Positions 1 to 64,000 of a stretch of DNA of 64,000 nt are shown here, in pieces. The notes under the pieces were generated by a model. That model saw only the letters and a list, made by a program, of their open reading frames with translations, had not been told where the DNA came from and did no database searches. Position 1 is the first letter of the stretch; the number at the start of each line of letters is the position of its first letter. The stretch lies in NCBI GenBank assembly GCA_018262095.1, contig JAGTRW010000002.1, forward strand, positions 1-64,000, written 5' to 3'. The position numbers were made by a program, and so were the translations under genes. The DNA comes from Pseudomonadota bacterium. Lineage in GTDB: Bacteria > Pseudomonadota > Gammaproteobacteria > Burkholderiales > Rhodocyclaceae.

Positions 1-207
1 GTCACCGCCGACGAGCAGAGCAAAATCGGCGGGCTGGGCAGCGCGATCGCCGCGCTGATCATCGGCGAGATCAATGTGCCTTTCGAGCAGATCGGCATCA
101 ACGATCAGTTCGGCACTTCGGCGCACAGTTACGAGGAGCTTCTGGTGCGCTACGGACTAACCGAAAAAAACATCGCCCAAGCCGCCAAAAAAGCGCTCGG
201 CAAATAG
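1..207 (+). CDS. Transketolase, C-terminal subunit (3' end only)
   Basis: Only the last 68 codons are present; the gene enters from the left edge and ends with TAG at 205-207. The readable tail contains GGLGSAIAALI and then IGINDQFGTSA followed by a Tyr-Glu-Glu-Leu stretch. This matches the C-terminal domain of split transketolase or deoxyxylulose-phosphate-synthase-like subunits, where the sequence before DQFG is normally the end of the 'GGLG(S/G)A' domain. Split transketolases are common in catabolic operons and move two-carbon units between sugars. It is 9 bases upstream of the garR gene, so it is probably the preceding gene of the same operon. The enzyme class is well supported by the tail; which ketose it acts on cannot be told. 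Confidence 0.8.
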   Translation, partial: VTADEQSKIGGLGSAIAALIIGEINVPFEQIGINDQFGTSAHSYEELLVRYGLTEKNIAQAAKKALGK

Positions 208-216
208 GAGAACACA

Positions 217-1110
217 ATGAACATCGGATTTATCGGCGTCGGCATCATGGGCCGCCCCATGGCCAAGAACCTACTCAAGGCCGGCTACGCGCTGACCGTC
301 TATGACAAATACGCCAAACTCGACGACCTCGTCGCGCTCGGCGCCCAGGCCGGCGCGTCGAACAAGGACGTCGCCGCAAAGAGCGACGTCGTCATCACCA
401 TGCTGCCCAATTCGCTTAACGTCAGGCAAGCCATACTGGGCCAAGACGGCGTCAGCGAAGGCGCGCGCCCGGGAACGATCGTCGTCGACATGAGTTCGAT
501 AGATCCCGACGCCGCACAGGAAATCGCCGCTGCGCTCAAGGCCAAGGGCGTAGCCATGCTCGACGCGCCGGTCTCGGGCGGCGAGCCCAAAGCCATCGAC
601 GGCACGCTGGCGATCATGGTCGGCGGCGAAGCTGCGAGTTTCGCGACGGTCAAACCGGTGCTCGAAAAAATGGGCGGATCGGTCGTCCTGGTCGGCGACA
701 TTGGCGCCGGCAACGTCACCAAGCTCGCCAACCAGATCATCGTCGCGCTCAACATCGCTGCGGTCGCCGAAGCCTTCGTGCTGGCGACCAAAGCCGGCGT
801 CGATCCGGAAGCGGTGTTCAACGCGATCAAGGGCGGCCTCGCCGGGTCGACGGTGATGAATGCCAAGGTGCCGATGATCCTCAACGGCGACTTCAACCCT
901 GGCGGGCGCGTCGAGCTGCACACCAAGGATTTGCAAAATGTCCTCGATACCGGCCACCGGCTCAACGTCCCCTTGCCGCTGACGGCCAGCGTGATGGAGA
1001 TCCTGCAGGCGCTGATCAGCGACGACATGCGCGGCCTCGATCATTGCGCCATCGTGCGCTACTACGAAAAGCTGGCCAAAGTCGAAGTGCGCAAGTCGGC
1101 CGCTCGCTAG
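217..1110 (+). CDS. garR: 2-hydroxy-3-oxopropionate (tartronate semialdehyde) reductase, copy 1
   Basis: A 297-residue beta-hydroxyacid dehydrogenase that should reduce tartronate semialdehyde to D-glycerate with NAD(P)H in the cytoplasm. The N-terminus shows the dinucleotide-binding signature GFIGVGIMGRPMA (residues 4-16). The substrate-binding stretch DAPVSGGEPKA is at about 116-126. The catalytic lysine lies in GNVTKLANQ (K169). Length is normal for the family. The start is the ATG 7 bases after an AGGAG (206-210). A second, closely similar copy lies at 3962, with dhaK, dhaL and an unknown gene between. Related enzymes act on 3-hydroxyisobutyrate or other beta-hydroxyacids, so the exact substrate is inferred from the family and from the glycerate kinase gene downstream. 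Confidence 0.87.
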   Translation: MNIGFIGVGIMGRPMAKNLLKAGYALTVYDKYAKLDDLVALGAQAGASNKDVAAKSDVVITMLPNSLNVRQAILGQDGVSEGARPGTIVVDMSSIDPDAAQEIAAALKAKGVAMLDAPVSGGEPKAIDGTLAIMVGGEAASFATVKPVLEKMGGSVVLVGDIGAGNVTKLANQIIVALNIAAVAEAFVLATKAGVDPEAVFNAIKGGLAGSTVMNAKVPMILNGDFNPGGRVELHTKDLQNVLDTGHRLNVPLPLTASVMEILQALISDDMRGLDHCAIVRYYEKLAKVEVRKSAAR

Positions 1111-1152
1111 CTGCAGCTCAACTCTTTTTAGACACCCGACCAAGAAGATCAC

Positions 1153-2163
1153 ATGAACCGCGTAATCAACAATCCAGACCTGGTCGTCGAGGATATGCTC
1201 AAGGGCATCCTGTGCGCCCATCCCGAGCTGGTTTCCGCCCCCGGCAATCCGCGCGTCATCAAGCATCGCGGCGCGCCCCTGGCCGGCAAGGTCGGCATCG
1301 TCACCGGTGGCGGCTCAGGCCACGAACCCGCCTTCATCGGTTATGTCGGCGAAAACCTGGTCGATGCGGTTGCCGTCGGCGAGATATTTTCGTCGCCGAC
1401 CGCCAAGAGCTTCTTCGACGCCATCAAGGCTGCCGACGGCGGCGCCGGCGTCGCCTGCCTCTACGGCAACTACGCCGGCGACAACATGAACGTCAAGATG
1501 GCGCTCAAGCTCGCCGACCGTGCCGGCATCGCGGTCAAGACGGTGGTCGCCAACGACGACGTGGCGTCCGCCGCCAGGGGCGACGAGGCCAAGCGGCGCG
1601 GCGTCGCCGGTGAAATCCTGATGTGGAAGGCCGCCGGCGCCTGCGCCGCGCAGGGTGGAACGCTCGATCAGGTGATCGAGGTCGCGCAGCGCACCATCGC
1701 GCAGACGCGCAGCATCGGCATCGGACTGACCTCGTGCACCATTCCCGCCGTCGGCAAGGCCAATTTCCATATCGCCGACGGACAGATGGAAGTCGGCATC
1801 GGCCACCATGGCGAGCCCGGAATTTCCGTCAGCGCCATCGTTCCGGCGACGGAAATGGCCAGGATCATGGTCGATGCGGTGCTCGGCGATCTGCCGTTCA
1901 AACGCGGCGACCGCGTCGCCGTACTGCTTTCGGGACTCGGCGCGACGCCGCTGATGGAACAGTACATTCTCTACCATAGCGTCGCCGAACTGCTGGCCGA
2001 CGCCGGCATCGTCGTCGCCGTTCCGCTCATCGGCAACTTCTTCACCTCGCTCGAGATGATGGGCGTCACGCTGTCGCTGCTGCAACTCGACGACGAACTC
2101 GAAACGCTGATCAGACATCCCTGTTCGTCGATCGGCTTGAACATGCCCGGAGCAAAAGCATGA
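1153..2163 (+). CDS. dhaK: Dihydroxyacetone kinase, substrate-binding subunit DhaK
   Basis: 336 residues, the size of a stand-alone DhaK. The protein binds dihydroxyacetone or a related short ketose covalently through a histidine so that the DhaL partner can phosphorylate it. The substrate-site motif GGGSGHEPAF is at residues 52-61. The HGEPG motif carrying the covalent-binding histidine is at about 219-223. The stop codon overlaps the start of dhaL (ATGA at 2160-2163), so the two subunits are translationally coupled. No DhaM phosphotransferase gene is visible, so the phosphate donor (ATP or PTS) is open. Relatives of this family also act on L-erythrulose and similar four-carbon ketoses. The neighbouring transketolase and garR genes fit a sugar or sugar-acid breakdown route. 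Confidence 0.9.
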   Translation: MNRVINNPDLVVEDMLKGILCAHPELVSAPGNPRVIKHRGAPLAGKVGIVTGGGSGHEPAFIGYVGENLVDAVAVGEIFSSPTAKSFFDAIKAADGGAGVACLYGNYAGDNMNVKMALKLADRAGIAVKTVVANDDVASAARGDEAKRRGVAGEILMWKAAGACAAQGGTLDQVIEVAQRTIAQTRSIGIGLTSCTIPAVGKANFHIADGQMEVGIGHHGEPGISVSAIVPATEMARIMVDAVLGDLPFKRGDRVAVLLSGLGATPLMEQYILYHSVAELLADAGIVVAVPLIGNFFTSLEMMGVTLSLLQLDDELETLIRHPCSSIGLNMPGAKA

Positions 2164-2807
2164 GCCAGACGATTGAGCTCGCCAGTGCCGGCCAGGTCGT
2201 CCTCGACCTGATCGAGACGATCAACGACAACCGCGCCTATCTCTCCGAGATCGACGGCGCGATCGGCGACGGCGATCACGGCATCAACATGAGCAAAGGC
2301 TTCTCGCAATGCCGCGAGCGCCTGCTCGAGTCGCCGTCGCTGCCGGGTCTTGGCGAAAGCCTTGATACCTTGGGGATGACGCTGCTCGAAGGCATCGGCG
2401 GTTCGATGGGGCCGCTCTACGGCAGCTTCTTCATCGGCCTCGCAGAAACGTTCGCCGGTCACCGGCAGCTCGATGCGGCGCTCTTCGGCCGCGCGCTCGC
2501 CCGCGCCATTGACGAAGTCGAGAGCGTCGGCAGCGCCAAGGTCGGCGACAAGACGCTGATCGACACGCTGGTGCCGGCGCGCGACGCCTATCTTGCGGCG
2601 TTGTCCGGCGGCGCCGACTTCAGCGCGGCGCTCTCGGCGATGAACGCAGCGGCTGAGCGAGGCTGGCAGTCGACCAAGGACCTGCAGGCGCGAGTCGGCC
2701 GCGCCAGCCGGCTCGGCGAGCGCTCGATCGGCGTCCTCGACGCCGGCGCAACGTCGTGCTTTTTGCTGCTCAAGACCTTGGCCACTTCACTGCAAAAGCG
2801 TCTTTGA
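2160..2807 (+). CDS. dhaL: Dihydroxyacetone kinase, nucleotide-binding subunit DhaL
   Basis: 215 residues, matching DhaL alone. The acidic nucleotide/Mg site is seen as IDGAIGDGDHGINM (about 31-44), with the Asp residues that coordinate the two Mg ions. The C-terminal half keeps the glycine-rich helical-barrel segment (GRASRLGERSIG, then DAGATS near 196-201). It overlaps dhaK by four bases. In PTS-linked systems DhaL holds ADP permanently, while ATP-dependent forms exchange the nucleotide; the sequence alone does not settle which applies here. Whether the true substrate is dihydroxyacetone or a longer ketose is also unresolved. Confidence 0.9.
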   Translation: MSQTIELASAGQVVLDLIETINDNRAYLSEIDGAIGDGDHGINMSKGFSQCRERLLESPSLPGLGESLDTLGMTLLEGIGGSMGPLYGSFFIGLAETFAGHRQLDAALFGRALARAIDEVESVGSAKVGDKTLIDTLVPARDAYLAALSGGADFSAALSAMNAAAERGWQSTKDLQARVGRASRLGERSIGVLDAGATSCFLLLKTLATSLQKRL

Positions 2808-2877
2808 TGATTCACCGCACCGCCGCATGCCAAGCAGAGGCGGATTACGCGCCCCCACCCACCACCGGAGCAGCCCC

Positions 2878-3912
2878 ATGAAAATTGAAAAACAAGTCCT
2901 GACCACCTTGCCGAATTGCTATTCGGCCAACAGCATCGTCGTCGATGGCGTGACGCGGATTCTCGTCGCTTCCGAAGGTGAAGGCCCCTGCCTGGCGTGG
3001 ACCGGCCCCGATTACGACACCGCGCATACCGTCTGGGAAGGCCCGGGCGGCACCATGTCGATCGTCCCGATTCCGGGGACCAACGGCGAGTTCCTGGCGG
3101 TGCAGAAATTCTTCCGCATGTTCCAGTGGGAAGAAGCCAAGGTCGTCCATGTTCGCCCGTTGCCGTCTGGCGAATACGAGGTGACCGACATTCTGGCGCT
3201 GCCGTACATCCATCGCTTCGATCTGCTGACCGTCGGCGGCCGTCACTATTTCATCGCCTGCACGCTGGCCACCACCAAGGACTCGAAGGAAGACTGGTCG
3301 AGCCCCGGAAAGATTTGGGTCGGCGAATACACCGGCGTCGGCGCGCTCGAGATCAAGGTACTCAAGGACGGGATCACCAAGAACCACGGCTATAGCCGGC
3401 TGACCCAGGACGGCGTGATGCGCGCTCTGGTAACCGGCGAGGAAGGCGCTTTCGAAGTCACGCCGCCGCAAACCGTTGGGGCCGAGTGGACGGTCAAGCA
3501 GTTCATGGATTGGCCGATCAGCGACATTTGCGCGATCGATATCGACGGCGACGGCGAACTCGAGTTCGCCACCATCGAGCCTTTTCACGGCACGTATTTC
3601 CGAATCTACAAGAAGATCGACGGATCGTTGAGGAAGATCTACGAACACCCGGAGACAACCGAGTTCTATCACGTCGTCGTCGCCACCACGCTGGCGGGCG
3701 TTCCGGTGTTCATCGGCGGCTGCCGGCGCGGCAAGCAGGAATTGTTTTATGTCCGCGCCAGCCAGACCAAGCCGCTGACGCTCGAGACCGTGCTCATCGA
3801 AGCGGGCGTCGGCCCCAGCAACGTCTATGTGTTGCACGAAAAGACGCGCGACATCATCGTCGCCGCCAATCGCGAAACCGACCAAGCCGCACTCTACATC
3901 GCCACGCCCTGA
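2878..3912 (+). CDS. Propeller-like protein of unknown function in the dha operon
   Basis: 344 residues from the ATG at 2878, which has GGAG 7 bases upstream; an in-frame ATG at 2827 lacks a ribosome site. No signal peptide is visible, so it is probably cytoplasmic. The sequence is rich in short beta-strand repeats. It carries one FG-GAP/VCBS-like acidic loop, AIDIDGDGELEF (about residues 219-230), of the kind that can bind calcium, followed by an FRIYKKIDG strand. This suggests a beta-propeller. I do not recognise a named family or catalytic residues. It sits between dhaL and the second garR in an unbroken same-strand run, so it probably serves the same pathway, for example as a lactonase, epimerase or ligand sensor; that is a guess from position and fold only. 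Confidence 0.7.
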   Translation: MKIEKQVLTTLPNCYSANSIVVDGVTRILVASEGEGPCLAWTGPDYDTAHTVWEGPGGTMSIVPIPGTNGEFLAVQKFFRMFQWEEAKVVHVRPLPSGEYEVTDILALPYIHRFDLLTVGGRHYFIACTLATTKDSKEDWSSPGKIWVGEYTGVGALEIKVLKDGITKNHGYSRLTQDGVMRALVTGEEGAFEVTPPQTVGAEWTVKQFMDWPISDICAIDIDGDGELEFATIEPFHGTYFRIYKKIDGSLRKIYEHPETTEFYHVVVATTLAGVPVFIGGCRRGKQELFYVRASQTKPLTLETVLIEAGVGPSNVYVLHEKTRDIIVAANRETDQAALYIATP

Positions 3913-3961
3913 ACGACACCAAGGCAAAGCGCTTTGCTGCACCACCTCTCGGGAGAATGAA

Positions 3962-4885
3962 ATGAATATCGGATTTATCGGACTCGGCATCATGGGCCGT
4001 CCCATGGCCAAGAACCTGCTCAAGGCCGGCTACGCGCTGACCGTCTATGACAAGTTCGCCGCCATGGACGACCTCGTCGCGCTCGGCGCCAAGGCCGCGA
4101 CGTCGAACAAGGAGGTCGCCGCGCACAGCGAGGTGATCATCACCATGCTGCCCAACTCGCCGCAGGTCAGGGAAGCCGTGCTCGGCGCCGACGGCGTGCT
4201 CGACGGTGCCAGGAGCGGAACCATCCTGGTCGACATGAGTTCGATCGCCCCTGCCGCCGCGCAGGAAATCTGCGCTGCGGTCAAGGCCAAGGGCGTCGTC
4301 ATGATCGACGCGCCGGTTTCCGGCGGCGAGCCCAAGGCCATCGAGGGAACGCTGGCGATCATGGTCGGCGGCGACGTCAAGGCCTTCGCGAGCGTCAAGC
4401 CGATCCTCGAAAAACTGGGCTCGTCGGCAGTGCATGTCGGCGAAATCGGCGCCGGCAACGTCACCAAGCTCGCCAACCAGATCATCGTCGCGCTCAACAT
4501 CGCTGCGGTCTCCGAAGCTTTCGTGCTGGCGACCAAGGCCGGCGTCAACCCGGAAGCGGTGTTCAACGCGATCAAGGGGGGGCTGGCCGGTTCGACGGTG
4601 ATGAACGCCAAGATTCCGATGATCCTCGACGGCAACTTCAAGCCCGGTTTCCGCATCGAGCTGCACATCAAGGACCTGCAGAACGCGCTCGACACCGCGC
4701 ACGCACTCAACGTGCCGGTGCCGCTCACCGCCAACATCATGGAGACGCTGCAGGCGCTCAAGTGCGACGAGATGGGCGCCAACGACCACAGCGCCATCGT
4801 TCGCTACTACGAGAGGTGTTTCCGGACGCCGACGTTCACCTGGTCCCGATCGCCGATGGTGGCGAGGGAACGGTCGAGGCGCTGA
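3962..4885 (+). CDS. garR: Tartronate semialdehyde reductase, copy 2, with a replaced C-terminus
   Basis: The reading frame starts at ATG 3962 (GGGAG just upstream) and runs 307 codons. Residues 1-284 align almost throughout with copy 1, roughly four in five identical by eye, including GFIGLGIMGRPMA, DAPVSGGEPKA and the catalytic-lysine motif GNVTKLANQ. Right after IVRYYE the similarity stops. The last 13 residues expected from copy 1 are missing, and about 23 residues (RCFRTPTF...) follow that are the +1-shifted reading of glycerate kinase DNA. A deletion has therefore joined the end of this gene to the inside of the next at about 4813. The protein may still fold, since only the terminal helix tip is lost. 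See the glycerate kinase entry and the findings. Confidence 0.82.
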   Translation: MNIGFIGLGIMGRPMAKNLLKAGYALTVYDKFAAMDDLVALGAKAATSNKEVAAHSEVIITMLPNSPQVREAVLGADGVLDGARSGTILVDMSSIAPAAAQEICAAVKAKGVVMIDAPVSGGEPKAIEGTLAIMVGGDVKAFASVKPILEKLGSSAVHVGEIGAGNVTKLANQIIVALNIAAVSEAFVLATKAGVNPEAVFNAIKGGLAGSTVMNAKIPMILDGNFKPGFRIELHIKDLQNALDTAHALNVPVPLTANIMETLQALKCDEMGANDHSAIVRYYERCFRTPTFTWSRSPMVARERSRR

Positions 4886-5868
4886 TCGGCACGACCGGCG
4901 GGCAGTTGCACCGCACCCAGGTGGGCGGCCCGTTGGGCGACAGAATCACTGCGCAATGGGGAGTCCTCGGCGATGGCGCGACGGCGGTGATCGAAATGGC
5001 GGCGGCTTCGGGCCTGCCGCTGCTGCCGCCGGAGCGGCGCGATCCGCGCCTGACGAGCAGTTGCGGCACCGGCGAACTGGTCCGCGCAGCGCTCGACGCC
5101 GGCCTGCGCCGCATCATCATCGGCATCGGCGGCAGCGCGACCAACGATGGCGGCATGGGAATGATGCGCGCGCTGGGGGCGCGTTTTACTGGCGACGACG
5201 GCAGGCCGCTGGCCGAAGGTGGCGCAGCGCTCGCGCAATTGAGTCATATCGATCTCACCGGGCTCGATGCGCGCCTGAGCGAAACGGAAATCGTCGTCGC
5301 CTGCGACGTGGACAACCCGCTCTGCGGCCCGCGCGGCGCATCCGCCGTGTTTGGCCCGCAGAAAGGCGCGTCGCCGCAGGTCGTCGCCGAACTCGACGCA
5401 GCGCTCGCCCATTTCGCCACCTGCGCCAGCGCGGCGACCGGCCGGGACGTCGCCGAACAGGCGGGCGCCGGCGCAGCCGGCGGGCTCGGTGCGGCGCTGC
5501 TTTTTTTTACTGCGGCCAAACTGCGGCCCGGTGTTGACATCGTTCTCGACGCGGTCGATTTCGCGACGCTCGTCGAGGGCGCCTCGTTCGTCATCACCGG
5601 CGAAGGCCGGACCGACTTCCAGACGGCCTTCGGCAAGGCGCCGGTCGGCGTGGCCAAACTCGCCAAGCGCTTCAAGGTACCGGTCTTCTGTCTGTCCGGT
5701 AGCGTCGGCGAAGGCGCCGACCAGGTCCTGGCTCAGGGCATTGACGCGGTGATCAGCATCTGCGCGGGGCCGATGAGCCTCGAGCACTGCATGCGCGCAG
5801 GCGAAGCGCTGATTGAGTCAGCTTCGGCACGCCTGTGCCGGATCATTCGGGCGGCTCGATCGAGCTAG
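4813..5868 (+). pseudogene. garK: Glycerate kinase lacking its N-terminus
   Basis: The frame beginning at 4813 reads EVFPDADVHLVPIADGGEGT, the family's ADGGEGTVEAL block, then SCGTGELVRAALDAG, IIIGIGGSATNDGG, GAAGGLGAAL and ITGEGRTDFQT, to TAG at 5868. These are the hallmarks of the GarK/GlxK glycerate kinase family (glycerate to a phosphoglycerate, using ATP). Family members begin about 27-30 residues earlier with a 'KIVIAPDSFKxSLSA' strand and loop; that part is absent, and the upstream DNA is garR copy 2 in another frame. The only in-frame starts are a GTG at 4816 and an ATG at 4762 inside garR2, neither with a proper leader. Marked as a broken gene; an assembly collapse would give the same picture. 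Confidence 0.8.
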
Positions 5869-5892
5869 CCCAAACCAACAAGGGGAATAGAC

Positions 5893-6645
5893 ATGCGACT
5901 GAAAAACAAGATTGCCTTGATCACCGGCTCGGCGCAGGGCTTGGGCGCAGCGATCGCCGCACGCTTCGCTGAAGAAGGTGCGACGGTCTTCGTCTGCGAC
6001 ATGAACGCCGAAGTCGGCCAGGCGACCGTCGCTAAAATCGAGAAACTCGGCGGCCAGGCCGCCTTCCTGCCGCTCAACGTGACGCGCGAAGAAGACTGGG
6101 TCGCCGCGCTGGCGCAGGTCGTCGAACGCTGCGGCCGGCTCGACGTGCTGGTCAATAACGCGGGGATCAACATCCGCGAAACGATCGAGGACATGAAGGA
6201 GGAAAACCTCGACGCCATGCTCGCGGTCAACGTCAAAGGACCTTTCCTGGGAATCAAGCACGCCATTCCGATCATGCGCCAGGCCGGCGGCGGCGCGATC
6301 ATCAATATGTCGTCGATCTGCGGCCTGGTCGGCCACAAATACACCACCGAGGCCTACACCATCACCAAAGGCGCGCTCACGCTGATGACCAAGACCGTCG
6401 GGGTGCGCTACGCCAAGGACAATATCCGCTGCAATTCGATCCATCCGAGCACCGTCGATACGCCGCTGGTTCAGGTTCTGTTTCAGAACCCCTTGCGCAA
6501 GGAAGAGCGCCTCGGCGAAGTCCCGCTCGGCCGCCTGGCAACCGAACTCGATGTCGCCAACGCCGCGCTCTACCTCGCTTCCGACGAAGCGACCTTTGTC
6601 AACGGCGTGTCGCTTCCGGTCGACGGTGGCTTGACCGCGTGCTGA
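5893..6645 (+). CDS. SDR-family oxidoreductase
   Basis: 250 residues, a classical short-chain dehydrogenase/reductase. The cofactor motif TGSAQGLG is at 11-18. Asp36 ends the second strand, which usually means NAD(H) rather than NADP(H). The NNAG motif is at 88-91. The catalytic residues are Ser140/141, Tyr155 and Lys159 in YTITK, and the C-terminus has the usual VDGGLTA. The ATG follows AAGGGGA by 6-8 bases and lies 24 bases after the glycerate kinase stop, so it is the last gene of the operon. The substrate is not predictable from sequence; given the neighbours, oxidation of a sugar, polyol or sugar acid feeding the transketolase/DHA-kinase route is plausible. Confidence 0.85.
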   Translation: MRLKNKIALITGSAQGLGAAIAARFAEEGATVFVCDMNAEVGQATVAKIEKLGGQAAFLPLNVTREEDWVAALAQVVERCGRLDVLVNNAGINIRETIEDMKEENLDAMLAVNVKGPFLGIKHAIPIMRQAGGGAIINMSSICGLVGHKYTTEAYTITKGALTLMTKTVGVRYAKDNIRCNSIHPSTVDTPLVQVLFQNPLRKEERLGEVPLGRLATELDVANAALYLASDEATFVNGVSLPVDGGLTAC

Positions 6646-6666
6646 CTGCCGGCACCGCGACCTGCC

Positions 6667-7140
6667 TCAAACCGGCAGCGTCGCCTTGTCGACCACCCGG
6701 CGCAGCACGAAGCTCGAATGCACGCCGTTGACGCCCTGGATGCGGTTGATCCGGTTGAGCAACAACTCCTGATACGCTTCCATGTCGCACACGATCACCT
6801 TGATCTGATAATCGGCGTCCTGCCCGGTGATCAGCAGGCATTCGAGCACTTCGGGGATGATGCTGATTTCTTGCTCGAAATGTTCGAAACGGTCGGGGGT
6901 ATGTTTGTCCATGGCGATGTAGATTAGCGCCATCAGCGTATAGCCCAGCGCCTTGGCGTCGAGCAAGGCGCGATAGCCGGTGATCACCCCGGCCTCCTCG
7001 AGCGCGCGCACCCGCCGCAGACACGGTGAAGGCGAAAGACCGATGCGATCGGCCAGATCCTGGTTGCTGATTCGTCCATCCTGCTGCAGCACCTGCAGAA
7101 TCTGGCGGTCGAAGCGATCCATTTCAATCTTATTGCCCAT
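6667..7140 (-). CDS. Lrp/AsnC-family transcriptional regulator
   Basis: 157 residues from the ATG at 7138-7140. An in-frame TTG lies six codons upstream and a second ATG six codons downstream, so the start is not certain. The N-terminal winged helix-turn-helix reads MDRFDRQILQVLQQDGRI followed by a recognition helix SPSPCLRRVRALEEAG. The C-terminal half is the RAM ligand-binding domain (ITGQDADYQIKVIV, then the NRI/GV region). Such proteins form octamers or hexadecamers and respond to amino acids. It is divergent from leuA across an A/T-rich gap of about 160 bases, which makes control of leuA and of itself the natural guess. It is convergent with the SDR gene. Confidence 0.9.
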   Translation of the reverse strand: MGNKIEMDRFDRQILQVLQQDGRISNQDLADRIGLSPSPCLRRVRALEEAGVITGYRALLDAKALGYTLMALIYIAMDKHTPDRFEHFEQEISIIPEVLECLLITGQDADYQIKVIVCDMEAYQELLLNRINRIQGVNGVHSSFVLRRVVDKATLPV

Positions 7141-7304
7141 TGTTTTATTACCCGGCAAGTTTATTGCGTAAAACAGTTAATTTATACGTTTATATTTCGC
7201 GTTTATAGATCAACGCTCAACAAAACGCAAGCACCTGCCGCGCTTCATTCGGTATCATCCTCCCATTGAAACAGTCGCCTGCGCCGACCCGAGGAATAGC
7301 CATC
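7141..7304. promoter_or_regulatory. Divergent lrp-leuA control region
   Basis: This gap is strikingly A/T rich compared with the genes around it, especially 7150-7215 (runs such as gttaatttatacgtttatatttcgcg). That composition suits Lrp-type binding and promoters firing in both directions. I cannot pick a single convincing -35/-10 pair. The leuA ribosome site is GAGGAA at 7291-7296. No leucine-codon leader peptide or attenuator hairpin was recognised. Confidence 0.45.
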
Positions 7305-8993
7305 ATGTTAAAAGACCCCGCCAGCAAATACACCGCCTTCCCGCCGGTCGACATCGCCGATCGCCAGTGGCCATCACGCACCATCACCAGCGCGCCGGTA
7401 TGGATGAGCACCGACCTGCGCGACGGCAATCAGGCGCTGTTCGAACCGATGAACGCCGAGCGCAAGATGCGCATGTTCAAGACGCTGTGCGAGGTCGGCT
7501 TCAAGGAAATCGAGGTCGCCTTCCCGTCGGCGTCGCAGACCGATTTCGACTTCGTTCGCAAACTGATCGAGGGCGGGCACATTCCCGACGACGTCACCAT
7601 CGAGGTGCTGGCACCGGCGCGCGAGGCGCTGATCCGCCGCACCTTCGAATCGCTCAAGGGCGCGCGCCGCGCCATCGTGCATATCTACAACGCGACCTCC
7701 AAGCCCTTCCGTGAAATCGTCTTCGGCCTGAGCAAGGCCGAAGTGCTGGCGATGGCAGTGTCGGCGGTGACGCTGGTCCGCGAACTCACCTTGACCCAGC
7801 CGGAAACCGAATGGGTGCTCGAGTACAGCCCCGAGAATTTCACCGCCACCGAACTCGATTTTGCGCTTGAGGTCTGCGACGCAGTAACCGCGGCCTGGGA
7901 CGCGACGCCCGAGCGCAAGATCATCCTCAACCTGCCGACCACGGTCGAAATGGCGACGCCCAACGTCTATGCCGATCAGATCGAGTGGATGCACCGCCAC
8001 CTGGCGCGCCGCGACAGCATCATCATCAGTCTGCATCCGCACAACGACCGCGGCACCGCGGTCGCCGCCGCCGAACTCGGGCTGATGGCCGGCGCCGACC
8101 GCGTCGAAGGTTGCCTGTTCGGCAGCGGCGAACGTACCGGCAACGTCGATCTGGTGACGCTGGCGCTCAATCTCTACACGCAGGGCGTGTCGCCCCATCT
8201 CGACTTCTCGGACATCAACGCCGTGGCGCGGCACTTCGAGCACTGCACGCAGATGCCGATCCACCCGCGCCATCCCTACGTCGGCGACCTGGTGTTCACC
8301 GCCTTCTCCGGATCGCATCAGGATGCGATCAAGAAGGGCTTTACCGCGCAGGAGCTCGATGCCCAGTGGAATCTGCCCTACCTGCCGATCGACCCGGCCG
8401 ACCTCGGGCGCAGCTACGACTCGGTGATCCGCATCAACAGCCAGTCGGGCAAGGGCGGCGTCGCCTATCTGCTCGAGACCGAATACGGCGTCGTCATGCC
8501 GCGCCGGCTGCAGGTCGAATTTTCGGGTGAAGTGCAGCATTACACCGACCAGCACGGCGGCGAAATGGAAGCCGCCGACATCTGGGAGCTGTTCGCCAAA
8601 ACCTATCTCAATACCACCACCCCGCTGCGTTACGTCAGACACCACCTGTTCGAGGACGGCGAAGCTCAAGGCATCAAGCTGACGCTGCAGATCGACGGCA
8701 AGACGCAGGAATTCACAGGCGAGGGCAACGGCCCGATCGACGCCGCGGTACACGCCCTGCGCAAGGCCGGTATCGCGCTGCAGGTGCGCAGCTACGAAGA
8801 GCGTTCGTTGGGTAGCAGCCGCGAGGGTGGCGACGCCAAGGCCAGCGCCTTCATGGAGGTGATGCAGGCCGGCAGCGAGCGCGAATGCTACGGCGTCGGC
8901 CTCGACGCCAACATCGTCACCGCGTCGATCAAGGCACTGGTGAGCGGCGCCAATCGACTCAACGCCGCCGCCAAGAGCGCCAAGGCCGCCTGA
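7305..8993 (+). CDS. leuA: 2-isopropylmalate synthase (long LeuA type)
   Basis: 562 residues, the length of the 'LeuA type 2' enzymes. It joins acetyl-CoA to 2-oxoisovalerate, the first committed step of leucine synthesis. The start is ATG 7305 with GAGG 10 bases upstream; an in-frame TTG at 7266 has no such site. The barrel carries LRDGNQ (38-43), which holds the metal and catalytic Arg-Asp. The metal-binding HPHNDRGT motif is near 245, followed by [12 protein letters not shown]. The C-terminal 150 residues form the regulatory domain that senses leucine. The gene stands alone, with no leuBCD nearby, and is divergent from an Lrp-type regulator. Confidence 0.94.
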
Positions 8994-9045
8994 ACGCCGC
9001 CGACGAAACGCAGCGCGTGATTCGGCGGGCGCAGGGCGCGCCTGC

Positions 9046-9051
9046 TAGAAT
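9046..9051 (+). promoter_or_regulatory. -10 box immediately before the MFS gene (possible leaderless mRNA)
   Basis: TAGAAT at 9046-9051 is followed by only six bases (cgcgcg) before the ATG at 9058. Transcription normally starts about 7 bases after a -10 box, so the transcript would begin at or beside the start codon. No ribosome-binding site is present. There is no convincing -35 element in the G/C-rich sequence upstream, so this stays moderate. Confidence 0.45.
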
Positions 9052-9057
9052 CGCGCG

Positions 9058-10272
9058 ATGGTAAAAACCAAGCTCGCCGAACTCTTCGCCCAGCGCCAAT
9101 TCGTTCGTTTCTGGCTGGCCCGGGTGGCCGGCACCACGGCCAACCAGATGCTGACGGTGGCGGTCGCCTGGCAGATGTACGACATCACATCGAGCGCCTG
9201 GGACCTCGGGCTGGTCGGTCTGTTTCAGTTCGTCCCGGCGCTGCTGATGGCGCTTCCCGCCGGTCACCTGGTCGACCGCCATCACCGTGGCCGCATCTTC
9301 GCTGCCTGCATGGCGACCCAGGCGAGCATCGCGCTGCTGCTGGTCGCCGCCACCCACGGCGGCTTCGCGACGCGCGAACTGATCCTGCTGATCTCGGTCG
9401 TGCTCGGCGTGGTGCGCGCTTTCCAGATGCCGGCGCAGCAGGCATTGACGCCCCAACTGGTAGCGCATGAACTGCTGCCGCGCGCCATCGCGCTGAGCAG
9501 CAGCGGCGTTCAGGCGGCGATCATCTGCGGCCCGGCGCTCGGCGGCGTGCTCTACGCGGCGGGAGCGACGACCGTCTACGTCTGCGGCGCATTGCTGTCG
9601 CTGCTCTCGTGCGCGCTGACGCTGGCCGTACGCTATCTGCAGCAAAGAGCAACCGCTTCACCCGCCAGCTGGCGAACCGTCTTCGCCGGCGTCGCCTACG
9701 TCTGGCAGCGCCAGGTCCTGCTCGGGGCGATGTCGCTCGATCTGTTCGCCGTGTTACTGGGAGGCGCCACCGCGCTGCTGCCGATCTATGCGCGCGACAT
9801 CCTGCATAGCGGGCCGGTCGGCCTCGGCCTGTTGCGCTCGGCGCCGGCCTTCGGCGCGCTGGCCATGTCGCTGGTGCTGACGCGCTGGCCGCTGCAGCGC
9901 CGCGTCGGCCACCGGCTGTTGGCCGCGGTCGCGCTGTTCGGCGCCGCCACCGTGGTCTTTGGCGTATCGACGCACTTTGGACTGTCGCTCGCCGCGCTGG
10001 CGATCACCGGGGCGGCGGATACGATCAGCGTGGTGACACGGCAGACGCTGACCCAGCTGGAAACGCCCGACGCCATGCGCGGCCGCGTCGCCTCGGTCAA
10101 TACCATCTTCATCGGCGCGTCCAACCAGCTCGGCGAATTCGAGTCAGGCGCCACCGCGGCGCTGCTCGGACCGCAGGGCTCGGTAATTCTCGGCGGCATC
10201 GGCACCGTATTGGTCGCGCTCAGCTGGCTGCGCCTGTTCCCGGCGCTGGCACAGCGCGATCGAATGATTTGA
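9058..10272 (+). CDS. MFS transporter (EntS-like exporter)
   Basis: 404 residues with about twelve hydrophobic segments. The loop between helices 2 and 3 has the MFS signature LPAGHLVDRHHRGRI (about 64-78). The overall pattern, including VAWQMYDITSSAWDLG, resembles the MFS_3 / EntS group, which exports siderophores or drugs through the inner membrane. Substrate unknown. No Shine-Dalgarno site precedes the ATG; a TAGAAT box at 9046-9051 ends 6 bases before it (see the promoter entry). It is convergent with pilU, whose stop lies 9 bases beyond its end. Confidence 0.85.
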   Translation: MVKTKLAELFAQRQFVRFWLARVAGTTANQMLTVAVAWQMYDITSSAWDLGLVGLFQFVPALLMALPAGHLVDRHHRGRIFAACMATQASIALLLVAATHGGFATRELILLISVVLGVVRAFQMPAQQALTPQLVAHELLPRAIALSSSGVQAAIICGPALGGVLYAAGATTVYVCGALLSLLSCALTLAVRYLQQRATASPASWRTVFAGVAYVWQRQVLLGAMSLDLFAVLLGGATALLPIYARDILHSGPVGLGLLRSAPAFGALAMSLVLTRWPLQRRVGHRLLAAVALFGAATVVFGVSTHFGLSLAALAITGAADTISVVTRQTLTQLETPDAMRGRVASVNTIFIGASNQLGEFESGATAALLGPQGSVILGGIGTVLVALSWLRLFPALAQRDRMI

Positions 10273-10281
10273 CGGCGGCGT

Positions 10282-11418
10282 TCAGACGACCTCGAGGTGG
10301 CCGATCCCCGAGTTGAGGTCACGGTCCTTCGACTCCTTGCCGTGGAGCTTGATCTGCAAGCGCAGGTCGTTGATCGAATCGGCGTTGCGCAGCGCGTCCT
10401 CGTAGGTGATGCGGCCGCCCTCGTAGTGATCGAACAGAGCCTGGTCGAAGGTCTGCATGCCGAGTTCGCGCGATTTCTTCATGATCTCCTTGATCTCGTG
10501 CACTTCGCCCTTGAAGATCAGGTCGGCGATCAGCGGCGAGTTGAGCATGATCTCGATCGCTGCCACCCGCCCCTTGCCGTCCTTCTTGGCGAGCAGCCGC
10601 TGCGAGACCAGCGCGCGCAGGTTGAGCGAAAGATCCATCAGCAACTGGTGGCGGCGCTCCTCGGGGAAAAAGTTGATGATGCGGTCGATCGCCTGGTTGG
10701 AACTGTTGGCGTGCAGCGTCGCCAGGCACAGGTGGCCGGTTTCGGCGAAGGCCACCGCGTGGTCCATCGTTGCGCGGTCGCGAATCTCGCCCATCAGGAT
10801 GACATCGGGCGCCTGACGCAGGGTGTTCTTGAGCGCGACTTCCCACGAGTCGGTGTCGACGCCGATTTCACGCTGCGTGACGATGCAGCCCTTGTGGTCG
10901 TGGATGAATTCGATCGGGTCTTCGATGGTGATGATGTGGCCGTGACTATTCTTGTTGCGGTGATCGACGAGCGCCGCCAGCGACGTCGTCTTGCCGGTGC
11001 CGGTGCCGCCGACGAAGATCACCAGCCCGCGCTTGGTCATCGCGATGTCCTTGAGCACGCCCGGCAGACCGAGCTCTTCGAGCGTCGGGATCGTCAGATT
11101 GATGGTGCGCAGAATCACCGCCACCCGCCCCTGCTGGATCAGCGCATTGACGCGGAAGCGCCCGATCCCCGAAGGCGAGATCGCGAAGTTGCATTCCTTG
11201 GTCGATTCGAATTCGGCGGCCTGTCGGTCGTTCATGATCGAACGCGCGAGCTCGGCGGTGTGCCCCGCCGCCAGGATTTGATTGGAGACCGGCGTCACCT
11301 TGCCATCGACCTTGATCGCCGGCGGGAAGTTGGCGGTGATGAAGAGGTCCGAACCGTTCTTCTGCGTCATCAGCCGCAGCAGGTCGTGCATGAATTTGAG
11401 TGCCTGATCGCGTTCCAT
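10282..11418 (-). CDS. pilU: Twitching motility retraction ATPase PilU
   Basis: 378 residues, a PilT-type secretion/retraction ATPase working in the cytoplasm at the base of type IV pili. The Walker A motif is GGTGTGKTT (137-145). The Asp box and His box are present (TIEDPIEF, then LATLHANSS), with Walker B as DVILMGEIRD. The C-terminus is longer than in PilT and ends in an acidic/polar tail, as PilU proteins do. It follows pilT by 14 bases on the same strand, the standard pilTU arrangement; PilU supports PilT in pilus retraction under load. Confidence 0.95.
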   Translation of the reverse strand: MERDQALKFMHDLLRLMTQKNGSDLFITANFPPAIKVDGKVTPVSNQILAAGHTAELARSIMNDRQAAEFESTKECNFAISPSGIGRFRVNALIQQGRVAVILRTINLTIPTLEELGLPGVLKDIAMTKRGLVIFVGGTGTGKTTSLAALVDHRNKNSHGHIITIEDPIEFIHDHKGCIVTQREIGVDTDSWEVALKNTLRQAPDVILMGEIRDRATMDHAVAFAETGHLCLATLHANSSNQAIDRIINFFPEERRHQLLMDLSLNLRALVSQRLLAKKDGKGRVAAIEIMLNSPLIADLIFKGEVHEIKEIMKKSRELGMQTFDQALFDHYEGGRITYEDALRNADSINDLRLQIKLHGKESKDRDLNSGIGHLEVV

Positions 11419-11432
11419 CGATTCCCCCTCGG

Positions 11433-12479
11433 CTAGGCGCCAGGAAAGTTCTCTTTGTTGGCCGCCTTGCTGCGCGCCTCGACCGACGAGACGACGTTGC
11501 GGCGAACCAGCTCGAGCAGATTCTGATCGAGCGTCTGCATTCCCAGCTGGGCGCCGGTCTGGATCGCCGAATACATCTGCGCGACCTTGTTTTCACGGAT
11601 CAGGTTGCGGATCGCCGGCGTGCCGACCATGATTTCGTGCGCCGCGACCCGCCCCGTGCCGTCCTTGGTCTTGAGCAGCGTTTGCGAAATCACCGCGCGC
11701 AGCGACTCGGACAACATCGAACGAACCATATCCTTTTCGGCCGCCGGAAAAACGTCGACGACGCGGTCGATGGTCTTGGCCGCGCTCGACGTGTGCACGG
11801 TGCCGAAGACCAGGTGACCGGTCTCGGCGCCGGTCAGCGCCAGGCGAATCGTCTCCAGGTCGCGCATTTCGCCGACCAAGATGACATCCGGATCTTCGCG
11901 CAACGCCGAGCGCAGCGCGTTGGCGAACGACAGCGTATGCGGCCCGACTTCGCGCTGGTTGATCAGACACTTCTTCGATTCGTGCACGAACTCGATCGGA
12001 TCCTCGACGGTCAGGATGTGCGCGTGTTGGTTTTCGTTGATGTGGTTGACCATCGCCGCCAGCGTCGTCGACTTGCCCGAACCGGTCGGTCCGGTGACCA
12101 GCACGATGCCGCGCGGATACTCGGCGATGTCCTTGAAGATCTTCGGACAGTTGAGATCCTCGAGCGACAGGATCTTCGATGGAATGGTGCGAAAAACCGC
12201 CGCCGCGCCGCGGTTCTGGACGAAGGCATTGACGCGGAAACGCGCCAGATTGGGAATTTCGAACGAAAAGTCGCACTCGAGCGTCTCTTCGTAGTGCTTG
12301 CGCTGACCATCGTTCATGATGTCATAGACCATCGCATGAACGTCCTTGTGTTCCATCGCCGGCAGATTGATTCGCCGCACGTCGCCATGCACGCGGATCA
12401 TCGGCGGCAGGCCCGACGAAAGGTGCAGGTCAGACGCCTTGTTTTTGACACTAAAGGCCAGCAATTCAGTGATATCCAT
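11433..12479 (-). CDS. pilT: Type IV pilus retraction ATPase PilT
   Basis: 348 residues, the normal PilT length. N-terminal PAS-like domain begins MDITELLAFSVKNKASDLHL. Walker A is GPTGSGKST (130-138), Walker B DVILVGEMRD, with the Asp box (TVEDPIEF) and His box (GTVHTSSA). The retraction-specific AIRNLIRENK motif is close to the C-terminus (AIRNLIRENKVAQM), a hallmark that separates PilT from PilB. First gene of pilTU, divergent from yggS. The pilus chemosensory genes at 20124-29049 belong to the same motility system. Confidence 0.97.
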   Translation of the reverse strand: MDITELLAFSVKNKASDLHLSSGLPPMIRVHGDVRRINLPAMEHKDVHAMVYDIMNDGQRKHYEETLECDFSFEIPNLARFRVNAFVQNRGAAAVFRTIPSKILSLEDLNCPKIFKDIAEYPRGIVLVTGPTGSGKSTTLAAMVNHINENQHAHILTVEDPIEFVHESKKCLINQREVGPHTLSFANALRSALREDPDVILVGEMRDLETIRLALTGAETGHLVFGTVHTSSAAKTIDRVVDVFPAAEKDMVRSMLSESLRAVISQTLLKTKDGTGRVAAHEIMVGTPAIRNLIRENKVAQMYSAIQTGAQLGMQTLDQNLLELVRRNVVSSVEARSKAANKENFPGA

Positions 12480-12516
12480 CGGGGATCATCCTAGAGCGAG
12501 GGGCAGGGCACGGTGC

Positions 12517-12522
12517 TATACT
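12517..12522 (+). promoter_or_regulatory. Possible -10 box for yggS-proC
   Basis: TATACT at 12517-12522 in the 68-base gap between divergent pilT and yggS. It would start transcription about 19 bases before the yggS ATG. No good -35 hexamer is visible 16-18 bases upstream, so the call is weak. Confidence 0.35.
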
Positions 12523-12547
12523 TCGCGGCATTCCGGCAACGCTGATT

Positions 12548-13076
12548 ATGACTACTATTTCCGCTAAGCTGCAAGCCGTTATCGCGCGCATCGACGAAGC
12601 CGCCCGCAAGTCTGGACGAGACCGGTCCGCTGCAAAGCAACAAGACGCGCGCGGTCGCCGAAAACTTCGACTGGGTGCATTCGGTCGATCGATTCAAGAT
12701 CGCGCAGCGGCTCTCCGAACAACGGCCCGAATCACTGCCGCCGTTGCAGGTCTGCCTGCAGGTCAACATCAGCGGCGAGGCCTCGAAGAGCGGCGTCGCG
12801 GTCGGCGAAGTGGGCGATCTGGCGCGCCAGGTGGCAGCGCTACCGCGCGTCAAACTGCGCGGTCTGATGGCAATTCCGGCGCCAACGGATGATTTTTTGC
12901 AGCAGCGGCAAGCGTTCGCGCGATTGCGCGAGGTTTTTGAACAATTGAAATGCGACGGCCTGGCGCTCGACACGCTGTCGATCGGAATGAGCCACGACCT
13001 CGAAGCGGCGATCGCCGAGGGCGCCTCGATCGTGCGCGTGGGCAGCGCAATTTTTGGTGAAAGAAGCACAACATGA
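12548..13076 (+). pseudogene. yggS: YggS-family PLP-homeostasis protein, internally deleted
   Basis: The start MTTISAKLQAVIARIDEAAR (12548) and the segment to about 12622 match the first 25 residues of YggS/PROSC. From 12624 a different frame reads GPLQSNKTRAVAENFDWVHS, then DRFKIAQRL, VCLQVNISGEASKSG, LRGLMAIPAP, LSIGMSHDLEAAI and VRVGSAIFGE to TGA at 13076. The roughly 55 residues that should lie between are missing, including the strand with the PLP-binding lysine ('AVSKT') and the 'FGENYVQE' block, and the frame is shifted. A functional pyridoxal-phosphate carrier cannot be made from this. The 3' end overlaps the start of proC by four bases (ATGA), the usual yggS-proC coupling. Real deletion versus assembly error is open. 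Confidence 0.85.
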
Positions 13077-13885
13077 AAATAACCTTCCTGGGCGGCGGCA
13101 ACATGGCCAGCGCGTTGATCGGTGGCCTGCTCAATCAAGGCTTTCCGGCCGGCGAAATCGCCGTGATCGAAATCAACGAAGCGGGCCGCGCGCGGCTTGA
13201 AAAGGATCACCGCGTGCGCTGTTACGCCGAGCCCGACGCGGTCGCCTTGAACTGCGACGCGCTGTTGCTGGCGGTCAAGCCGCAACAGATGCGCGTCGCC
13301 TGCGCGTCGCTGCGCCCGCACCTCAAGCAACAGCTGATCATCAGCATCGCTGCCGGCTTGCGCCTGTCCGACCTGTCACGCTGGCTGGACGGTTACGACA
13401 AGCTGGTACGCGCCATGCCCAACACCCCGGCGCTGATCAGCTCCGGCGTCACCGGATTGTTTGCGCTGCCCACCGTCTCGGAAGCTGAGAGATTGGGCGC
13501 CGAGCGCGTTTTGCAGGCGGTCGGCAGCACGCTGTGGGTTGCCGAAGAATCGCAGATCGACGCCGTCACCGCAATTTCGGGCAGCGGCCCGGCCTACGTC
13601 TTTCTGTTCATCGAAGCGCTGCAGCAGGCGGCGGTCGAACTCGGCTTCACCGACCGCCAGGCGCGCCAACTGGCGATCGAGACGACGCTCGGCGCAGCCA
13701 AGCTGGCGGCGCAGTCCGACGAAGCGGCGAGCGTGCTGCGCGAACGCGTCACGTCAAAAGGCGGAACGACCGAAGCGGCCTTGCTGGCGATGGCCGCCGC
13801 CGGCGTCAAGGACGGCATCATCGCCGGTGCGCTGGCGGCCAACGCGCGCGGCGGCGAGCTCGGCGAATTGCTCGGCAAGGATTGA
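13073..13885 (+). CDS. proC: Pyrroline-5-carboxylate reductase
   Basis: 270 residues, full length. It reduces pyrroline-5-carboxylate to proline with NAD(P)H, the last step of proline synthesis. N-terminal Rossmann motif MKITFLGGGNMASALIGG. The family signature near the C-terminal half is present as AISGSGPAYVFLFIEAL followed by the conserved ETTLGAAKLA and TSKGGTTEAAL. The ATG overlaps the yggS stop codon, so proC translation may depend on ribosomes arriving from yggS; with yggS frameshifted, ribosomes from its start would terminate elsewhere, which could lower proC expression if the deletion is real. Confidence 0.96.
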   Translation: MKITFLGGGNMASALIGGLLNQGFPAGEIAVIEINEAGRARLEKDHRVRCYAEPDAVALNCDALLLAVKPQQMRVACASLRPHLKQQLIISIAAGLRLSDLSRWLDGYDKLVRAMPNTPALISSGVTGLFALPTVSEAERLGAERVLQAVGSTLWVAEESQIDAVTAISGSGPAYVFLFIEALQQAAVELGFTDRQARQLAIETTLGAAKLAAQSDEAASVLRERVTSKGGTTEAALLAMAAAGVKDGIIAGALAANARGGELGELLGKD

Positions 13886-13887
13886 GC

Positions 13888-14427
13888 ATGCTCACGCAAG
13901 CCGGACTATTCCTGCTCGACACGCTGGTCGGCTTTGTGACCTTCGCGCTGCTGTTGCGTTTTTACATGCAGGCGTTCCGCGTGTCGTTCCGCAATCAGGT
14001 CGGCGCCTTTGTCGTGCAGCTCACCAACTGGCTGGTGCTGCCGCTGCGCCGCCTGCTGCCCGGGCTGTTCGGCCTCGATTTGGCTAGCCTGGTGCCGGCC
14101 TACCTGCTGCAGGTCGTGCTGCTGTTTGCGGTCTTTTCACTGCGCGGCGGACTCGACATGGCAGCAAGCGGCGACGTGCTCGCGCTGATTGCCTGGAAAG
14201 CGGTGCTGGCGACGCTGCGCATCAGCGTCTACCTGCTGATCGGCGCACTGATCCTGCAGGCCGTGCTCTCCTGGGTTGCCGCCTACTCTCCGATCTCTGA
14301 GCCACTGGCGCAGTTGACCCGCCCCTTCCTCGACCCGATCCGGCGAATCGTTCCGCCGATCGCGGCGATCGACCTGTCGCCGCTGATCGCCATCCTGCTG
14401 GCGCAGTTGCTGCTCATCTTCCTCTGA
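13888..14427 (+). CDS. yggT: YggT family integral membrane protein
   Basis: 179 residues, starting 2 bases after proC. Two YGGT repeats are visible, each with a hydrophobic pair and a PLRRLLP / DPIRRIVPP turn (about 51-57 and 148-156), the family hallmark. Inner membrane location is clear from the hydrophobicity. Function is poorly understood; relatives have been linked to osmotic tolerance and, in plastids, to cytochrome assembly. Its place after proC is the usual proteobacterial order. The stop overlaps the next start by one base. Confidence 0.9.
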   Translation: MLTQAGLFLLDTLVGFVTFALLLRFYMQAFRVSFRNQVGAFVVQLTNWLVLPLRRLLPGLFGLDLASLVPAYLLQVVLLFAVFSLRGGLDMAASGDVLALIAWKAVLATLRISVYLLIGALILQAVLSWVAAYSPISEPLAQLTRPFLDPIRRIVPPIAAIDLSPLIAILLAQLLLIFL

Positions 14428-14723
14428 TGAGCGCGCTCTGGCTGCGTCAGGGCGAGCGGCAAACGACGCTGACCCTGCACATCCAGCCCGGCGCCAAGAA
14501 GACCGAGGTCGCCGGCATACACGGCGACGCGCTCAAGATCCGCCTCGCCGCGCCGCCGGTCGACGGCAAGGCCAACGCCGCGCTGATCGCTTTCGTCGCC
14601 GACCGGCTCGGACTCGCCAAGTCGGCGGTCAGTCTCAAAAGCGGCCAGACCTCGCGCCGCAAGGTGCTCGAAGTGACCGGCGCGCCCGCCGATACGGTGG
14701 CGCGCCTGCTGCCGCAGGAGTAG
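14427..14723 (+). CDS. yggU: DUF167 / YggU family protein
   Basis: 98 residues. The core family pattern is clear: LTLHIQPGAKKTEVAG, then KIRLAAPPVDGKANAALIAF and SGQTSRRKVLEV. The fold is a small alpha/beta domain of unknown function. Its first base is the last base of the yggT stop, showing coupling. It is the last gene of the yggS-proC-yggT-yggU run and faces pyrC' tail to tail. Confidence 0.92.
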   Translation: MSALWLRQGERQTTLTLHIQPGAKKTEVAGIHGDALKIRLAAPPVDGKANAALIAFVADRLGLAKSAVSLKSGQTSRRKVLEVTGAPADTVARLLPQE

Positions 14724-14731
14724 AAACTATC

Positions 14732-14853
14732 ACCACGGCGACACGGCGGGCACGGCGAATAACCTCGATTTTTAAGTCTTCGTTCGGCATTGCCCAGCGA
14801 TGACCTTGATTCGAATCTTTGTCTTCTCGCTGTGTTCGCCGTGCCCGCCGTGG
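14732..14853. repeat. Inverted-repeat element of 'cacggcg' units between convergent genes
   Basis: The left arm 14742-14759 (cacggcgggcacggcgaa) is the exact reverse complement of the right arm 14835-14852, 18 of 18 bases, with a spacer of about 75 bases. The left arm is itself built of repeated 'cacggcg' units (at 14734, 14742 and 14751). It lies between the tail-to-tail genes yggU and pyrC'. A similar element made of 'cacaacg' units occurs at 32124-32232. Probably a dispersed intergenic repeat; a role in transcription termination or mRNA protection is possible but not shown. Confidence 0.7.
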
Positions 14854-14872
14854 CCAATCGCTTTTTTCTAGC

Positions 14873-16138
14873 TCAAATTTCGAAGACGACGCGACCGCCG
14901 ACCAGCGTCGCATGCACTCGACCGGCCATCTCGTAGCCCATGAACGGCGTGTTCTTGCCCTGGCTGCGCAAGGCCTGCGGCGTCACCACCCAAGGCTCGT
15001 CGGGGTCGAAGAGGCAGACGTCGGCGGGGTCGCCGACCGCCAGCGAACCGCCGTCGACGCCCATGATCGCCGCCGGATCGCAGGTCACTCGCGCCAGCGC
15101 GGTGGCGAGCGGCAGCTTTTCTTCGGCGGCCCATTTGAGCAACAAGGGCAGCAGCAGTTCGAGCCCGGTGGCGCCGGGCAGCGCTTCGGCAAAAGGCAGT
15201 TGCTTGCCGTCGGCATCGATCGGCGTGTGGTCCGAGCAAACCGCCGCCAAGCCGTCGGCGGCGGCGGCACGCAGCGCCGCGCGGTCGCTTCCCGAACGCA
15301 GCGGCGGGTCGAAGCGCGCCATGCTGTCGAAGTAGCCGATATCGACTTCCGAAAGATGCAGGTAGTGAATCGCCACGTCGCACGTCACCTTGACGCCGTT
15401 GCGCTTGGCCTCGCGCACCAGCGCGACGCCGGCCGCCGAAGACAGGCGTGCCAGGTGCAGGCGGACACCGGTTTCCTGCGCCAGGTGCAAGGCGGTGGCG
15501 ATCGCCACCGTCTCGGCGCAGACGGGAATTCCGGCGAGTCCCAGGCGCGAAGCGACCTCGCCGTCGTGGGCAACGCCGTCGCGCGCGAGATAGTGATCCT
15601 GCGGCCAGAGACGGATCGCGTAATCGAAGGTCGCCGCGTACTGCATCGCGCGCAGCAGGATCTGAGTGTCGTAGATCGGCTTCTTGGCCTGCGAGAAGGC
15701 GATGCAACCGGCGCGTGTCAGGCTGGTCATTTCGGCGAGCCTCTCGCCGTCGAGCTGCTGGGTCAGCGCACCGATCGGCAAGACGCGCGCCAGCCCCAGC
15801 GTTTCGCTGCGCCGCACCAGGCGTTCGACGAGACCCGGCTCGTCGAGCGGCGGCTTGGTGTCGGGCGGACAGGCGACCGCGGTGACGCCGCCGGCGACCG
15901 CCGCGGCGAGCTCGGATTCGAGGCCGGCAAGCCGCGACGACAGATCGACGAAGCCCGGACAGACGATCTTGCCGGCAGCGTCGATGGTGCGCTGCGCGGC
16001 AAAGCCGGCGGGCATCTGCCCGAGCGCGGCGACGCGCCCGTTGACAATGAATAGATCGAGCTGTTTGTCGATCGCCGCTTTGGGGTCGATCAGGCGACCG
16101 CCTTTGATATGAATCTGCATACTCAATTGGTCGTTCAT
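14873..16138 (-). CDS. pyrX: Dihydroorotase-like protein PyrC' (probably non-catalytic)
   Basis: 421 residues of the dihydroorotase/amidohydrolase fold: a small N-terminal beta domain (KGGRLIDPKAA), then the barrel. An active enzyme has a zinc-binding 'DxHxH' after the PGF(V/I)D strand. Here the strand reads PGFVDLSSRLAG (about 56-67), so both histidines are lost. The later CHVS-type histidine is also changed (RLHLARLSS). The terminal SDHTP Asp survives. This matches the inactive PyrC' of pseudomonads and betaproteobacteria, which is needed to assemble aspartate transcarbamoylase (PyrB) into its dodecamer. A functional dihydroorotase should be encoded elsewhere. It begins 3 bases after the pyrB stop. 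Confidence 0.9.
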   Translation of the reverse strand: MNDQLSMQIHIKGGRLIDPKAAIDKQLDLFIVNGRVAALGQMPAGFAAQRTIDAAGKIVCPGFVDLSSRLAGLESELAAAVAGGVTAVACPPDTKPPLDEPGLVERLVRRSETLGLARVLPIGALTQQLDGERLAEMTSLTRAGCIAFSQAKKPIYDTQILLRAMQYAATFDYAIRLWPQDHYLARDGVAHDGEVASRLGLAGIPVCAETVAIATALHLAQETGVRLHLARLSSAAGVALVREAKRNGVKVTCDVAIHYLHLSEVDIGYFDSMARFDPPLRSGSDRAALRAAAADGLAAVCSDHTPIDADGKQLPFAEALPGATGLELLLPLLLKWAAEEKLPLATALARVTCDPAAIMGVDGGSLAVGDPADVCLFDPDEPWVVTPQALRSQGKNTPFMGYEMAGRVHATLVGGRVVFEI

Positions 16139-16141
16139 CGT

Positions 16142-17125
16142 TCAGTTCCCCGCCACAATGCTCATCACCGCCATGCGTACCGCGATGCCGAAGGTCACCT
16201 GCGGCAAAATCACCGCCTGCGGACCGTCGGCGACCCGCGAATCGATTTCGACGCCGCGATTCATCGGCCCGGGGTGCATCACGATGGCGTCGGACTTGGC
16301 CAGCGCCAAGCGTTCCGGCGTCAGCCCGTAGCATTGAAAATACTCGCGCGCCGAAGGCAGCAAGGCGCCGTTCATGCGTTCGTTCTGCAGGCGCAGCATG
16401 ATCACCACGTCGCAGTCCTTGAGACCGTCCTCGAGCTTGTTGAAGACCTGCACGCCCATTTTTTCGATGGCGGTCGGCAACAGCGTTTGCGGGCCGACGG
16501 CGCGCACCTCGGGAACGCCGAGCGTGGTCAGCGCGTGAATGTCCGAGCGCGCGACGCGCGAATGCAGGATGTCGCCGACGATCGCCACCCGCAGGTTGGA
16601 AAAGTCCTTCTTGTAGTGCCGGATGGTGTACATATCGAGCAGCGCCTGCGTCGGGTGCGCGTGCCGCCCGTCGCCGGCGTTGACCACGTGCACGTCCGAG
16701 CGGCCGAGGCGGCGCAGGTGATCGACGATCAGGTAGGGCGCGCCGGACTCGGCGTGCCTGACGACGAACATGTCGGCGTGCATGGCGACCAGGTTGTCGA
16801 TGGTGTCGAGCAGCGTTTCGCCCTTGGCCGTCGACGAACGCGCGACGTCGAGATTGATGACGTCGGCCGACAGCCGCTTGGCGGCGATCTCGAAGGTCGT
16901 TCGGGTGCGCGTCGAATTCTCGAAGAAGAGGTTGAAGACGCTCTTGCCGCGCAATAGCGGAACCTTCTTGACGTCGCGGTCGGAAACTTCGAGGAAGCTC
17001 GACGCGGTGTCGAGGATCTGAATCAGCGATTGGCGCGGCAAACCGTCGGTCGACAGCAGGTGCGTCAGTTCGCCCCCGGCGTTGAGCTGTGGATTGTGAT
17101 GCAGTGTCGGTGCGGGATTAGCCAT
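16142..17125 (-). CDS. pyrB: Aspartate carbamoyltransferase catalytic subunit
   Basis: 327 residues from the ATG at 17123-17125; the frame stays open further upstream but that part overlaps pyrR and is not coding. It condenses carbamoyl phosphate with aspartate in pyrimidine synthesis. The carbamoyl phosphate site STRTRT is at 71-76 in [13 protein letters not shown]. The HPTQALLD motif and the aspartate-binding MRLQNER region are present. Length suits the class that assembles with PyrC' rather than PyrI. It overlaps pyrR by 8 bases and is followed by pyrC' after 3 bases. Confidence 0.95.
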
Positions 17126-17624
17126 GATCGGCACGCCTCCAGTGCAGACGCCCGGCAGCGTCGGGCTCGAGAACGATTTCTTCGCCAGCGTCGAGCACCG
17201 GATACCAGGTGCAGAACTGCGCGCAGATCGGCAGCTCGCGGCCGCCGCGATCGGCGAGAACGGCGAGCTTGATGCTCGCCGGACGGCCGTAGTCGAACAG
17301 TTCGTTGATCGCCGCGCGCGTCGTCCGCCCCGTATAGAGCACGTCATCGACGAGAATCAGCGAGCGGCCTTCGACGTCGAACGGAATCGACGTCGGCTTG
17401 ACTTGCGGGTGCAATCCCTTGGCGCCGAAATCATCGCGGTAGAACGAGACGTCGATCAGCCCGATTTCGCCGGGCAGACCCAGCAGTTCGTTGAGCCGGC
17501 GCGCAATCCAGGCGCCGCCGCTGTGAATCCCGACGAGCAGGGTGTTGGCCTGCAGCTGCGGACGGATGAGATCTGCCAGTTGCGCGCATTGCGCTTCGGC
17601 GTCAGGTAATTTGGAGAGGGGCAT
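17118..17624 (-). CDS. pyrR: Bifunctional pyr operon regulator / uracil phosphoribosyltransferase
   Basis: 168 residues from the ATG at 17622-17624, which has AAGGA 6 bases upstream inside the end of ruvX. The PRPP-binding motif is [18 protein letters not shown] (about 88-105), as in PyrR. In Gram-positive bacteria PyrR binds pyr mRNA; in proteobacteria its regulatory role is less certain. The overlap with both ruvX (23 bases) and pyrB (8 bases) shows tight coupling. No PyrR-type anti-antiterminator hairpin was recognised between the genes, because there is no leader space. Confidence 0.93.
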
Positions 17625-18090
17625 GTGGATCCTTGGTGTCTTGAAAAGGAGATTCGGCAGCGCCTTCAAAGTAGCACTGCAGGATGATCTGGGCGGCCAT
17701 CGCGTCGATGTGTTCTTTGGCGTTTCGCCCGCGGTGGCCGTTTTCGCGCAGCTTTTCTTCAGCTTCGACCGACGTCAGCCGCTCTTCGGCGTAATCAACG
17801 GGCAGACCGAAACGGCCACGCAGCTGGTTGGCGAAGCGCGTGCAACGCGCGCTCATGGCATGCGCGCTGCCATCGAGCGCGAGCGGCAAGCCGACCACCA
17901 GGCTGACCGGCTGCCACTCGCTGATCAGCGCGGCGATCGCGGCAAAGCGCTCGACGTTGGCCTCGCCGTGTATCGTCGTCAGCGGATGCGCCTGAGCCAA
18001 TTCCCACTCGCCGACCGCGACGCCAATGCGTTTTTCACCGAAATCGAAGGCCAGTACCGTGCCCTGCTGACGCTTCGCTGACTCAGGCAT
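17602..18090 (-). CDS. ruvX: Putative pre-16S rRNA nuclease YqgF
   Basis: 162 residues from the ATG at 18088-18090, which overlaps the algH stop by 8 bases; a TTG six codons upstream is an alternative. RNase H-like fold with the catalytic strand [15 protein letters not shown] (Asp16), then [11 protein letters not shown], the [13 protein letters not shown] block and the terminal Asp in KEHIDAMAA. It processes the 5' end of 16S rRNA, and the older name reflects Holliday-junction resolvase similarity. The algH-ruvX-pyrR-pyrB order is usual in beta- and gammaproteobacteria. Confidence 0.94.
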
Positions 18091-18643
18091 GCCCGGCTTG
18101 TCCGGCAAGATGAATGAAATCGATACCGAGCATTTCCATCGCCGACGGCAGCCTTTCCTCGCACGGCAGGTCGAACAGGATGAAAGGCTCGGCCGGAACG
18201 GTCAGCCAGGCGTTCTGCGCCAGCTCGTTTTCGAGCTGACCGGCGCCCCATCCCGAGTAGCCGAGGCTGACCATGATTTCGTGCGGCTCGCCGTCGCGCG
18301 CGACGGCCTGCAGCACATCGCGCGAACTGGTCAGGCCGACCTCCTGAGTGACCGCCAGCGTCGATTGCCAGGCGCCGACCGGGCGATGCAGAACAAAACC
18401 GCGATCGGTCTGTACCGGCCCGCCGAAGAACACCGGCAGATTGGCCAGCTCCGGGGATTCGATGGGCACCTCGATCTTTTCGAAGAGCGTTGCCAGAGTC
18501 ATGTTGATCGGGCGATTGACGATGATCCCGAGCGCGCCCTGGTCGTTGTGCTCGGCGATGTAGATCAGCGATTTCGAAAAATACGGGTCTTCCATCGTCG
18601 GCATGGCGATCAGAAAATGGTCGGTGAGGTTCAAGCGCTTCAT
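18083..18643 (-). CDS. algH: YqgE/AlgH family protein
   Basis: 186 residues. Family pattern: [21 protein letters not shown] at the start, then [31 protein letters not shown] and [12 protein letters not shown]. The fold is an alpha/beta sandwich of unclear biochemical role, named for an effect on alginate production in Pseudomonas. First gene of the algH-ruvX-pyrR-pyrB-pyrC' operon; every junction in this operon overlaps or is within 3 bases. It is divergent from the photolyase gene across 47 bases. Confidence 0.95.
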
Positions 18644-18690
18644 AATGACGCTATTTTAGTCGCCGGCCGTGGTCGACACAAAGGTAATCA

Positions 18691-20148
18691 ATGCTCGATA
18701 CCGTGCTTGTCTGGTTTCGTCGCGACCTGCGCGATACCGATCATGCGGCGCTCGCCGAGGCTCTGCGGCGCGCGCGGCGCGTTTATTGCGCCTTCGTCTT
18801 CGACCGCGAGATCCTCGACGCGCTGCCGACACCAGGAGATCGCCGGGTCGAATTCATTCGCGAGTCGCTCGCTGAACTCGACCTCGCGCTGCGTGCACGC
18901 GGCGGCGGACTGATCGTTCGTCATGCGCTGGCGACCAGCGAGATTCCTCGACTGGCGCGCGAATTGGGCGTCGATGCGGTGTTCGTCAACCGCGACTACG
19001 AGCCGCAGGCCAAGGCGCGCGACGCGGCGGTCGCCGCCGCGCTGTGCGAGCACGGGATCGGTTTCGAGTCGTTCAAGGACCAGGTCATTTTCGACGGCGC
19101 CGAGGTGCTGACGCAGGCCGGTCGTCCCTACACGGTGTTCACGCCGTACAAGAACGCCTGGCTCAAGCGGCTCACCGACGACGATCATGCGCTGCACGCC
19201 ACCGATCGCGGCCAACTGGTCGCCGGCGCGCTGGCCAATGGCGTTCCGTCGCTGGCGCAGATCGGCTTCGCAGCGAGCGATCTGCGCCAGATCGGAATCG
19301 CTACCGGAATGTCCGGTGCCAAGCGGCTGATCGACGACTTCAGGCAGCGCCTCGCCGACTATGCGCAAACGCGCGACTATCCGGCGCTCAAGGGCGTCTC
19401 GTATCTCTCGGTCCACCTGCGCTTTGGCACCGTTTCGCCGCGCGAACTGGTGTCGCTGGCGATCGCCAGCGGCGCGCTGCGTGGCGCGGCTGGCGCGGCG
19501 ACCTGGCTTGCCGAACTGATCTGGCGCGACTTCTACTTTATGATTCTCGATCACTTCCCGCACGTTGCGCAACGCGCGTTCAAGCCCGCCTACGACGCCA
19601 TCGCCTGGCGACAGGGCGAGCACGCCGAAGAGCTGTTTGCTGCCTGGTGCGCGGCGCGCACCGGTTATCCGCTGGTCGATGCGGCGATGCGCCAATTGCG
19701 CAGCAGCGGCTATATGCACAACCGCTTGCGCATGGTCGTCGCCTCGTTTCTGTGCAAGGACCTGGGAATCGACTGGCGGCGTGGCGAAGCCTGGTTCGCG
19801 CGGCAGCTCAACGATTTCGACCTGGCCGCCAACAACGGCGGCTGGCAATGGGCCGCGTCGAGCGGCTGCGACGCGCAGCCCTACTTCCGAATTTTCAATC
19901 CGCTGACGCAGTCGCAACGCTTCGATCCGGACGGCCGCTTCATCCGCCGCTACCTGCCGGAACTGGCCAGCGTTCCCGACCGCTTCATCCACGCACCGTG
20001 GCTGATGAGCGCTGCCGAGCAATCCGCGTGCGGCGTCGTGATCGGACGCGACACCCCGGCGCCGCTCGTTGATCACGGCCAGGCGCGACTGCAGACGCTA
20101 GCACGCTACGCCGTGGTCAAAGCTCAGGTGCGCGACGACGCGACGTAG
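18691..20148 (+). CDS. phrB: Deoxyribodipyrimidine (CPD) photolyase
   Basis: 485 residues. N-terminal antenna-binding Rossmann domain begins VLVWFRRDLRDTDHAAL. The C-terminal FAD domain has SYLSVHLRFGTVSPRE, the WRDFYF helix, YMHNRLRMVVASFL and NNGGWQWAASSGCDAQPYFR, which are the FAD- and DNA-binding signatures of class I CPD photolyases. It repairs UV-induced pyrimidine dimers with blue light. The ATG follows AAGG by 6 bases. Its last 25 bases overlap the 3' end of chpA on the other strand (20124-20148). Confidence 0.95.
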   Translation: MLDTVLVWFRRDLRDTDHAALAEALRRARRVYCAFVFDREILDALPTPGDRRVEFIRESLAELDLALRARGGGLIVRHALATSEIPRLARELGVDAVFVNRDYEPQAKARDAAVAAALCEHGIGFESFKDQVIFDGAEVLTQAGRPYTVFTPYKNAWLKRLTDDDHALHATDRGQLVAGALANGVPSLAQIGFAASDLRQIGIATGMSGAKRLIDDFRQRLADYAQTRDYPALKGVSYLSVHLRFGTVSPRELVSLAIASGALRGAAGAATWLAELIWRDFYFMILDHFPHVAQRAFKPAYDAIAWRQGEHAEELFAAWCAARTGYPLVDAAMRQLRSSGYMHNRLRMVVASFLCKDLGIDWRRGEAWFARQLNDFDLAANNGGWQWAASSGCDAQPYFRIFNPLTQSQRFDPDGRFIRRYLPELASVPDRFIHAPWLMSAAEQSACGVVIGRDTPAPLVDHGQARLQTLARYAVVKAQVRDDAT

Positions 20149-23100
20149 GTGGCGACCCGCTGCAGCAGGTCGTCTTCCTGATAGGGTTTGCCCAGGTAGT
20201 CGTTGACGCCGACCTCGAAGGCATAGGCGCGGTGCTTCTCGGCGATGCGCGAGGTGATCATGATGATCGGCACCGCCTTGAGGCGCGCGTCGGCGCGGAT
20301 GTTGCGCGTCAGGTCGAAACCGTCCATGCGCGGCATCTCGATATCGACCAGCATCACGTCGGGAACGACGTCGAGCAGTTGCTCGAGCGCATCGACGCCG
20401 TCCTTGGCGGTAATCACCTGATAGCCTTCGCGCGCCAGCAAGCGCCCGGAGATCTTGCGTACGGTCAGCGAATCGTCGACCACCATCACCGTCGGCAAGC
20501 TGGCGGCAGCCACCTCGCCTGCCGGACGCGCGGGTGCCGCGGTCGGCGCCGGCGCGACGGCCAACGGGGCGCGCGTCGACAGCGCGACCGGGTTGACGAT
20601 CAGCACCACCTGGCCGTTGGCCAGCACGGTCGCGCCATCGATACCGATCACCCGGGCCAGCTGCGCACCGATGTTCTTGACGACGATTTCCTCGTTGCCC
20701 TGCAGCTCGTCGACCTGCACCGCGACGCGACGGCTGCCGCTGCGCAGCAGCAGCACCCAGTACTGGCGGTGCAATTCGGGCAGCGTCTGGATCTCGCCGA
20801 GCAACTGCGGCAGGTAGCTGAACGGATAGTGATGACCCATCCATTCGGCACGTCCGGCGTCGCGAATTTTGGCGAGCGCCGCGTCCTTGAGATCGAGCAC
20901 CTGCTCGATCATTACCGACGGGATCGCGTAACGCCGGCTGCCGGCACGCACCAGCAGCGCCTTGGTGAGCGCCAGCGTGAGCGGGATGTAAAGGCGAAAC
21001 TCGGTCCCCTGCCCGGCCGTCGACGCGATCTCGACGCGCCCGCCAAGGCGCGCGACCTCGGTCTTGACCACATCCATGCCGATGCCGCGGCCGGCGACCT
21101 GCGACAGCGCGCTGGCGGTCGAAAAGCCGGGAGTGAAGATCAATTCGGCAAGCCGCGCCGGATCGGCATCGTCATCCGCAGCGAGCAAGCCGACGGCAAT
21201 GGCGCGCGCGCGAATCCGCTCGTAGTCGAGCCCGGCGCCATCGTCGCGGAAGGCGATGATGATTTCGTTGCCCTCCTGCTTGAGCGCCAGCGACAGTTCG
21301 CCGATCTCCGCTTTGCCCTGCGCGAGACGCACCTCGCGCGGCTCAAGACCGTGCACGATGGCGTTGCGCAGCAGATGCTCGAGCGGCGCGCCGATCTTGT
21401 CGAGCACGCTGCGGTCGAGTTCGACCTGACTGCCGGAAATTTCCAGGTTGGCGCGCTTGCCGAGCTCCTTGGAGGTTTGCCGAACGATGCGGTAGAGCCG
21501 ATCGGCCAGCGTTCCGAAGGGCACCATGCGCACGCCCATCAGCTGCTGCTGCAGGTCACGGTTTAAGCGCGCCTGCGCCAAAATCGCGGCATTGGCGTCG
21601 TCGAGGTTCTTGAGCAGGTTCTGCTGCACCGTGGCGACGTCGTTGACCGACTCGGCCATCATCCGCGTCAGTTCCTGGAAGCGCGTGAAGCGATCGAATT
21701 CGAGCGGATCGAAGCCTGCATGCTGTTCGTCGGGCTGCACGCTGCGCGACTGCATTTGCGACTCGGACTGAATCTCGATTTCCCGCAACTGCCGACGCAG
21801 ACGAATGACGTTCTCGGTCAGGTCGAGAAGCGAGCCCTTGAGGCTGCGCATCTCGCCCTCGATGCGCGCGCGCGCAATCGACAATTCGCCGGCTTCGTTG
21901 ACCAGCCGATCGATCAGATCGGCGCGTACGCGCAATGTCGCACGCGGCGCCGCAGCGACGGTTTCGCCCGTTCCGCCGACGCGTCCGGGCTCGACACGGC
22001 GTTCGACGGCGACCGCCGCGCCCGCGGCTTCGTCGACCACCGGCGCGACCGGCGCCGCGTCGATCGGCGGCGGCTGATCGAGTGTTTCGCCGCGTTGCAG
22101 ACGTTCGATGATCTGCAATACGGCGTCGAAGTCGCCGTCGATCTCGTCGATCAGCTCGAGCGTCGCGCGGCCGGCGGCCTGTTCGACGCGCGTCTCGATG
22201 GCGTGCGCGATTTCGCCGAGGTTCATCGCCCCGGCCATGCGCGCGCTGCCCTTGAGCGTATGCAGCAAGCGCTCGAGCAGACGCACGCTCTCATTATTGG
22301 CCGGCGCACTGCGCCAGGCCCGCAACTCGCGGCTGATGCTCTGCGCGAGGTCAAGCGCTTCCTCGAGGAAGATCGGCAGCAGTTGTTCGTCGATCTCGTC
22401 GGTCAGCGGCAGCAGCGGGCTCGCTGCCGGCGGCATGGCCGGCACGGCAGCCTCGTGATCGACGCTCGGCGCCTCGTGCGCAGCGACGGCCTGCGCCGGA
22501 TAAAGCGCTTCGAGCGCCGCGATCAGTTCGCGGCGCACTTCGGGTTCATGTCTTTGCGCCAGCGCCGAAAGCATCAGCTCAAGCTCGCCGACCGCCTGCC
22601 TGATGGTCCCCAGCGATTCAAGGTTGGCGCATTGCGCCGAGTTGTCGCGACGCAGCAGCGCGTGTTCAAGCGCCAGTCCCAGCTGGTTGACCGGTACGAT
22701 GCCGACGGTTGCCGAAATTCCGGCCAGCGTATGCGCCGCGCGATACATCGCGTGCGGCGTCGGCGTCGATTGATCCTTTTCGAGCACCGCGAGTTCGGTC
22801 TGCAGCGTCGCCAGATGAGCGCGCGCCTCCTCGGAAAAAATATCGTAAAGGATAGGCGAAATCGAAATGCGCAACGGCCGCGCCGCTGCCGACTGCTCTT
22901 CGGCCGGCGCCGGTTCAGCCGCGACTTCAGGCAGTTCGATGGTCTCCAGATCGACGTTCCCTTCGCTCGCCGGCGGCGCGGTGGGGAAGGCGATGATTTC
23001 GGCGCTCGGCGCTGGCGACTCGACGGCTTTCGGCGCCGCCTCGACTACGCCCGGTTCGCCTGACGTCTCCTCGCGGCCGCTCCGCAGCGACTCGGCGAGC

Positions 23101-25478
23101 GCGATCAGCGGCCCCGGATCGGGCGCCTTGCCAGTGCGGGTCTCGAGCTGCCAGACCCAGCGCGCGAACAGCGTATGCGCCTGCGTCAACAGGTCGAGAA
23201 TCGGCGCGCCGACTTCGAGTTCCTGCCGCAGCCATAGATTGAGCGTTTGCTCGACCGCCCACGCCGCCTCGCCCAGGTCCTTGAGCCCAACCATTCGTCC
23301 GCTGCCCTTGAGTGTATGAAAAGCGCGGCGAATGGTCGTCAATCGCTCACCGTCATGCGCTTGCGCAGAAAGCTCGCGCAGGTTTTCAGCGATCGTCGCC
23401 AGAACTTCGTGGGCCTCTTCGAGGAAGATACCGAGCAATTCGGCGTCGATTTCTTCGCTGCTGGCCTGCGCCAACTGAATGGTTTGCGCCGACGGCTCAA
23501 GCGCTTCCAGCGGCTTGAGCGTCGCCATCGCGCGATCGATTTGCGGCGCGGCGTCCTCGCCCGCCGCCAGCATCGACAGCATGGCCTTGGCTTGCTCGCC
23601 GAGCGCGCTGTCGGCAACCAGATCGGCGTCTTTTTTGAGCGCCGACAGGCTGCTCTTTATTTCCTCGCGCAAGCCCGGGTGATCGGGCTGCTGCTTGAGC
23701 GCGCCAAGCAGCGCATGCGTTTCGAGCTTCTGCCGCGCGACATCCTGTTCAACTGTGATACTCGGCGATTCGGCCGCGGACGCTTCGCTTTCCTCGACCT
23801 CGGGCGCCGCGCCGGACTGCATCTGCCGCACGAAGCTGGCGAAGTCGCGATCGCCGTGCGGCAAGGTATCGATAAAGAAGCCGATCAGCGACAGCTGACT
23901 GGCGACGCGTTCGAAATCATCGTCCTGCGCCACGTAATCGGCATCGGCAAAGCGCTCGATTTGTGCAGCGCATTGGCGCACGGCGGCGACCGCGTCATCG
24001 TGGCGCATCATCGACAAGGCGCCGGCGATCTGCGCAAACGCCACGTCCAGGCTGATGAGGTCGGAGCGCTTGGTGACATCGCGGAAGAAGCCATCGAGCA
24101 CCTGCTCGATCTGCGCCAGATTGCTCTGGATCTCCCTGGCGACCTGCCCGACCAGCAATTTCTCCTGCGCCTGGCGCGACATTTCGTCGAGCAGCGGAAT
24201 TTCCGACCCCGGCTGCGGCGGGTTGCCCGCCAGGCAGCCATGAATTCGCGCGACGGTGACGTCGACCTGGTGCGCGAAATCGCCGCCCAGCCGGCGGAAA
24301 TTTTCCTGCGCATTCTGCGCCAGCAGAATCGCCGTCGCGATTTCCATCGCCAGCGCGTCCGAATGACGGCGGCTGTCCTCGGCCAGCCAGTGGGCGGCCG
24401 CGGCAATCGCCTGCGCCAAACGACGGTAATCGGTGTGACCCAGTTGGTCGATCACCGCCGACAGCGCGTTGGCATTCTCGGCAAACAGCGGCAGCGCCTG
24501 CAGCGTTCCCGCGCAGTACTTGTTCCAGGCCTCCTCGGTCGCCGTGACCACCTCGCGCAAATGGCGCAACACGGTTTCTTCAGGCGCCGGAGCGACCGTT
24601 TCGCCGGTCGGGATCAGCGTCGGCAGCTGGTAGGCGTCCTTGACGCCCTGCACCGCAGCACTGTGGCTGTCGGCGCTGGCGACCTGATAGAGGACATCGC
24701 GCAGCAAGCGTTCGGCGACATTGGCCGAGCCTTCGAGCAGCCGGCGAATCTGCAGATCGATTCGCGCGCACAGCGGCTTGACATTGGCGTCAGTCGGCAG
24801 TCCCCCGTCGGCCAGCGCGCTCAAAAAAGCGGTGGCGACCCACCAGAAGGAACGCGCCGACGCCGCCTCCTGGGTTTCTTCGATGCGCCTGACGGCGCTG
24901 AGCATTTCGCTGATGGCGCCGTGGTCCTGCGGCGCGCGCAGCCAACCGAGCAAGCCGTGCTGGAAGCGCGAGCGTTCGTGACGCAGAAACCCGGCAAGCT
25001 TGCCTCCCGTCATGGCATGGGCCGCGTTTTGACGACGCGGCGGACGCACGCTCAAGTCGGGGAAAAACAGATCGCTCGCCGCTGCACCTTCCAGGCCGCG
25101 CGCCGCCTGCACTTCACGGTAGATCGAGAGCAGCCGCAACGGCTGGTTGGGCTGGCCGCCGACCAGATCGTCAAGGTAATGGCCGATGGTCGCCAGGGCG
25201 CGCCGGGCAAGCGCGACCGCATCATCATCCGGCGGGCGCTGCGCGAGTGCCGCAATCAGCGATTCGAGCGCCTCGGCAAACTGGGTGACGCCGTCGAGAC
25301 CGACGATGGTCAGTGCACCCTGAACCTGGTGCAGGTGCGTACCGCAGAACTTGAGCTGCGTCTGTTCGCCGCCTGCGGCAAACTGCTGCAGCGCCTGGTC
25401 GGCGCGCGCCAGCGCCAGGTCGATCTCGTTCTTGACCCAGTTGAGCGGGCCGACGTCGAATTGGGTCACGACATTCAT
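20124..25478 (-). CDS. chpA: Type IV pilus chemosensory hybrid kinase ChpA/PilL
   Basis: 1784 residues from the ATG at 25476-25478. It is the CheA-type kinase of the Pil-Chp system, which couples surface sensing to pilus activity and cAMP or motility. Domains in order: an N-terminal degenerate Hpt-like segment (His50 in HQVQG, where HxxKG is usual); Hpt domains with His721 (HTLKGSGRM), His916 (HTLAGIS) and His1073 (HTLKGSARM); dimerisation helices; the HATPase domain with the N box HLLRNAIVHGLE (near 1370), DDGAGLD and GRGIGMDVV; a CheW-like domain; and a C-terminal receiver with Asp1712 in LVDIEMPRMDG. It is the last gene of pilG-pilH-pilI-pilJ-chpA. Confidence 0.95.
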   Translation of the reverse strand: MNVVTQFDVGPLNWVKNEIDLALARADQALQQFAAGGEQTQLKFCGTHLHQVQGALTIVGLDGVTQFAEALESLIAALAQRPPDDDAVALARRALATIGHYLDDLVGGQPNQPLRLLSIYREVQAARGLEGAAASDLFFPDLSVRPPRRQNAAHAMTGGKLAGFLRHERSRFQHGLLGWLRAPQDHGAISEMLSAVRRIEETQEAASARSFWWVATAFLSALADGGLPTDANVKPLCARIDLQIRRLLEGSANVAERLLRDVLYQVASADSHSAAVQGVKDAYQLPTLIPTGETVAPAPEETVLRHLREVVTATEEAWNKYCAGTLQALPLFAENANALSAVIDQLGHTDYRRLAQAIAAAAHWLAEDSRRHSDALAMEIATAILLAQNAQENFRRLGGDFAHQVDVTVARIHGCLAGNPPQPGSEIPLLDEMSRQAQEKLLVGQVAREIQSNLAQIEQVLDGFFRDVTKRSDLISLDVAFAQIAGALSMMRHDDAVAAVRQCAAQIERFADADYVAQDDDFERVASQLSLIGFFIDTLPHGDRDFASFVRQMQSGAAPEVEESEASAAESPSITVEQDVARQKLETHALLGALKQQPDHPGLREEIKSSLSALKKDADLVADSALGEQAKAMLSMLAAGEDAAPQIDRAMATLKPLEALEPSAQTIQLAQASSEEIDAELLGIFLEEAHEVLATIAENLRELSAQAHDGERLTTIRRAFHTLKGSGRMVGLKDLGEAAWAVEQTLNLWLRQELEVGAPILDLLTQAHTLFARWVWQLETRTGKAPDPGPLIALAESLRSGREETSGEPGVVEAAPKAVESPAPSAEIIAFPTAPPASEGNVDLETIELPEVAAEPAPAEEQSAAARPLRISISPILYDIFSEEARAHLATLQTELAVLEKDQSTPTPHAMYRAAHTLAGISATVGIVPVNQLGLALEHALLRRDNSAQCANLESLGTIRQAVGELELMLSALAQRHEPEVRRELIAALEALYPAQAVAAHEAPSVDHEAAVPAMPPAASPLLPLTDEIDEQLLPIFLEEALDLAQSISRELRAWRSAPANNESVRLLERLLHTLKGSARMAGAMNLGEIAHAIETRVEQAAGRATLELIDEIDGDFDAVLQIIERLQRGETLDQPPPIDAAPVAPVVDEAAGAAVAVERRVEPGRVGGTGETVAAAPRATLRVRADLIDRLVNEAGELSIARARIEGEMRSLKGSLLDLTENVIRLRRQLREIEIQSESQMQSRSVQPDEQHAGFDPLEFDRFTRFQELTRMMAESVNDVATVQQNLLKNLDDANAAILAQARLNRDLQQQLMGVRMVPFGTLADRLYRIVRQTSKELGKRANLEISGSQVELDRSVLDKIGAPLEHLLRNAIVHGLEPREVRLAQGKAEIGELSLALKQEGNEIIIAFRDDGAGLDYERIRARAIAVGLLAADDDADPARLAELIFTPGFSTASALSQVAGRGIGMDVVKTEVARLGGRVEIASTAGQGTEFRLYIPLTLALTKALLVRAGSRRYAIPSVMIEQVLDLKDAALAKIRDAGRAEWMGHHYPFSYLPQLLGEIQTLPELHRQYWVLLLRSGSRRVAVQVDELQGNEEIVVKNIGAQLARVIGIDGATVLANGQVVLIVNPVALSTRAPLAVAPAPTAAPARPAGEVAAASLPTVMVVDDSLTVRKISGRLLAREGYQVITAKDGVDALEQLLDVVPDVMLVDIEMPRMDGFDLTRNIRADARLKAVPIIMITSRIAEKHRAYAFEVGVNDYLGKPYQEDDLLQRVATYVASSRT

Positions 25479-25511
25479 GGGGCAAATCTCTCCGATCTTC
25501 GGCGTCGGCAA

Positions 25512-27659
25512 TCAGTCGACCTTGAAGCCGGCCACCGAACTCTTGAGCTCGGTGGCCAGGCCGGCCAGTTCGCCGACCGCGGTCGCCGTCCTTTGCGTAC
25601 CCGCCGTGGTCTGCTCGGTGACGCGCAGAATGTCCTGCATCTTGCCGGCGACGCCAGTCGCCGAATCGGCCTGATGGCGAGTCGCCGCGGAAATATTCTC
25701 GATCAGTTCGGCGAGGGTCTGCGAAACCTCGCCGATCTCGGCCAGCGCCTGCCCCGCCGCGTCGGAAAGCTTGGCGCCTTCGACCACGCCGCGCGTCGAC
25801 TCTTCCATCGCCGAGACGGCGCCCAGGGTATCGGTCTGAATCGTCTTGACGATCGCCGCGATCTGCTTGGTCGCTTCGCCCGAACGCTCGGCCAGGCGCT
25901 GCACTTCTTCGGCCACCACCGTGAAGCCGCGTCCCGCGTCGCCGGCCGACGCCGCCTGAATCGCAGCGTTGAGCGCCAGCACGTTGGTCTGCTCGGTAAT
26001 GTCGGAAATCAGTTCGACGATCTCGCCGATCTCCTGCGACGACTCGCCGAGGCGCTTGATCCGTTTCGACGTTTCCTGAATTTGTTCGCGGATTTCGTTC
26101 ATCCCCTTGATCGAATCCTGCACTGCCAGCGTCCCCTTGCCGGCGGCCGCCAGCGACTGGCGCGCGACCTGCGCCGACTGGTTGGCGTCGCCCGAGACCT
26201 GGGTCATCGAACTGGCCATCGCCAGCACCGAATGGCCGGCGGCCTGAATTTCGAGCGATTGGCGTTTGGCGGCGTCGAGCAATTCGGCCGACGTTTGCTG
26301 CGCGATTCCGGTGGCGGCGGTAACCCGACTCGCCGCATTGTTGATACGGCCGACCAGCACGCGCAATTCCTCGATCGTATAGTTGATCGAGTCGGCGATG
26401 GCGCCCGTGATGTCCTCGGAGACGGTCGCGGTGACCGTCAGGTCGCCATCGGCGAGGTCGCCGAGCTCGTTCATCAGACGCAGGATGGCGTCCTGGTTCT
26501 GGCGATTGACGAGTTCGCTGGTCTGCCGGCTCTGCTCGGCAACCTGCGCCTGACGGCGCGTCTCGTCGAGGTACACCTTGGCCATCATCGACAGCACGAA
26601 GAGCGCCAGCAGCACCAGCGCCGCCAGCGTCGCGCCATACGCCGCACGGTCGGTGATCCCCTGCTGGTAGGCGTGCGCCAGCCCGCCGGTGGCATCGAGC
26701 AGATCTTCACTGCCGCTGAAGATTTCAGACCCCGCATGCTTGGCGACGATCAATCGCTGCATGCTGCCCAAGATCCGGTTGACCGAAAACTGGTATTCGC
26801 GGAAGCTGTTTTCGAGCTCGCCGAGCTTGCGCCGCGTTTCCGGATCACTGGTGCCGACGATGCGCAACGGTTCGCTGCCCTTGAGTTGGGCGTTGAGCAG
26901 GTCACGGAAAGTATTGGTGTCCTTGCCCAGCAGAAAGGCAATCTCCGGACTGATTTCGTCGCCGACCAGCAACGAGCTGGCGTTCTTGGCGATCCGCTGG
27001 GTGAGCATGACCATCTGGTTGGCGGCAGCGATTTCACGCGCGCCCGAACCGGACTGCAGCTTGAGCGAAGCGACCTGCTCGGAGAGCTCGAGCAGCTGCG
27101 AATTGGTTCCGGTGATCGAACTCACGTCCTTGGACAAGGAAACCAGATTGGTTTCCATGTCGAGCAGTTGCACTGCATCCTTGTCGGTCACGCTCCAGGT
27201 CGCTGTCAATTTCTCGAGCTGCGGCCGCACGCTGTCGGGCGACGGCGGCACCGTGGTACCGGCCAGTTCGCCGCCTTCGGTCAAGCGCGCCAGGTTGCGC
27301 ACAAACTGGTTGTGCGAATCGCGCAGTTGCTTGAAGGCCGCGGTATTGCCCTGCAGCGCCAAGCTCGAGGCCTTGGCCAGACGCTGCGAGAGCATGCGCA
27401 TTTCACCGGCGGTGGCGATATAGACGCTGCCGTACGTCGACTCGCGGTTGTCGTGATAGATCACCGTGGCGATGATCAGCATCAGCAACAGCAGCAGGCC
27501 GCCGAGAATCTGCAATTGCTTGGTGACACCGTAGCGATCGAGAAAATGCATGCCGCGCCCGCTGCCCGGTCGCCGCTCGCTTGCCGACGTCGCCACCGGG
27601 CGCTGCGCACGGTCTTGGCGAGCAGACAAGAATTTCGGCCATTTCAGATCAAACACCAT
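25512..27659 (-). CDS. pilJ: Methyl-accepting chemotaxis protein PilJ
   Basis: 715 residues; ATG with GGAG 7 bases upstream. A short cytoplasmic N-terminus is followed by a first membrane helix ([20 protein letters not shown], about 48-67). A periplasmic region of about 270 residues contains two PilJ-type four-helix segments (both begin with a [10 protein letters not shown] / [11 protein letters not shown] pattern). The second membrane helix is near 345, then HAMP and the long coiled-coil signalling domain with the tip [13 protein letters not shown]. It is the sensor of the Pil-Chp array, reported in Pseudomonas to sense pilin or surface contact. It ends 33 bases before chpA. Confidence 0.94.
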
Positions 27660-27724
27660 TTTTCTTCTCCGGTTACTGCGTCCTGAATGCGGGCTCGCCC
27701 ATTGCGGCGCGGCTTGCCGAGAAC

Positions 27725-28234
27725 CTATACGCCAATCTCCATGAAACGTTCATCGGCTAACAGCAGGCGAACGTCGAGCATTTTCCAGCGTCGTCCTTCA
27801 TGGTCCGTATACGCGTCGATGGACCACGGCGCGGCAGCGGGCTCCGCCGGCGCCGGCGTCAGATCGTCGATATTGCGCAGCCCGAGCAGCCGCGTCACCA
27901 GCAGCGCGGCGTTGCTGCCGTGGCGCGTGCCGATCAGCAACAAGCGCGAACTGGAATTTTGCGGCGTCGGCTCATGGCCCTGAAAGGCCGCGAAGTCGAC
28001 GACCGAATAAAGATTGCCGCGAATGTTGGCGATTCCGGCAAACCACGAGCGGGTCAGCGGCACGCCGGTCAATGGCGTCAGCGGAATGATCTCACCCGAA
28101 TCGGAGAGCTTGAGCAGCCAGTAATCGGCACCCGACTGGACGCCGAGCAGACCCGCCGCGCTCTGCTCGCTGGCGCCGGCCAGCCGCTCGGCCAGGTGCG
28201 CCTGGAACTCGCGGAGACTGCCCTTCTTGGCCAT
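27725..28234 (-). CDS. pilI: CheW-like coupling protein PilI
   Basis: 169 residues. The single CheW domain reads [21 protein letters not shown], then [19 protein letters not shown] and [10 protein letters not shown]. It should bridge PilJ and ChpA in the chemosensory array. The gene starts 6 bases after pilH and is followed by pilJ; the C-terminal [10 protein letters not shown] is typical of PilI. The N-terminal 30 residues are a helix not found in plain CheW. Confidence 0.92.
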
Positions 28235-28240
28235 GGGCGC

Positions 28241-28603
28241 TTAAATCGCGGCGATTTTTGACAGTAGCTCGTCGCCGTTGACCGGCTTGATCAGATAGTC
28301 GATGGCGCCCTGGCGCAAACCCCAGATCTTGTCGGTTTCCTGGCCCTTGGAGGTGCACACGATGATCGGAATGTTCTTGGTCGCCTCGTCGCGGGTCAGC
28401 GTGCGCGTCGCCTGATAGCCATTGAGGCCGGGCATCACGACGTCCATCAGGATCAGATCAGGCAATTCGGCCTTGGCTTTTTCGATGCCCTCTTCGCCGC
28501 TTTCGGCAGTAGAGACCTGGTAGCCGCTTTTGCTCAGCAATTCAAACAGGACATGGCGTTCGGTCGGCGAATCGTCGACCACGAGGATTTTTTTGACAGG
28601 CAT
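28241..28603 (-). CDS. pilH: Response regulator PilH
   Basis: 120 residues from the ATG at 28601-28603 (GGGAG upstream); a stand-alone CheY-like receiver. The acidic pair is DD (10-11), the phosphorylation site Asp54 in LILMDVVMPGLNG, then the Thr/Ser switch in VCTSKGQ and the KPV Lys. In the Pil-Chp system PilH acts with the PilT-driven retraction arm or as a phosphate sink for ChpA. It lies between pilG and pilI. Confidence 0.94.
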   Translation of the reverse strand: MPVKKILVVDDSPTERHVLFELLSKSGYQVSTAESGEEGIEKAKAELPDLILMDVVMPGLNGYQATRTLTRDEATKNIPIIVCTSKGQETDKIWGLRQGAIDYLIKPVNGDELLSKIAAI

Positions 28604-28647
28604 GGCGTAGCTCCCTGATTTGCCTTTGATTTGAAGATAGTCGGGGT

Positions 28648-29049
28648 TCACGCCCGCGGAGGCGCGAAGGTCGCGACGGCCTTGAGCAGGCTGTCCTTGG
28701 TGAATGGTTTGGTCAGATACTGGTCGGAACCGACCATGCGTCCACGGGCACGATCAAACAGGCCGTCCTTGGACGACAGCATGATAAGCGGCGTGTTGCG
28801 GAAACGCTGGTTTTTTTTGATCAGCGCGCAGGTCTGGTAGCCATCGAGTCGCGGCATCATGATGTCGCAGAAAATGACTTCGGGTTGATGGTCGGCAATT
28901 TTTGCCAAGGCATCAAAGCCGTCCTCGGCCAGCACCACCTGACACCCGGCCTGCACAAGAAAAATCTCCGCGCTGCGCCGGATGGTGTTGCTGTCGTCAA
29001 TGATCATTACCTTGATGCCACTCAGGTTCACTGCGTCGGCCAATTTCAA
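28648..29049 (-). CDS. pilG: Response regulator PilG
   Basis: 133 residues if the TTG at 29047-29049 is used; a GTG at 29029-29031 would give the more usual short N-terminus (VNLSGIKVMIIDD). GGAGG sits directly against the TTG, closer than normal. Receiver domain: IIDD (17-19), phosphorylation site Asp62 in VIFCDIMMPRLDG, switch in MLSSKDG, Lys in LTKPF. The KDGLFDRARGRMVGSDQYL stretch is characteristic of PilG. First gene of the Pil-Chp operon; PilG promotes pilus extension and cAMP signalling in Pseudomonas. Confidence 0.93.
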   Translation of the reverse strand: MKLADAVNLSGIKVMIIDDSNTIRRSAEIFLVQAGCQVVLAEDGFDALAKIADHQPEVIFCDIMMPRLDGYQTCALIKKNQRFRNTPLIMLSSKDGLFDRARGRMVGSDQYLTKPFTKDSLLKAVATFAPPRA

Positions 29050-29352
29050 CCTCCAGAGGCCCTTCGGTTTCGATCCGGTACGGGGCGTGTCTCAGAATGA
29101 GGCCTCCCCGCCACTATACATCAACGGCGCGCATCCCAGACATTTCGCAATCGCCGCCAAGCCGACGAATCGTGAGCTTGCCGCGTTCGACTTCAGTCAA
29201 TCCGGACGCCAGGACAAGCGCCGCCCGGTCACCTCGTCGGCGTCGTGTGCGCGATCGGATTTCGGGTAAAATTGGCACGGCAAAACGCCGTTGATTCTAG
29301 CGGTATCCCCCTCCCGCTGCCAAGTCTTCTTTTATAGCGCCAGTTCGCCCTT
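29050..29352. other. Gene-free divergent region between pilG and thiD
   Basis: About 300 bases with no convincing gene on either strand. I looked for the rubredoxin gene often found upstream of pilG in related bacteria and found no CPxCG coding pattern. A TAAAAT at 29268-29273 may be a -10 box for thiD, leaving a leader of roughly 70 bases. I did not recognise the conserved core of a TPP riboswitch in that leader. Confidence 0.4.
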
Positions 29353-30201
29353 ATGGATCCAAGTTCGACGCCACTGTCGCCCCCCATCGTGCTGAGCTTT
29401 GCTGCCAGCGACCCGACCAGCGGTGCTGGCATTCAGGCCGACCTCTTAACCATTGCCGCACTCGGCTGCCACCCGCTGTCGGTGATCACGGCATTGACCG
29501 TGCAGGATACCACCGGCATCGACAGCGTACTGGCGATCGATTCCGACTGGGTCGAGGATCAGGCGCGCGCGCTGCTCGAGGACATGCCGGTCGATGTGTT
29601 CAAGATCGGCCTGCTCGGCAGCATCGACAACATCGCGGTGATTGCCAAAATCATTGCCGATTACCCGGACATCCCGCTGGTCTTCGACCCGGTGCTGGCC
29701 TCGGGCCGCGGCGACGAACTGGCTGACGACGAAATGATCGCCGCGCTGCAGGAACTCCTGCTGCCGCAAACGACGGTGCTGACGCCCAATTCGCTCGAAG
29801 CGCGGCGACTGACGCGCGGCGCCGACGACGACGAGGATGAGCACGATCAGCCGCTGGCCGAATGCGCGCGCCGGCTGCTCACCTTCGGCTGTGACCACGT
29901 GCTGCTCACCGGAACGCACGACAGCACGCCGCAGGTCGTCAATGTGCTCCATCACCGCGACGGCGTAGTGCGCAGCGATACCTGGCCGCGGCTGCCCGGC
30001 AGTTATCACGGCTCGGGCTGCACGCTCGCTTCGGCGGTCGCCGCCGGCCTGGCGCACCGGCTGTCGGTCGCCGCCGCGGTCGGCGAAGCGCAGGAATACA
30101 CCTGGAAGGCGCTGGCTGCCGGTTTTCGCCCGGGAATGGGCCAGTTCATTCCGGACCGCTTTTTCTGGGCGCGCCAGACCGAGGATGGCAAGGATGACTG
30201 A
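29353..30201 (+). CDS. thiD: Hydroxymethylpyrimidine (phosphate) kinase
   Basis: 282 residues. It phosphorylates HMP and HMP-P to HMP-PP for thiamine synthesis. The ribokinase-like fold starts VLSFAASDPTSGAGIQADLLT, followed by GCHPLSVITALTVQDTTG, VFKIGLLGS, VFDPVLASGRGD and the catalytic GSYHGSGCTLASAVAA near the C-terminus. The middle segment DDDEDEHDQP is unusually acidic. It overlaps thiE by 8 bases (30194-30201). Confidence 0.93.
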   Translation: MDPSSTPLSPPIVLSFAASDPTSGAGIQADLLTIAALGCHPLSVITALTVQDTTGIDSVLAIDSDWVEDQARALLEDMPVDVFKIGLLGSIDNIAVIAKIIADYPDIPLVFDPVLASGRGDELADDEMIAALQELLLPQTTVLTPNSLEARRLTRGADDDEDEHDQPLAECARRLLTFGCDHVLLTGTHDSTPQVVNVLHHRDGVVRSDTWPRLPGSYHGSGCTLASAVAAGLAHRLSVAAAVGEAQEYTWKALAAGFRPGMGQFIPDRFFWARQTEDGKDD

Positions 30202-30832
30202 AGCGAACGCGCTGCGCGGGCTCTACGCGATCACCCCCGACGGACTTTCCGGCGAGCGCCTGATCGAACAGGTCGATGGCGCGCTGCGCGGCGGCGTCAA
30301 ATTGATCCAGTACCGCGACAAGCAGCGCGACGCCGCACAACAGGCCGAAATCGCCCGCCGCTTGCGCGCGCTCTGCCAGCGCTACGGCGCGCGCCTGATC
30401 GTCAATGACAACCTGCAACTGGCCATCGACGTCGACGCCGACGGACTGCATCTGGGCGGCGCCGACGGCGACCTGGCGGCAGCGCGGCGCGCGCTCGGCA
30501 CAGGCAAGCTGCTCGGCGCCTCGTGTTACGCAAACTTCGAGCTGGCGCGCCAGGCGCTTGCCGCCGGCGCCGATTACGTCGCCTTCGGCGCGGTCTATCG
30601 CTCGCCGACCAAGCCGGCCGCGCCGCTCGCGCCGCACCAGCTGTTCGCGCGTTGCCGCGCCGAGCTCGGCGTGCCCTCGTGCGCGATCGGCGGCATCACG
30701 GCGGCCAACGGCGCCGCGCTGGTCGCCGCCGGTGCCGACCTGCTGGCGGTGATCAGCGATCTGTTCGAAGCGCCCGACATCAGCGCGCGCGCCGCCGACT
30801 TCAACCGACTATTCGCAGGAGAAGCAACTTGA
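30194..30832 (+). CDS. thiE: Thiamine-phosphate synthase
   Basis: 212 residues from ATG 30194, which has GAGG 9 bases upstream inside thiD; an ATG at 30185 is less well placed. It joins HMP-PP to the thiazole phosphate to give thiamine phosphate. TIM-barrel motifs: [57 protein letters not shown] and [11 protein letters not shown]. The last bases overlap the TTG start of hemL. The thiD-thiE-hemL run is known in other beta- and gammaproteobacteria. Confidence 0.94.
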
Positions 30833-32118
30833 GCAAGCGCAATGAGCAATTGTTCGAACGCGCCCAGCGCCACATCCCGGGCGGCGTCAATTCGCCGGTA
30901 CGCGCCTTCCGCTCGGTCGGCGGCACACCATGCTTCTTTGCCCAGGGCGGCGGCTCGCGCGTCACCGACGAAGACGGCAAGTCCTACCTCGACTACGTCG
31001 GCTCGTGGGGGCCGCTGATCGTCGGCCACGCACACCCCGAGGTGGTCGGTGCGGTACAGCAGGCGGCAGCCAAAGGTTTGTCGTTCGGCGCGCCGACCGC
31101 TGGCGAGGTCGATCTCGCCGACCGGCTCTGCGCGTTGCTGCCTTCGCTCGACATGGTTCGCCTGGTGAGTTCGGGAACCGAGGCGACGATGAGCGCGATC
31201 AGACTGGCGCGCGGTTACACGGGGCGCGACCTGCTGGTCAAGTTCGAGGGCTGTTACCACGGCCACAGCGACGGCCTGCTGGTCAAGGCCGGGTCCGGCC
31301 TGCTGACCTTCGGCAACCCGAGTTCGGGCGGCGTTCCGGCCGATGTCGCCAAGCACACGCTGGTGCTCGGCTACAACGATGTCGCAGCGCTCGAAGCCGC
31401 CTTCGCCGAGCACGGCGAGCGGATCGCGACGGTGATCGTCGAGCCGGTCGCCGGCAATATGAACCTGATCGCGCCGCGGCCCGAGTTCCTGCAGGCGATA
31501 CGCGCGCTGTGCACGAAGCATGGCGCGGTGCTGATCTTCGACGAGGTGATGACCGGCTTTCGCGTCGACCTCAAATGCGCGCAGGGCCACTACGGCATCA
31601 CGCCGGATCTGACCACGCTCGGCAAGGTGATCGGCGGCGGCATGCCGCTCGCCGCCTTCGGCGGCAAGCGCGAGATCATGGAATGCATCGCGCCGCTCGG
31701 CCCGGTCTATCAGGCCGGAACGCTATCGGGCAATCCGGTGGCGGTCGCCGCAGGTCTGGCGACGCTCAAATTGATCCAGCGCCCGGGTTTTTACGCCGAA
31801 CTGACGGCCAAGACCAGCGCGCTGTGCGAGGGGCTGATGGCCGCGGCGAAGAAACACGGCGTGACTTTTTCGGCGCAGTCGGTCGGCGGCATGTTCGGCC
31901 TCTACTTCCGCGCCAGCTGCCCGCACAGCTACGCCGAGGTGATGAGCTGCGACAAGGAAGCGTTCAACCGCTTCTTCCACGCCATGCTGGCCGCCGGCCA
32001 CTACTTCGCGCCGTCGGCCTTCGAAGCCGGCTTCGTCTCGATCGCGCACAGCGACGCCGACATCGCGCAAACGGTCGCTGCCGCCGACGCGGTCTTCAAG
32101 GCCTGGCAAGCTTCATAA
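30829..32118 (+). CDS. hemL: Glutamate-1-semialdehyde 2,1-aminomutase
   Basis: 429 residues starting at TTG 30829, with AGGAG at 30817-30821; no ATG lies nearby that keeps the conserved [20 protein letters not shown] start. It makes 5-aminolevulinate from glutamate-1-semialdehyde by the C5 route of heme synthesis, using PLP. Motifs: [41 protein letters not shown], and the PLP lysine K266 in [17 protein letters not shown]. The start overlaps the thiE stop by four bases (TTGA), so translation is coupled. Confidence 0.95.
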
Positions 32119-32123
32119 AGGCG

Positions 32124-32232
32124 TTACCACAACGGGCACAACGAACACAACGAGAAGCAAAGCAAATCGTCGCGTTTTTCGTTGTGCCCGTCGTCCCACA
32201 GGGGTTGGCTTCGCGGCATGTTCGTTGTGGTT
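32124..32232. repeat. Inverted-repeat element of 'cacaacg' units between convergent genes
   Basis: The left side (32124-32152) reads as repeats of cacaacg with spacers ggg and aa. The 13 bases at 32133-32145 (cgggcacaacgaa) are exactly reversed at 32178-32190. A further right-side unit, ttcgttgtggtt, is at 32221-32232 after an interruption of about 30 bases that does not fit the repeat. The element fills the gap between tail-to-tail hemL and corA. It resembles the element at 14732-14853 in build and in location. Confidence 0.7.
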
Positions 32233-32242
32233 AAACAGCTTT

Positions 32243-33547
32243 TTAGCGCAGCCAGCCCTTCTTGCCGAAAAACCAGAACGGGATGGCGACCGAGATGAAC
32301 ATCAGGAACAGCGAGAAGGGGTAGCCGTACTCCCAGTGGATTTCGGGGAAGATTCCCTGGAAGTTCATGCCGTAGATGCTGGCGATCAGCGTCGGCGGCA
32401 GCATCGCGACCGACGCTACCGAGAAGATCTTGATGATCTTGTTCTGGTTGATGTTGATGAAGCCGACCGTGGCGTCCATCAGGAAGTTGATCTTGCCGAA
32501 CAGGAAAGACGTGTGGCCGTCGAGCGACTCGATGTCGCGCAGGATCTGGCGCGCGTCTTCGAGCTGATCGGCGTTGAGGAACTTGCCGCGCGTCAGGAAC
32601 GAGACCGCCCGGCGCGTGTCGTGCACGTTGCGCCGGATGCGCCCGTTCAAGTCCTCCTCGCGAGCGATGTCGGCCAGGATCTTGGCCGCCTCGGTGTCGG
32701 TGATCTCGGTTCCGAGCACGTGTTTGCTGACGTCCTCGAGCGCCGCATAGACGTCTTCGAGCGCGTCGGCCGAGTATTCGGCGTCGGCGGCGTAAAGGTC
32801 GAGCAGCACGTCCTTGCCGTCGGTCACGTAGCCCGGCTGCGTGCGCGCGCGCAGCCGCTGCAAGCGGAAGATCGGCAGTTCCTCGGTGCGCACCGTGAAC
32901 AGGATGTCGCGATGCAGGATCAGCGCCACCGCGACGTTGCGCGATTCCTCCTTGGTGTCGAGCAGGAAGTCCGAGTGCAGGTGGATTTCGCCGTTTTCCT
33001 CGACGTAGAAGCGCGCGCTTGCCTCAAGGTCGGTGAGATTGCTCGGGTTGGGCAACTGGACGTCGAAGAAGCGGCCGACCCAGGCGCGGATCTCGGGCGT
33101 CGGCGCGACCAGGTCGACCCAGATCGGTTTGAGGCACTTGAGGTCGTACGGGGTATTGACGGCGATCTGAGAGAGACGGCCGTTGCGCAATTCGAAGGCG
33201 CTGACCGTCGTTTTCTCGTTGCGGTGGTGGCTGTCGCCGATCAGGTCCTGACGCACTTCGTCGGAAAGAATTTCGAGGATCGACTCGCCGCGCTCCTCGC
33301 GCACCTCGTACCACACCAGCAGGCGGTCTTCAGGCGCCAGCGATTCGATGATCCGGGCGATTTCGGCGAGCGGAATTCGTTCGAGCAGCGTGCGCAGGCC
33401 GGCAAGGTGCTGCTTGTGCACCATGTCTTCGACCAGATCCTGGCGCGGCATCTCCTGGCGGTGAACGAGATCCTCGACCAAGCGGTGCTTGGCAATGAAT
33501 TCCTTCACATTGCCGAGGTTATCCAGTTTTTGTTCTTCTTCGCTCAT
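32243..33547 (-). CDS. corA: CorA-family magnesium/cobalt transporter with an MgtE_N-like N-terminus
   Basis: 434 residues, longer than ordinary CorA (about 320). The C-terminus has the two membrane helices of the family: FSVASVAMLPPTLIASIYGMNF with the GMN selectivity motif, then FSLFLMFISVAIPFWFF and a basic tail. The middle part is the large cytoplasmic CorA domain (FYVEENGEIHLHSDFLL, ILFTVRTEELPIFR, coiled-coil up to FLFGKINFLMDATVGFIN). The first 100 residues (for example RTLLERIPLAEIARIIESLA) look like the helical repeats of the MgtE N-domain, which senses Mg in that other transporter family. Role: Mg uptake, probably gated from inside. It is convergent with hemL. Confidence 0.88.
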   Translation of the reverse strand: MSEEEQKLDNLGNVKEFIAKHRLVEDLVHRQEMPRQDLVEDMVHKQHLAGLRTLLERIPLAEIARIIESLAPEDRLLVWYEVREERGESILEILSDEVRQDLIGDSHHRNEKTTVSAFELRNGRLSQIAVNTPYDLKCLKPIWVDLVAPTPEIRAWVGRFFDVQLPNPSNLTDLEASARFYVEENGEIHLHSDFLLDTKEESRNVAVALILHRDILFTVRTEELPIFRLQRLRARTQPGYVTDGKDVLLDLYAADAEYSADALEDVYAALEDVSKHVLGTEITDTEAAKILADIAREEDLNGRIRRNVHDTRRAVSFLTRGKFLNADQLEDARQILRDIESLDGHTSFLFGKINFLMDATVGFININQNKIIKIFSVASVAMLPPTLIASIYGMNFQGIFPEIHWEYGYPFSLFLMFISVAIPFWFFGKKGWLR

Positions 33548-33890
33548 CGGACAATCTCCCTGTGCTGCATCGCGTCAAACAGCGCTTGATTTTAGCATGT
33601 TGAACCGACGTGGCTGCACACAACAATCGGGAAAAAGTGACCGCCAGCGGCGAAGACCGGACGATTCGCCTGGCGCAGAACGCTACCGAGCTTGCGCCAA
33701 AAATAGAATCACTCGTTGACGGTACTCTGCCGAAAGCAATACTCTCGGATATTGGAAGAGGTCTCTCGTCGCCGTTCATGTCTTGGCCGCCAATCGAGGG
33801 TTTGGTGGGCGGGCCTCGGCAAGACCGACGTCACCGCGCTCGTTGACCACCGTACGCACCGAATAAATCCGGATTGTTGGAGAGTCAAGC
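33548..33890. other. Intergenic region without a recognised gene
   Basis: 343 bases between divergent corA and the binding-protein gene. Small open frames exist on both strands but none shows a family resemblance or a ribosome site. A TAAAAT on the minus strand near 33590-33596 could be the corA -10 box, and GGGAG sits just before the corA start. I see nothing else I can name. Confidence 0.35.
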
Positions 33891-34817
33891 ATGGGAACAA
33901 AAAGCGCATTTTTCGCACGACCCGCCGTCGCTTTCGCCGGGCCCGTTCGCGCCTGTTGCGCGGCGCTTGTTCTGCTTTCATGTTCGGCCCAGGCGATCGG
34001 CACGCTCGAAAAAATCACGCAAACTGGCACCGTCACGCTGGGTTACCGCGATTCGTCGCCGCCTTTTTCGTATTTGAATGATAATCGGCGCCCGATTGGC
34101 TATTCGCTTGACCTCTGCCTCAAAGTCGTCGATGCGCTCAAGCACGAGCTTAAGCGTTCCGATCTGGCGGTCAAGTTTGCGCCGGTGTCGTCGGCGTCTC
34201 GGATCGCTGCACTGACTTCCGGCGAGGTCGACCTCGAGTGCGGCTCCACCACCAGTACCGCCGAGCGCAGCAAGCAAGTCGCCTTCACCATTCCGACTTT
34301 TCTTGCCGCGACACGCCTGATGGTTCGCCAAGACAGCGGGATTCGCTCGCTGACCGATCTGGCCGGAAAAACGGTGGTGACCACCAAAGGCACCAGCAGC
34401 GAAAGTCTCTTCGACAGCCTGAACCAGGGTCGAACACTGCGCGCCACGCTGTTGCTCGGCAAGGACCATTTCGAATCATTCTCCATGCTCGAAGCGGGCA
34501 AGGCTGACGCCTTCATCATGGACGATGTGCTTCTCTATAGCCTGAGAGCGGCCGCCAAGGACCCCGCCAAGTTCGTGATTACCAACGACGCACTGACCAT
34601 CGAGCCGCTGTCGCTAATGTTGCGCAAGGACGACCCGGCGTTCAAGAAAGTGGTCGATAGCGAGATCACTCGCATCATCGTGCAGGGCGAAATTAACGCC
34701 ATCTACCACAAGTGGTTCGAGTCGCCGATCCCGCCGCAACAGATCAATCTCAAACTACCGATGTCGTATATCCTGCGCGACTCATTCAAGACCCCCGCCG
34801 ATTGGGTCCCCCACTGA
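33891..34817 (+). CDS. Amino-acid ABC transporter periplasmic binding protein (GltI-like), orphan
   Basis: 308 residues. The N-terminus has a basic start and a hydrophobic stretch ACCAALVLLSCSAQA, a Sec signal cut near residue 35. The mature part is a family-3 solute-binding protein: GTVTLGYRDSSPPFSYLND, PIGYSLDLCLKVVDAL, VDLECGSTTSTAERSKQVAF, LAGKTVVTTKGTSSE and GKADAFIMDD. This pattern is closest to the glutamate/aspartate binding protein GltI. No permease or ATPase gene is adjacent, so it may serve a transporter elsewhere or act in sensing. ATG at 33891 follows a GGAG by about 10 bases. Confidence 0.87.
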   Translation: MGTKSAFFARPAVAFAGPVRACCAALVLLSCSAQAIGTLEKITQTGTVTLGYRDSSPPFSYLNDNRRPIGYSLDLCLKVVDALKHELKRSDLAVKFAPVSSASRIAALTSGEVDLECGSTTSTAERSKQVAFTIPTFLAATRLMVRQDSGIRSLTDLAGKTVVTTKGTSSESLFDSLNQGRTLRATLLLGKDHFESFSMLEAGKADAFIMDDVLLYSLRAAAKDPAKFVITNDALTIEPLSLMLRKDDPAFKKVVDSEITRIIVQGEINAIYHKWFESPIPPQQINLKLPMSYILRDSFKTPADWVPH

Positions 34818-34866
34818 TTTTTCGAGCCTGCTCAGCCCAGCGTCCGTCGCCTGCCTTTGCTTACGC

Positions 34867-35574
34867 TCAGGGGATTTGCGCCGACGGCATTCGCGCGAGA
34901 ATGACCTGTGCCTTGGCGAAGAGGCCCGGCGCGTTGCGCTGGCGGTCGTAGAAGCGCGGGCTCGGTACCATCGCGGCGAGTCGCGCCGCCTGCTCGGCGG
35001 AAAGCTGCGCGGCAGATATCCCGTAATAGTGGCGTGCAGCGGCCTCGGCGCCGAACACGCCGTCGCCCCATTCGATGACGTTAAGATAGACTTCGAAGAT
35101 TCGCTGCTTGCTCCACACCGCCTCGATCATGAGCGTGATGAGCGCTTCCTGCGCCTTGCGCCAAGGCGTTTTGGACGGCGTCAGAAAAAGGTTCTTGGAA
35201 AGCTGCTGCGAGATCGTCGAGCCGCCGGCGACGACCTTGCCGCGCAGGCGGTTTTTCTCGAGCGCCTTCTGCATGCCGTCCCAGTCAAAGCCCTCGTGAT
35301 GGACGAAGAGGTCGTCTTCGGCAACGATCAACGCGCGCTTGAGGTGGTTCGATATCTTTCCGTAGCCGACCCACTGTTTCCTGAGCTGTGCGCCCGGGTC
35401 CCTGAGCTGCAGCTCGCCGAGCCGGATTTCCATAAAGCGCGTGGTCTCGGGGTTGGCCGAACTCCACCACAGTACCCAACCGAACAGCCACAGCTGATAG
35501 AGCAGCAGCAGGCCGAGCAGGCCGACGACGAGCCGCTTGAGCCAGCGCGCGATCGTGCTCAGCGAACGACTCAT
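34867..35574 (-). CDS. mtgA: Monofunctional biosynthetic peptidoglycan transglycosylase
   Basis: 235 residues from the ATG at 35572-35574, which overlaps the aroE stop (ATGA); the frame stays open upstream only as a shadow of aroE. One N-terminal membrane helix (about 14-37) anchors the periplasmic GT51 domain. Catalytic glutamates are seen in ALIVAEDDLFVHHEGFDW (Glu86) and in the GGSTISQQLSKNLFL block's partner further on (NVIEWGDGVFG). It polymerises lipid II into glycan strands. The aroE-mtgA pair, and the TonB-like and RNase genes upstream, form a run on the same strand. Confidence 0.94.
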   Translation of the reverse strand: MSRSLSTIARWLKRLVVGLLGLLLLYQLWLFGWVLWWSSANPETTRFMEIRLGELQLRDPGAQLRKQWVGYGKISNHLKRALIVAEDDLFVHHEGFDWDGMQKALEKNRLRGKVVAGGSTISQQLSKNLFLTPSKTPWRKAQEALITLMIEAVWSKQRIFEVYLNVIEWGDGVFGAEAAARHYYGISAAQLSAEQAARLAAMVPSPRFYDRQRNAPGLFAKAQVILARMPSAQIP

Positions 35575-36386
35575 GCCGGCTGCAGCAACTCCATCACCGG
35601 CCGCACTTGCGGACGCACGCCGCGCCACACGAAGAACGACTCGGCGGCCTGTTCGACGAGCATCCCCAATCCTTCGGAAATCACCGCAGCGCCCTGCTCG
35701 CGAGCAAAAATCCGGAACGGCGTGTCGCCCATCCCGTACATCATCTTGTAGGCCAGACTGCCCGGCGCGAAGATTCCGACCGGCAAGGCCGGCATCGAAC
35801 CCGAGAGGCTCGCCGAAGTGGCGTTGATGACGATGTCGAACGACTGACCGGCAAGTTCGTCGTAGCCGCAACCGATCACCGGACCCAGACGAGCGAAGCG
35901 CTCGGCAACCACCTTGGCGCGCGGCACGGTGCGATTGGCAATGGTCAGCGCCTTGATGCCGGCGTCGAGCAGCGGACCGACGACGCCGCGCGAAGCGCCA
36001 CCCGCGCCGAGCAGCAGCACGCGTTTTCCGGCGACCGGATAGCCCAGGTTGATGGTGATGTCGCGCAGCAAGCCGACGCCGTCGGTGTTGTCGCCGATGA
36101 TCTCGTCGCCTTTGAAGACCAGGGTATTGGCGGCGCCCGCGAGTTCGGCGCGCGGCGTCAGCCGGGTCACCAACTGAAACGCCTCTTGCTTGAACGGCAC
36201 GGTAACGTTGGCGCCGCGTCCGCCGGCGGCGATGAAGGCTTCGACGGCATCGTCGAAACCGTCGAGCGGCGCCAGGATCGACTTGTAGGTCATGTCCTGG
36301 CCGGTCTGGCGTGCAAAGGCAGTTTGAATGATCGGCGACTTGCTGTGGCCGATGGGGTTGCCGAAAACGGCGTACTGGTCGGTCAT
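35571..36386 (-). CDS. aroE: Shikimate dehydrogenase
   Basis: 271 residues. It reduces 3-dehydroshikimate with NADPH in aromatic amino-acid synthesis. Substrate motif VFGNPIGHSKSP (7-18), catalytic Lys66 in NVTVPFKQEA, Asp102 in GDNTDGVG, and the cofactor loop LLLGAGGASRGV followed by NRTVPRAK, the Asn-Arg-Thr signature for NADPH. Full length, with GGAG before the ATG (36397-36400 complement). It overlaps mtgA by four bases and follows the TonB-like gene by 37 bases. Confidence 0.95.
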   Translation of the reverse strand: MTDQYAVFGNPIGHSKSPIIQTAFARQTGQDMTYKSILAPLDGFDDAVEAFIAAGGRGANVTVPFKQEAFQLVTRLTPRAELAGAANTLVFKGDEIIGDNTDGVGLLRDITINLGYPVAGKRVLLLGAGGASRGVVGPLLDAGIKALTIANRTVPRAKVVAERFARLGPVIGCGYDELAGQSFDIVINATSASLSGSMPALPVGIFAPGSLAYKMMYGMGDTPFRIFAREQGAAVISEGLGMLVEQAAESFFVWRGVRPQVRPVMELLQPA

Positions 36387-36423
36387 GACGTTCTCCTTCT
36401 GATTCGTTGCGAGCGCGCGAAGC

Positions 36424-37284
36424 TTAGCGCGCGTTGGTTTCGAGGCTGTTGCTGCGCGTGAAATTCCAGCTGCGGGTGATCACCAAGAGGTCGGTGTCGC
36501 GCCGAATGTCGGCTGGAAAAACGGCGTAGGGACCGGCCATGGTGACGATTCGGCGCGCCGCGTCGTCGAGAATTCGCTGGCCGGAAGAGCGGTCGATCTC
36601 GACCTTGTCGACCGCGCCGTCGCTCTTGATCGTCACCGACAGCAGCAGCGTGCCGTAGAGTTTGCCCTTGGCTTCTTCGGGGTAATTGAGCGTGCCGACG
36701 CGCTCGACCTTGCGGCGCCAGTCTTCGATGTACTGGGCAAAACGGTATTCGTCGGTGCGCGTGCCGATGAACTTCTTGCGCGGCCGCTTGTTGTATTCGT
36801 CGGTGTCACGCGCGATCTCGCCTTCGAGGCGCGCCATCGCCAGTGCGCTGCTCGCCAGATCACGACCGCTGATTCCCACTTGCGGCTCAGCCGCAGCCTG
36901 CGGCTGCTGATCGGCCTTGGCCGCCACCACGGCTTTGCTGCGGGCCTGTGTCAGCAAGCGCTGCTGCTGCGCTTCGAGCGCACGCACGCGCTTTTCCGCC
37001 TGTTTGAGTTCGTCGCCGTCCTGGTGCCGGGCGGCGGGAGGCAGCGGCGTTTTGACGCGGCGATTCTGCTCGCTGTTGCCACCGCCGTCGAGATTGGCCT
37101 GCGCCAGCGCCTGGGCATCGTTCGGCCGGCGGGCCGACTTGCTATTGACCAGCACGATGTCGAGCGCCCTGTCCTGAAAAGCGCGCGACGCGTCGGGAAA
37201 GGTGAAATGCAGCGACAGCAGCAGCGCGTGGAAAAGCAGCGAGCCGCACAGCGCCAGCCACAGTGGACGTGACACGCCGCCCAC
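36424..37284 (-). CDS. TonB C-terminal-domain protein
   Basis: 286 residues. An N-terminal membrane helix (LWLALCGSLLFHALLLSL, about 8-25) is followed by a polar, proline-containing and coiled-coil linker (about 85-120, ELKQAEKRVRALEAQQQRL). The C-terminal 90 residues are TonB-like: VGTLNYPEEAKGKLYGTLLLS, then VTIKSDGAVDKVEIDRSSG. No exbBD genes are next to it, so it may be an envelope protein rather than the main energy transducer. It starts 1 base after the RNase gene ends, so it is co-transcribed with it and with aroE and mtgA. Confidence 0.83.
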   Translation of the reverse strand: MGGVSRPLWLALCGSLLFHALLLSLHFTFPDASRAFQDRALDIVLVNSKSARRPNDAQALAQANLDGGGNSEQNRRVKTPLPPAARHQDGDELKQAEKRVRALEAQQQRLLTQARSKAVVAAKADQQPQAAAEPQVGISGRDLASSALAMARLEGEIARDTDEYNKRPRKKFIGTRTDEYRFAQYIEDWRRKVERVGTLNYPEEAKGKLYGTLLLSVTIKSDGAVDKVEIDRSSGQRILDDAARRIVTMAGPYAVFPADIRRDTDLLVITRSWNFTRSNSLETNAR

Positions 37285-37285
37285 C

Positions 37286-39190
37286 TCAGTCGACCTCCTC
37301 CGCGACGACGCTGTCGTCGGTCCGACCCAGCGTTTCGACGTAACGGCAGGACAGCTCGAGCGTCAGCAGATCGATCGCTTCGATCGACAGCCGGACGCGC
37401 TCGCCGGTCTTGAGTTCGGGCGCCGACGGCACGCGCTGGATCAACGGCAGGTGGTCGAGCTGGCACAGATTGTCGCGCCGGATCGTCGCCTCGATGCTGA
37501 CCACCTTCTCTTGAGCGAGCCAGCGCAGACACCAGTAGCGCTCCATGCCGCGCTGGAATTCGGCGTAGGCGCCGTAGGTCAGTTCGAAGTCGCGCAGCGC
37601 GGCGAACAGCGCGTCCGACTTGGCGGCAAAATGCGGCGTCTCGCCGCCGATGCAGGCGATCAACTGCCACTGGTTGAGCAGATCGACGTAACGGCGCAGC
37701 GGCGACGAAGACCAGGCGTACTGCGCCACACCGAGTCCGTCGTGCGGCAGCGGCGAAGTCGTCATGCGTACCTTGCCGCCGGTCTGCGCACGGTAGATCG
37801 CAGCCACGCTCTTCTCGGCCAAGAGGCCGCCCCAGGTGCTGTTGGCGACGATCATCAGCTCGGCGACCAGCTTGTCGAGCGGGCTGCCGCGCCGACGCTC
37901 GCTGATTTCGACGCGGCAGTTCGACGCGTCAGAGAGGTCGCCGACGATCGAAAAATTGTAATCGTTGTTGCCGGCCATGGCCGACGGTTTGCCGCGCCGC
38001 CCCTCGCAGGCGTTGGCCAGTTGCCACAGCGTCTTGAGTTCGCTGGCAAACGGAAAATCGGCAAGACCGGCGGCCAGCGTTTCTTCGTTGAACAGCGGTT
38101 CGATATCGTGGTGGCGCAGGTTGGCGACGACCGGGACGAGTTCGACGCGCGACTCGTTCGCGCTGATCTCGAACTCGGAGCTCACCGTGAGATAAAGCGA
38201 AACCGCCGGGCAGTCTCGGCCGGCGGCGAGCGTGAAGTTCTCGACCGCGCCTTCGGGCAGCATGGTGATCTTGTTGCCCGGCATGTAGACGGTCGACAAG
38301 CGCTCGCGCGCCAGCACGTCGAGCGGCGAACCGGGCGCGATTCCCAGGCCCGGCGCGGCGATATGGATGCCGACGCGCCAGCCGATGCCGGGCAACTCCT
38401 GCAGCGAAAAGGCGTCGTCGATCTCGGTGGTCGCCGCATCGTCAATCGAGAAAGCCTGCACATTCGCACGCGGCAGCCCGCCCGGCAGAGTCGGCAACTC
38501 GCTGACCGCGGCCGCGGTGCCGCGCGGAAAATAGTCGAGCAGGAAACGCTGCAGATGGTAATCGTGCGACGAGCTGATGGCGCCGCATTGTTCGAGCAGA
38601 TGCGGCGCCGAGAGCCCGCTTTGCGCGCACGCCGCCTCGAGCGCCTTGGTTTCGGGCCGATTGCGGTCGGGCTTGTAGAGCAGCGCGTTAAGCTGCGGCG
38701 CGAACTCGGGCGGCAGCTTGTGCTCAAGCAGTTCGCCGACCATGCGCTCGATCGCTTGCGCCTGCAGGCGTTTCTTTTCGAGGCCGGCGAGCGCCGCGGC
38801 GAGGATCTCAGCCGGCGCCTTGCGGTAACGCCCGCGCCCCTTGCGGTGGAAGTAGACCGGCGACGAATGCAGCGCCAGCAACAGCGCCGATGCTTCGACG
38901 GTGGTCGCCTTGACGCCGGCGCCGCCGAAGTAGTCGTCGGCAAAGTCGGCAAAGGCAAATTCGGCGTCGCCCGCGCACTCCCACAGGAATTCGGTTTCGA
39001 TCTCGCCAGCGAGCGCTTCGGCGCGGCCGAGCAGTTCGCCGGGCGCCGGTTCGAGGTAACGCAGCAACACATTGGCCGCCTTGATCTTGGCGCGCTTGCC
39101 GGAGGCCGTCTCGACCTGCAGCGAGGCATCGGATTCGCTCAGCAGGGTGGCGGTTTTGAAGGCGCCGTCTTCTTCGAACAGTACATGCAT
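37286..39190 (-). CDS. rnb: RNase II/VacB-type 3'-5' exoribonuclease
   Basis: 634 residues from the ATG at 39188-39190. The RNB catalytic domain carries the metal-binding aspartates in AFSIDDAATTEIDDAFSL (about 258-275), then VGIHIAAPGLGI and the C-terminal half of the barrel (SSSPLRRYVDLLNQWQL). The N-terminal 240 residues are a winged or cold-shock-like RNA-binding part that is divergent from E. coli RNase II. No Shine-Dalgarno is seen; a TATAAT ends 7 bases before the ATG. An in-frame TTG at 39211 is an alternative but would lie inside that box. It degrades single-stranded RNA in the cytoplasm. Upstream of the TonB-like gene by one base. Confidence 0.88.
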   Translation of the reverse strand: MHVLFEEDGAFKTATLLSESDASLQVETASGKRAKIKAANVLLRYLEPAPGELLGRAEALAGEIETEFLWECAGDAEFAFADFADDYFGGAGVKATTVEASALLLALHSSPVYFHRKGRGRYRKAPAEILAAALAGLEKKRLQAQAIERMVGELLEHKLPPEFAPQLNALLYKPDRNRPETKALEAACAQSGLSAPHLLEQCGAISSSHDYHLQRFLLDYFPRGTAAAVSELPTLPGGLPRANVQAFSIDDAATTEIDDAFSLQELPGIGWRVGIHIAAPGLGIAPGSPLDVLARERLSTVYMPGNKITMLPEGAVENFTLAAGRDCPAVSLYLTVSSEFEISANESRVELVPVVANLRHHDIEPLFNEETLAAGLADFPFASELKTLWQLANACEGRRGKPSAMAGNNDYNFSIVGDLSDASNCRVEISERRRGSPLDKLVAELMIVANSTWGGLLAEKSVAAIYRAQTGGKVRMTTSPLPHDGLGVAQYAWSSSPLRRYVDLLNQWQLIACIGGETPHFAAKSDALFAALRDFELTYGAYAEFQRGMERYWCLRWLAQEKVVSIEATIRRDNLCQLDHLPLIQRVPSAPELKTGERVRLSIEAIDLLTLELSCRYVETLGRTDDSVVAEEVD

Positions 39191-39197
39191 CGTGCCG

Positions 39198-39203
39198 ATT
39201 ATA
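39198..39203 (-). promoter_or_regulatory. Perfect -10 box at the rnb start (possible leaderless mRNA)
   Basis: On the minus strand the sequence reads gggTTATAATcggcacgATG, with a perfect TATAAT at 39203-39198 and seven bases to the start codon. Transcription would begin at the A of the ATG. No ribosome-binding site is available. A matching -35 hexamer at 16-18 bases is not obvious. The box lies within the last codons of the upstream esterase gene. Confidence 0.55.
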
Positions 39204-39780
39204 ACCCGCAATATTCAAGCAGTTGCGGCAGCAAATCGGGAAAGCGCGTGAAGCTGTGGTCGCCGCCGTCGACAACGATCTGGCGACAGCCCGCGTAGCG
39301 TGCCACCGCCTGCCGGTAATCGAGCACCTCGTCGCCGGTTTCAACCAGCAGCAGATAGCGCTCGGGCGTGATCTGCGGCACTTCGAGCGCGCGCAACTCG
39401 CCGATATGTTCGGCGGTGAACTCGAACGACTCGCCGGTGTGCAGATTGGTTTGCGTGCCGACGAATTGGTCGAGCGAGATCGGCGCGACGACCGCCGGGT
39501 TGATCAACACCGCGCGCAGATCGTGGCGCTCGGCGAGCCAGGTCGCGTAGTAGCCGCCCAGCGAGCTGCCGACCAGCGTCAGCGGCCGGCCGCGCTGCGC
39601 GTCGATGATCGCTTCGACCTGCGCGATCGCCTCAACCGGAACGTGCGAGAGCGCCGGGCAGATGAGGCGATCGCCCAGCCCGCGCGAGTCGAGCGCGGCA
39701 GCGAGCAGTCTCACCTTCCACGACGCTGGCGACGAGCAGAAGCCGTGCAGATAGACGATCGCCGCAGTGACTGAGGTCAC
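39199..39780 (-). CDS. yqiA: YqiA/YcfP-type alpha/beta hydrolase (esterase)
   Basis: 193 residues from the GTG at 39778-39780, which overlaps the uppP stop (GTGA). A small alpha/beta hydrolase: [15 protein letters not shown] with the oxyanion HG, nucleophile Ser73 in [15 protein letters not shown], acid in [11 protein letters not shown], and His in VVDGGDHSF. The DGGDH and SSLGG motifs place it with YqiA, a thioester/palmitoyl-CoA esterase family. Start chosen because the longer open frame runs back through uppP in a shadow frame. Confidence 0.88.
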
Positions 39781-40601
39781 GCGCTGGCCCAGGCGACCAG
39801 GTCGAGCTGCCAGGTGACCAGAACGACGATGCCGAAAGCGATTCGATACCAGGCGAACGGCGTGAAGTCGTGGCTCGAGATGAAACGCAGCAGCCAGCGA
39901 ACGCACAGAAAAGCCGAGACAAAAGCGGCGACGAAGCCGACCGCCCACATGCCGACGTCGTCAGCGGAAAGCAGCGCGCGCTCCTTGTAGAGCTGGTAGA
40001 GCGTCGCCACGATCAGCGTCGGGATCGCCAGGAAGAAAGAGAACTCGGTCGCGGCGCGGCGCGACAGGCCGAAGAACAGGCCGCCGATGATCGTCGCGCC
40101 CGAGCGCGAGGTGCCGGGAATCAGCGCCAGCGCCTGCGCCAGCCCCATCTTGAGCGCGTCGAGCGGCTTCATTTCATCGACCGTCCGCACGCGAACCGTA
40201 TGCTCGCGGCGCTCGGCCCAGAGGATGAAGAAGGCGCCGACGATGAACGCGCTGGCGACCGTCGGCGCGTTGAAGAGCTGCGCCTTGATCGCCTTGCCGA
40301 AGAGCAGGCCGAGCGCAGCGAGCGGCGTAAAGGCGATCGCCAGGTTCAAGACCAGCCGGTTGGCCAGCCGCTCGCGCCCCAGTCCGGCGAGCACGCTGGC
40401 GATTCGCGCGCGGTATTCCCAGACGACCGCCAGGATCGCTCCCGACTGGATGACGATCTCGAACAGCTTGCCGCGCTCGTCGTTGAAGTTGAGCAGTTCG
40501 CCGGCCAGGATCAGGTGACCGGTCGACGACACCGGCAGGAACTCGGTGAGCCCCTCGACGACGCCGAGGACGAGTGCTTTGAGCAGAAGAACGAGATCCA
40601 C
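39777..40601 (-). CDS. uppP: Undecaprenyl-diphosphate phosphatase
   Basis: 274 residues, start GTG (40599-40601). It regenerates the C55 lipid carrier for cell-wall synthesis. BacA/UppP signatures: [20 protein letters not shown] (about 14-33) and the second active-site loop [17 protein letters not shown] (about 161-177). Seven to eight membrane helices. The reported bacitracin-resistance effect comes from gene dosage, not from a dedicated resistance function. Coupled to yqiA by four bases. A TAGAAT upstream (minus, about 40628-40633) may be the -10 box. Confidence 0.95.
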
Positions 40602-40880
40602 GGGAAGCGTCCAGAAAAAAGACGCATTCTAGCAGGCCGCAGCGCGGCGTCCGTCAATTGGCGACTCTGGCGTTGCCTGCCGCAGGCGCCGCATGCCTCC
40701 TGACGTTCCCGCGTAGATAGCCGAAGACCCGCGTCCAGCCTGGCTTGCAGGGCATGGCCCGGTTCTGCTTGGCAACGCCAGCAAGACGCGGACGATGTCG
40801 GTCATCTTGCGGGCAAGCGGATTTTCCGGCGGACGCGCAGAACCGCGCGCTGCGCGTCGCAACATTAGCCTCCGCCGCGC
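40602..40880. other. Intergenic region with an 11-bp inverted repeat
   Basis: No gene recognised. CTGGCGTTGCC at 40667-40677 is reversed as GGCAACGCCAG at 40771-40781, leaving 93 bases between. Short terminal repeats around a 115-base core would fit a small non-coding mobile element remnant, but one pair of 11-base repeats can occur by chance, and I see no clear target duplication. Confidence 0.4.
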
Positions 40881-43475
40881 TCAGTTGAAGGTATTGGAAA
40901 GGTCATTGACCTTCACGGTGTAATCGAGCACGTTGCTGCCCGAAGCGCTCGTGGCGCTGCTGTCGCATGTAAAAGTCGACGACATGTCGTCATAGGGGAA
41001 GGTGTAGCAAGTCGGGCAGGCGGTCTTTAGCCAGTTGATCGTCGGCAGCACATAAGCCACCCAATTGGGGTTCTGCGTCGTGTACACCACCGACGGGCGA
41101 GTGATCCCGCTCCAGTTGGTGCCACCGCAAGCCAACGCCGTGCTCATGTTCACCGAAGCGTCAGGCTTGTTCGCCGGTGCCGGGTTGGTGTAAGCGCTGT
41201 AGGTGTTATTGACGCAGAGCTGCAGGTCGCCGACCGAAACGGTGCTCTGCAACTTGAACGCGGGAACCACCGCGGACGCCGTCTGCAGGCTGAAAGGCGC
41301 GACGTTGCTGGCGGTCATGTTCCAGCCGTGGATTTGATTGGCAGTCGCCCAGGAATAGAACGTTCCGCAGACCCGAGACGAGAAAGGCGACGTTCCGCTC
41401 GGCGCCTTCGTGTAGTCCCAGCCGCAGCGCGGGCCGCTGGTCGCGCCACCCGAACAATCGGCTTGCACCGTGCAAGAGGTCGGCGTTGCCGAGCTCGGAT
41501 TGACGACGGCATAGTATGACGAAGGGCTATCCGTAATGCTGGTGCCGGACGGGAAATTCGCCGTACTGGGAGAAAAAGCCCAGCTGCTGGCCGGCAGATA
41601 TCCACTCGGGTTGGTCGCCTGATTTCCCGACATCGCGGTCATCGATCCGGCGGTTCCGCAGGTGTAGGCGGTGGTCGTGCTCGGCGTCATCTCGCTCGCC
41701 TTGGGGCCGAACTGAAGCGCGTAGTTGGCGCCGTTGATGATCGACACATCGTAGTAGTCGACCGCGTTGTGCTGGTAGGTCACTTCGGCCAGGGTCTGCG
41801 CCGCATAGGTCGAACCGGTCCCGGGCCTCGTCGGCGAGGGCGGGCAGCTGTTGCTGTTCTCGCACTTGACGACGTAATAGTTTCCGGACCACTGAACCTG
41901 CTGGTTACCCGCGGTGATTCCCGACCAGCTCGGGATGAACAGGCTGGCCGACGAATTCGGCGGAACCTTGTTGGCGGGAACGGTCTGCGTCGCCGAGGTG
42001 AATTGCGGCGCGTCCCAGTAGCAATAGAACGGAGTATCTTTGCCGGCGATGACGTTTTGTCCGCCCTGGACGCAAGTCGAACCGATCGGACAGGCGTTGC
42101 TCGGGTTGCTCCAACCGCACCGCGATTGCGCGTCGGCGACCGACTTGGCCAGATTGGCCGCGGCGCTGCCCGAAGCCACCGAGGTCGGCGAGATGAAGGC
42201 GTTGGCCGTTCCGCTATTGGCGTTGACGACGACGGTATCGGTCAGCGAATTGTTGGCGAAGGTCACCGTGCGGCCGCTGCTCAACTGGCTCGCATCCTGA
42301 ACCAGCAGATTGACCGTCGACGCGTAACTGGGCAGCGCCGCGTCCGCCGGCGTCGAACTGCCGGTCACCGCGACCGCCAGCGAGACCGCCCCGGCTTTCT
42401 GCGGATACAGGCCGTAGCCGCAGTTGGTGGTCGAATTGGCGATGGTCTGCGGACTCGTGTTGTCGAGACTCAGCTTGCACGTCACCGAAGTCATGGTGCC
42501 CGGACTGGTGTTGTTACCGTCGTCGAAGGCGTAGAAAACAAGAGTGGACGGATCATTGCTCGTCAGGGTGACGCTGTAACTCGAGGTGGTTAAGGTGTTT
42601 TCCGTCAGATTCACAAACAAGGGCGCTTTCATTCCCGTGTAGACCTGATTGCTGCCGTTTTGCGAAGCGACGGTAATCCTTCCGGCCTGCTGCTCCGCTG
42701 TGCCACGCCACGTGACGGTCATATTGTCTGCTGGGCCAAATGGTGCTTCCGGCGGGGCTTGCCAAGCGCCGACGACGCTAATCGTGCTGGTGAAATCAAT
42801 CGAGGGCGCCTTGGTCCCATCCAGCGTTCCCGAGATTATGCAGGTTGGCGACGCGGTCCATAACGCGCACTGCTGTACCGTAAAGGTCAAAGGACTTCCG
42901 GCGGGTTGGTTCATCGAGACGTAGAGCGGATTACTTTGCGGGATGATCTGCCCGCCGGATCCCGGCGAGAACTGGACCGTGATCGCAAACGGAATCGCCT
43001 GCCCACGGCTCCAGTAGACCTGCGCAGCTGCCGACGACGGCGTGACCGACAGCGACCCGTAGGGATTGGGCGAGGTGACGGTGACCTGCGCGAAATCGCC
43101 CTCGTAGCCGTCGGCATCGGCAAAGACGCGAACCGTTCCGGTCGCTCTCCCGGTCACCGTCAGCATGCAGGGAGAAGCCTGGCCCAAGCCGCTGGAGAGC
43201 ACGCACGACGATGGCGCGATGTGCGCCAGCGTCGGCTCGGAAACTCTGAAATACACAGTCTGATTGACCAGCCCCTGGCTCCCGGCCAGTTCGAAAAGGA
43301 CTTCCTTGCTCGCCCCCTTGCTCAGGGTAACGGTTTCCGGGACGATGTTGAGCTGACCGTTTGAGGTCGGGGACGAGGTCGCACTGCCAGAGCTTCCGCT
43401 ATCACTCCCCCCGCATGAAATCAATACCGAACAGAGTAAGCATGCACCGAGTCTTGCCAGTCGTTTGGTATCCAC
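40881..43475 (-). CDS. Large lipoprotein with a thaumatin-like C-terminal region
   Basis: 864 residues. The signal peptide ends in the lipobox LISC (Cys21), followed by GGSDSGSSGS, so it is a lipoprotein, probably at the outer membrane or surface. Residues about 30-430 are Ser/Thr/Gly-rich beta sequence with repeated Ig-like strands (VTVTSPNPYGSLSVTPSS). The C-terminal half matches thaumatin-like proteins: LAEVTYQHNAVDYYDVSIINGANY (near 565-588; plant form 'LAEFTL...DFYDVSLVDG'), CTVQADC, and TACPTCYTFPYDDMSSTFTC (about 819-838; plant 'TACPxAYSYAYDDxxSTFTC'). From about residue 450 it has 16 cysteines, the plant number, though the end lacks 'FCP' so pairing may differ. It is alone between uppP and pfkA. 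Role unknown; glycan binding or cleavage is a guess. Confidence 0.72.
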   Translation of the reverse strand: MDTKRLARLGACLLCSVLISCGGSDSGSSGSATSSPTSNGQLNIVPETVTLSKGASKEVLFELAGSQGLVNQTVYFRVSEPTLAHIAPSSCVLSSGLGQASPCMLTVTGRATGTVRVFADADGYEGDFAQVTVTSPNPYGSLSVTPSSAAAQVYWSRGQAIPFAITVQFSPGSGGQIIPQSNPLYVSMNQPAGSPLTFTVQQCALWTASPTCIISGTLDGTKAPSIDFTSTISVVGAWQAPPEAPFGPADNMTVTWRGTAEQQAGRITVASQNGSNQVYTGMKAPLFVNLTENTLTTSSYSVTLTSNDPSTLVFYAFDDGNNTSPGTMTSVTCKLSLDNTSPQTIANSTTNCGYGLYPQKAGAVSLAVAVTGSSTPADAALPSYASTVNLLVQDASQLSSGRTVTFANNSLTDTVVVNANSGTANAFISPTSVASGSAAANLAKSVADAQSRCGWSNPSNACPIGSTCVQGGQNVIAGKDTPFYCYWDAPQFTSATQTVPANKVPPNSSASLFIPSWSGITAGNQQVQWSGNYYVVKCENSNSCPPSPTRPGTGSTYAAQTLAEVTYQHNAVDYYDVSIINGANYALQFGPKASEMTPSTTTAYTCGTAGSMTAMSGNQATNPSGYLPASSWAFSPSTANFPSGTSITDSPSSYYAVVNPSSATPTSCTVQADCSGGATSGPRCGWDYTKAPSGTSPFSSRVCGTFYSWATANQIHGWNMTASNVAPFSLQTASAVVPAFKLQSTVSVGDLQLCVNNTYSAYTNPAPANKPDASVNMSTALACGGTNWSGITRPSVVYTTQNPNWVAYVLPTINWLKTACPTCYTFPYDDMSSTFTCDSSATSASGSNVLDYTVKVNDLSNTFN

Positions 43476-43649
43476 TATTGCTCCCCGCTTTTAGTGTGAA
43501 ATAACCACTAGGCCAGGATGGCAATATATTCCGAGTAGCTTGCACGCACAACTTTCCCCGGCGTCAGAATAGCCGTCGACTCTTTTGAAGCAGATCCCGC
43601 TTTGGCGCCTGAGTTACAGAGCGCTTCGGCGAGTCTTGGCCGGCGACGT

Positions 43650-44918
43650 CTACAGCGCGAACTGCGCGAACTTCTGGCCGGTCGCTGCGAGAACGCCGAA
43701 CCAGGCCGGGCTGTCGAGGTCGAGCCGCTTCTTGTGCTGGGCCAGCAATTCGATCGGCACGTGCGTGAATTTGTCGTGCTGGAAGCCGATCACCAGCCCG
43801 GTCTTGCCGGCCATCGCGGCATGCACCGCGTTGCGCGCGAAGAAGTCGCAGAGGACGGCGTCCTCGGCGCCTGCCGCGACGCTGCGGATCAGGTAGCTCG
43901 GATCGAAGTAGCGCATCACGTGGGGGATCTTCTCGGCCTTGAAGTAGGCGTCGATCTTCTCGCACAGGAAAGCGCCGATGTCCTTGGCCTTGACGTTGCC
44001 CGAAGCGTCGCGCTGTTCGTCGCCGGCCTTGAGTAGATGCTGGCCAGCGCCCTCGGCGACCAGGATCACCGCGTGTGCGCGCTTCTCGACGCGTTCCTTG
44101 AGCGCGGCCAGGAAACCGTCGTCACCGTCGAGAACGAACGGCACTTCGGGAACCAGGGTGAAGTTGACGTCCTGGCTGGCGATCGTCGCGCCGGCGGCGA
44201 TGAAGCCGGCATCGCGCCCCATGATCTTGACCACCGAGATGCCGTTATGCACGCTGTGCGCCTCGGTATGCGCGCAGTTGATGGCCTTGGCCGCCTCCTC
44301 GACGGCGGTGACGTAGCCGAAGGTTCGCGAAACGAAGGGGACGTCGTTGTCGATCGTCTTCGGCACGCCGACCACCGCCAGCGCGTAACCGCGTTGCCGC
44401 GCTTCCTGGAAGAGCGCCGCACCACCGCGCTGGGTGCCGTCGCCGCCAATCACGAACAGCATATTGATCTTGCGCCGGATCAGGTTATCGACCGCGGCGC
44501 TGATGTCGACCGGCCCGCGCGAGGTGTTGAGCTTGCTGCCGCCTTCCTTGTGGATGTCCTCGACGAACTCCGGCGTCAGCGGGATCGGCTCGGAGCCGCG
44601 CCACGGGTCGAGTCCCTGATAGCCATTGACGAAGCCGACGATCTCGCGCACACCGTAGCCGTAGTGCAGTTCGAGCACCAGCGAACGGATCACGTTGTTG
44701 AGCCCGGGGCACAGGCCGCCGCAGGTGACGATTCCGGCGCGCGCTTGCTGCGGATCGAAGAACAGCTTTTCGCGCGGCCCGGCGACTTCAAACAGCAGCT
44801 CCTCCTTGGGCGGCCGATCAGGATCGACGATGACGTTGAACAGCACGCGCGCCTTGTCGCTGACGTGGTGCTCAAGCGGTGAGTCGAAAAGGGCTTCGCC
44901 AAGCGTCGTGATCTTCAT
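43650..44918 (-). CDS. pfkA: ATP-type 6-phosphofructokinase (plant/trypanosome-like long form)
   Basis: 422 residues from the ATG at 44916-44918. Phosphofructokinase motifs: GIVTCGGLCPGLNNVIR, GFVNGYQGL, FVIGGDGTQRGG, VGVPKTIDND and KIMGRDAGFIA. The glycine in GGDGT (rather than GGDD) marks ATP users in general; combined with PKTIDND this pattern is typical of the plant/trypanosome-like ATP-dependent clade. It phosphorylates fructose 6-phosphate in glycolysis. A PPi-type enzyme is encoded 600 bases upstream in the same direction (45518-47224), with a small gene on the other strand between. Confidence 0.88.
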   Translation of the reverse strand: MKITTLGEALFDSPLEHHVSDKARVLFNVIVDPDRPPKEELLFEVAGPREKLFFDPQQARAGIVTCGGLCPGLNNVIRSLVLELHYGYGVREIVGFVNGYQGLDPWRGSEPIPLTPEFVEDIHKEGGSKLNTSRGPVDISAAVDNLIRRKINMLFVIGGDGTQRGGAALFQEARQRGYALAVVGVPKTIDNDVPFVSRTFGYVTAVEEAAKAINCAHTEAHSVHNGISVVKIMGRDAGFIAAGATIASQDVNFTLVPEVPFVLDGDDGFLAALKERVEKRAHAVILVAEGAGQHLLKAGDEQRDASGNVKAKDIGAFLCEKIDAYFKAEKIPHVMRYFDPSYLIRSVAAGAEDAVLCDFFARNAVHAAMAGKTGLVIGFQHDKFTHVPIELLAQHKKRLDLDSPAWFGVLAATGQKFAQFAL

Positions 44919-45043
44919 GATTTTTGTCCGGAAAGCGTGAGGGATTTCGAGCAAGCCGCAGTATCACCGACGCAGGCTGAGCGGTCAAATGCGCGACGCG
45001 CCGACGGGCTTACGAAGCGCTTTGGCGTTGGCCGCAGGCACGG

Positions 45044-45049
45044 TAAAAT
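45044..45049 (+). promoter_or_regulatory. -10 box directly before the adhesin-E-like gene
   Basis: TAAAAT at 45044-45049 is followed by eight bases (cgcgcccc) and then ATG 45058. TTGGCG at 45022-45027 lies 16 bases upstream and is an acceptable -35. No ribosome site is present, so a leaderless or nearly leaderless transcript is likely. Confidence 0.5.
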
Positions 45050-45057
45050 CGCGCCCC

Positions 45058-45450
45058 ATGAGGAAAATACTTATTCTGGCGCTGGCGCTCTTGAGCATCG
45101 ATGCGCGTGCGGAATGGACCGAGATCCAGAAATTCGACGACGGCATGCGCGTCTTTGTCGACAAGGCCAGCGCGCGACGCAGTGGCGAGACCGCGCAGGT
45201 CACGCACCTGGTGCGCTGGGGCGAGCCGCAGCTCGAACCGGACAGCCAAGCCTACCGGTCGACGGTCGTGCGTACGCGCTACGACTGCGTCGCCAAGCGC
45301 GAAAGGTACCTGGCTTCGACGTCTTACGCGGGAACGATGGGCGACGGCGCCAAGATCATCGAAGACGACGACGAAGCCGAGGCGTGGTACTCGATCTCCG
45401 AAGCGTCGATGGAAGACAAACTCTGGAAGATCGCCTGCGCCGCCAAATAG
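45058..45450 (+). CDS. Surface-adhesin-E-like exported protein
   Basis: 130 residues from ATG 45058. Signal peptide MRKILILALALLSIDARA, cut before EWTEI. The mature part follows the pattern of the small 'surface-adhesin protein E' family (Pfam Adhesin_E): W at the start, VDKASARRSGETAQVTHLV, YDCVAKRERYL, GTMGDGAKI and a terminal W-K-I-A-C. Two cysteines (YDC and IAC) could form a disulfide. The family name comes from Haemophilus protein E, but most members, like this one, have no proven adhesion role. It faces pfp tail to tail with a shared terminator between. Confidence 0.75.
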   Translation: MRKILILALALLSIDARAEWTEIQKFDDGMRVFVDKASARRSGETAQVTHLVRWGEPQLEPDSQAYRSTVVRTRYDCVAKRERYLASTSYAGTMGDGAKIIEDDDEAEAWYSISEASMEDKLWKIACAAK

Positions 45451-45471
45451 GCAGCGGGTGAAGCGGCGAAA

Positions 45472-45497
45472 AAAAGCCATCCCGCAGGATGGCTTTT
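45472..45497. terminator. Bidirectional hairpin terminator
   Basis: AAAAGCCATCC (45472-45482), loop CGCA, GGATGGCTTTT (45487-45497): an 11-base perfect stem flanked by A's on one side and T's on the other. It sits between the convergent adhesin-E-like gene and pfp and can stop transcription from both directions. Confidence 0.9.
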
Positions 45498-45517
45498 CGT
45501 TGTCGGCGGGGAAGCGA

Positions 45518-47224
45518 TCAGCCGATCTTGAACGCCAGCGATTCGGACTTCGAGTTCAGGGCAACGCTGATCGGCTGCTGATAGGCCGCCGGCCCCCACA
45601 ACTGGCGCGGACCGGGCGAGGCGAAGAGGTCGCTGGCCGCCCACTCGGCGCGGCGCGCGGCGAAGTACTGCATCGCCGGCGAATCGACCTTGACCAGCGC
45701 CTTCTCGATCACGAACTCGTCCTGACCGTGGCGGCGCTCGATGTTGAGCAGACCGGAGAGCGGGATCGCCTGCGGCGTCCCGCCGGTCGTCAGGCCGGTG
45801 ACGGTGGCCATGTAGCCCGAACGGCCGTCGAGGATCAGCGAGCCGGCGGTGAGTCCGAGGTTGTAGGTGTAGGCGGCGTCGAACAGCGTCGGCGCGCCGC
45901 AGCGACCTTCGTAGCCCAGGAAATGGCAGTGCGCCGAGAACGGAACCTTGACGTTGATTTCCTTGACCCGCGCATGAACCATATCGACCAGCAGCTTCTC
46001 GGTCGGAATCAACGAGACCTGCAGATTGCCGTGCGAGTCGCGGTCGGCGAGCAGCATCCTGACGACGTAGGCCGGCAGCGAAGCGAACAGGCGCGCGTTG
46101 TCGGCCGAAAGCTTGTCCTGGATGAAGTCGGCCTTGGTGTCCTGCGGCTCGTCGGCGAATTCGGCAGCGTTGTGCGCCAGCGCGTCGTTGAGTTCGGCGA
46201 TCAGCGCGTTCATCTCGGGGATGAACTCGATCAGCCCTTCGGGAACGAGCACGACGCCGTGGGTGATCCCCTTGGCGGCGCGCGCGACGACGATCTGCGC
46301 GATCTGATCGACGATCGCCGCGATCGATTGGCGCTTGGCGGCGACTTCCTCGGAGATCAGCGTCACCGCGGCCTTGGTCTGCAGCGCGACCTCGATCGTC
46401 ACGTGCGACGCCGAGCGCCCCATCAATTTCACGAAGTGCCAGTACTTGAGCGAGGACTTGGTGTCCTGCAGGATGTTGCCGACCATTTCGCTGTAGATCT
46501 TGGTCGCCGTATCGAAACCGAAGGAAATCGGCAGCAGGTCGCCGATCTGCAGGTCGCCGTCGATCGTCTTGGGAACGCCGATCACCTGCACGCCCGAACC
46601 GTCGGCCTTGATGCCCTTGAACAGAAATTCGGCGAGCACCGCGGCGTTGGTGTTCGAATCGTCGCCGCCGACGATCACGATGGCGTCGAGATTGTGCTTG
46701 ATGCAGGTCGCCTTGACCTGCGCGAACTGCTCGTCGGTCTTGATCTTGGTGCGGTCGGTACCGAGGAAGTCGAAGCCGCCGGTGTTGATGATGGCATCGA
46801 CGTCAGCGTCGGTGATCTCAAAGAGATTGCCGAGCAGCAATCCCTTGGGGCCAGGCTTGACGCCGAGCAGCGTGTTGCCCGCGCCGAGCACGCGCTTGAT
46901 TCCGCACACCACGTTGTGGCCGCCGGAGGCCGGGCCGCCCGAGAACAGCACGGCGACGCGCTTGCCCTGCGCCGCCTTGGCGTTGGTGCCGGACGCGGCG
47001 AGCACGACGTTGCCCGACGCCTTGACCGAGTTGGGGAAGCTCTTGGCGACGCTGTCGCTGTCCTTGGTGCTCAGCACCCGCGCCGTATTGGCAAAACTCA
47101 CGGCCTGCGGCGCGTTCGCCGAACCGAAGGCGGCGCAGACGGGAAGCGTAAGCTGGCGCACCGCCAATTCGAAAAGCGACTGGTGCGCTTCCATTTGCTG
47201 CAACTGTTGTGCCAGAGTGCTCAT
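45518..47224 (-). CDS. pfp: Diphosphate--fructose-6-phosphate 1-phosphotransferase (PPi-PFK, long form)
   Basis: 568 residues from the ATG at 47222-47224, preceded by GAGGA. Motifs: VLFSGGPASGGHNVVCG, VIVGGDDSNTNA, VIGVPKTIDGDL, KLMGRSASHVT and HFLGYEGRCGAPT. The Asp in GGDDS, which replaces the ATP-type Gly, and Lys in PKTIDGD are the accepted marks of PPi-dependent phosphofructokinase. Length matches the long 'beta-subunit-like' PfpB type. The reaction is reversible, so it serves glycolysis or gluconeogenesis while saving ATP. An ATP-type paralogue lies downstream at 43650. Confidence 0.93.
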   Translation of the reverse strand: MSTLAQQLQQMEAHQSLFELAVRQLTLPVCAAFGSANAPQAVSFANTARVLSTKDSDSVAKSFPNSVKASGNVVLAASGTNAKAAQGKRVAVLFSGGPASGGHNVVCGIKRVLGAGNTLLGVKPGPKGLLLGNLFEITDADVDAIINTGGFDFLGTDRTKIKTDEQFAQVKATCIKHNLDAIVIVGGDDSNTNAAVLAEFLFKGIKADGSGVQVIGVPKTIDGDLQIGDLLPISFGFDTATKIYSEMVGNILQDTKSSLKYWHFVKLMGRSASHVTIEVALQTKAAVTLISEEVAAKRQSIAAIVDQIAQIVVARAAKGITHGVVLVPEGLIEFIPEMNALIAELNDALAHNAAEFADEPQDTKADFIQDKLSADNARLFASLPAYVVRMLLADRDSHGNLQVSLIPTEKLLVDMVHARVKEINVKVPFSAHCHFLGYEGRCGAPTLFDAAYTYNLGLTAGSLILDGRSGYMATVTGLTTGGTPQAIPLSGLLNIERRHGQDEFVIEKALVKVDSPAMQYFAARRAEWAASDLFASPGPRQLWGPAAYQQPISVALNSKSESLAFKIG

Positions 47225-47405
47225 GCATTGATCCTCGATAGTGAACGATTGGTAAAATTTTCCGGCCGACGCGGGCGATCGCAGGATTCGCAAGACGCCG
47301 TTGCCAGGCACTAGCGGCGCGCCATTGCCTGCGATTTTACCTCAATCGTCGCGGCCCCGTAGCGCGCGCCTGGCGCAAGGGGTGAAGGCTCGCCGCGCGA
47401 CTTGC

Positions 47406-47921
47406 TCAGAACAAGAAATACGAGGCCGCCGCCGCGGCGAAAATCAGCAGCACCGGATTGATTTTGCTGCGCAGCAGAAGCACGCCGACGATCAGCGCGA
47501 TCAGCGCGCTGCGCCAGCCGGTGAGCGCCTCGTTGGCGATCGTGTAGACGCCCGAGCACATCAGGCCGATCGAAATCGGCTCGAGCGCCGACTGCACCGC
47601 CAACCGCCAGGGGCACTCGCCGATGCGCAGCCAGAGCCGTCCGGCAAAAAGGCAGAGCAGGCTCGACGGCAGGAAAAAAGCGACGGCGACGACCAGCGCG
47701 CCGGCCAATCCGGCGACCAGCTGGCCCATGATCAGCACCACCAGCATATTCGGTCCGGGCGCCAGCTGGCCGATGCCGTAGGCCTTGACGAATTCGCTTT
47801 GGCTGATCTGGAAATACTGTTCGAGCAGCGACTGCATTTCGGGCAGAACGGCCGAGCCGCCGCCGACGGCGAGCAGCGACAGCATCGAAAACACACCGGC
47901 CAGCTGGATAAGGGTAATCAC
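47406..47921 (-). CDS. chrA: Chromate transporter ChrA, C-terminal half-type subunit
   Basis: 171 residues, about half of a two-domain ChrA, with four to five hydrophobic helices. The ChrA signature is at the N-terminus: FSMLSLLAVGGGSAVLPEM, then YGIGQLAPGPNMLVVLIMGQ with the conserved GPNML. Short-chain CHR proteins come in pairs of opposite membrane orientation; the partner is at 47928-48506, 6 bases upstream. The pair may export chromate, though the natural ion is often unknown. Confidence 0.88.
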   Translation of the reverse strand: MITLIQLAGVFSMLSLLAVGGGSAVLPEMQSLLEQYFQISQSEFVKAYGIGQLAPGPNMLVVLIMGQLVAGLAGALVVAVAFFLPSSLLCLFAGRLWLRIGECPWRLAVQSALEPISIGLMCSGVYTIANEALTGWRSALIALIVGVLLLRSKINPVLLIFAAAAASYFLF

Positions 47922-47927
47922 CAGCGC

Positions 47928-48506
47928 TTACTCCGCGTTCTTGGCCGACGGACGATAGAGAAACAGCGCGAGCGGCAGCACGGTCGCCAGAACCAGATAG
48001 AGCGGCCACTTGAGCAGGCTCATGCAGACGAAGGTCAGCAGCACCAGCGCCAGCGATTTCGTCGCGCAGAGCGCCCGCCGACCGAGTTTCCAGGTCACGG
48101 TCGCCAGCAAGGCGATGGCGGCGGCCATCACGCCGGCGAGCAGGCGGTCGGCACTGGGGTGATCACCGTGAATGCCGTAGAGCGTGCCGATACCCAAGAC
48201 CACGCACGCCCCGGGCAGCAAGATCCCGAGCGCGGCGACCAGCGCGCCGCGACCGCCGCGCAGGCGGTCGCCCATCAGGATCGACAGATTGACCGCATTG
48301 AGGCCTGGCATCGTCTGGCTGATCGAAAGCAGCACCATGAACTCGTCGCTGCTCACCCATTGACGCCGGGTCACCAAGAGCTCGCGCAGATAGGCGACGA
48401 TGCCGCCGCCGAAGCTGATCGCGCCGACGAACAGAAACTGGGCAAAAATCTGGCGCAGGCTGATCGTCGCCGTAGCCTCCAGCCGGCGATCATTCATGGC
48501 TGCCAT
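47928..48506 (-). CDS. chrA: Chromate transporter ChrA, N-terminal half-type subunit
   Basis: 192 residues from the ATG at 48504-48506 (an ATG three codons later is equally possible). The CHR domain starts QIFAQFLFVGAISFGGGIVAYL, followed by SISQTMPGLNAVNLSILMG, where PGLNAVN corresponds to the conserved PGP/GPN loop. It overlaps the preceding gene by 17 bases and is followed by the partner subunit after 6 bases. The two halves are expected to form one antiporter in the inner membrane. Confidence 0.87.
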   Translation of the reverse strand: MAAMNDRRLEATATISLRQIFAQFLFVGAISFGGGIVAYLRELLVTRRQWVSSDEFMVLLSISQTMPGLNAVNLSILMGDRLRGGRGALVAALGILLPGACVVLGIGTLYGIHGDHPSADRLLAGVMAAAIALLATVTWKLGRRALCATKSLALVLLTFVCMSLLKWPLYLVLATVLPLALFLYRPSAKNAE

Positions 48507-49350
48507 AAACCATCGCCGTTTTGGTCGTACCGATCGCGAGCTGCGCGGCAAAGTGCGCTTGCAGTTTGCGGAAGAAATCGTCGGCGCACTGATGCGCGGC
48601 GATGTCCCGGCGATTGGTCTTGCTCACGCGGTAGGCGAAGGCCAGTTCGCCGACCATCGGTTTGCCGATGGCGCGAAACCAGATGGCGATTTCGCAATGC
48701 GCCAGCACGCTTTCCGAAAAGGCGATGTGGCCGAGCGTCACGCACGCTTCGAGAACTTTATTGCGGCGTCCGCCGACCATTTGCGCCGTCTTGTCGAGCG
48801 GCAGGTTGACCTGCGCCAGACCGGGATAGACCGCCGCCAATTGCCGTAGCTTCTGCTTGGTCAGCAGTTCGGCGGGTACCGTGTCGAGCACCGAATTGTG
48901 CGAATAGATGCGGCGGATCGAGCCGATCGCGCCATCCTTGAGAATCTCTTCCTTGAAACGAATGCGGTGCGCCAGATCGCTGTGCGGCACCGGGTTATAC
49001 GCCCAGGCGCGGTCAATGTTTTCCGACCGGCACTTGAAGGTCACTTCGCACCAGTCGTCGAGCCAGATGTTGCTGCGCGATTCTCGAACGCGCAGGATCA
49101 GTTTATTGCGGTGAAACGCGCGATCGTCGGTGTCGACGAAAAAGACGTTGCGCAGACCGCCGACCATCGTCTCAGGCGAACTGAAGACGATTCCGGCATC
49201 GTCGCACAGTTCGTGGATCGCCCGCTGCAATTGACCGACCCGGCTGTGCCGGTCGAGCCCGTCGGGCTGCAGCAACAGCTTGAACTCGCGGTTGGTGATG
49301 CGCTTGTCGAGCTTCTCGATGAGCTCGACCTTGTTTTTCTTCCCGGCCAT
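48490..49350 (-). CDS. Hypothetical protein, possibly CYTH-like
   Basis: 286 residues from the ATG at 49348-49350, close behind GGAGG. It begins AGKKNKVELIEKLDKRITNR and is soluble. The run FKLLLQ ... FFVDTDDRAFHRNKLILRVRES ... WCEVTFKCRS alternates charged residues on strands in the manner of the CYTH/triphosphate tunnel fold, where Arg, Lys and Glu line a barrel. I cannot find a clean ExExK start, so the assignment is tentative. It overlaps the chrA gene downstream by 17 bases and is probably its operon partner. Confidence 0.6.
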   Translation of the reverse strand: MAGKKNKVELIEKLDKRITNREFKLLLQPDGLDRHSRVGQLQRAIHELCDDAGIVFSSPETMVGGLRNVFFVDTDDRAFHRNKLILRVRESRSNIWLDDWCEVTFKCRSENIDRAWAYNPVPHSDLAHRIRFKEEILKDGAIGSIRRIYSHNSVLDTVPAELLTKQKLRQLAAVYPGLAQVNLPLDKTAQMVGGRRNKVLEACVTLGHIAFSESVLAHCEIAIWFRAIGKPMVGELAFAYRVSKTNRRDIAAHQCADDFFRKLQAHFAAQLAIGTTKTAMVYGSHE

Positions 49351-49524
49351 ACCCCCTCCGTACAAGAAGCAACCGAGGCGCCGACGGACCGGCTTAAACC
49401 TTCGATCAACGACGGGGTCCGAGTATAGCAGCAAGGATCTCGCCGACCGCGCCGACTGGCGACGCTACAATGGGCGGCTCGACGCCTTGCCGGCGGACGA
49501 CCCACCCGAACCTCTGGAGCCATC

Positions 49525-49971
49525 ATGAAAAAACGATTCCTGGCACTTGCGCTGCTCGCATTCACAGCATTCGCCGCGCGCGCCGAAACGATCAACATCG
49601 ACAACGTCGAACTCGCGCGCTTGGCAGCCAGCGGCGTCGCGGTGATCGACGTGCGCACCGCCGGCGAGTGGAAGGAAACCGGCGTCATCGCCGGCAGCCG
49701 GCTGATCACCTTCTACGACGAGCAGGGACGCTCCGACCCGCCGCAGTGGCTGGAGAAGGTCAAGGCGGTGGCCAAGCCCGGCCAGCCGGTGATCCTGGTC
49801 TGCCGCAGCGGCAAGCGGTCGGATGCCGCGGCGAAATTCCTCTCGGCGCAGGCCGCTTACCCGACCGTCTACAACGTCGCCAAGGGGCTCAACGGTTGGG
49901 TCGGCGAAGGCCGCACGCTGGTTCCGGCGAGCACTGCGCTGGCCGTCTGCGCACCGGGAGCGCGCTGCTGA
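49525..49971 (+). CDS. Periplasmic rhodanese-like protein
   Basis: 148 residues; signal peptide MKKRFLALALLAFTAFAARA (cut after residue 20). The rhodanese domain has VAVIDVRTAGEWKETGVI and the active-site loop VCRSGKRSD with Cys93, then VYNVAKGLNGWV. A single-domain sulfurtransferase-type protein in the periplasm; its sulfur donor and acceptor are unknown. The ATG has GGAG 6 bases upstream, and TACAAT at 49466-49471 may be the -10 box. It is convergent with the kinase gene, 7 bases away. Confidence 0.88.
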   Translation: MKKRFLALALLAFTAFAARAETINIDNVELARLAASGVAVIDVRTAGEWKETGVIAGSRLITFYDEQGRSDPPQWLEKVKAVAKPGQPVILVCRSGKRSDAAAKFLSAQAAYPTVYNVAKGLNGWVGEGRTLVPASTALAVCAPGARC

Positions 49972-49978
49972 GCGCAGC

Positions 49979-51496
49979 TCAGGCCGGTGCTTTGACGTCG
50001 GCCCAGAGCGGCGCGAGCGCGCCGGCGACGCGCTGGTAGCGAGCGAATTTCCTTTCATAGATTTCGCTGCGCGAAGGATCGGGCTCGATACGGCATTTGA
50101 TCTTCGCCATCTGCGCGGCCGCCTGCGGCAGGTCGCGATAGACGCCGGCGGCGACCGCCGCCGCCATCGCGCAGCCGAGCGCGCCGAGTTCGCGGGTGGC
50201 GACGATGTCGACCGGCAGCTTGAAGACGTCGGCGAACATCTGCGCCCAGAACGGCGAATTGGCGGCGCCGCCGGCGAGCCTGACGGCGTCGGTGTGGCTG
50301 CGCTGGGCGAGCAGTTTTTCCAGATGCACGCGGTGACAAAAGACGATTCCTTCGAGCACCGCGCGGATGATCTGCCCCCGGCTGTGGTGACTGTCGACGC
50401 CGATCAGACAGGCCTTGGCCTGCGGGTCGTAATTCGAGCCGAAGAGGTAGGGCAGGAAAACGATTGCCGAATCGTCCGGCTCGACCTTTTGAGCGAGCGC
50501 GCAGCAATGGTCGAAGACGTTGACCTTGAGTTGCTCGGCAGCGCGCTTCTCTTCGCCCATGAACATGTCGACGAACCAGGCGAAGTTGCTCGCCGAAGTC
50601 GGACTGCACTCCTCGATCAGGTAGTAGCCGGGAAGGCAGTAGAGCGAATTCATCATCACCGACTTGTCGAGCACCGGCGCCCTGGCGATGTACTCGTTGA
50701 TGCTCCACGTTCCGGCGATGACGCAGACGTGGTCTTGATTGACGATATTCATGGCGATCGCGCAGGCGTCGATGTCGAACATTCCGCCGGCGAGCGGTGT
50801 TCCCGGCGCGAGTCCGGTCTCGCGGGCAGCGCGCTCGCTCACCGCGCCGCAAAAATCGGTCGATTGCTTGAGCGGCGGCAGCGCGTCATAAAGTTCGTCG
50901 ATGCCGAATTCGGCGAGCAGCTCGCGATCGAAACCACCGTCGCGGACGTTGAACAGGTTCGACCCTGAATAGTCGGTCAGCTCGGCAAACGCTTCGCCGG
51001 TGAGCTTGAAGCGGATGAAATCCTTGACCGCGAAAATCCACTTGATGTTGGCGATGAGCTCGGGCCGCTGGTCCTTGAGCCAGCGCAGCAAGGATACCGG
51101 CTGGCAGGCCAGGATCTGCTGGAAGGTCTTGGCGAAAACCCGCTCGGCGGTGCCGTCGGCGGCCCATTGCTGCGGGTAGATCGACGCGCGGCTGTCGGTC
51201 GACACGATGCCGGCGCCGCACGGCTTATCGTCGCGGCCCCACAGGTAGAGTCCCTTGCCGTGGCCGCTGCAGGCGACGCCGGCGATCCTGATGTCGCCGG
51301 CCAGGCGCAGCGCCTCACGAATCACCTGGCAGTTGATCCGCCACAGCTCGTCCATGTCGCGCTCGGTGAAGCCGGCCTGCGGCGTCAGCATCGCAAGCCG
51401 CGCCGACGACGCGGCGATCTCGCTGCCGAGTTCGTCGAAGATCACCGCCTTGACCATCGACCCGCCGTTGTCGACGCCCATGAAATAAGTGCTCAC
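49979..51496 (-). CDS. lyxK: FGGY-family carbohydrate kinase, L-xylulokinase-like
   Basis: 505 residues from the GTG at 51494-51496, with GGGAG 6 bases upstream. Two-domain FGGY kinase: FMGVDNGGSMVKAVIFDELG (phosphate loop), FTERDMDELW, VACSGHGKGLYLW, PVSLLRWLKDQRPE, GTPLAGGMFDIDA, then VIAGTWSINEY and LEGIVFCHRVHLEKLL, RLAGGAANSPFW. The QAGFTERDMDELW and CSGHGKGLYL stretches follow E. coli LyxK, which phosphorylates L-xylulose (3-keto-L-gulonate relatives also occur). No sugar transporter or epimerase is next to it. Substrate identity is inferred from family resemblance. Confidence 0.82.
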   Translation of the reverse strand: MSTYFMGVDNGGSMVKAVIFDELGSEIAASSARLAMLTPQAGFTERDMDELWRINCQVIREALRLAGDIRIAGVACSGHGKGLYLWGRDDKPCGAGIVSTDSRASIYPQQWAADGTAERVFAKTFQQILACQPVSLLRWLKDQRPELIANIKWIFAVKDFIRFKLTGEAFAELTDYSGSNLFNVRDGGFDRELLAEFGIDELYDALPPLKQSTDFCGAVSERAARETGLAPGTPLAGGMFDIDACAIAMNIVNQDHVCVIAGTWSINEYIARAPVLDKSVMMNSLYCLPGYYLIEECSPTSASNFAWFVDMFMGEEKRAAEQLKVNVFDHCCALAQKVEPDDSAIVFLPYLFGSNYDPQAKACLIGVDSHHSRGQIIRAVLEGIVFCHRVHLEKLLAQRSHTDAVRLAGGAANSPFWAQMFADVFKLPVDIVATRELGALGCAMAAAVAAGVYRDLPQAAAQMAKIKCRIEPDPSRSEIYERKFARYQRVAGALAPLWADVKAPA

Positions 51497-51570
51497 AGAT
51501 TGCTCCCGATTGGTTGTTGTCTGGCCGTCAGCCGGCCTGCCGCTGGTCGCCGAGCATAGCAGAGCCCCCG

Positions 51571-52344
51571 TCAGCGCGGAACAAAGCTGATGCGCCCATC
51601 GGACTCGATCGCTTCGAGCGGGTATTGATAGAGCGATGACAGCCGCTCGGCGGTCAGCATCTCGCGCACCGGACCGCACTCGCTGCGGCCGTCGCCGTGG
51701 ATCAGCAGCGCGCGGTCGCAAAAACGCCAGGCCAGCGCCGGTTCGTGCAGCACCATGGCGAGCGCGGCGCCACGCTCGCGAGCGGCCGCCGCGAACAGTT
51801 CGAGCATGGCGATCTGGTGCTTGAGGTCGAGGTGCGCGATCGGCTCGTCGAGCAGCAGCAGCTTCGGCTGCTGCGCGAGCAGCGTGGCGATCGCCAGGCG
51901 TTGGCGTTCGCCGGCCGACAGCGTTTGAATGTCGCGCGCCTCGAAACGCGAAAGGTCGACGGCGGCGAGCGCCTGGCGAACGATCTTGGCGTCCTGCTCG
52001 GATTCCCAGCCCCAGCGTTCGAGGTGCGGGTGACGGCCGACCAGCGCCGTTTCGAGCACCGTCGACGCGAAAGCGTCGCCGCGCACCTGCGGCAGCCAGC
52101 CGCGAATCAGCGCGCTCGCCCGTGCGCCCAGCGCCGCGTAGCTGGCGCCGTCGATCAGCACCTCGCCCGAGCGGGGCGCGCGCAGCCCGGCGAGTACCGA
52201 CAACAGCGTCGATTTTCCGGCGCCGTTGCGCCCGAGAATCGCCAGCCGCTCGCCAGCATGCAGGACGAAGTCGAGATCGCGGCAGAAGATCTTGTCGCCG
52301 ATGGCAACGGTCAGTTTTCGCGCTTCGAGAATCGGGGTTCCCAT
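51571..52344 (-). CDS. btuD: Cobalamin ABC transporter ATP-binding protein
   Basis: 257 residues. Walker A ILGRNGAGKSTLL (37-49), signature LSAGERQRLAIA, Walker B LLLLDEPIAHLD, and the switch His in MVLHEPALA. The family is Fe-siderophore/B12 importers. It starts 1 base after btuC stops. The B12 assignment rests on the riboswitch upstream of btuB and on the operon. No periplasmic binding protein (btuF) is adjacent. Confidence 0.9.
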   Translation of the reverse strand: MGTPILEARKLTVAIGDKIFCRDLDFVLHAGERLAILGRNGAGKSTLLSVLAGLRAPRSGEVLIDGASYAALGARASALIRGWLPQVRGDAFASTVLETALVGRHPHLERWGWESEQDAKIVRQALAAVDLSRFEARDIQTLSAGERQRLAIATLLAQQPKLLLLDEPIAHLDLKHQIAMLELFAAAARERGAALAMVLHEPALAWRFCDRALLIHGDGRSECGPVREMLTAERLSSLYQYPLEAIESDGRISFVPR

Positions 52345-52345
52345 G

Positions 52346-53335
52346 TCAACGCCTCGTTCGCGCGTCGCGCGTGAGCAGGAAAAGGAAGACCGGGACGCCG
52401 ATCAGCGCGGTGAGCACGCCGACCGGCAGCTGCTGCGGCGCGACCAGCGTTCGCGCCAGCGTGTCGGCGATCACCAGCAGGCTGCCGCCAGCGAGCGCCG
52501 ACGCCGGCAGCAGCAGGCGCTGGTCGTTGCCCGCCGCCAGACGAACCAGGTGCGGGACGATCAGGCCGATGAAGCCGATCGCGCCGGCCTGCGTCACCGC
52601 CGCGGCGGTCGCCAACGAAGCGAGCAGATAGACGCCGCGGCGCAGGCGGGCGACCGCAACGCCGAGCGTTTGCGCGAGGTCGGCGCCGCGCGCCAGCAGA
52701 TTGAGCTCGCGCGCAAAAGGCAGGCAGACCGCCAGCACGACGGCGAGAACGAAGAGCACCAGAGACGGATCGCCGGCCTGCGAGAGGTCGCCCATCAGCC
52801 AGAACAGCATCGAGCGCAGCTTGTGGTCGGGAGCGATCGACAACATCAGCGCCACCGCGGCGCCGCAGCCCGAGGCGACGATGACGCCGGTGAGCAGCAA
52901 GCGCGTCTGCGTCCAGCTGCCGTCGCCGTGCGCCAGGCCGAAAACCATCAGCATTGCGGCGAGCGCGCCGACAAACGCCGAGCCATTGACGACGACCAAC
53001 CCGCCGCCGAGCAGGATGGCGAACAGCGCGCCGACGCCGGCGCCGCCGGAAATGCCGAGCACATAAGGATCGGCCAGCGGATTGCGCAGCAACACCTGGA
53101 GCAAGGCGCCGGCCAGCGCCAGCAGACCGCCGCAGGCGAAACCGGCGAGCGCGCGCGGCAGGCGCAGGCTACGCACCACTTCGCCGGCGACCCCGTCGTC
53201 AGCGCCGAGCAGCGCGTGCACGACGTCGATCAGCGGGATGTTGATGCTGCCGACGACCAGCGCCAGCGCCATGCTGGCAAGCGCCAGCAGGGCGAGGGCA
53301 GCGAGAATCAGCAGGGCGCGGCGACGGGTCGGCAT
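52346..53335 (-). CDS. btuC: Cobalamin ABC transporter permease
   Basis: 329 residues from the ATG at 53333-53335; the frame stays open upstream only inside btuB. FecCD/BtuC family: LALVVGSINIPLIDV, SLRLPRALAGFACGGLLALAGALLQ, NPLADPYVLGISGGAGVGA and GAIGFIGLIVPHLVRL, the coupling helix for BtuD. About ten membrane helices. It lies 5 bases after the btuB stop and 1 base before btuD. Confidence 0.93.
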   Translation of the reverse strand: MPTRRRALLILAALALLALASMALALVVGSINIPLIDVVHALLGADDGVAGEVVRSLRLPRALAGFACGGLLALAGALLQVLLRNPLADPYVLGISGGAGVGALFAILLGGGLVVVNGSAFVGALAAMLMVFGLAHGDGSWTQTRLLLTGVIVASGCGAAVALMLSIAPDHKLRSMLFWLMGDLSQAGDPSLVLFVLAVVLAVCLPFARELNLLARGADLAQTLGVAVARLRRGVYLLASLATAAAVTQAGAIGFIGLIVPHLVRLAAGNDQRLLLPASALAGGSLLVIADTLARTLVAPQQLPVGVLTALIGVPVFLFLLTRDARTRR

Positions 53336-53340
53336 GGTCG

Positions 53341-55305
53341 TTAGAAATCGTAGCGTGCGGAAACGAAAACGCTGCGACCATCGGCCGGGTAGTAGTAGGT
53401 GTCGTTCCTGTAAGCCGAGTAAGCTGCGTAAGGCGAATACTTCTTGTCGAAGGCGTTGATCAGCTTGGCCGTGATCTTCCACGGCTTGAGGTTCCACACC
53501 GATTGCAGGTCGAGCGTCGTATAGCCGGCGAGCATCCCCTGCGTATTGGCATAGTCACTGCCGTAACGACGTTCGCCGACGTAGCGCGCCACTGCCGAAT
53601 AGCTGCCGGTGCGGCCGGTGTTCCAGGTCAGCTGAGCGCTCGCCTGGTTGCGCGCCACCAGCGGAACTTCGTTGCCGGAGTAGGTTCCGCTGCGGAAAGT
53701 GGCATCGACGTAAGCGTACGATGCCTTGGCTTGCCAATCGTCGGAAATTTTCCAGTCGGCTTCGAGTTCGCCGCCCTGACGGCGCGTCGGATCGAGGTTG
53801 GTATTGGACGATCCGTCGAAGCCGATTTCGTCGGTCAGCTCGATCCGGTAAAGCGCAGCGCGAAGCTTCGCCGGTCCGACCGCGACGCTGCCGCCGACTT
53901 CGTTGCTGGTGCCGTGCTGCGGCTTGAGGTCGCCGGCGAAGACCGGCGTGTAGGTGATCGGGTCATAGCCGAACAGCTCGTCGAGATTGGCGAAGCGGAA
54001 GGTCGTTCCGCTCTTGCCGTAAACGCGCCAACCGCCCGCCGCATAGGCCAGGCCGACGTCATAGGCGTTCCGGGTGCGCGCCGAATCGCCGTCCATCGCA
54101 GGCGAGAACGACCAGCCGGCGCCGTACGCATCCTGACTCGCCTGCTGCTTCATTCGCTGGCTGCGGCCGCCGACGGTGAGACTGAGCTCGTCGGAAAACT
54201 TGGTGACGTTCTGCAGGTAAAGCGACGAGCTTTGCTGCGAAGCGCCCTGGCTGGCGTAGCCGGTGTTGTCCGAATTGACCTTGCCGTCATAGTAGTCGTA
54301 ACCGACCACCGTTTCGCTGGGCAGCGCCTCAAGGCCATGGCGCCAGCGCAAGCGCGGCGTGAACGATGTCGTCTGGCGCACGCGGTCGCTGGCCATCCCA
54401 GAAGCTACGTATTTCGCGTCGAGATTCTGACGCTCGTGGGCAACTTCGCCTTCAAGCGTCGCGTCCTCATTGAGGCGGTACGAAACGCCTGGACGGATGC
54501 GGTAGCCGTCGCGACTCTCCGTATCGCTTGGGGTTCGCGTACTGCGCGGATCATCGCGATAAGCGGCGCTGAAGACCGAACCCGGCAGCCCGTTCGACTC
54601 CTTATAGACGGCGAAATCGGTGAACACCTCGCCGCGGTCGAGCAGCCAGCCGACGCGCCCGCTGGCAGTGCGCTGGTCCTGCTGGCTGTTCTGGCGGTAA
54701 CCGTCAGCGTCGGCATAATTGACGAACAGATTGTAGTAGGCCTGATCGTTGCCGTTGGCCAGCTGAATATCGGTCCCTTTGTAGCCATAGCTGCCGACCG
54801 TCGCAGTCAGCGCAGCGACCTGATTGCCCGATTTGTTGGTGATGATGTTGATCACGCCACCGGTCGCCCCGTCACCGTAAAGCACGGTTCCCGAGCCGCG
54901 CATGATCTCGATTCGCTCGACGCTCTCGAGCGGGATCGACGACCAGATGATGCTGCCCATGTCGACCGGATTGACGCGCAGGCCATCGACCAGAATCAGC
55001 GTATTGCTGGTCGCCGTCTCGCCGAAGCCGCGCATATCGACCGTCGCGTTGCGGCCCATGGCGCCGCCAAGTTGGCGGACATCGACGCCGGCGCGCGTGC
55101 TCAATACGTCGGGCAGGTTCTGCGCGGGGGTATTGCGGATGTCCTGACGGGTGATGACGGAAACATTGGCAGCAACGTCCGAGTCGGGTTCGCGAAAACG
55201 CGTCGCGGTCACGAGCACGGCATCAGCCTGCGGGTCGGCGGCGAGCGCAGGAAAGGCGGCAAACAGAGCCAAGGTGGACAAGGTAAAGGAACGGCGTGGA
55301 TTCAT
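53341..55305 (-). CDS. btuB: TonB-dependent outer membrane cobalamin receptor
   Basis: 654 residues from the ATG at 55303-55305 (GGGAG upstream). Signal peptide MNPRRSFTLSTLALFAAFPALA. The TonB box region follows (DAVLVTATRFRE), then the plug (NLPDVLSTRAGVDVRQLGG, RIEIMRGSGTVLYGDGATGGVINI) and a 22-strand barrel ending with Phe (VSARYDF), as outer membrane proteins do. Imports corrinoids with TonB energy. Controlled by the cobalamin riboswitch in its leader. Confidence 0.93.
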   Translation of the reverse strand: MNPRRSFTLSTLALFAAFPALAADPQADAVLVTATRFREPDSDVAANVSVITRQDIRNTPAQNLPDVLSTRAGVDVRQLGGAMGRNATVDMRGFGETATSNTLILVDGLRVNPVDMGSIIWSSIPLESVERIEIMRGSGTVLYGDGATGGVINIITNKSGNQVAALTATVGSYGYKGTDIQLANGNDQAYYNLFVNYADADGYRQNSQQDQRTASGRVGWLLDRGEVFTDFAVYKESNGLPGSVFSAAYRDDPRSTRTPSDTESRDGYRIRPGVSYRLNEDATLEGEVAHERQNLDAKYVASGMASDRVRQTTSFTPRLRWRHGLEALPSETVVGYDYYDGKVNSDNTGYASQGASQQSSSLYLQNVTKFSDELSLTVGGRSQRMKQQASQDAYGAGWSFSPAMDGDSARTRNAYDVGLAYAAGGWRVYGKSGTTFRFANLDELFGYDPITYTPVFAGDLKPQHGTSNEVGGSVAVGPAKLRAALYRIELTDEIGFDGSSNTNLDPTRRQGGELEADWKISDDWQAKASYAYVDATFRSGTYSGNEVPLVARNQASAQLTWNTGRTGSYSAVARYVGERRYGSDYANTQGMLAGYTTLDLQSVWNLKPWKITAKLINAFDKKYSPYAAYSAYRNDTYYYPADGRSVFVSARYDF

Positions 55306-55460
55306 GACAGGGTTCTCCCGGTGCCGACAAGCGTCCCCGCAAGCCGGCAAACTAAAAATCGGAAGGACGCGAGATGAGAAAGACTGTCGAGATGAAGGTG
55401 AGCGCTGGTGAGCTGAGCCATGCATGCCGTGTCCGCCTCCCCGCGGCACTTCCGTCGAAG

Positions 55461-55655
55461 TATGCGAAGGCCGGTATCCGGGCTCACGAGTCTTGATCTG
55501 TCGCCTTCCCAGGCTATTGCCCAGTGGCTTTTCGACAGACCCTCACTCGCTTACCGTTGCGGGGGCAGCACAGGCATGGCGTCACAAAGACACGCACCTG
55601 TTTCCCGTTTAACCGCGGCAGAGAACTCCAAAACCCTGCACTACGGCACCTTGCA
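55461..55655 (-). ncRNA. Cobalamin riboswitch
   Basis: On the minus strand the leader reads, in order, a GGTGCC opening, AACGGGAAACAGGTG, CCTGTGCTGCCCCCGCAACGG with GTAAGCGAGTGAG, GCCACTGGG, CCTGGGAAGGCG and GTGAGCCCGGATACCGGCC. These are the conserved core blocks of the B12 (AdoCbl-type) riboswitch, including the GCCACTG 'B12 box' variant. It lies 155 bases before the btuB start, so it probably masks the btuB ribosome site or terminates the transcript when cobalamin is abundant. Confidence 0.96.
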
Positions 55656-55690
55656 CGTTTTTCCGCCCTGAGCGAGCGACGAAGCTTGCC

Positions 55691-55696
55691 ATTATA
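55691..55696 (-). promoter_or_regulatory. -10 box of the btu operon
   Basis: A perfect TATAAT on the minus strand (attata at 55691-55696 on the plus strand), about 35 bases before the first conserved riboswitch block. Transcription would start near 55684. A -35 is weak. Confidence 0.6.
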
Positions 55697-55768
55697 GCGC
55701 AAAGCCTCATGGCGCCGCTCCGGCACGGGCTCTTGAAACAAATCACATTTAAAACCAATGCTTAGCCC

Positions 55769-55798
55769 TTGACTCGTCTTGGTTTTTGAAATTATAGT
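55769..55798 (+). promoter_or_regulatory. Strong promoter of the coiled-coil gene and zapA (leaderless)
   Basis: TTGACT (55769-55774), an 18-base spacer, and TATAGT (55793-55798). The ATG at 55806 lies 7 bases after the -10 box, so the transcript should start at or one base before the start codon. No ribosome site is seen. This is the clearest promoter in the window. Confidence 0.75.
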
Positions 55799-55805
55799 CC
55801 GGCCC

Positions 55806-56006
55806 ATGGTTAACGAACTTACTGCGCTCGAGAGCAAAATCGCCGACGTCGCGTCGCTTTGTCGCACGTTGCGCGCCGAGAATGCGCAGCTCAAGCAGCA
55901 ATTGGCGACCGCCGAGAGCGACCGCGCCAACCTGGCGCAACGCATGGCGTCGGCGCGCGGCCGGCTTGAACAACTCGCCGGGCAATTGCCCGAAGCTTCA
56001 GCCTGA
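55806..56006 (+). CDS. Small coiled-coil protein (TIGR02449 / ZapB-like)
   Basis: 66 residues: VNELTALESKIADVASLCRT then ENAQLKQQLATAESDRANLAQ. It is almost entirely a heptad coiled coil, with no cysteine-rich or membrane part. Such genes sit directly before zapA in beta- and gammaproteobacteria; a division role like that of ZapB is inferred from this position. The open frame extends 27 bases further upstream but that part contains the promoter. The next start follows 8 bases after its stop. Confidence 0.8.
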   Translation: MVNELTALESKIADVASLCRTLRAENAQLKQQLATAESDRANLAQRMASARGRLEQLAGQLPEASA

Positions 56007-56014
56007 AGAAGCCT

Positions 56015-56359
56015 ATGCCCAACGAAGCCAACTATCTCGACATCACGCTGCTCGGCAAGGAGTACCGGGTCGCCTGCCCACCCGCTGAGCACGCTGCGTT
56101 GCTCGCAGCGGTCGCCTATGTCGATGAAAAAATGCACGATATTGCCGAAAAGACCAAGAGCAATATCGCCGAGCGGATCGCCGTGATGGCGGCGCTCAAC
56201 ATCGCTCACGAGCACCTCTCGCAGGCGCATCCGGCCGATGAAACCCAGTCAATTGGCGGGCCGCAAACAGCGCTGGACTTCGGCGCCGTTAAGCGTAGAA
56301 TTTCCGACATGGAGGCAGAACTTGACGCGGTGCTCGCACCGCAGGACAAGTTGCTCTAA
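56015..56359 (+). CDS. zapA: Cell division protein ZapA
   Basis: 114 residues. The N-terminal beta part carries LDITLLGKEYRVACPPAEHAAL, then the helix with VDEKMHDI and IAERIAVMAALNIAHE, and a C-terminal coiled coil. ZapA binds and cross-links FtsZ filaments at the division site. Co-transcribed with the small coiled-coil gene and followed by 6S RNA, an arrangement conserved in many proteobacteria. Confidence 0.93.
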   Translation: MPNEANYLDITLLGKEYRVACPPAEHAALLAAVAYVDEKMHDIAEKTKSNIAERIAVMAALNIAHEHLSQAHPADETQSIGGPQTALDFGAVKRRISDMEAELDAVLAPQDKLL

Positions 56360-56370
56360 GCCTCCGACGG

Positions 56371-56553
56371 TTGTTCCCTGCGGTGTTTGTCAAGGCCATA
56401 TATTCCTTGAACCAATGCTAATTGGCGTCGGTCACGAACCATTGAAACTGCTGTTGTGCGTGCCCCTAGTCGGGTAGGCCTGAGGCGGGAGGAAAGTGAC
56501 CCAACTGAACCCCGGTTCAGGATGCCGGCCTAACGGCATTCGCGGGGACTTTA
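56371..56553 (+). ncRNA. ssrS: 6S RNA
   Basis: Directly after zapA. The 5' end TTCCCTGCGGTGTT and the 3' end CATTCGCGGGGACT pair to close the molecule (CCCTGCG with CGCGGGG), leaving a long stem and an open central bubble, the 6S layout that mimics an open promoter and binds sigma-70 RNA polymerase. Internal stretches such as GGGAGGAAAGTGACCCAAC also fit betaproteobacterial 6S. Exact ends are estimated to within a few bases. Confidence 0.85.
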
Positions 56554-56560
56554 TTGGGCG

Positions 56561-56600
56561 GCGCGGAAATTTGATTTTTCAGATTTCCGCGCTGTTTTTT
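56561..56600 (+). terminator. Rho-independent terminator after 6S RNA
   Basis: GCGCGGAAAT (56561-56570) pairs with ATTTCCGCGC (56583-56592), extended by a short wobble-containing inner stem around a TTTT loop, followed by TGTTTTTTT. A textbook hairpin plus U-tract. Confidence 0.92.
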
Positions 56601-56702
56601 TGTGCCTGTCGGCCGCAGCAGGCGCGGCGTCCTGCCCGCCGCCGGGAACTTGTCGCGGCAGCGCCTGCCCTAGCGTAGTTCCTTCCGCTGCCGAGAATCC
56701 CG

Positions 56703-58259
56703 ATGCTGAGTTTTGACAACCGCCTGGTGCGCGAACTACCCGGCGACGACGACACGCGCAACCACCCGCGCCAGGTGCTCGGCGCGCTCTGGTCGCCGGT
56801 CATGCCGACGCCGGTCGCCGCACCACGGCTGCTCGCCTATTCGATCGAGATGGCGCGCGAGCTAGGCCTTGACGACGACGAGCTGAAATCGCCGCCATGG
56901 GTCGCGGCGCTCGCTGGCAATGCGCTGCTGCCGGGAATGACCGCCTACGCCACTTGCTACGGTGGCCACCAGTTCGGCAACTGGGCACGCCAACTCGGCG
57001 ACGGCCGCGCGATCTATCTCGGAGAGACGGTCAACGGCGCCGGCCAGCGCTTCGAACTGCAGCTCAAGGGCGCCGGACCAACGCCGTATTCGCGCAGCGC
57101 CGACGGCCGCGCCGTGCTGCGCTCGTCGATCCGCGAATTTCTGTGCAGCGAGGCGATGCATCATCTTGGCGTTCCGACGACGCGCGCACTGTCGCTGGTG
57201 TCCACCGGCGAAGCGGTACGCCGCGACATGTTCTACGACGGCCATGCGGCCGACGAGCCGGGCGCCGTCGTTTGCCGCATCGCGCCGTCATTCATGCGCT
57301 TCGGGCATTTCGAACTGCCCGCCGCGCGCGGCGACCAGACACTGCTGCGCCAGCTCGTCGATTTTTGCATCGCGCGCGACTTCCCCGAGCTGGACTCAGT
57401 TCCAGACGACGAGCGCTTGCTGCGCTGGTTTGTCGAAATCTGCGAGCGCACCGCGCGGCTGATGGTGCACTGGATGCGCGTCGGCTTCGTGCATGGCGTG
57501 ATGAACACCGACAATATGTCGATTCTCGGGCTGACGATCGACTACGGCCCGTACGGCTGGGTCGACGACTTCGACCCGGGCTGGACGCCGAATACCACCG
57601 ACGGCGCCGGTCGGCGCTACTGCTTCGCACGCCAGCCGGTGATCGCGCGCTGGAACCTCGAACGGCTCGCCGACGCGTTGTCGCTGATCGCCGCCGAGCC
57701 GGTAGCGCTGACGACGGGTCTCGCGCGCTACGACGAGTGCTATAACGCGCAGTTCCGCCAGGCTTTTGCCGCCAAGTTCGGCTTCGCCGCGTGGCGCGAC
57801 GATGACGCGGCATTGGTCGAGGAAATCCTTGCGCTGCTGCACGCGGCGCAGGTCGACATGAGCCTGTTCTTCCGCAGCCTGGCCTTGATCGACATCGACG
57901 TGCCCGATCTCACCCTGTTGCACCATGCCTTTTATCAGCCGGCACTGTTCGACCAGCACGCTGCCGCGTTCTCTGCCTGGCTGGCGCGCTGGACCGGCCG
58001 CGTACGTTCCGATAACGAACCTGCCGAAGCACGCGCGGCGCGAATGAACGCTGCCAACCCACGCTACGTGTTGCGCAATTATCTTGCGCAGCAGGCGATC
58101 GACCGCGCCGAACAAGGCGATGCGACGATGATCAACGAATTGCTCGAGACCATGCGCCACCCTTATAGCGAACAGCCCGGCCGCGATGCGTTCGCCGCGC
58201 GGCGCCCCGAATGGGCGCGCGACAAGGCCGGCTGCTCGATGCTCTCGTGCAGTTCGTAA
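56703..58259 (+). CDS. selO: SelO/YdiU family protein adenylyltransferase (AMPylase)
   Basis: 518 residues. A pseudokinase-fold enzyme that moves AMP from ATP to Ser, Thr or Tyr of target proteins, linked to oxidative stress. Motifs: [39 protein letters not shown] (ATP loop with reversed orientation), [35 protein letters not shown] and VDDFDPGW. The C-terminus ends MLSCSS, where eukaryotic SelO has selenocysteine, so the bacterial Cys form is conserved. Stand-alone gene after the 6S terminator. Confidence 0.94.
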
Positions 58260-58298
58260 GATCGCGTAGAATGGGGCTTTGCGCTTTGAGGAACCAAA

Positions 58299-58559
58299 AT
58301 GCCCTATACCCCCGACCTGGTCGACGAACTCAACACCCTGATCCGTTTCGATCTGGAATGCGGCCAACACGGCATCAAGGTGCACAAGACGGCTGATCTG
58401 CAGGTGATTCATGCAGTCCAACGCCTGTTCGCCAAGGGCTTGATCACCCAGCCCGACGGCGGCTACCTGACCAGCCTCGGTCGCGAAGCGGCCGAACACG
58501 CGCAAACGATGCTCGGTCTGCTGACCGCAGGCGTTGCCGCGGCGGTTGCCGCGCACTAG
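58299..58559 (+). CDS. TIGR02647-family protein
   Basis: 86 residues with GAGGAA before the ATG. The body LVDELNTLIRFDLECGQHGIKVHKTAD, then QRLFAKGLITQPDGGYLTSLG and REAAEHAQTML, follows the small conserved TIGR02647 family of proteobacteria. It has the feel of a winged-helix DNA-binding or adaptor domain, but the function is unknown. TAGAAT at 58267-58272 may be its -10 box. Confidence 0.85.
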   Translation: MPYTPDLVDELNTLIRFDLECGQHGIKVHKTADLQVIHAVQRLFAKGLITQPDGGYLTSLGREAAEHAQTMLGLLTAGVAAAVAAH

Positions 58560-58740
58560 CAGCGCGCCAGCGGCGTCTGCCGGCAACGGCTGGCGCTGCT
58601 GATCAAGGGCGCCCGACGTGGCTTTCTTCCACCGCGGCAACGCCCGGCAACGACCTTCTGTTGCCGATATTCGATCGGCTTGACCAAACGCTGTTACTCT
58701 TGCGCTCTTCGACATTCTCGTCCTGGCCGATTTTCTTGCC

Positions 58741-59421
58741 ATGTCCTATATCCTCGAGGCACTCAAAAAATCAAGTGAAGAACGAGCCCGCCTGGTCTGC
58801 GTTGCCCCGCCAGCAGCACCTGCTTTGGCCAACGCGGGTCAGACGACGCGGCGGTCGGCCTGGTGGCTGATCGCCGGAATCGGCGTCGGCGCGCTGGCGG
58901 TGGTCGCCTTCATCGGGATTGGCGCGCTTTCGCCGCAAACCGAAGCAGATCGATCGCCACCGCCCTTGCCGGTCGCCGCCGAGCCCGCCCCGGCGCCGGC
59001 CCAACTCGACGACGTCGCGGCGACCGCCAGCCTCAAGAAGCTCGCGCCGAAAAATCCCAACGTCGAAATCCCGCCCGCGGCAAAAGCGCCGGACGATGCC
59101 GCGCCGCAGCCCAAAAAACCGGCGGCCAAGCCGGCGCGGCCCGCCGCTACGCCGACGGCGCCTGCGGAAACTGTTCCCAGCGCGCAGGCCCAGTCCAATT
59201 CGCCGAACGAGATGCCGCCCGACTTGCTCAAGCAGGTGCTGGCCATTCCCATCTCGGCGCATATCTATTCGAGCAAGGCCGCCGAGCGAATGGTCATCAT
59301 CGACGGTCGCGGCGTACGCGAAGGCGACAGCCTTCCTTCGGGGGTGCTCGTCGAACAGATCACGCCCACCGGCATCTCGGTAAGCTACAAGGGTTACCGA
59401 GCCAACAAGCCGGTCAACTGA
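58741..59421 (+). CDS. gspB: General secretion pathway protein B
   Basis: 226 residues. Starts MSYILEALKKSSEERARL, the usual GspB opening, then a membrane helix (WWLIAGIGVGALAVVAFIGIG, about 41-61), a Pro/Ala-rich periplasmic linker (about 75-150) and the C-terminal GspB domain (LLKQVLAIPISAHIYSS, VIIDGRGVREGD, SYKGYRANKPVN). With GspA it assembles the type II secretion secretin through the peptidoglycan. The rest of the gsp genes are not in this window. gspA follows after one base. Confidence 0.9.
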   Translation: MSYILEALKKSSEERARLVCVAPPAAPALANAGQTTRRSAWWLIAGIGVGALAVVAFIGIGALSPQTEADRSPPPLPVAAEPAPAPAQLDDVAATASLKKLAPKNPNVEIPPAAKAPDDAAPQPKKPAAKPARPAATPTAPAETVPSAQAQSNSPNEMPPDLLKQVLAIPISAHIYSSKAAERMVIIDGRGVREGDSLPSGVLVEQITPTGISVSYKGYRANKPVN

Positions 59422-59422
59422 C

Positions 59423-61009
59423 ATGTATCTCGATTTCTTCGGACTCTCGTCGTCGCCTTTTTCGATTGCGCCCGACCCCAACTTTCTCTATTTGACCGAG
59501 AAACACCAGGAGGCCTTGGCGCACCTTGAATACAGCACCGCGCAAAAAGGCGGTTTCGTTCTGCTCACCGGAGAAATCGGCACGGGCAAGACGACGCTGT
59601 GCCGTCACTTTCTCAAAGCCGTTCCTGAGCAGTACCAGACAGCGTTTATCTTCAACCCCAAGATTTCGTCGGAAGAACTGCTGGCGACGATCTGCGACGA
59701 ATTCACCATCGCCCGCCCGGACGGCGTCGCCAGCGTCAAGCAACTCACCGATCTGATCAACGGCCGGCTGCTCGAAATTCATGCCGCGGGCAAGAATGCG
59801 CTGCTGGTCATCGACGAGGCGCAGAACCTTTCGCTCGAAGTCCTTGAGCAAGTCCGCCTGCTCACCAACCTCGAAACGACCGAACACAAATTGCTGCAAA
59901 TCGTTCTGATCGGCCAGCCGCAGCTCAGAACGCTGCTGCGCCGCGAAGAGTTGCGCCAACTGGCGCAGCGCATCGTCGCCCGTTATCACCTCGAGCCGCT
60001 GTCAGCGGCGGAAACCGAGCGCTACATCGGGCACCGGCTGCTGACCGCGGGCAGCGCCGCCGCTGGCGAGCTGTTTCCGGCCGCCTCGCTGCGCGCGATT
60101 CACCGCATCACGCAAGGCGTACCGCGGCTGATCAACGTGCTTTGCGATCGCGCGCTGCTCGGCGCCTACGTCGAAAACAGCCGCGTCGTGAGTCGCCGTA
60201 TCGTTGGCCACGCGGCACGCGAAGTATTCGCCGACGAGCCAGCCGCTCGGCGCTCGTGGCCCGCCGGCTGGCGCTGGGGCGCTCTCGCCGCCGGCCTGGC
60301 GATCGTCGCCGGCCTGTGGCTCATCTGGCCGTCGTCTGCGCCGCTCTTTCAAGGCATGGCGTCCGAGCGGAAAGCTGAGGTGGCGACGCTCGCTGGCGAA
60401 TCCGGACAGCCGCTTTTCTCATCGCCCGGCAAGGAAGCGGCGGCTTACCGTTCATTGCTCAAGCTCTGGGACGTTGCCGGCGAAACGGCTGACTCGGCGG
60501 CAAGCGAAAAGGACGCCTGCCTGGCGGCGAACCGATCCCAACTGCGCTGCTTAAGCGCAAGCAACAAGAACTGGCAGCAGTTCAGCCAGTTCAACCTGCC
60601 CGCCGTGCTGACGCTGCGCGGCGGCGATCAGCGCGAGATCCATGCCCTGCTCGAATCGGTCAAGGCCGATCAGGCGAAGCTGCTGATCGATGGCCAGGCG
60701 GTGACGCTGACGCTTGGCCAGTTGGCTTTTTACTGGACGGGAAAGTTCACGCTGCTCTGGCGGCCGCCGTCAGCCGAGCTCGCCAACGGACCGCTGACGC
60801 AAAAAGCGCTGAGCGAGCTCATGAAAACACCGCCGCCCTGGCTGCTTGAACGGCTTGGCGCCAGCACAAGCAAGCGGCTTGCGCTGCGCCAGTTGATCGC
60901 CAATTTCCAGAGCCAGGCGGGAATCCAGAGCGACGGCGTGATCGGTCTGCAAACGCTGGTGATGCTCTCCCGATCAGCCGAAGACACACCCGCGCTGCAG
61001 CGTCAGTAA
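59423..61009 (+). CDS. gspA: General secretion pathway protein A (ExeA-type AAA ATPase)
   Basis: 528 residues. N-terminal AAA domain starting MYLDFFGLSSSPFSIAPDP, Walker A GEIGTGKTT (50-58), Walker B LLVIDEAQNL (127-136), sensor ADRALLGAY-like region (CDRALLGAYVENS). One membrane helix at about 277-298 (WGALAAGLAIVAGLWLIW). The periplasmic part ends in a peptidoglycan-binding domain (IANFQSQAGIQSDGVIGLQT). It pairs with GspB to place the type II secretin in the outer membrane. Similar proteins also occur with MSHA pili and exopolysaccharide clusters. Confidence 0.9.
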   Translation: MYLDFFGLSSSPFSIAPDPNFLYLTEKHQEALAHLEYSTAQKGGFVLLTGEIGTGKTTLCRHFLKAVPEQYQTAFIFNPKISSEELLATICDEFTIARPDGVASVKQLTDLINGRLLEIHAAGKNALLVIDEAQNLSLEVLEQVRLLTNLETTEHKLLQIVLIGQPQLRTLLRREELRQLAQRIVARYHLEPLSAAETERYIGHRLLTAGSAAAGELFPAASLRAIHRITQGVPRLINVLCDRALLGAYVENSRVVSRRIVGHAAREVFADEPAARRSWPAGWRWGALAAGLAIVAGLWLIWPSSAPLFQGMASERKAEVATLAGESGQPLFSSPGKEAAAYRSLLKLWDVAGETADSAASEKDACLAANRSQLRCLSASNKNWQQFSQFNLPAVLTLRGGDQREIHALLESVKADQAKLLIDGQAVTLTLGQLAFYWTGKFTLLWRPPSAELANGPLTQKALSELMKTPPPWLLERLGASTSKRLALRQLIANFQSQAGIQSDGVIGLQTLVMLSRSAEDTPALQRQ

Positions 61010-61023
61010 GGCACCGAAGCGCA

Positions 61024-61281
61024 GTGGGGCACATTAAAGTCGCGGCGGTCCTGCTCTTGGCTTTGACGGCGTGCCTGCTGCTCTGGCCGTCGGGCAGAAC
61101 GCTCGCCAAAAGGCTGCTGCGCGCGGCGCTGTGGGCCTCCTGCCTGCTGACCGCGAGCACCGGGGCGCTCATCCTCGGCGATAGCCGAGGGAGCCTGGTG
61201 GCGATCCTTGGCGGCGGACTCCTGGTGGGCTTCAGCGCTTATGCGGCGCTCACCGCAAGATCGCTCGGCGCCAAGAACTGA
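61024..61281 (+). CDS. Small hypothetical membrane protein
   Basis: 85 residues if the GTG at 61024 is used. Two to three hydrophobic segments (VAAVLLLALTACLLLWP, ALWASCLLTASTGALIL, LVAILGGGLLVGFSAYAAL). I recognise no family. It starts 14 bases after gspA on the same strand and faces dsbD tail to tail with 12 bases between. Real but uncertain. Confidence 0.5.
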   Translation: MGHIKVAAVLLLALTACLLLWPSGRTLAKRLLRAALWASCLLTASTGALILGDSRGSLVAILGGGLLVGFSAYAALTARSLGAKN

Positions 61282-61293
61282 TCGATTGCCAGC

Positions 61294-63063
61294 TCAGTCA
61301 AGACGCGCCAGCGTCGCCAGAAAAGCCTCGGCGTTCTGGAAGCCGACGATGCGAACGGTGTCGACTTGGCGCCCCTGCGCGTCGAAAAAGACGATACCGG
61401 GCGGCCCGAACAATTTGAAACGCGAAAGCAGCGCCTGGTCGTCGGCCGAGTTGGCGGTGACGTCGGCCTGCAGCAGCGTAAAGCCGGCGAGCTTGTGCTG
61501 CACGCGCGGGTCGGCAAAGGTCTCGCGCTCCATCTCCTTGCACGACACGCACCAGTCGGCGTAAAAATCGAGCATCAGCGGTTTGCCCGACGACTTGATC
61601 CGCGAATCGAGCTCGGCGAGCGAGGCGACGCGCTCGAAAGGCAGACGCGGAGCTTCGCTGGCCGCAGCGCCACGCAGCCCGGCGAGCGGCTGCCAGGGAT
61701 CCCTGGCGCCGGAAAGTGCGCCGACCAGCAACGCGGCGCCGGCGATCAGCATCACCACGCCGATGCCTTTCCAGAAATGCGCCCAGTTGCCGGCATGCGG
61801 CGGCAGCGGATCGATGGCCTTGAGGTAGATCGCCGGAACGATCAAGAGCAGTGCCCACCCCGCCAGCAGCACGGCGGCCGGGACCAGCGGCGCGACGAGC
61901 ATCAACGCGCTGGCCAGCAGGATCACGCCGAAGGCTTTCTTGACGGCGACCATCCACGCGCCGGATTTGGGCAACAGCGTCCCCGCCGAGACGCCGACGA
62001 CGAGCAATGGAACGCCCATGCCCAGCGCCATGAAGAACAGCGCCAGACCGCCCTGCAGCGCGTCGCCGCTCTGCCCGATGTAGAGCAAGGCACCGGCCAG
62101 CGGCGCGGCGACGCAGGGGCCGACGATGATCGCCGAGAGCGCGCCCATCAGCGCGACGCCGGGCAGCGAACCGCCCTTGATCTGCGCCGCCTCGTCCGAG
62201 ACGCGGCTTTGCACAAAGGTCGGCAGCTGCAGTTCGTAGAAACCGAACATCGATAGCGCCAAGACGACGAAAATCAGCGCAAAGCCGCCGAGCACCCAGG
62301 AATTTTGCAGCGACGAAGAGAGCAGCGTACCGGACAGCCCGGCGGCGACTCCCGCCGCCGCGTACGCCACCGCCATGCCGATGACGTAAGAGAGCGACAG
62401 CACGAAGCCGCGACCATGCGACACGCCGTGACCGTCACGGCCGGCGCCGACGATGATCCCCGAAAGAATCGGCAGCATCGGAAAGACGCAAGGCGTCAGC
62501 GAGAGCAGCAGACCGAAGCCGAAGAAACTGAGCACCACCAGCCACAGTTCGGCATTCTTGAGCAGTTGCGCGATGCGCCCCGATTCGTTGCCGCTGGTCT
62601 GCGGCACGGCGGGCGCCGTCGACGGATCGGGCAGTTCGAGCCTGAGCGTCTGCTGCTGCGGCGGATAGCAGACGCCCGCGTCAGCGCAGCCCTGCGAGCT
62701 GACGCGCAGCGTCAGCGGCAGCGTCCCAGAACTGTTGCGCTCGACCGGCAGGCGAACCAGCACCTCACGATAATAAACTTCGACCGTACCGAAGGTCTCA
62801 TCGACCTTTGGCTGGCCCTTGGGCAAGCTCGCCGCCCCCAGCTCAACGCTCGCCGGATCGGCTGAAAAACGGAACTTGTCGCGGTAAAGATAGTAGCCCT
62901 TGGCGATTTCGAAGCGGACCACGATGGTCTGGCCGTCCGCCGCCATCGCGCTCGGCTTGAAGGCCTGCGCCGGCGGCAACAGATCGGCCGCCGACGCCCC
63001 TCCGGCCAACAGCAGAAGCAGCGCCAGCCAGCGCAGCAAGCGGCCGCTCACGGCATCGTCCAT
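61294..63063 (-). CDS. dsbD: Thiol:disulfide interchange protein DsbD
   Basis: 589 residues from the ATG at 63061-63063; a GTG at 63051 overlapping the cutA stop is an alternative. It carries electrons from cytoplasmic thioredoxin across the inner membrane to the periplasm. Signal peptide ending GGASA; N-terminal domain with the redox cysteines Cys126 and Cys132 (GCADAGVCYPP); eight-helix membrane domain with cysteines in LTPCVFPMLP and GPCVAAPLAG; C-terminal thioredoxin-like domain with the CxxC pair Cys505/Cys508 (ADWCVSCKEME). Overlaps cutA by 16 bases. Confidence 0.94.
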   Translation of the reverse strand: MDDAVSGRLLRWLALLLLLAGGASAADLLPPAQAFKPSAMAADGQTIVVRFEIAKGYYLYRDKFRFSADPASVELGAASLPKGQPKVDETFGTVEVYYREVLVRLPVERNSSGTLPLTLRVSSQGCADAGVCYPPQQQTLRLELPDPSTAPAVPQTSGNESGRIAQLLKNAELWLVVLSFFGFGLLLSLTPCVFPMLPILSGIIVGAGRDGHGVSHGRGFVLSLSYVIGMAVAYAAAGVAAGLSGTLLSSSLQNSWVLGGFALIFVVLALSMFGFYELQLPTFVQSRVSDEAAQIKGGSLPGVALMGALSAIIVGPCVAAPLAGALLYIGQSGDALQGGLALFFMALGMGVPLLVVGVSAGTLLPKSGAWMVAVKKAFGVILLASALMLVAPLVPAAVLLAGWALLLIVPAIYLKAIDPLPPHAGNWAHFWKGIGVVMLIAGAALLVGALSGARDPWQPLAGLRGAAASEAPRLPFERVASLAELDSRIKSSGKPLMLDFYADWCVSCKEMERETFADPRVQHKLAGFTLLQADVTANSADDQALLSRFKLFGPPGIVFFDAQGRQVDTVRIVGFQNAEAFLATLARLD

Positions 63064-63383
63064 TGGCCAACCCGAGTTTCGGCGCCGATCCAGGCGAGAT
63101 AGGCAGGCAGGCCTCGCCCCACCGGCAACGCGATGATCTCGGGCGTCTGGTACGGGTGCTGCGCGACGATCGCCGCCTCGAGCGCGGCATAGCGCGCCTC
63201 GCTGGTCTTGATCAGCACAGGTACTTCGTCGGTGCGCTCGACCGCGCCCTGCCAGCGATAGATCGACTGGCACGGCGCCAGGATGTTGACGCAGGCCGCC
63301 AGCCGCTCGTCGACGAGCAAGCTAGCCAGCGCTTGCGCGCTCGCCAAATCAGGCAGGGTGGTCAGTACCAGCAACATTTTCAT
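63048..63383 (-). CDS. cutA: Divalent-cation tolerance protein CutA
   Basis: 111 residues. A trimeric ferredoxin-like small protein: VLTTLPDLASAQALASLLVDE, ACVNILAPCQSIYRWQG, EVPVLIKTSEARY and HPYQTPEIIALPV, all core CutA strands. Linked to copper tolerance in E. coli, though the direct role is unclear and dsbD downstream (once called cutA2) explains part of that phenotype. Overlaps dsbD by 16 bases, as in E. coli order. Confidence 0.93.
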   Translation of the reverse strand: MKMLLVLTTLPDLASAQALASLLVDERLAACVNILAPCQSIYRWQGAVERTDEVPVLIKTSEARYAALEAAIVAQHPYQTPEIIALPVGRGLPAYLAWIGAETRVGQWTMP

Positions 63384-63431
63384 GCGCCGATTTTACTCTG
63401 ATCCGCGCGCGCCAGTCGCCTCGCCAATCGT

Positions 63432-64000
63432 CTAGCGGGCGACGCTCCAGCGTTCGCTATCGCCGCCATGCGCAGCGCAATCGGCCAGCACCAGGCCGGG
63501 CAATGGCTGCCCGGTCGAATCGAAAAAGCGGATCGCCAACGCTCGGCCCGGCAAACCCGCCGGCAAGAATATCTGTCGCGTCGCATCGGCCGCATTGCTC
63601 AGCAGCACGGCCGGATGGCGCGTAACCATCCCGGCCGGTTTCTCGCGCACTTCGGCCAAGAGCGCCGTCGGCGTCCCGGCGAGCAGGCTGGCGCTGACGC
63701 ACAGACGGCCGTCGCGACGCGAACAGAGGCTGTTGACCGTCGCCAGGACCTGCCGCCCATCGGCCGGCAGACGAATGACGAGCAGGCTCCTGAGTAGCAG
63801 ACGCGCGCCGTCGGCGGCGTTGCGCGTCAATTGCACCTGGTCATCGTCGCGGCGCACCAGCCGCCACAGTTCGGCGGCGCTATCGCCGCTGGCCGCAAGC
63901 TCGCGTACGACGTGGCCGAACACCGCCAGCTGGTCGACGATGAGCTGACTGGTGAACGACGACGCCTCTTCCTTGAGCGCAATCCCGCCGAGCAGCCGGT
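63432..64000 (-). CDS. Unidentified protein, 5' end beyond the window
   Basis: An open frame that enters from the right edge and stops with TAG at 63432-63434; at least 188 codons and no internal stop. The readable part starts RLLGGIALKEEASSFTSQL, then VVRELAASGDSAAELWRLV and a string of beta strands (LLRSLLVIRLPADGRQVLA, CVSASLLAGTPTALL) ending DSERWSVAR. I recognise no family. The mixture of helix then beta strands suggests an extracytoplasmic or sensory region, but nothing firm. It lies 48 bases upstream of cutA and is transcribed in the same direction. Confidence 0.6.
   Translation of the reverse strand, partial: RLLGGIALKEEASSFTSQLIVDQLAVFGHVVRELAASGDSAAELWRLVRRDDDQVQLTRNAADGARLLLRSLLVIRLPADGRQVLATVNSLCSRRDGRLCVSASLLAGTPTALLAEVREKPAGMVTRHPAVLLSNAADATRQIFLPAGLPGRALAIRFFDSTGQPLPGLVLADCAAHGGDSERWSVAR

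What the first reader, a model, noticed from the sequence alone, without database searches (positions are those of the whole stretch)
40881..42200. Thaumatin-like domain in a bacterial lipoprotein
The C-terminal half of this lipoprotein shows thaumatin-family landmarks: LAEVTY followed by YYDVSIINGANY, and near the end TACPTCYTFPYDDMSSTFTC. From about residue 450 there are 16 cysteines, as in plant thaumatin-like proteins with eight disulfides. Of the acidic cleft residues used by plant forms to bind beta-glucans, the Glu of LAE and the Asp of YYDVS are kept. Thaumatin-like proteins are well known in plants, fungi and animals but rarely described in bacteria, and fusion behind a lipobox and Ser/Thr-rich Ig-like repeats is unusual. 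A surface glycan-binding or anti-fungal/anti-eukaryote role is conceivable.
Basis: partly seen in the sequence, partly recalled or inferred. Interest (0 to 1): 0.8.

Follow-up and report, generated by a model that had tools for sequence, protein, structure and literature searches.

The report
Bacterial surface lipoprotein with thaumatin-like domain
This bacterial gene encodes a lipid-anchored protein with an Ig-like stalk that carries an enlarged version of the thaumatin-like fold known from plant defence proteins, probably used to grip a sugar polymer outside the cell; such proteins are scattered among environmental bacteria and seem hardly described.

Summary
ORF 40881-43475 (-) encodes an intact 864-aa protein: signal peptide with lipobox LIS|C21, a beta-sandwich stalk, and a thaumatin-like domain (402-864). 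Pfam PF00314 matches at 4.5e-9, over cut-off. A 24-row profile finds solved thaumatin-like proteins (TLPs) at up to 5.8e-22. An AlphaFold2 model (pTM 0.78) has TLPs as its first 27 Foldseek hits.

Two details need correction. The 16 cysteines are not the plant set: four lie in a family-specific insertion and several plant-position cysteines are missing. Of the cleft residues (REDDD), E564, D576 and D830 are kept, the Asp102 position is Asn581, and the Arg is deleted in the window's clade.

Bacterial TLPs are known (Amycolatopsis structure; Legionella LegT). Apparently undescribed is this family of long-stalked TLP lipoproteins: 31 loci in one scan, 21 with a lipobox, in proteobacteria and Myxococcota, without neighbours conserved beyond close relatives. 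The window copy sits alone between pfpA and uppP, which lie 37-1048 bp apart in 7 relatives.

Best reading: a surface-displayed, probably non-hydrolytic glycan binder, gained horizontally. Ligand and exposure are inferred.

The parts
40881..43475 (-). whole gene, 864 aa, GTG start, TGA stop
   Evidence: GC3 0.78 against 0.83-0.88 in five nearby genes
43481..43486 (-). GGGGAG, Shine-Dalgarno-like sequence 5 bases before the GTG
   Evidence: sequence printed; no sigma-70-like promoter found in 40550-43750, and the 2 terminator-like sites found are no more than shuffles give (2.7)
43413..43475 (-). signal peptide and lipobox (LIS|C21, followed by Gly-Gly)
   Evidence: sequence; pattern script one search finds it in the window and, by my reading, in 21 of 31 loci
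42273..43412 (-). stalk, residues 22-401: beta-sandwich (Ig-like) modules
   Evidence: strands in the full-length model (low confidence) and generic beta-sandwich Foldseek hits; Pfam He_PIG in 2 of 18 and I-set in 1 of 18 members, none in the window protein
40884..42272 (-). enlarged thaumatin-like domain, residues 402-864
42021..42119 (-). Cys-rich part of the family-specific insertion (C453, C462, C468, C485)
   Evidence: the A2 profile needs about 80 positions (29 to 110) where Mal d 2 has about 14 (29 to 43); Cys table
41784..41786 (-). E564, at the position of osmotin Glu84 (E of REDDD)
   Evidence: 24 of 24 rows; osmotin cleft numbers from PMC4360817 (passages); placed by the alignments
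41748..41750 (-). D576, at the position of osmotin Asp97
   Evidence: 24 of 24 rows
41733..41735 (-). N581 at the position of osmotin Asp102 (five residues after D576, as in osmotin)
   Evidence: N in 18, G in 5, Q in 1 of 24 rows; Asp in none
40986..40991 (-). D829-D830; D830 at the position of osmotin Asp185
   Evidence: both 24 of 24 rows; equal-length stretches 814-843 and 169-198 of 1pcv_A listed (that alignment was not printed)

Best explanation
The gene encodes an outer-membrane lipoprotein. The lipobox anchors it, two to three Ig-like beta-sandwich modules act as a stalk, and the C-terminal thaumatin-like domain, held by disulfides, is displayed away from the membrane. Its cleft, reduced to E564, D576 and D830, most likely binds a polysaccharide, with beta-glucans of fungi, oomycetes, algae or plant debris as first candidates because eukaryotic TLPs bind them. 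It would hold the cell on such material or capture it, rather than cut it. The gene was probably acquired horizontally as a single gene. Shown: lipobox pattern, domain layout, thaumatin fold (by profile and model), residue conservation, patchy distribution. Inferred: outer-membrane sorting, surface exposure, number of stalk modules, disulfide pairing, the ligand, non-hydrolysis.
For: PF00314 over cut-off in the window protein and a PF00314 match (E up to 0.01) in 18 of 18 members of A3, the window counted. Profile-to-PDB E 5.8e-22 with apple TLP Mal d 2. AF2 model pTM 0.78 with TLPs as hits 1 to 27, 12 of them at E up to 0.001 (Pru av 2 E 3.8e-6, TM 0.57 by target length; Mal d 2 TM 0.60). E564, D576, D829, D830 invariant in 24 of 24 rows. 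Lipobox in the window and 21 of 31 loci. Ig-like stalk. No neighbour shared with the window in more than one of 20 loci. No match to this protein in the 58 relatives. pfpA-uppP gap 37-1048 bp in 7 relatives against 3048 bp here. beta-1,3-glucan binding or an acidic cleft linked with it is reported for eukaryotic TLPs (PMC3048497, PMC2924342, PMC13148976; passages read).
Against: The cleft is incomplete: the Asp102 position is Asn and the Arg is gone in this clade, so the plant ligand may not carry over. No glycan-active gene is directly beside it. Surface exposure is not shown. The full-length model is poor (pLDDT 60.9, pTM 0.50). The domain model has low-confidence loops (block means 44-60 over residues 732-801), its five runs range from pLDDT 71.9 to 52.4, rmsd to the two best TLP hits is 8.8-9.8 A, and TM by query length is only 0.29-0.31 because the domain is twice as long.
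Confidence: 0.55

Rival explanations
1. It is a hydrolase of the GH152 kind: a cell-attached beta-glucanase that feeds the bacterium.
For: GH152 enzymes are TLPs; a whitefly GH152 was shown to cut beta-1,3-1,4-glucan (PMC11800479, passages). E and two Asp of the REDDD motif are invariant here. A sugar-kinase-family gene (FGGY, 49979-51721) and a TonB-dependent receptor (53341-55449) lie about 6.5 and 10 kb away, though nothing ties them to this gene.
Against: The Asp102 position has no Asp in 24 of 24 rows; from memory, Glu84 and Asp102 are the proposed catalytic pair (not confirmed in a call). The Arg is missing in the window clade.
Confidence: 0.15
2. It acts against eukaryotic microbes, as antifungal or anti-protist surface factor or as a secreted effector like LegT.
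For: Antifungal activity is widespread among eukaryotic TLPs (PMC3048497, passages). The NCBIfam LegT model matches 18 of 18 members of A3, window counted, best 8e-37. Relatives occur in Myxococcota and Legionellales.
Against: The LegT score here is 44.4 against an equivalog cut-off of 1200. A lipobox would tether the protein to the bacterium. The DotI/IcmL family was not found in the genome, but no control genome had it either, so this is weak.
Confidence: 0.12
3. The domain is a protein-binding or enzyme-inhibitor module, the glycan cleft being a relic.
For: Some TLPs inhibit enzymes or bind proteins (PMC3048497, passages). The cleft is eroded and large insertions add new surface.
Against: Three cleft acids remain invariant over 24 rows, including rows at 26-30% identity to the window.
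Confidence: 0.13
4. A periplasmic or cell-envelope structural lipoprotein with no outside ligand.
For: A lipobox alone does not prove surface exposure (general knowledge; no call bears on it).
Against: Patchy presence (this protein in 1 of 59 genomes; PF00314 in 9 of 399) argues against a housekeeping envelope role.
Confidence: 0.05

Closest known systems
Plant thaumatin-like (PR-5) proteins: Mal d 2 (3zs3), Pru av 2 (2ahn), osmotin (1pcv)
   Same: Fold, WSG strand, LAE and YDVS motifs, CPxxY...DD..(S/T)(S/T)F motif.
   Different: Domain of 463 aa against about 205-222 aa, two large insertions, different cysteine set, REDDD incomplete, lipoprotein with stalk.
Amycolatopsis rifamycinica thaumatin-like protein (PDB 7p22)
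   Same: A bacterial TLP with solved structure, Foldseek hit 4, E 5.0e-5; profile E 8.5e-11.
   Different: 244-residue chain, no stalk in that chain; actinobacterial. The library search listed no paper on it by title.
Legionella LegT (NCBIfam NF045527; listed as 'Thaumatin domain' in a table of PMC2824747, one passage read)
   Same: The only NCBIfam match, 457-856 against model positions 377-759 of 776, so it too has a long N-terminal part.
   Different: 44.4 bits against cut-off 1200; an injected effector by annotation, whereas this one has a lipobox. LegT itself was not fetched.
GH152 beta-glucanases
   Same: Same fold family; partial acidic cleft.
   Different: Asn at the Asp102 position; no activity known.
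Ricin-B lectin plus GH64/thaumatin-like proteins (L009, L010)
   Same: Bacterial, same order, GH64/thaumatin-like C-terminus joined to carbohydrate-binding repeats.
   Different: Different N-terminal modules; L010 matches GH64 and not PF00314, though one search counted it over the PF00314 cut-off with its neighbours in the frame.

Membership tests
Thaumatin family, PF00314 (fold family) | HMM score over the curated cut-off | tested here: met
   36.7 bits against 27.4
Thaumatin family, PF00314 (fold family) | thaumatin fold | tested here: met
   on a predicted model: Foldseek hits 1-27 are TLPs; best E 3.8e-6, TM by target 0.57-0.60 for the two best
typical plant-type TLP (PR-5) | 20-26 kDa protein with 16 conserved Cys in eight disulfides (PMC3048497) | tested here: not met
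   16 Cys but four in an insertion absent from plant forms; N-terminal plant Cys is Ser410, C-terminal one absent, two loop Cys absent; 864 aa
typical plant-type TLP (PR-5) | REDDD acidic cleft | tested here: not met
   E, first D and last D kept; Asp102 position Asn; Arg deleted in window, L025, L026 but kept in 21 of 24 rows
LegT (NF045527) | score over the equivalog cut-off | tested here: not met
   44.4 against 1200
LegT (NF045527) | Dot/Icm secretion system in the genome | tested here: inconclusive
   no PF11393 match, but no control genome rang either
GH152 | beta-glucan hydrolysis | not testable with these tools
   needs enzyme assay; sequence makes it less likely
bacterial lipoprotein | signal peptide with lipobox near the N-terminus | tested here: met
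   LISC at residues 18-21 after a hydrophobic stretch, by pattern; no SignalP-type program was available
outer-membrane surface lipoprotein | sorting to and exposure on the outer face | not tested
   residue after Cys is Gly, not Asp (sorting rule recalled); exposure needs experiment

The most novel reading that the evidence does not exclude
An undescribed, horizontally moving family of Ig-stalk lipoproteins lets unrelated environmental bacteria display a remodelled thaumatin fold as a surface glycan grip, and Legionella LegT, listed as a thaumatin-domain effector, is an offshoot of this bacterial surface family rather than a direct gift from a eukaryote.
Probability: 0.3. Interest if true: 0.65.

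Novelty: new variant of a known kind. Interest (0 to 1): 0.5.

Why it matters
Thaumatin-like proteins are studied mainly as plant and fungal proteins. A bacterial family that displays the fold on a lipid-anchored stalk would give a new set of candidate binders for beta-glucans and other polymers. It would show how far the acidic cleft can change while the fold lasts, and it offers a possible bacterial source for the thaumatin domain of LegT. The family also occurs in a named isolate, Peristeroidobacter soli JW-3 (L039), so its function can be tested directly.

Tried and rejected
Chance resemblance: rejected. The 16-Cys argument: rejected, since the count is right but the positions differ. Cysteine pairs: four pairs are present or absent together without exception in 28 rows (410/857: 7 both, 21 neither; 606/837: 25 and 3; 453/468: 22 and 6; 785/798: 9 and 19), as disulfide partners would be. 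Two pairs that need not be partners (538/606, 538/837) come close too, with one exception each. On the tree the four pairs change only 1 to 3 times and the sign tests reach nothing (p 0.5-1), so this fits pairing but does not prove it. The 28 rows are 27 different sequences (L008 and L043 are identical) and L032-L034 are near-copies.

Phage or plasmid carriage: no match in phages, plasmids or, for the domain profile, viral contigs. Operon or system membership: see the full report. Contamination of the bin: unlikely, as neighbouring pfpA is 70-87% identical to the genus relatives' copies and uppP 77-81% where seen. Naming the genus: tried with a contig of relative G010 against plasmids, no match. 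The organism stays an unnamed member of an order that, by contig-length matches between genome search and named loci (for example 59,142 bases, G406 and SSGX01000034.1), contains bins called Burkholderiales and Neisseriales.

Literature: ten searches were answered. I saw their listings and opened passages of six papers only (PMC2824747, PMC3048497, PMC11800479, PMC13148976, PMC2924342, PMC4360817). Of these six, only PMC2824747 names a bacterial thaumatin-domain protein in the passages shown. The library lacks most subscription journals, so a description elsewhere is possible.

Full report
What is there. The ORF at 40881-43475 on the minus strand is intact, starts with GTG behind a GGGGAG, and encodes 864 residues. 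Its first 21 residues are a signal peptide ending in a lipobox (LIS|C21, then Gly-Gly). Residues 22-401 are beta-rich in the full-length model, and that model's structural hits are generic Ig-like and other beta-sandwich assemblies with low TM scores. Among the 18 members of A3 (window counted), Pfam sees He_PIG Ig-like repeats in 2 and an I-set domain in 1, not in the window protein. Residues 402-864 are the thaumatin-like part.

Is the thaumatin match real? Yes. PF00314 reaches 36.7 bits, E 4.5e-9, cut-off 27.4. Single-sequence search of PDB chains finds plant TLPs at up to 1.4e-5. A profile of 24 rows finds them at up to 5.8e-22. A profile of 21 rows, without the window, L025 and L026, gives the window domain 381 bits, and the best of 1000 shuffles is below zero. 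The AlphaFold2 model of the domain (24 rows, pLDDT 71.9, pTM 0.78) has TLPs as its first 27 PDB hits: cherry Pru av 2 at E 3.8e-6, apple Mal d 2, a Puccinia TLP, the Amycolatopsis TLP 7p22, thaumatins and other plant TLPs. Ostreolysin (E 0.045) and GH64 glucanase (E 0.12) come after them. Against this, rmsd is 8.8-9.8 A for the two best hits. Among more distant relatives most pass PF00314 too: 8 of 9 are over the cut-off, while L047 is below (17.4 bits).

There are 16 cysteines from residue 453 to 837, but the plant set of 16 is not what is conserved. In the alignment to Mal d 2 the bacterial family carries an insertion of roughly 65 residues after the first strands, and C453, C462, C468 and C485 lie in it. 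A second, larger expansion lies between the middle strands and the CPxxY motif (profile positions 191-406 against Mal d 2 residues 125-191). The N-terminal plant Cys is Ser410 here, the C-terminal one is absent, and two loop cysteines present in most relatives (A2 columns 171 and 206, 19 and 21 of 24 rows) are missing in the window protein. A third (column 193, 22 of 24) is a gap in the window row, but its C544 nearby is probably the same residue. C823 in CPTCY is extra. Four Cys pairs come and go together in 28 rows, on so few branches that this only fits pairing.

The cleft. Osmotin's cleft is described as Glu84, Asp97, Asp102 and Asp185 (PMC4360817, passages), and the wider motif as REDDD (PMC3048497, passages). 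By the alignments these are E564, D576, N581 and D830. E564, D576, D829 and D830 are invariant in 24 of 24 rows. The N581 position is N in 18, G in 5, Q in 1. The Arg is present in 21 of 24 and deleted with its loop in the window, L025 and L026. L017 lacks it too, and on the tree this is a single change around a four-row clade (window, L025, L026, L017; support 100/100). So the cleft is partly kept, with two of five positions changed in the window.

Relatives and distribution. PF00314 rings once in the window's own genome. Of 59 relatives searched with the protein, itself included, only itself matches; among those at least 90% complete and at most 5% contaminated, 1 of 45. PF00314 is found in 9 of 399 genomes drawn from the order and 3 of 398 from the phylum, 2 of them over the cut-off, the window's genome counted in both. 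Six of the nine order hits belong to one genus with low GC (its loci 0.34-0.40; window gene 0.61), and two (L009, L010) are of the ricin-lectin/GH64-like type. A scan of genome contigs gave 31 loci, several from the same bin: Burkholderiales and Neisseriales bins, Halothiobacillus, Peristeroidobacter, other gammaproteobacteria, three bins named Anaeromyxobacter, Pyxidicoccus, Myxococcus, Binataceae and Legionella/Legionellales. The window and 21 of the 31 have a lipobox. In the other 10 I count none: L049 gave a pattern match at residue 123 that I discount, and L053 is an 84-aa fragment. In the tree of 28 rows the Anaeromyxobacter bins L036 and L042 sit next to Burkholderiales L027 and L028 (87/90), and Myxococcota need three changes, a figure that 111 of 500 shuffles match. 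With bins and paralogues this suggests but does not prove transfer.

Genome setting. The neighbours are a phosphofructokinase-family gene (43650-44954, here called pfpA) and a BacA/UppP gene (39777-40601, uppP). For 24 genus relatives the best pfpA locus was fetched. In 7 uppP follows pfpA after 37, 38, 42, 303, 720, 928 or 1048 bp; in the other 17 uppP was not in the fetched flank of 1.5 kb or less, and in several another gene follows. None of these flanks holds a thaumatin match. Here the gap is 3048 bp with only this gene in it. Its GC (0.61) and GC3 (0.78) are lower than in five nearby genes (0.64-0.66, 0.83-0.88). Comparing ORFs of the window and 20 loci (L025-L044, several with short flanks), no non-thaumatin gene is shared beyond close relatives (L032-L034, L038 with L040), apart from a few pairs and one set of three (L026, L027, L041), which I did not identify; the window shares one such ORF (51571-52344) with L027. 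So it is a solitary gene, probably gained here after the genus split; loss in all sisters is less likely but not excluded.

How it most likely works. Lipobox, stalk and a terminal binding domain are the layout of a surface-displayed binder. The invariant acids mark the same cleft that in eukaryotic TLPs is linked with beta-glucan binding (PMC3048497, PMC13148976, PMC2924342, passages). GH152 glucanases share the fold (PMC11800479, passages), but the family lacks the Asp102-type residue, so I favour binding over cutting. The genome has four secretin matches, so export routes exist, but none is tied to this protein.

Known or new. The domain belongs to the thaumatin fold family, but the protein is not a typical plant-type TLP. 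Bacterial TLPs are known from PDB 7p22 and from LegT. LegT's NCBIfam model matches 18 of 18 members of A3 (best 8e-37), yet far below its cut-off for the window protein (44.4 against 1200). Ten searches of the open-access library turned up no description of such lipoproteins in the listings and passages I saw. I rate it a new variant of a known kind, interest 0.5.

Noticed in passing
L009:220-2094 and L010:1495-2883: Two proteins from the same order join ricin-B lectin repeats to a GH64/thaumatin-like C-terminus, another bacterial use of the fold beside sugar-binding modules.
   Followed up: partly
window 44989-45450 (+): Small protein with a Surface-adhesin protein E domain (PF16747, E 1.6e-25), transcribed away from pfpA.
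   Followed up: no
window 20124-27659 (-): Type IV pilus chemosensory genes: a 1795-aa CheA-like kinase with four Hpt stretches, CheW and receiver domains, and a PilJ-type receptor.
   Followed up: no
window 43650-44954 and 45518-47311 (-): Two different phosphofructokinase-family genes close together (PF00365); most genus relatives give two matches as well.
   Followed up: no
window 49979-51721 and 53341-55449 (-): An FGGY-family carbohydrate kinase and a TonB-dependent receptor, 6.5 and 10 kb from the thaumatin gene; no link was tested.
   Followed up: no
L058, L063, L064, L065 between pfpA and uppP: The pfpA-uppP gap varies from 37 to 1048 bp among 7 relatives, so this spot may accept inserts repeatedly; the content of the longer gaps was not examined.
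   Followed up: partly
L023:1333-2271 (-): A 313-aa stretch from the same class matches the middle of the thaumatin model just over cut-off (28.3 bits), yet has no Cys and no evident signal peptide.
   Followed up: no
L006, L013, L017 (G233) and L004, L011, L018 (G406): Several divergent thaumatin paralogues within single genomes of one genus.
   Followed up: partly
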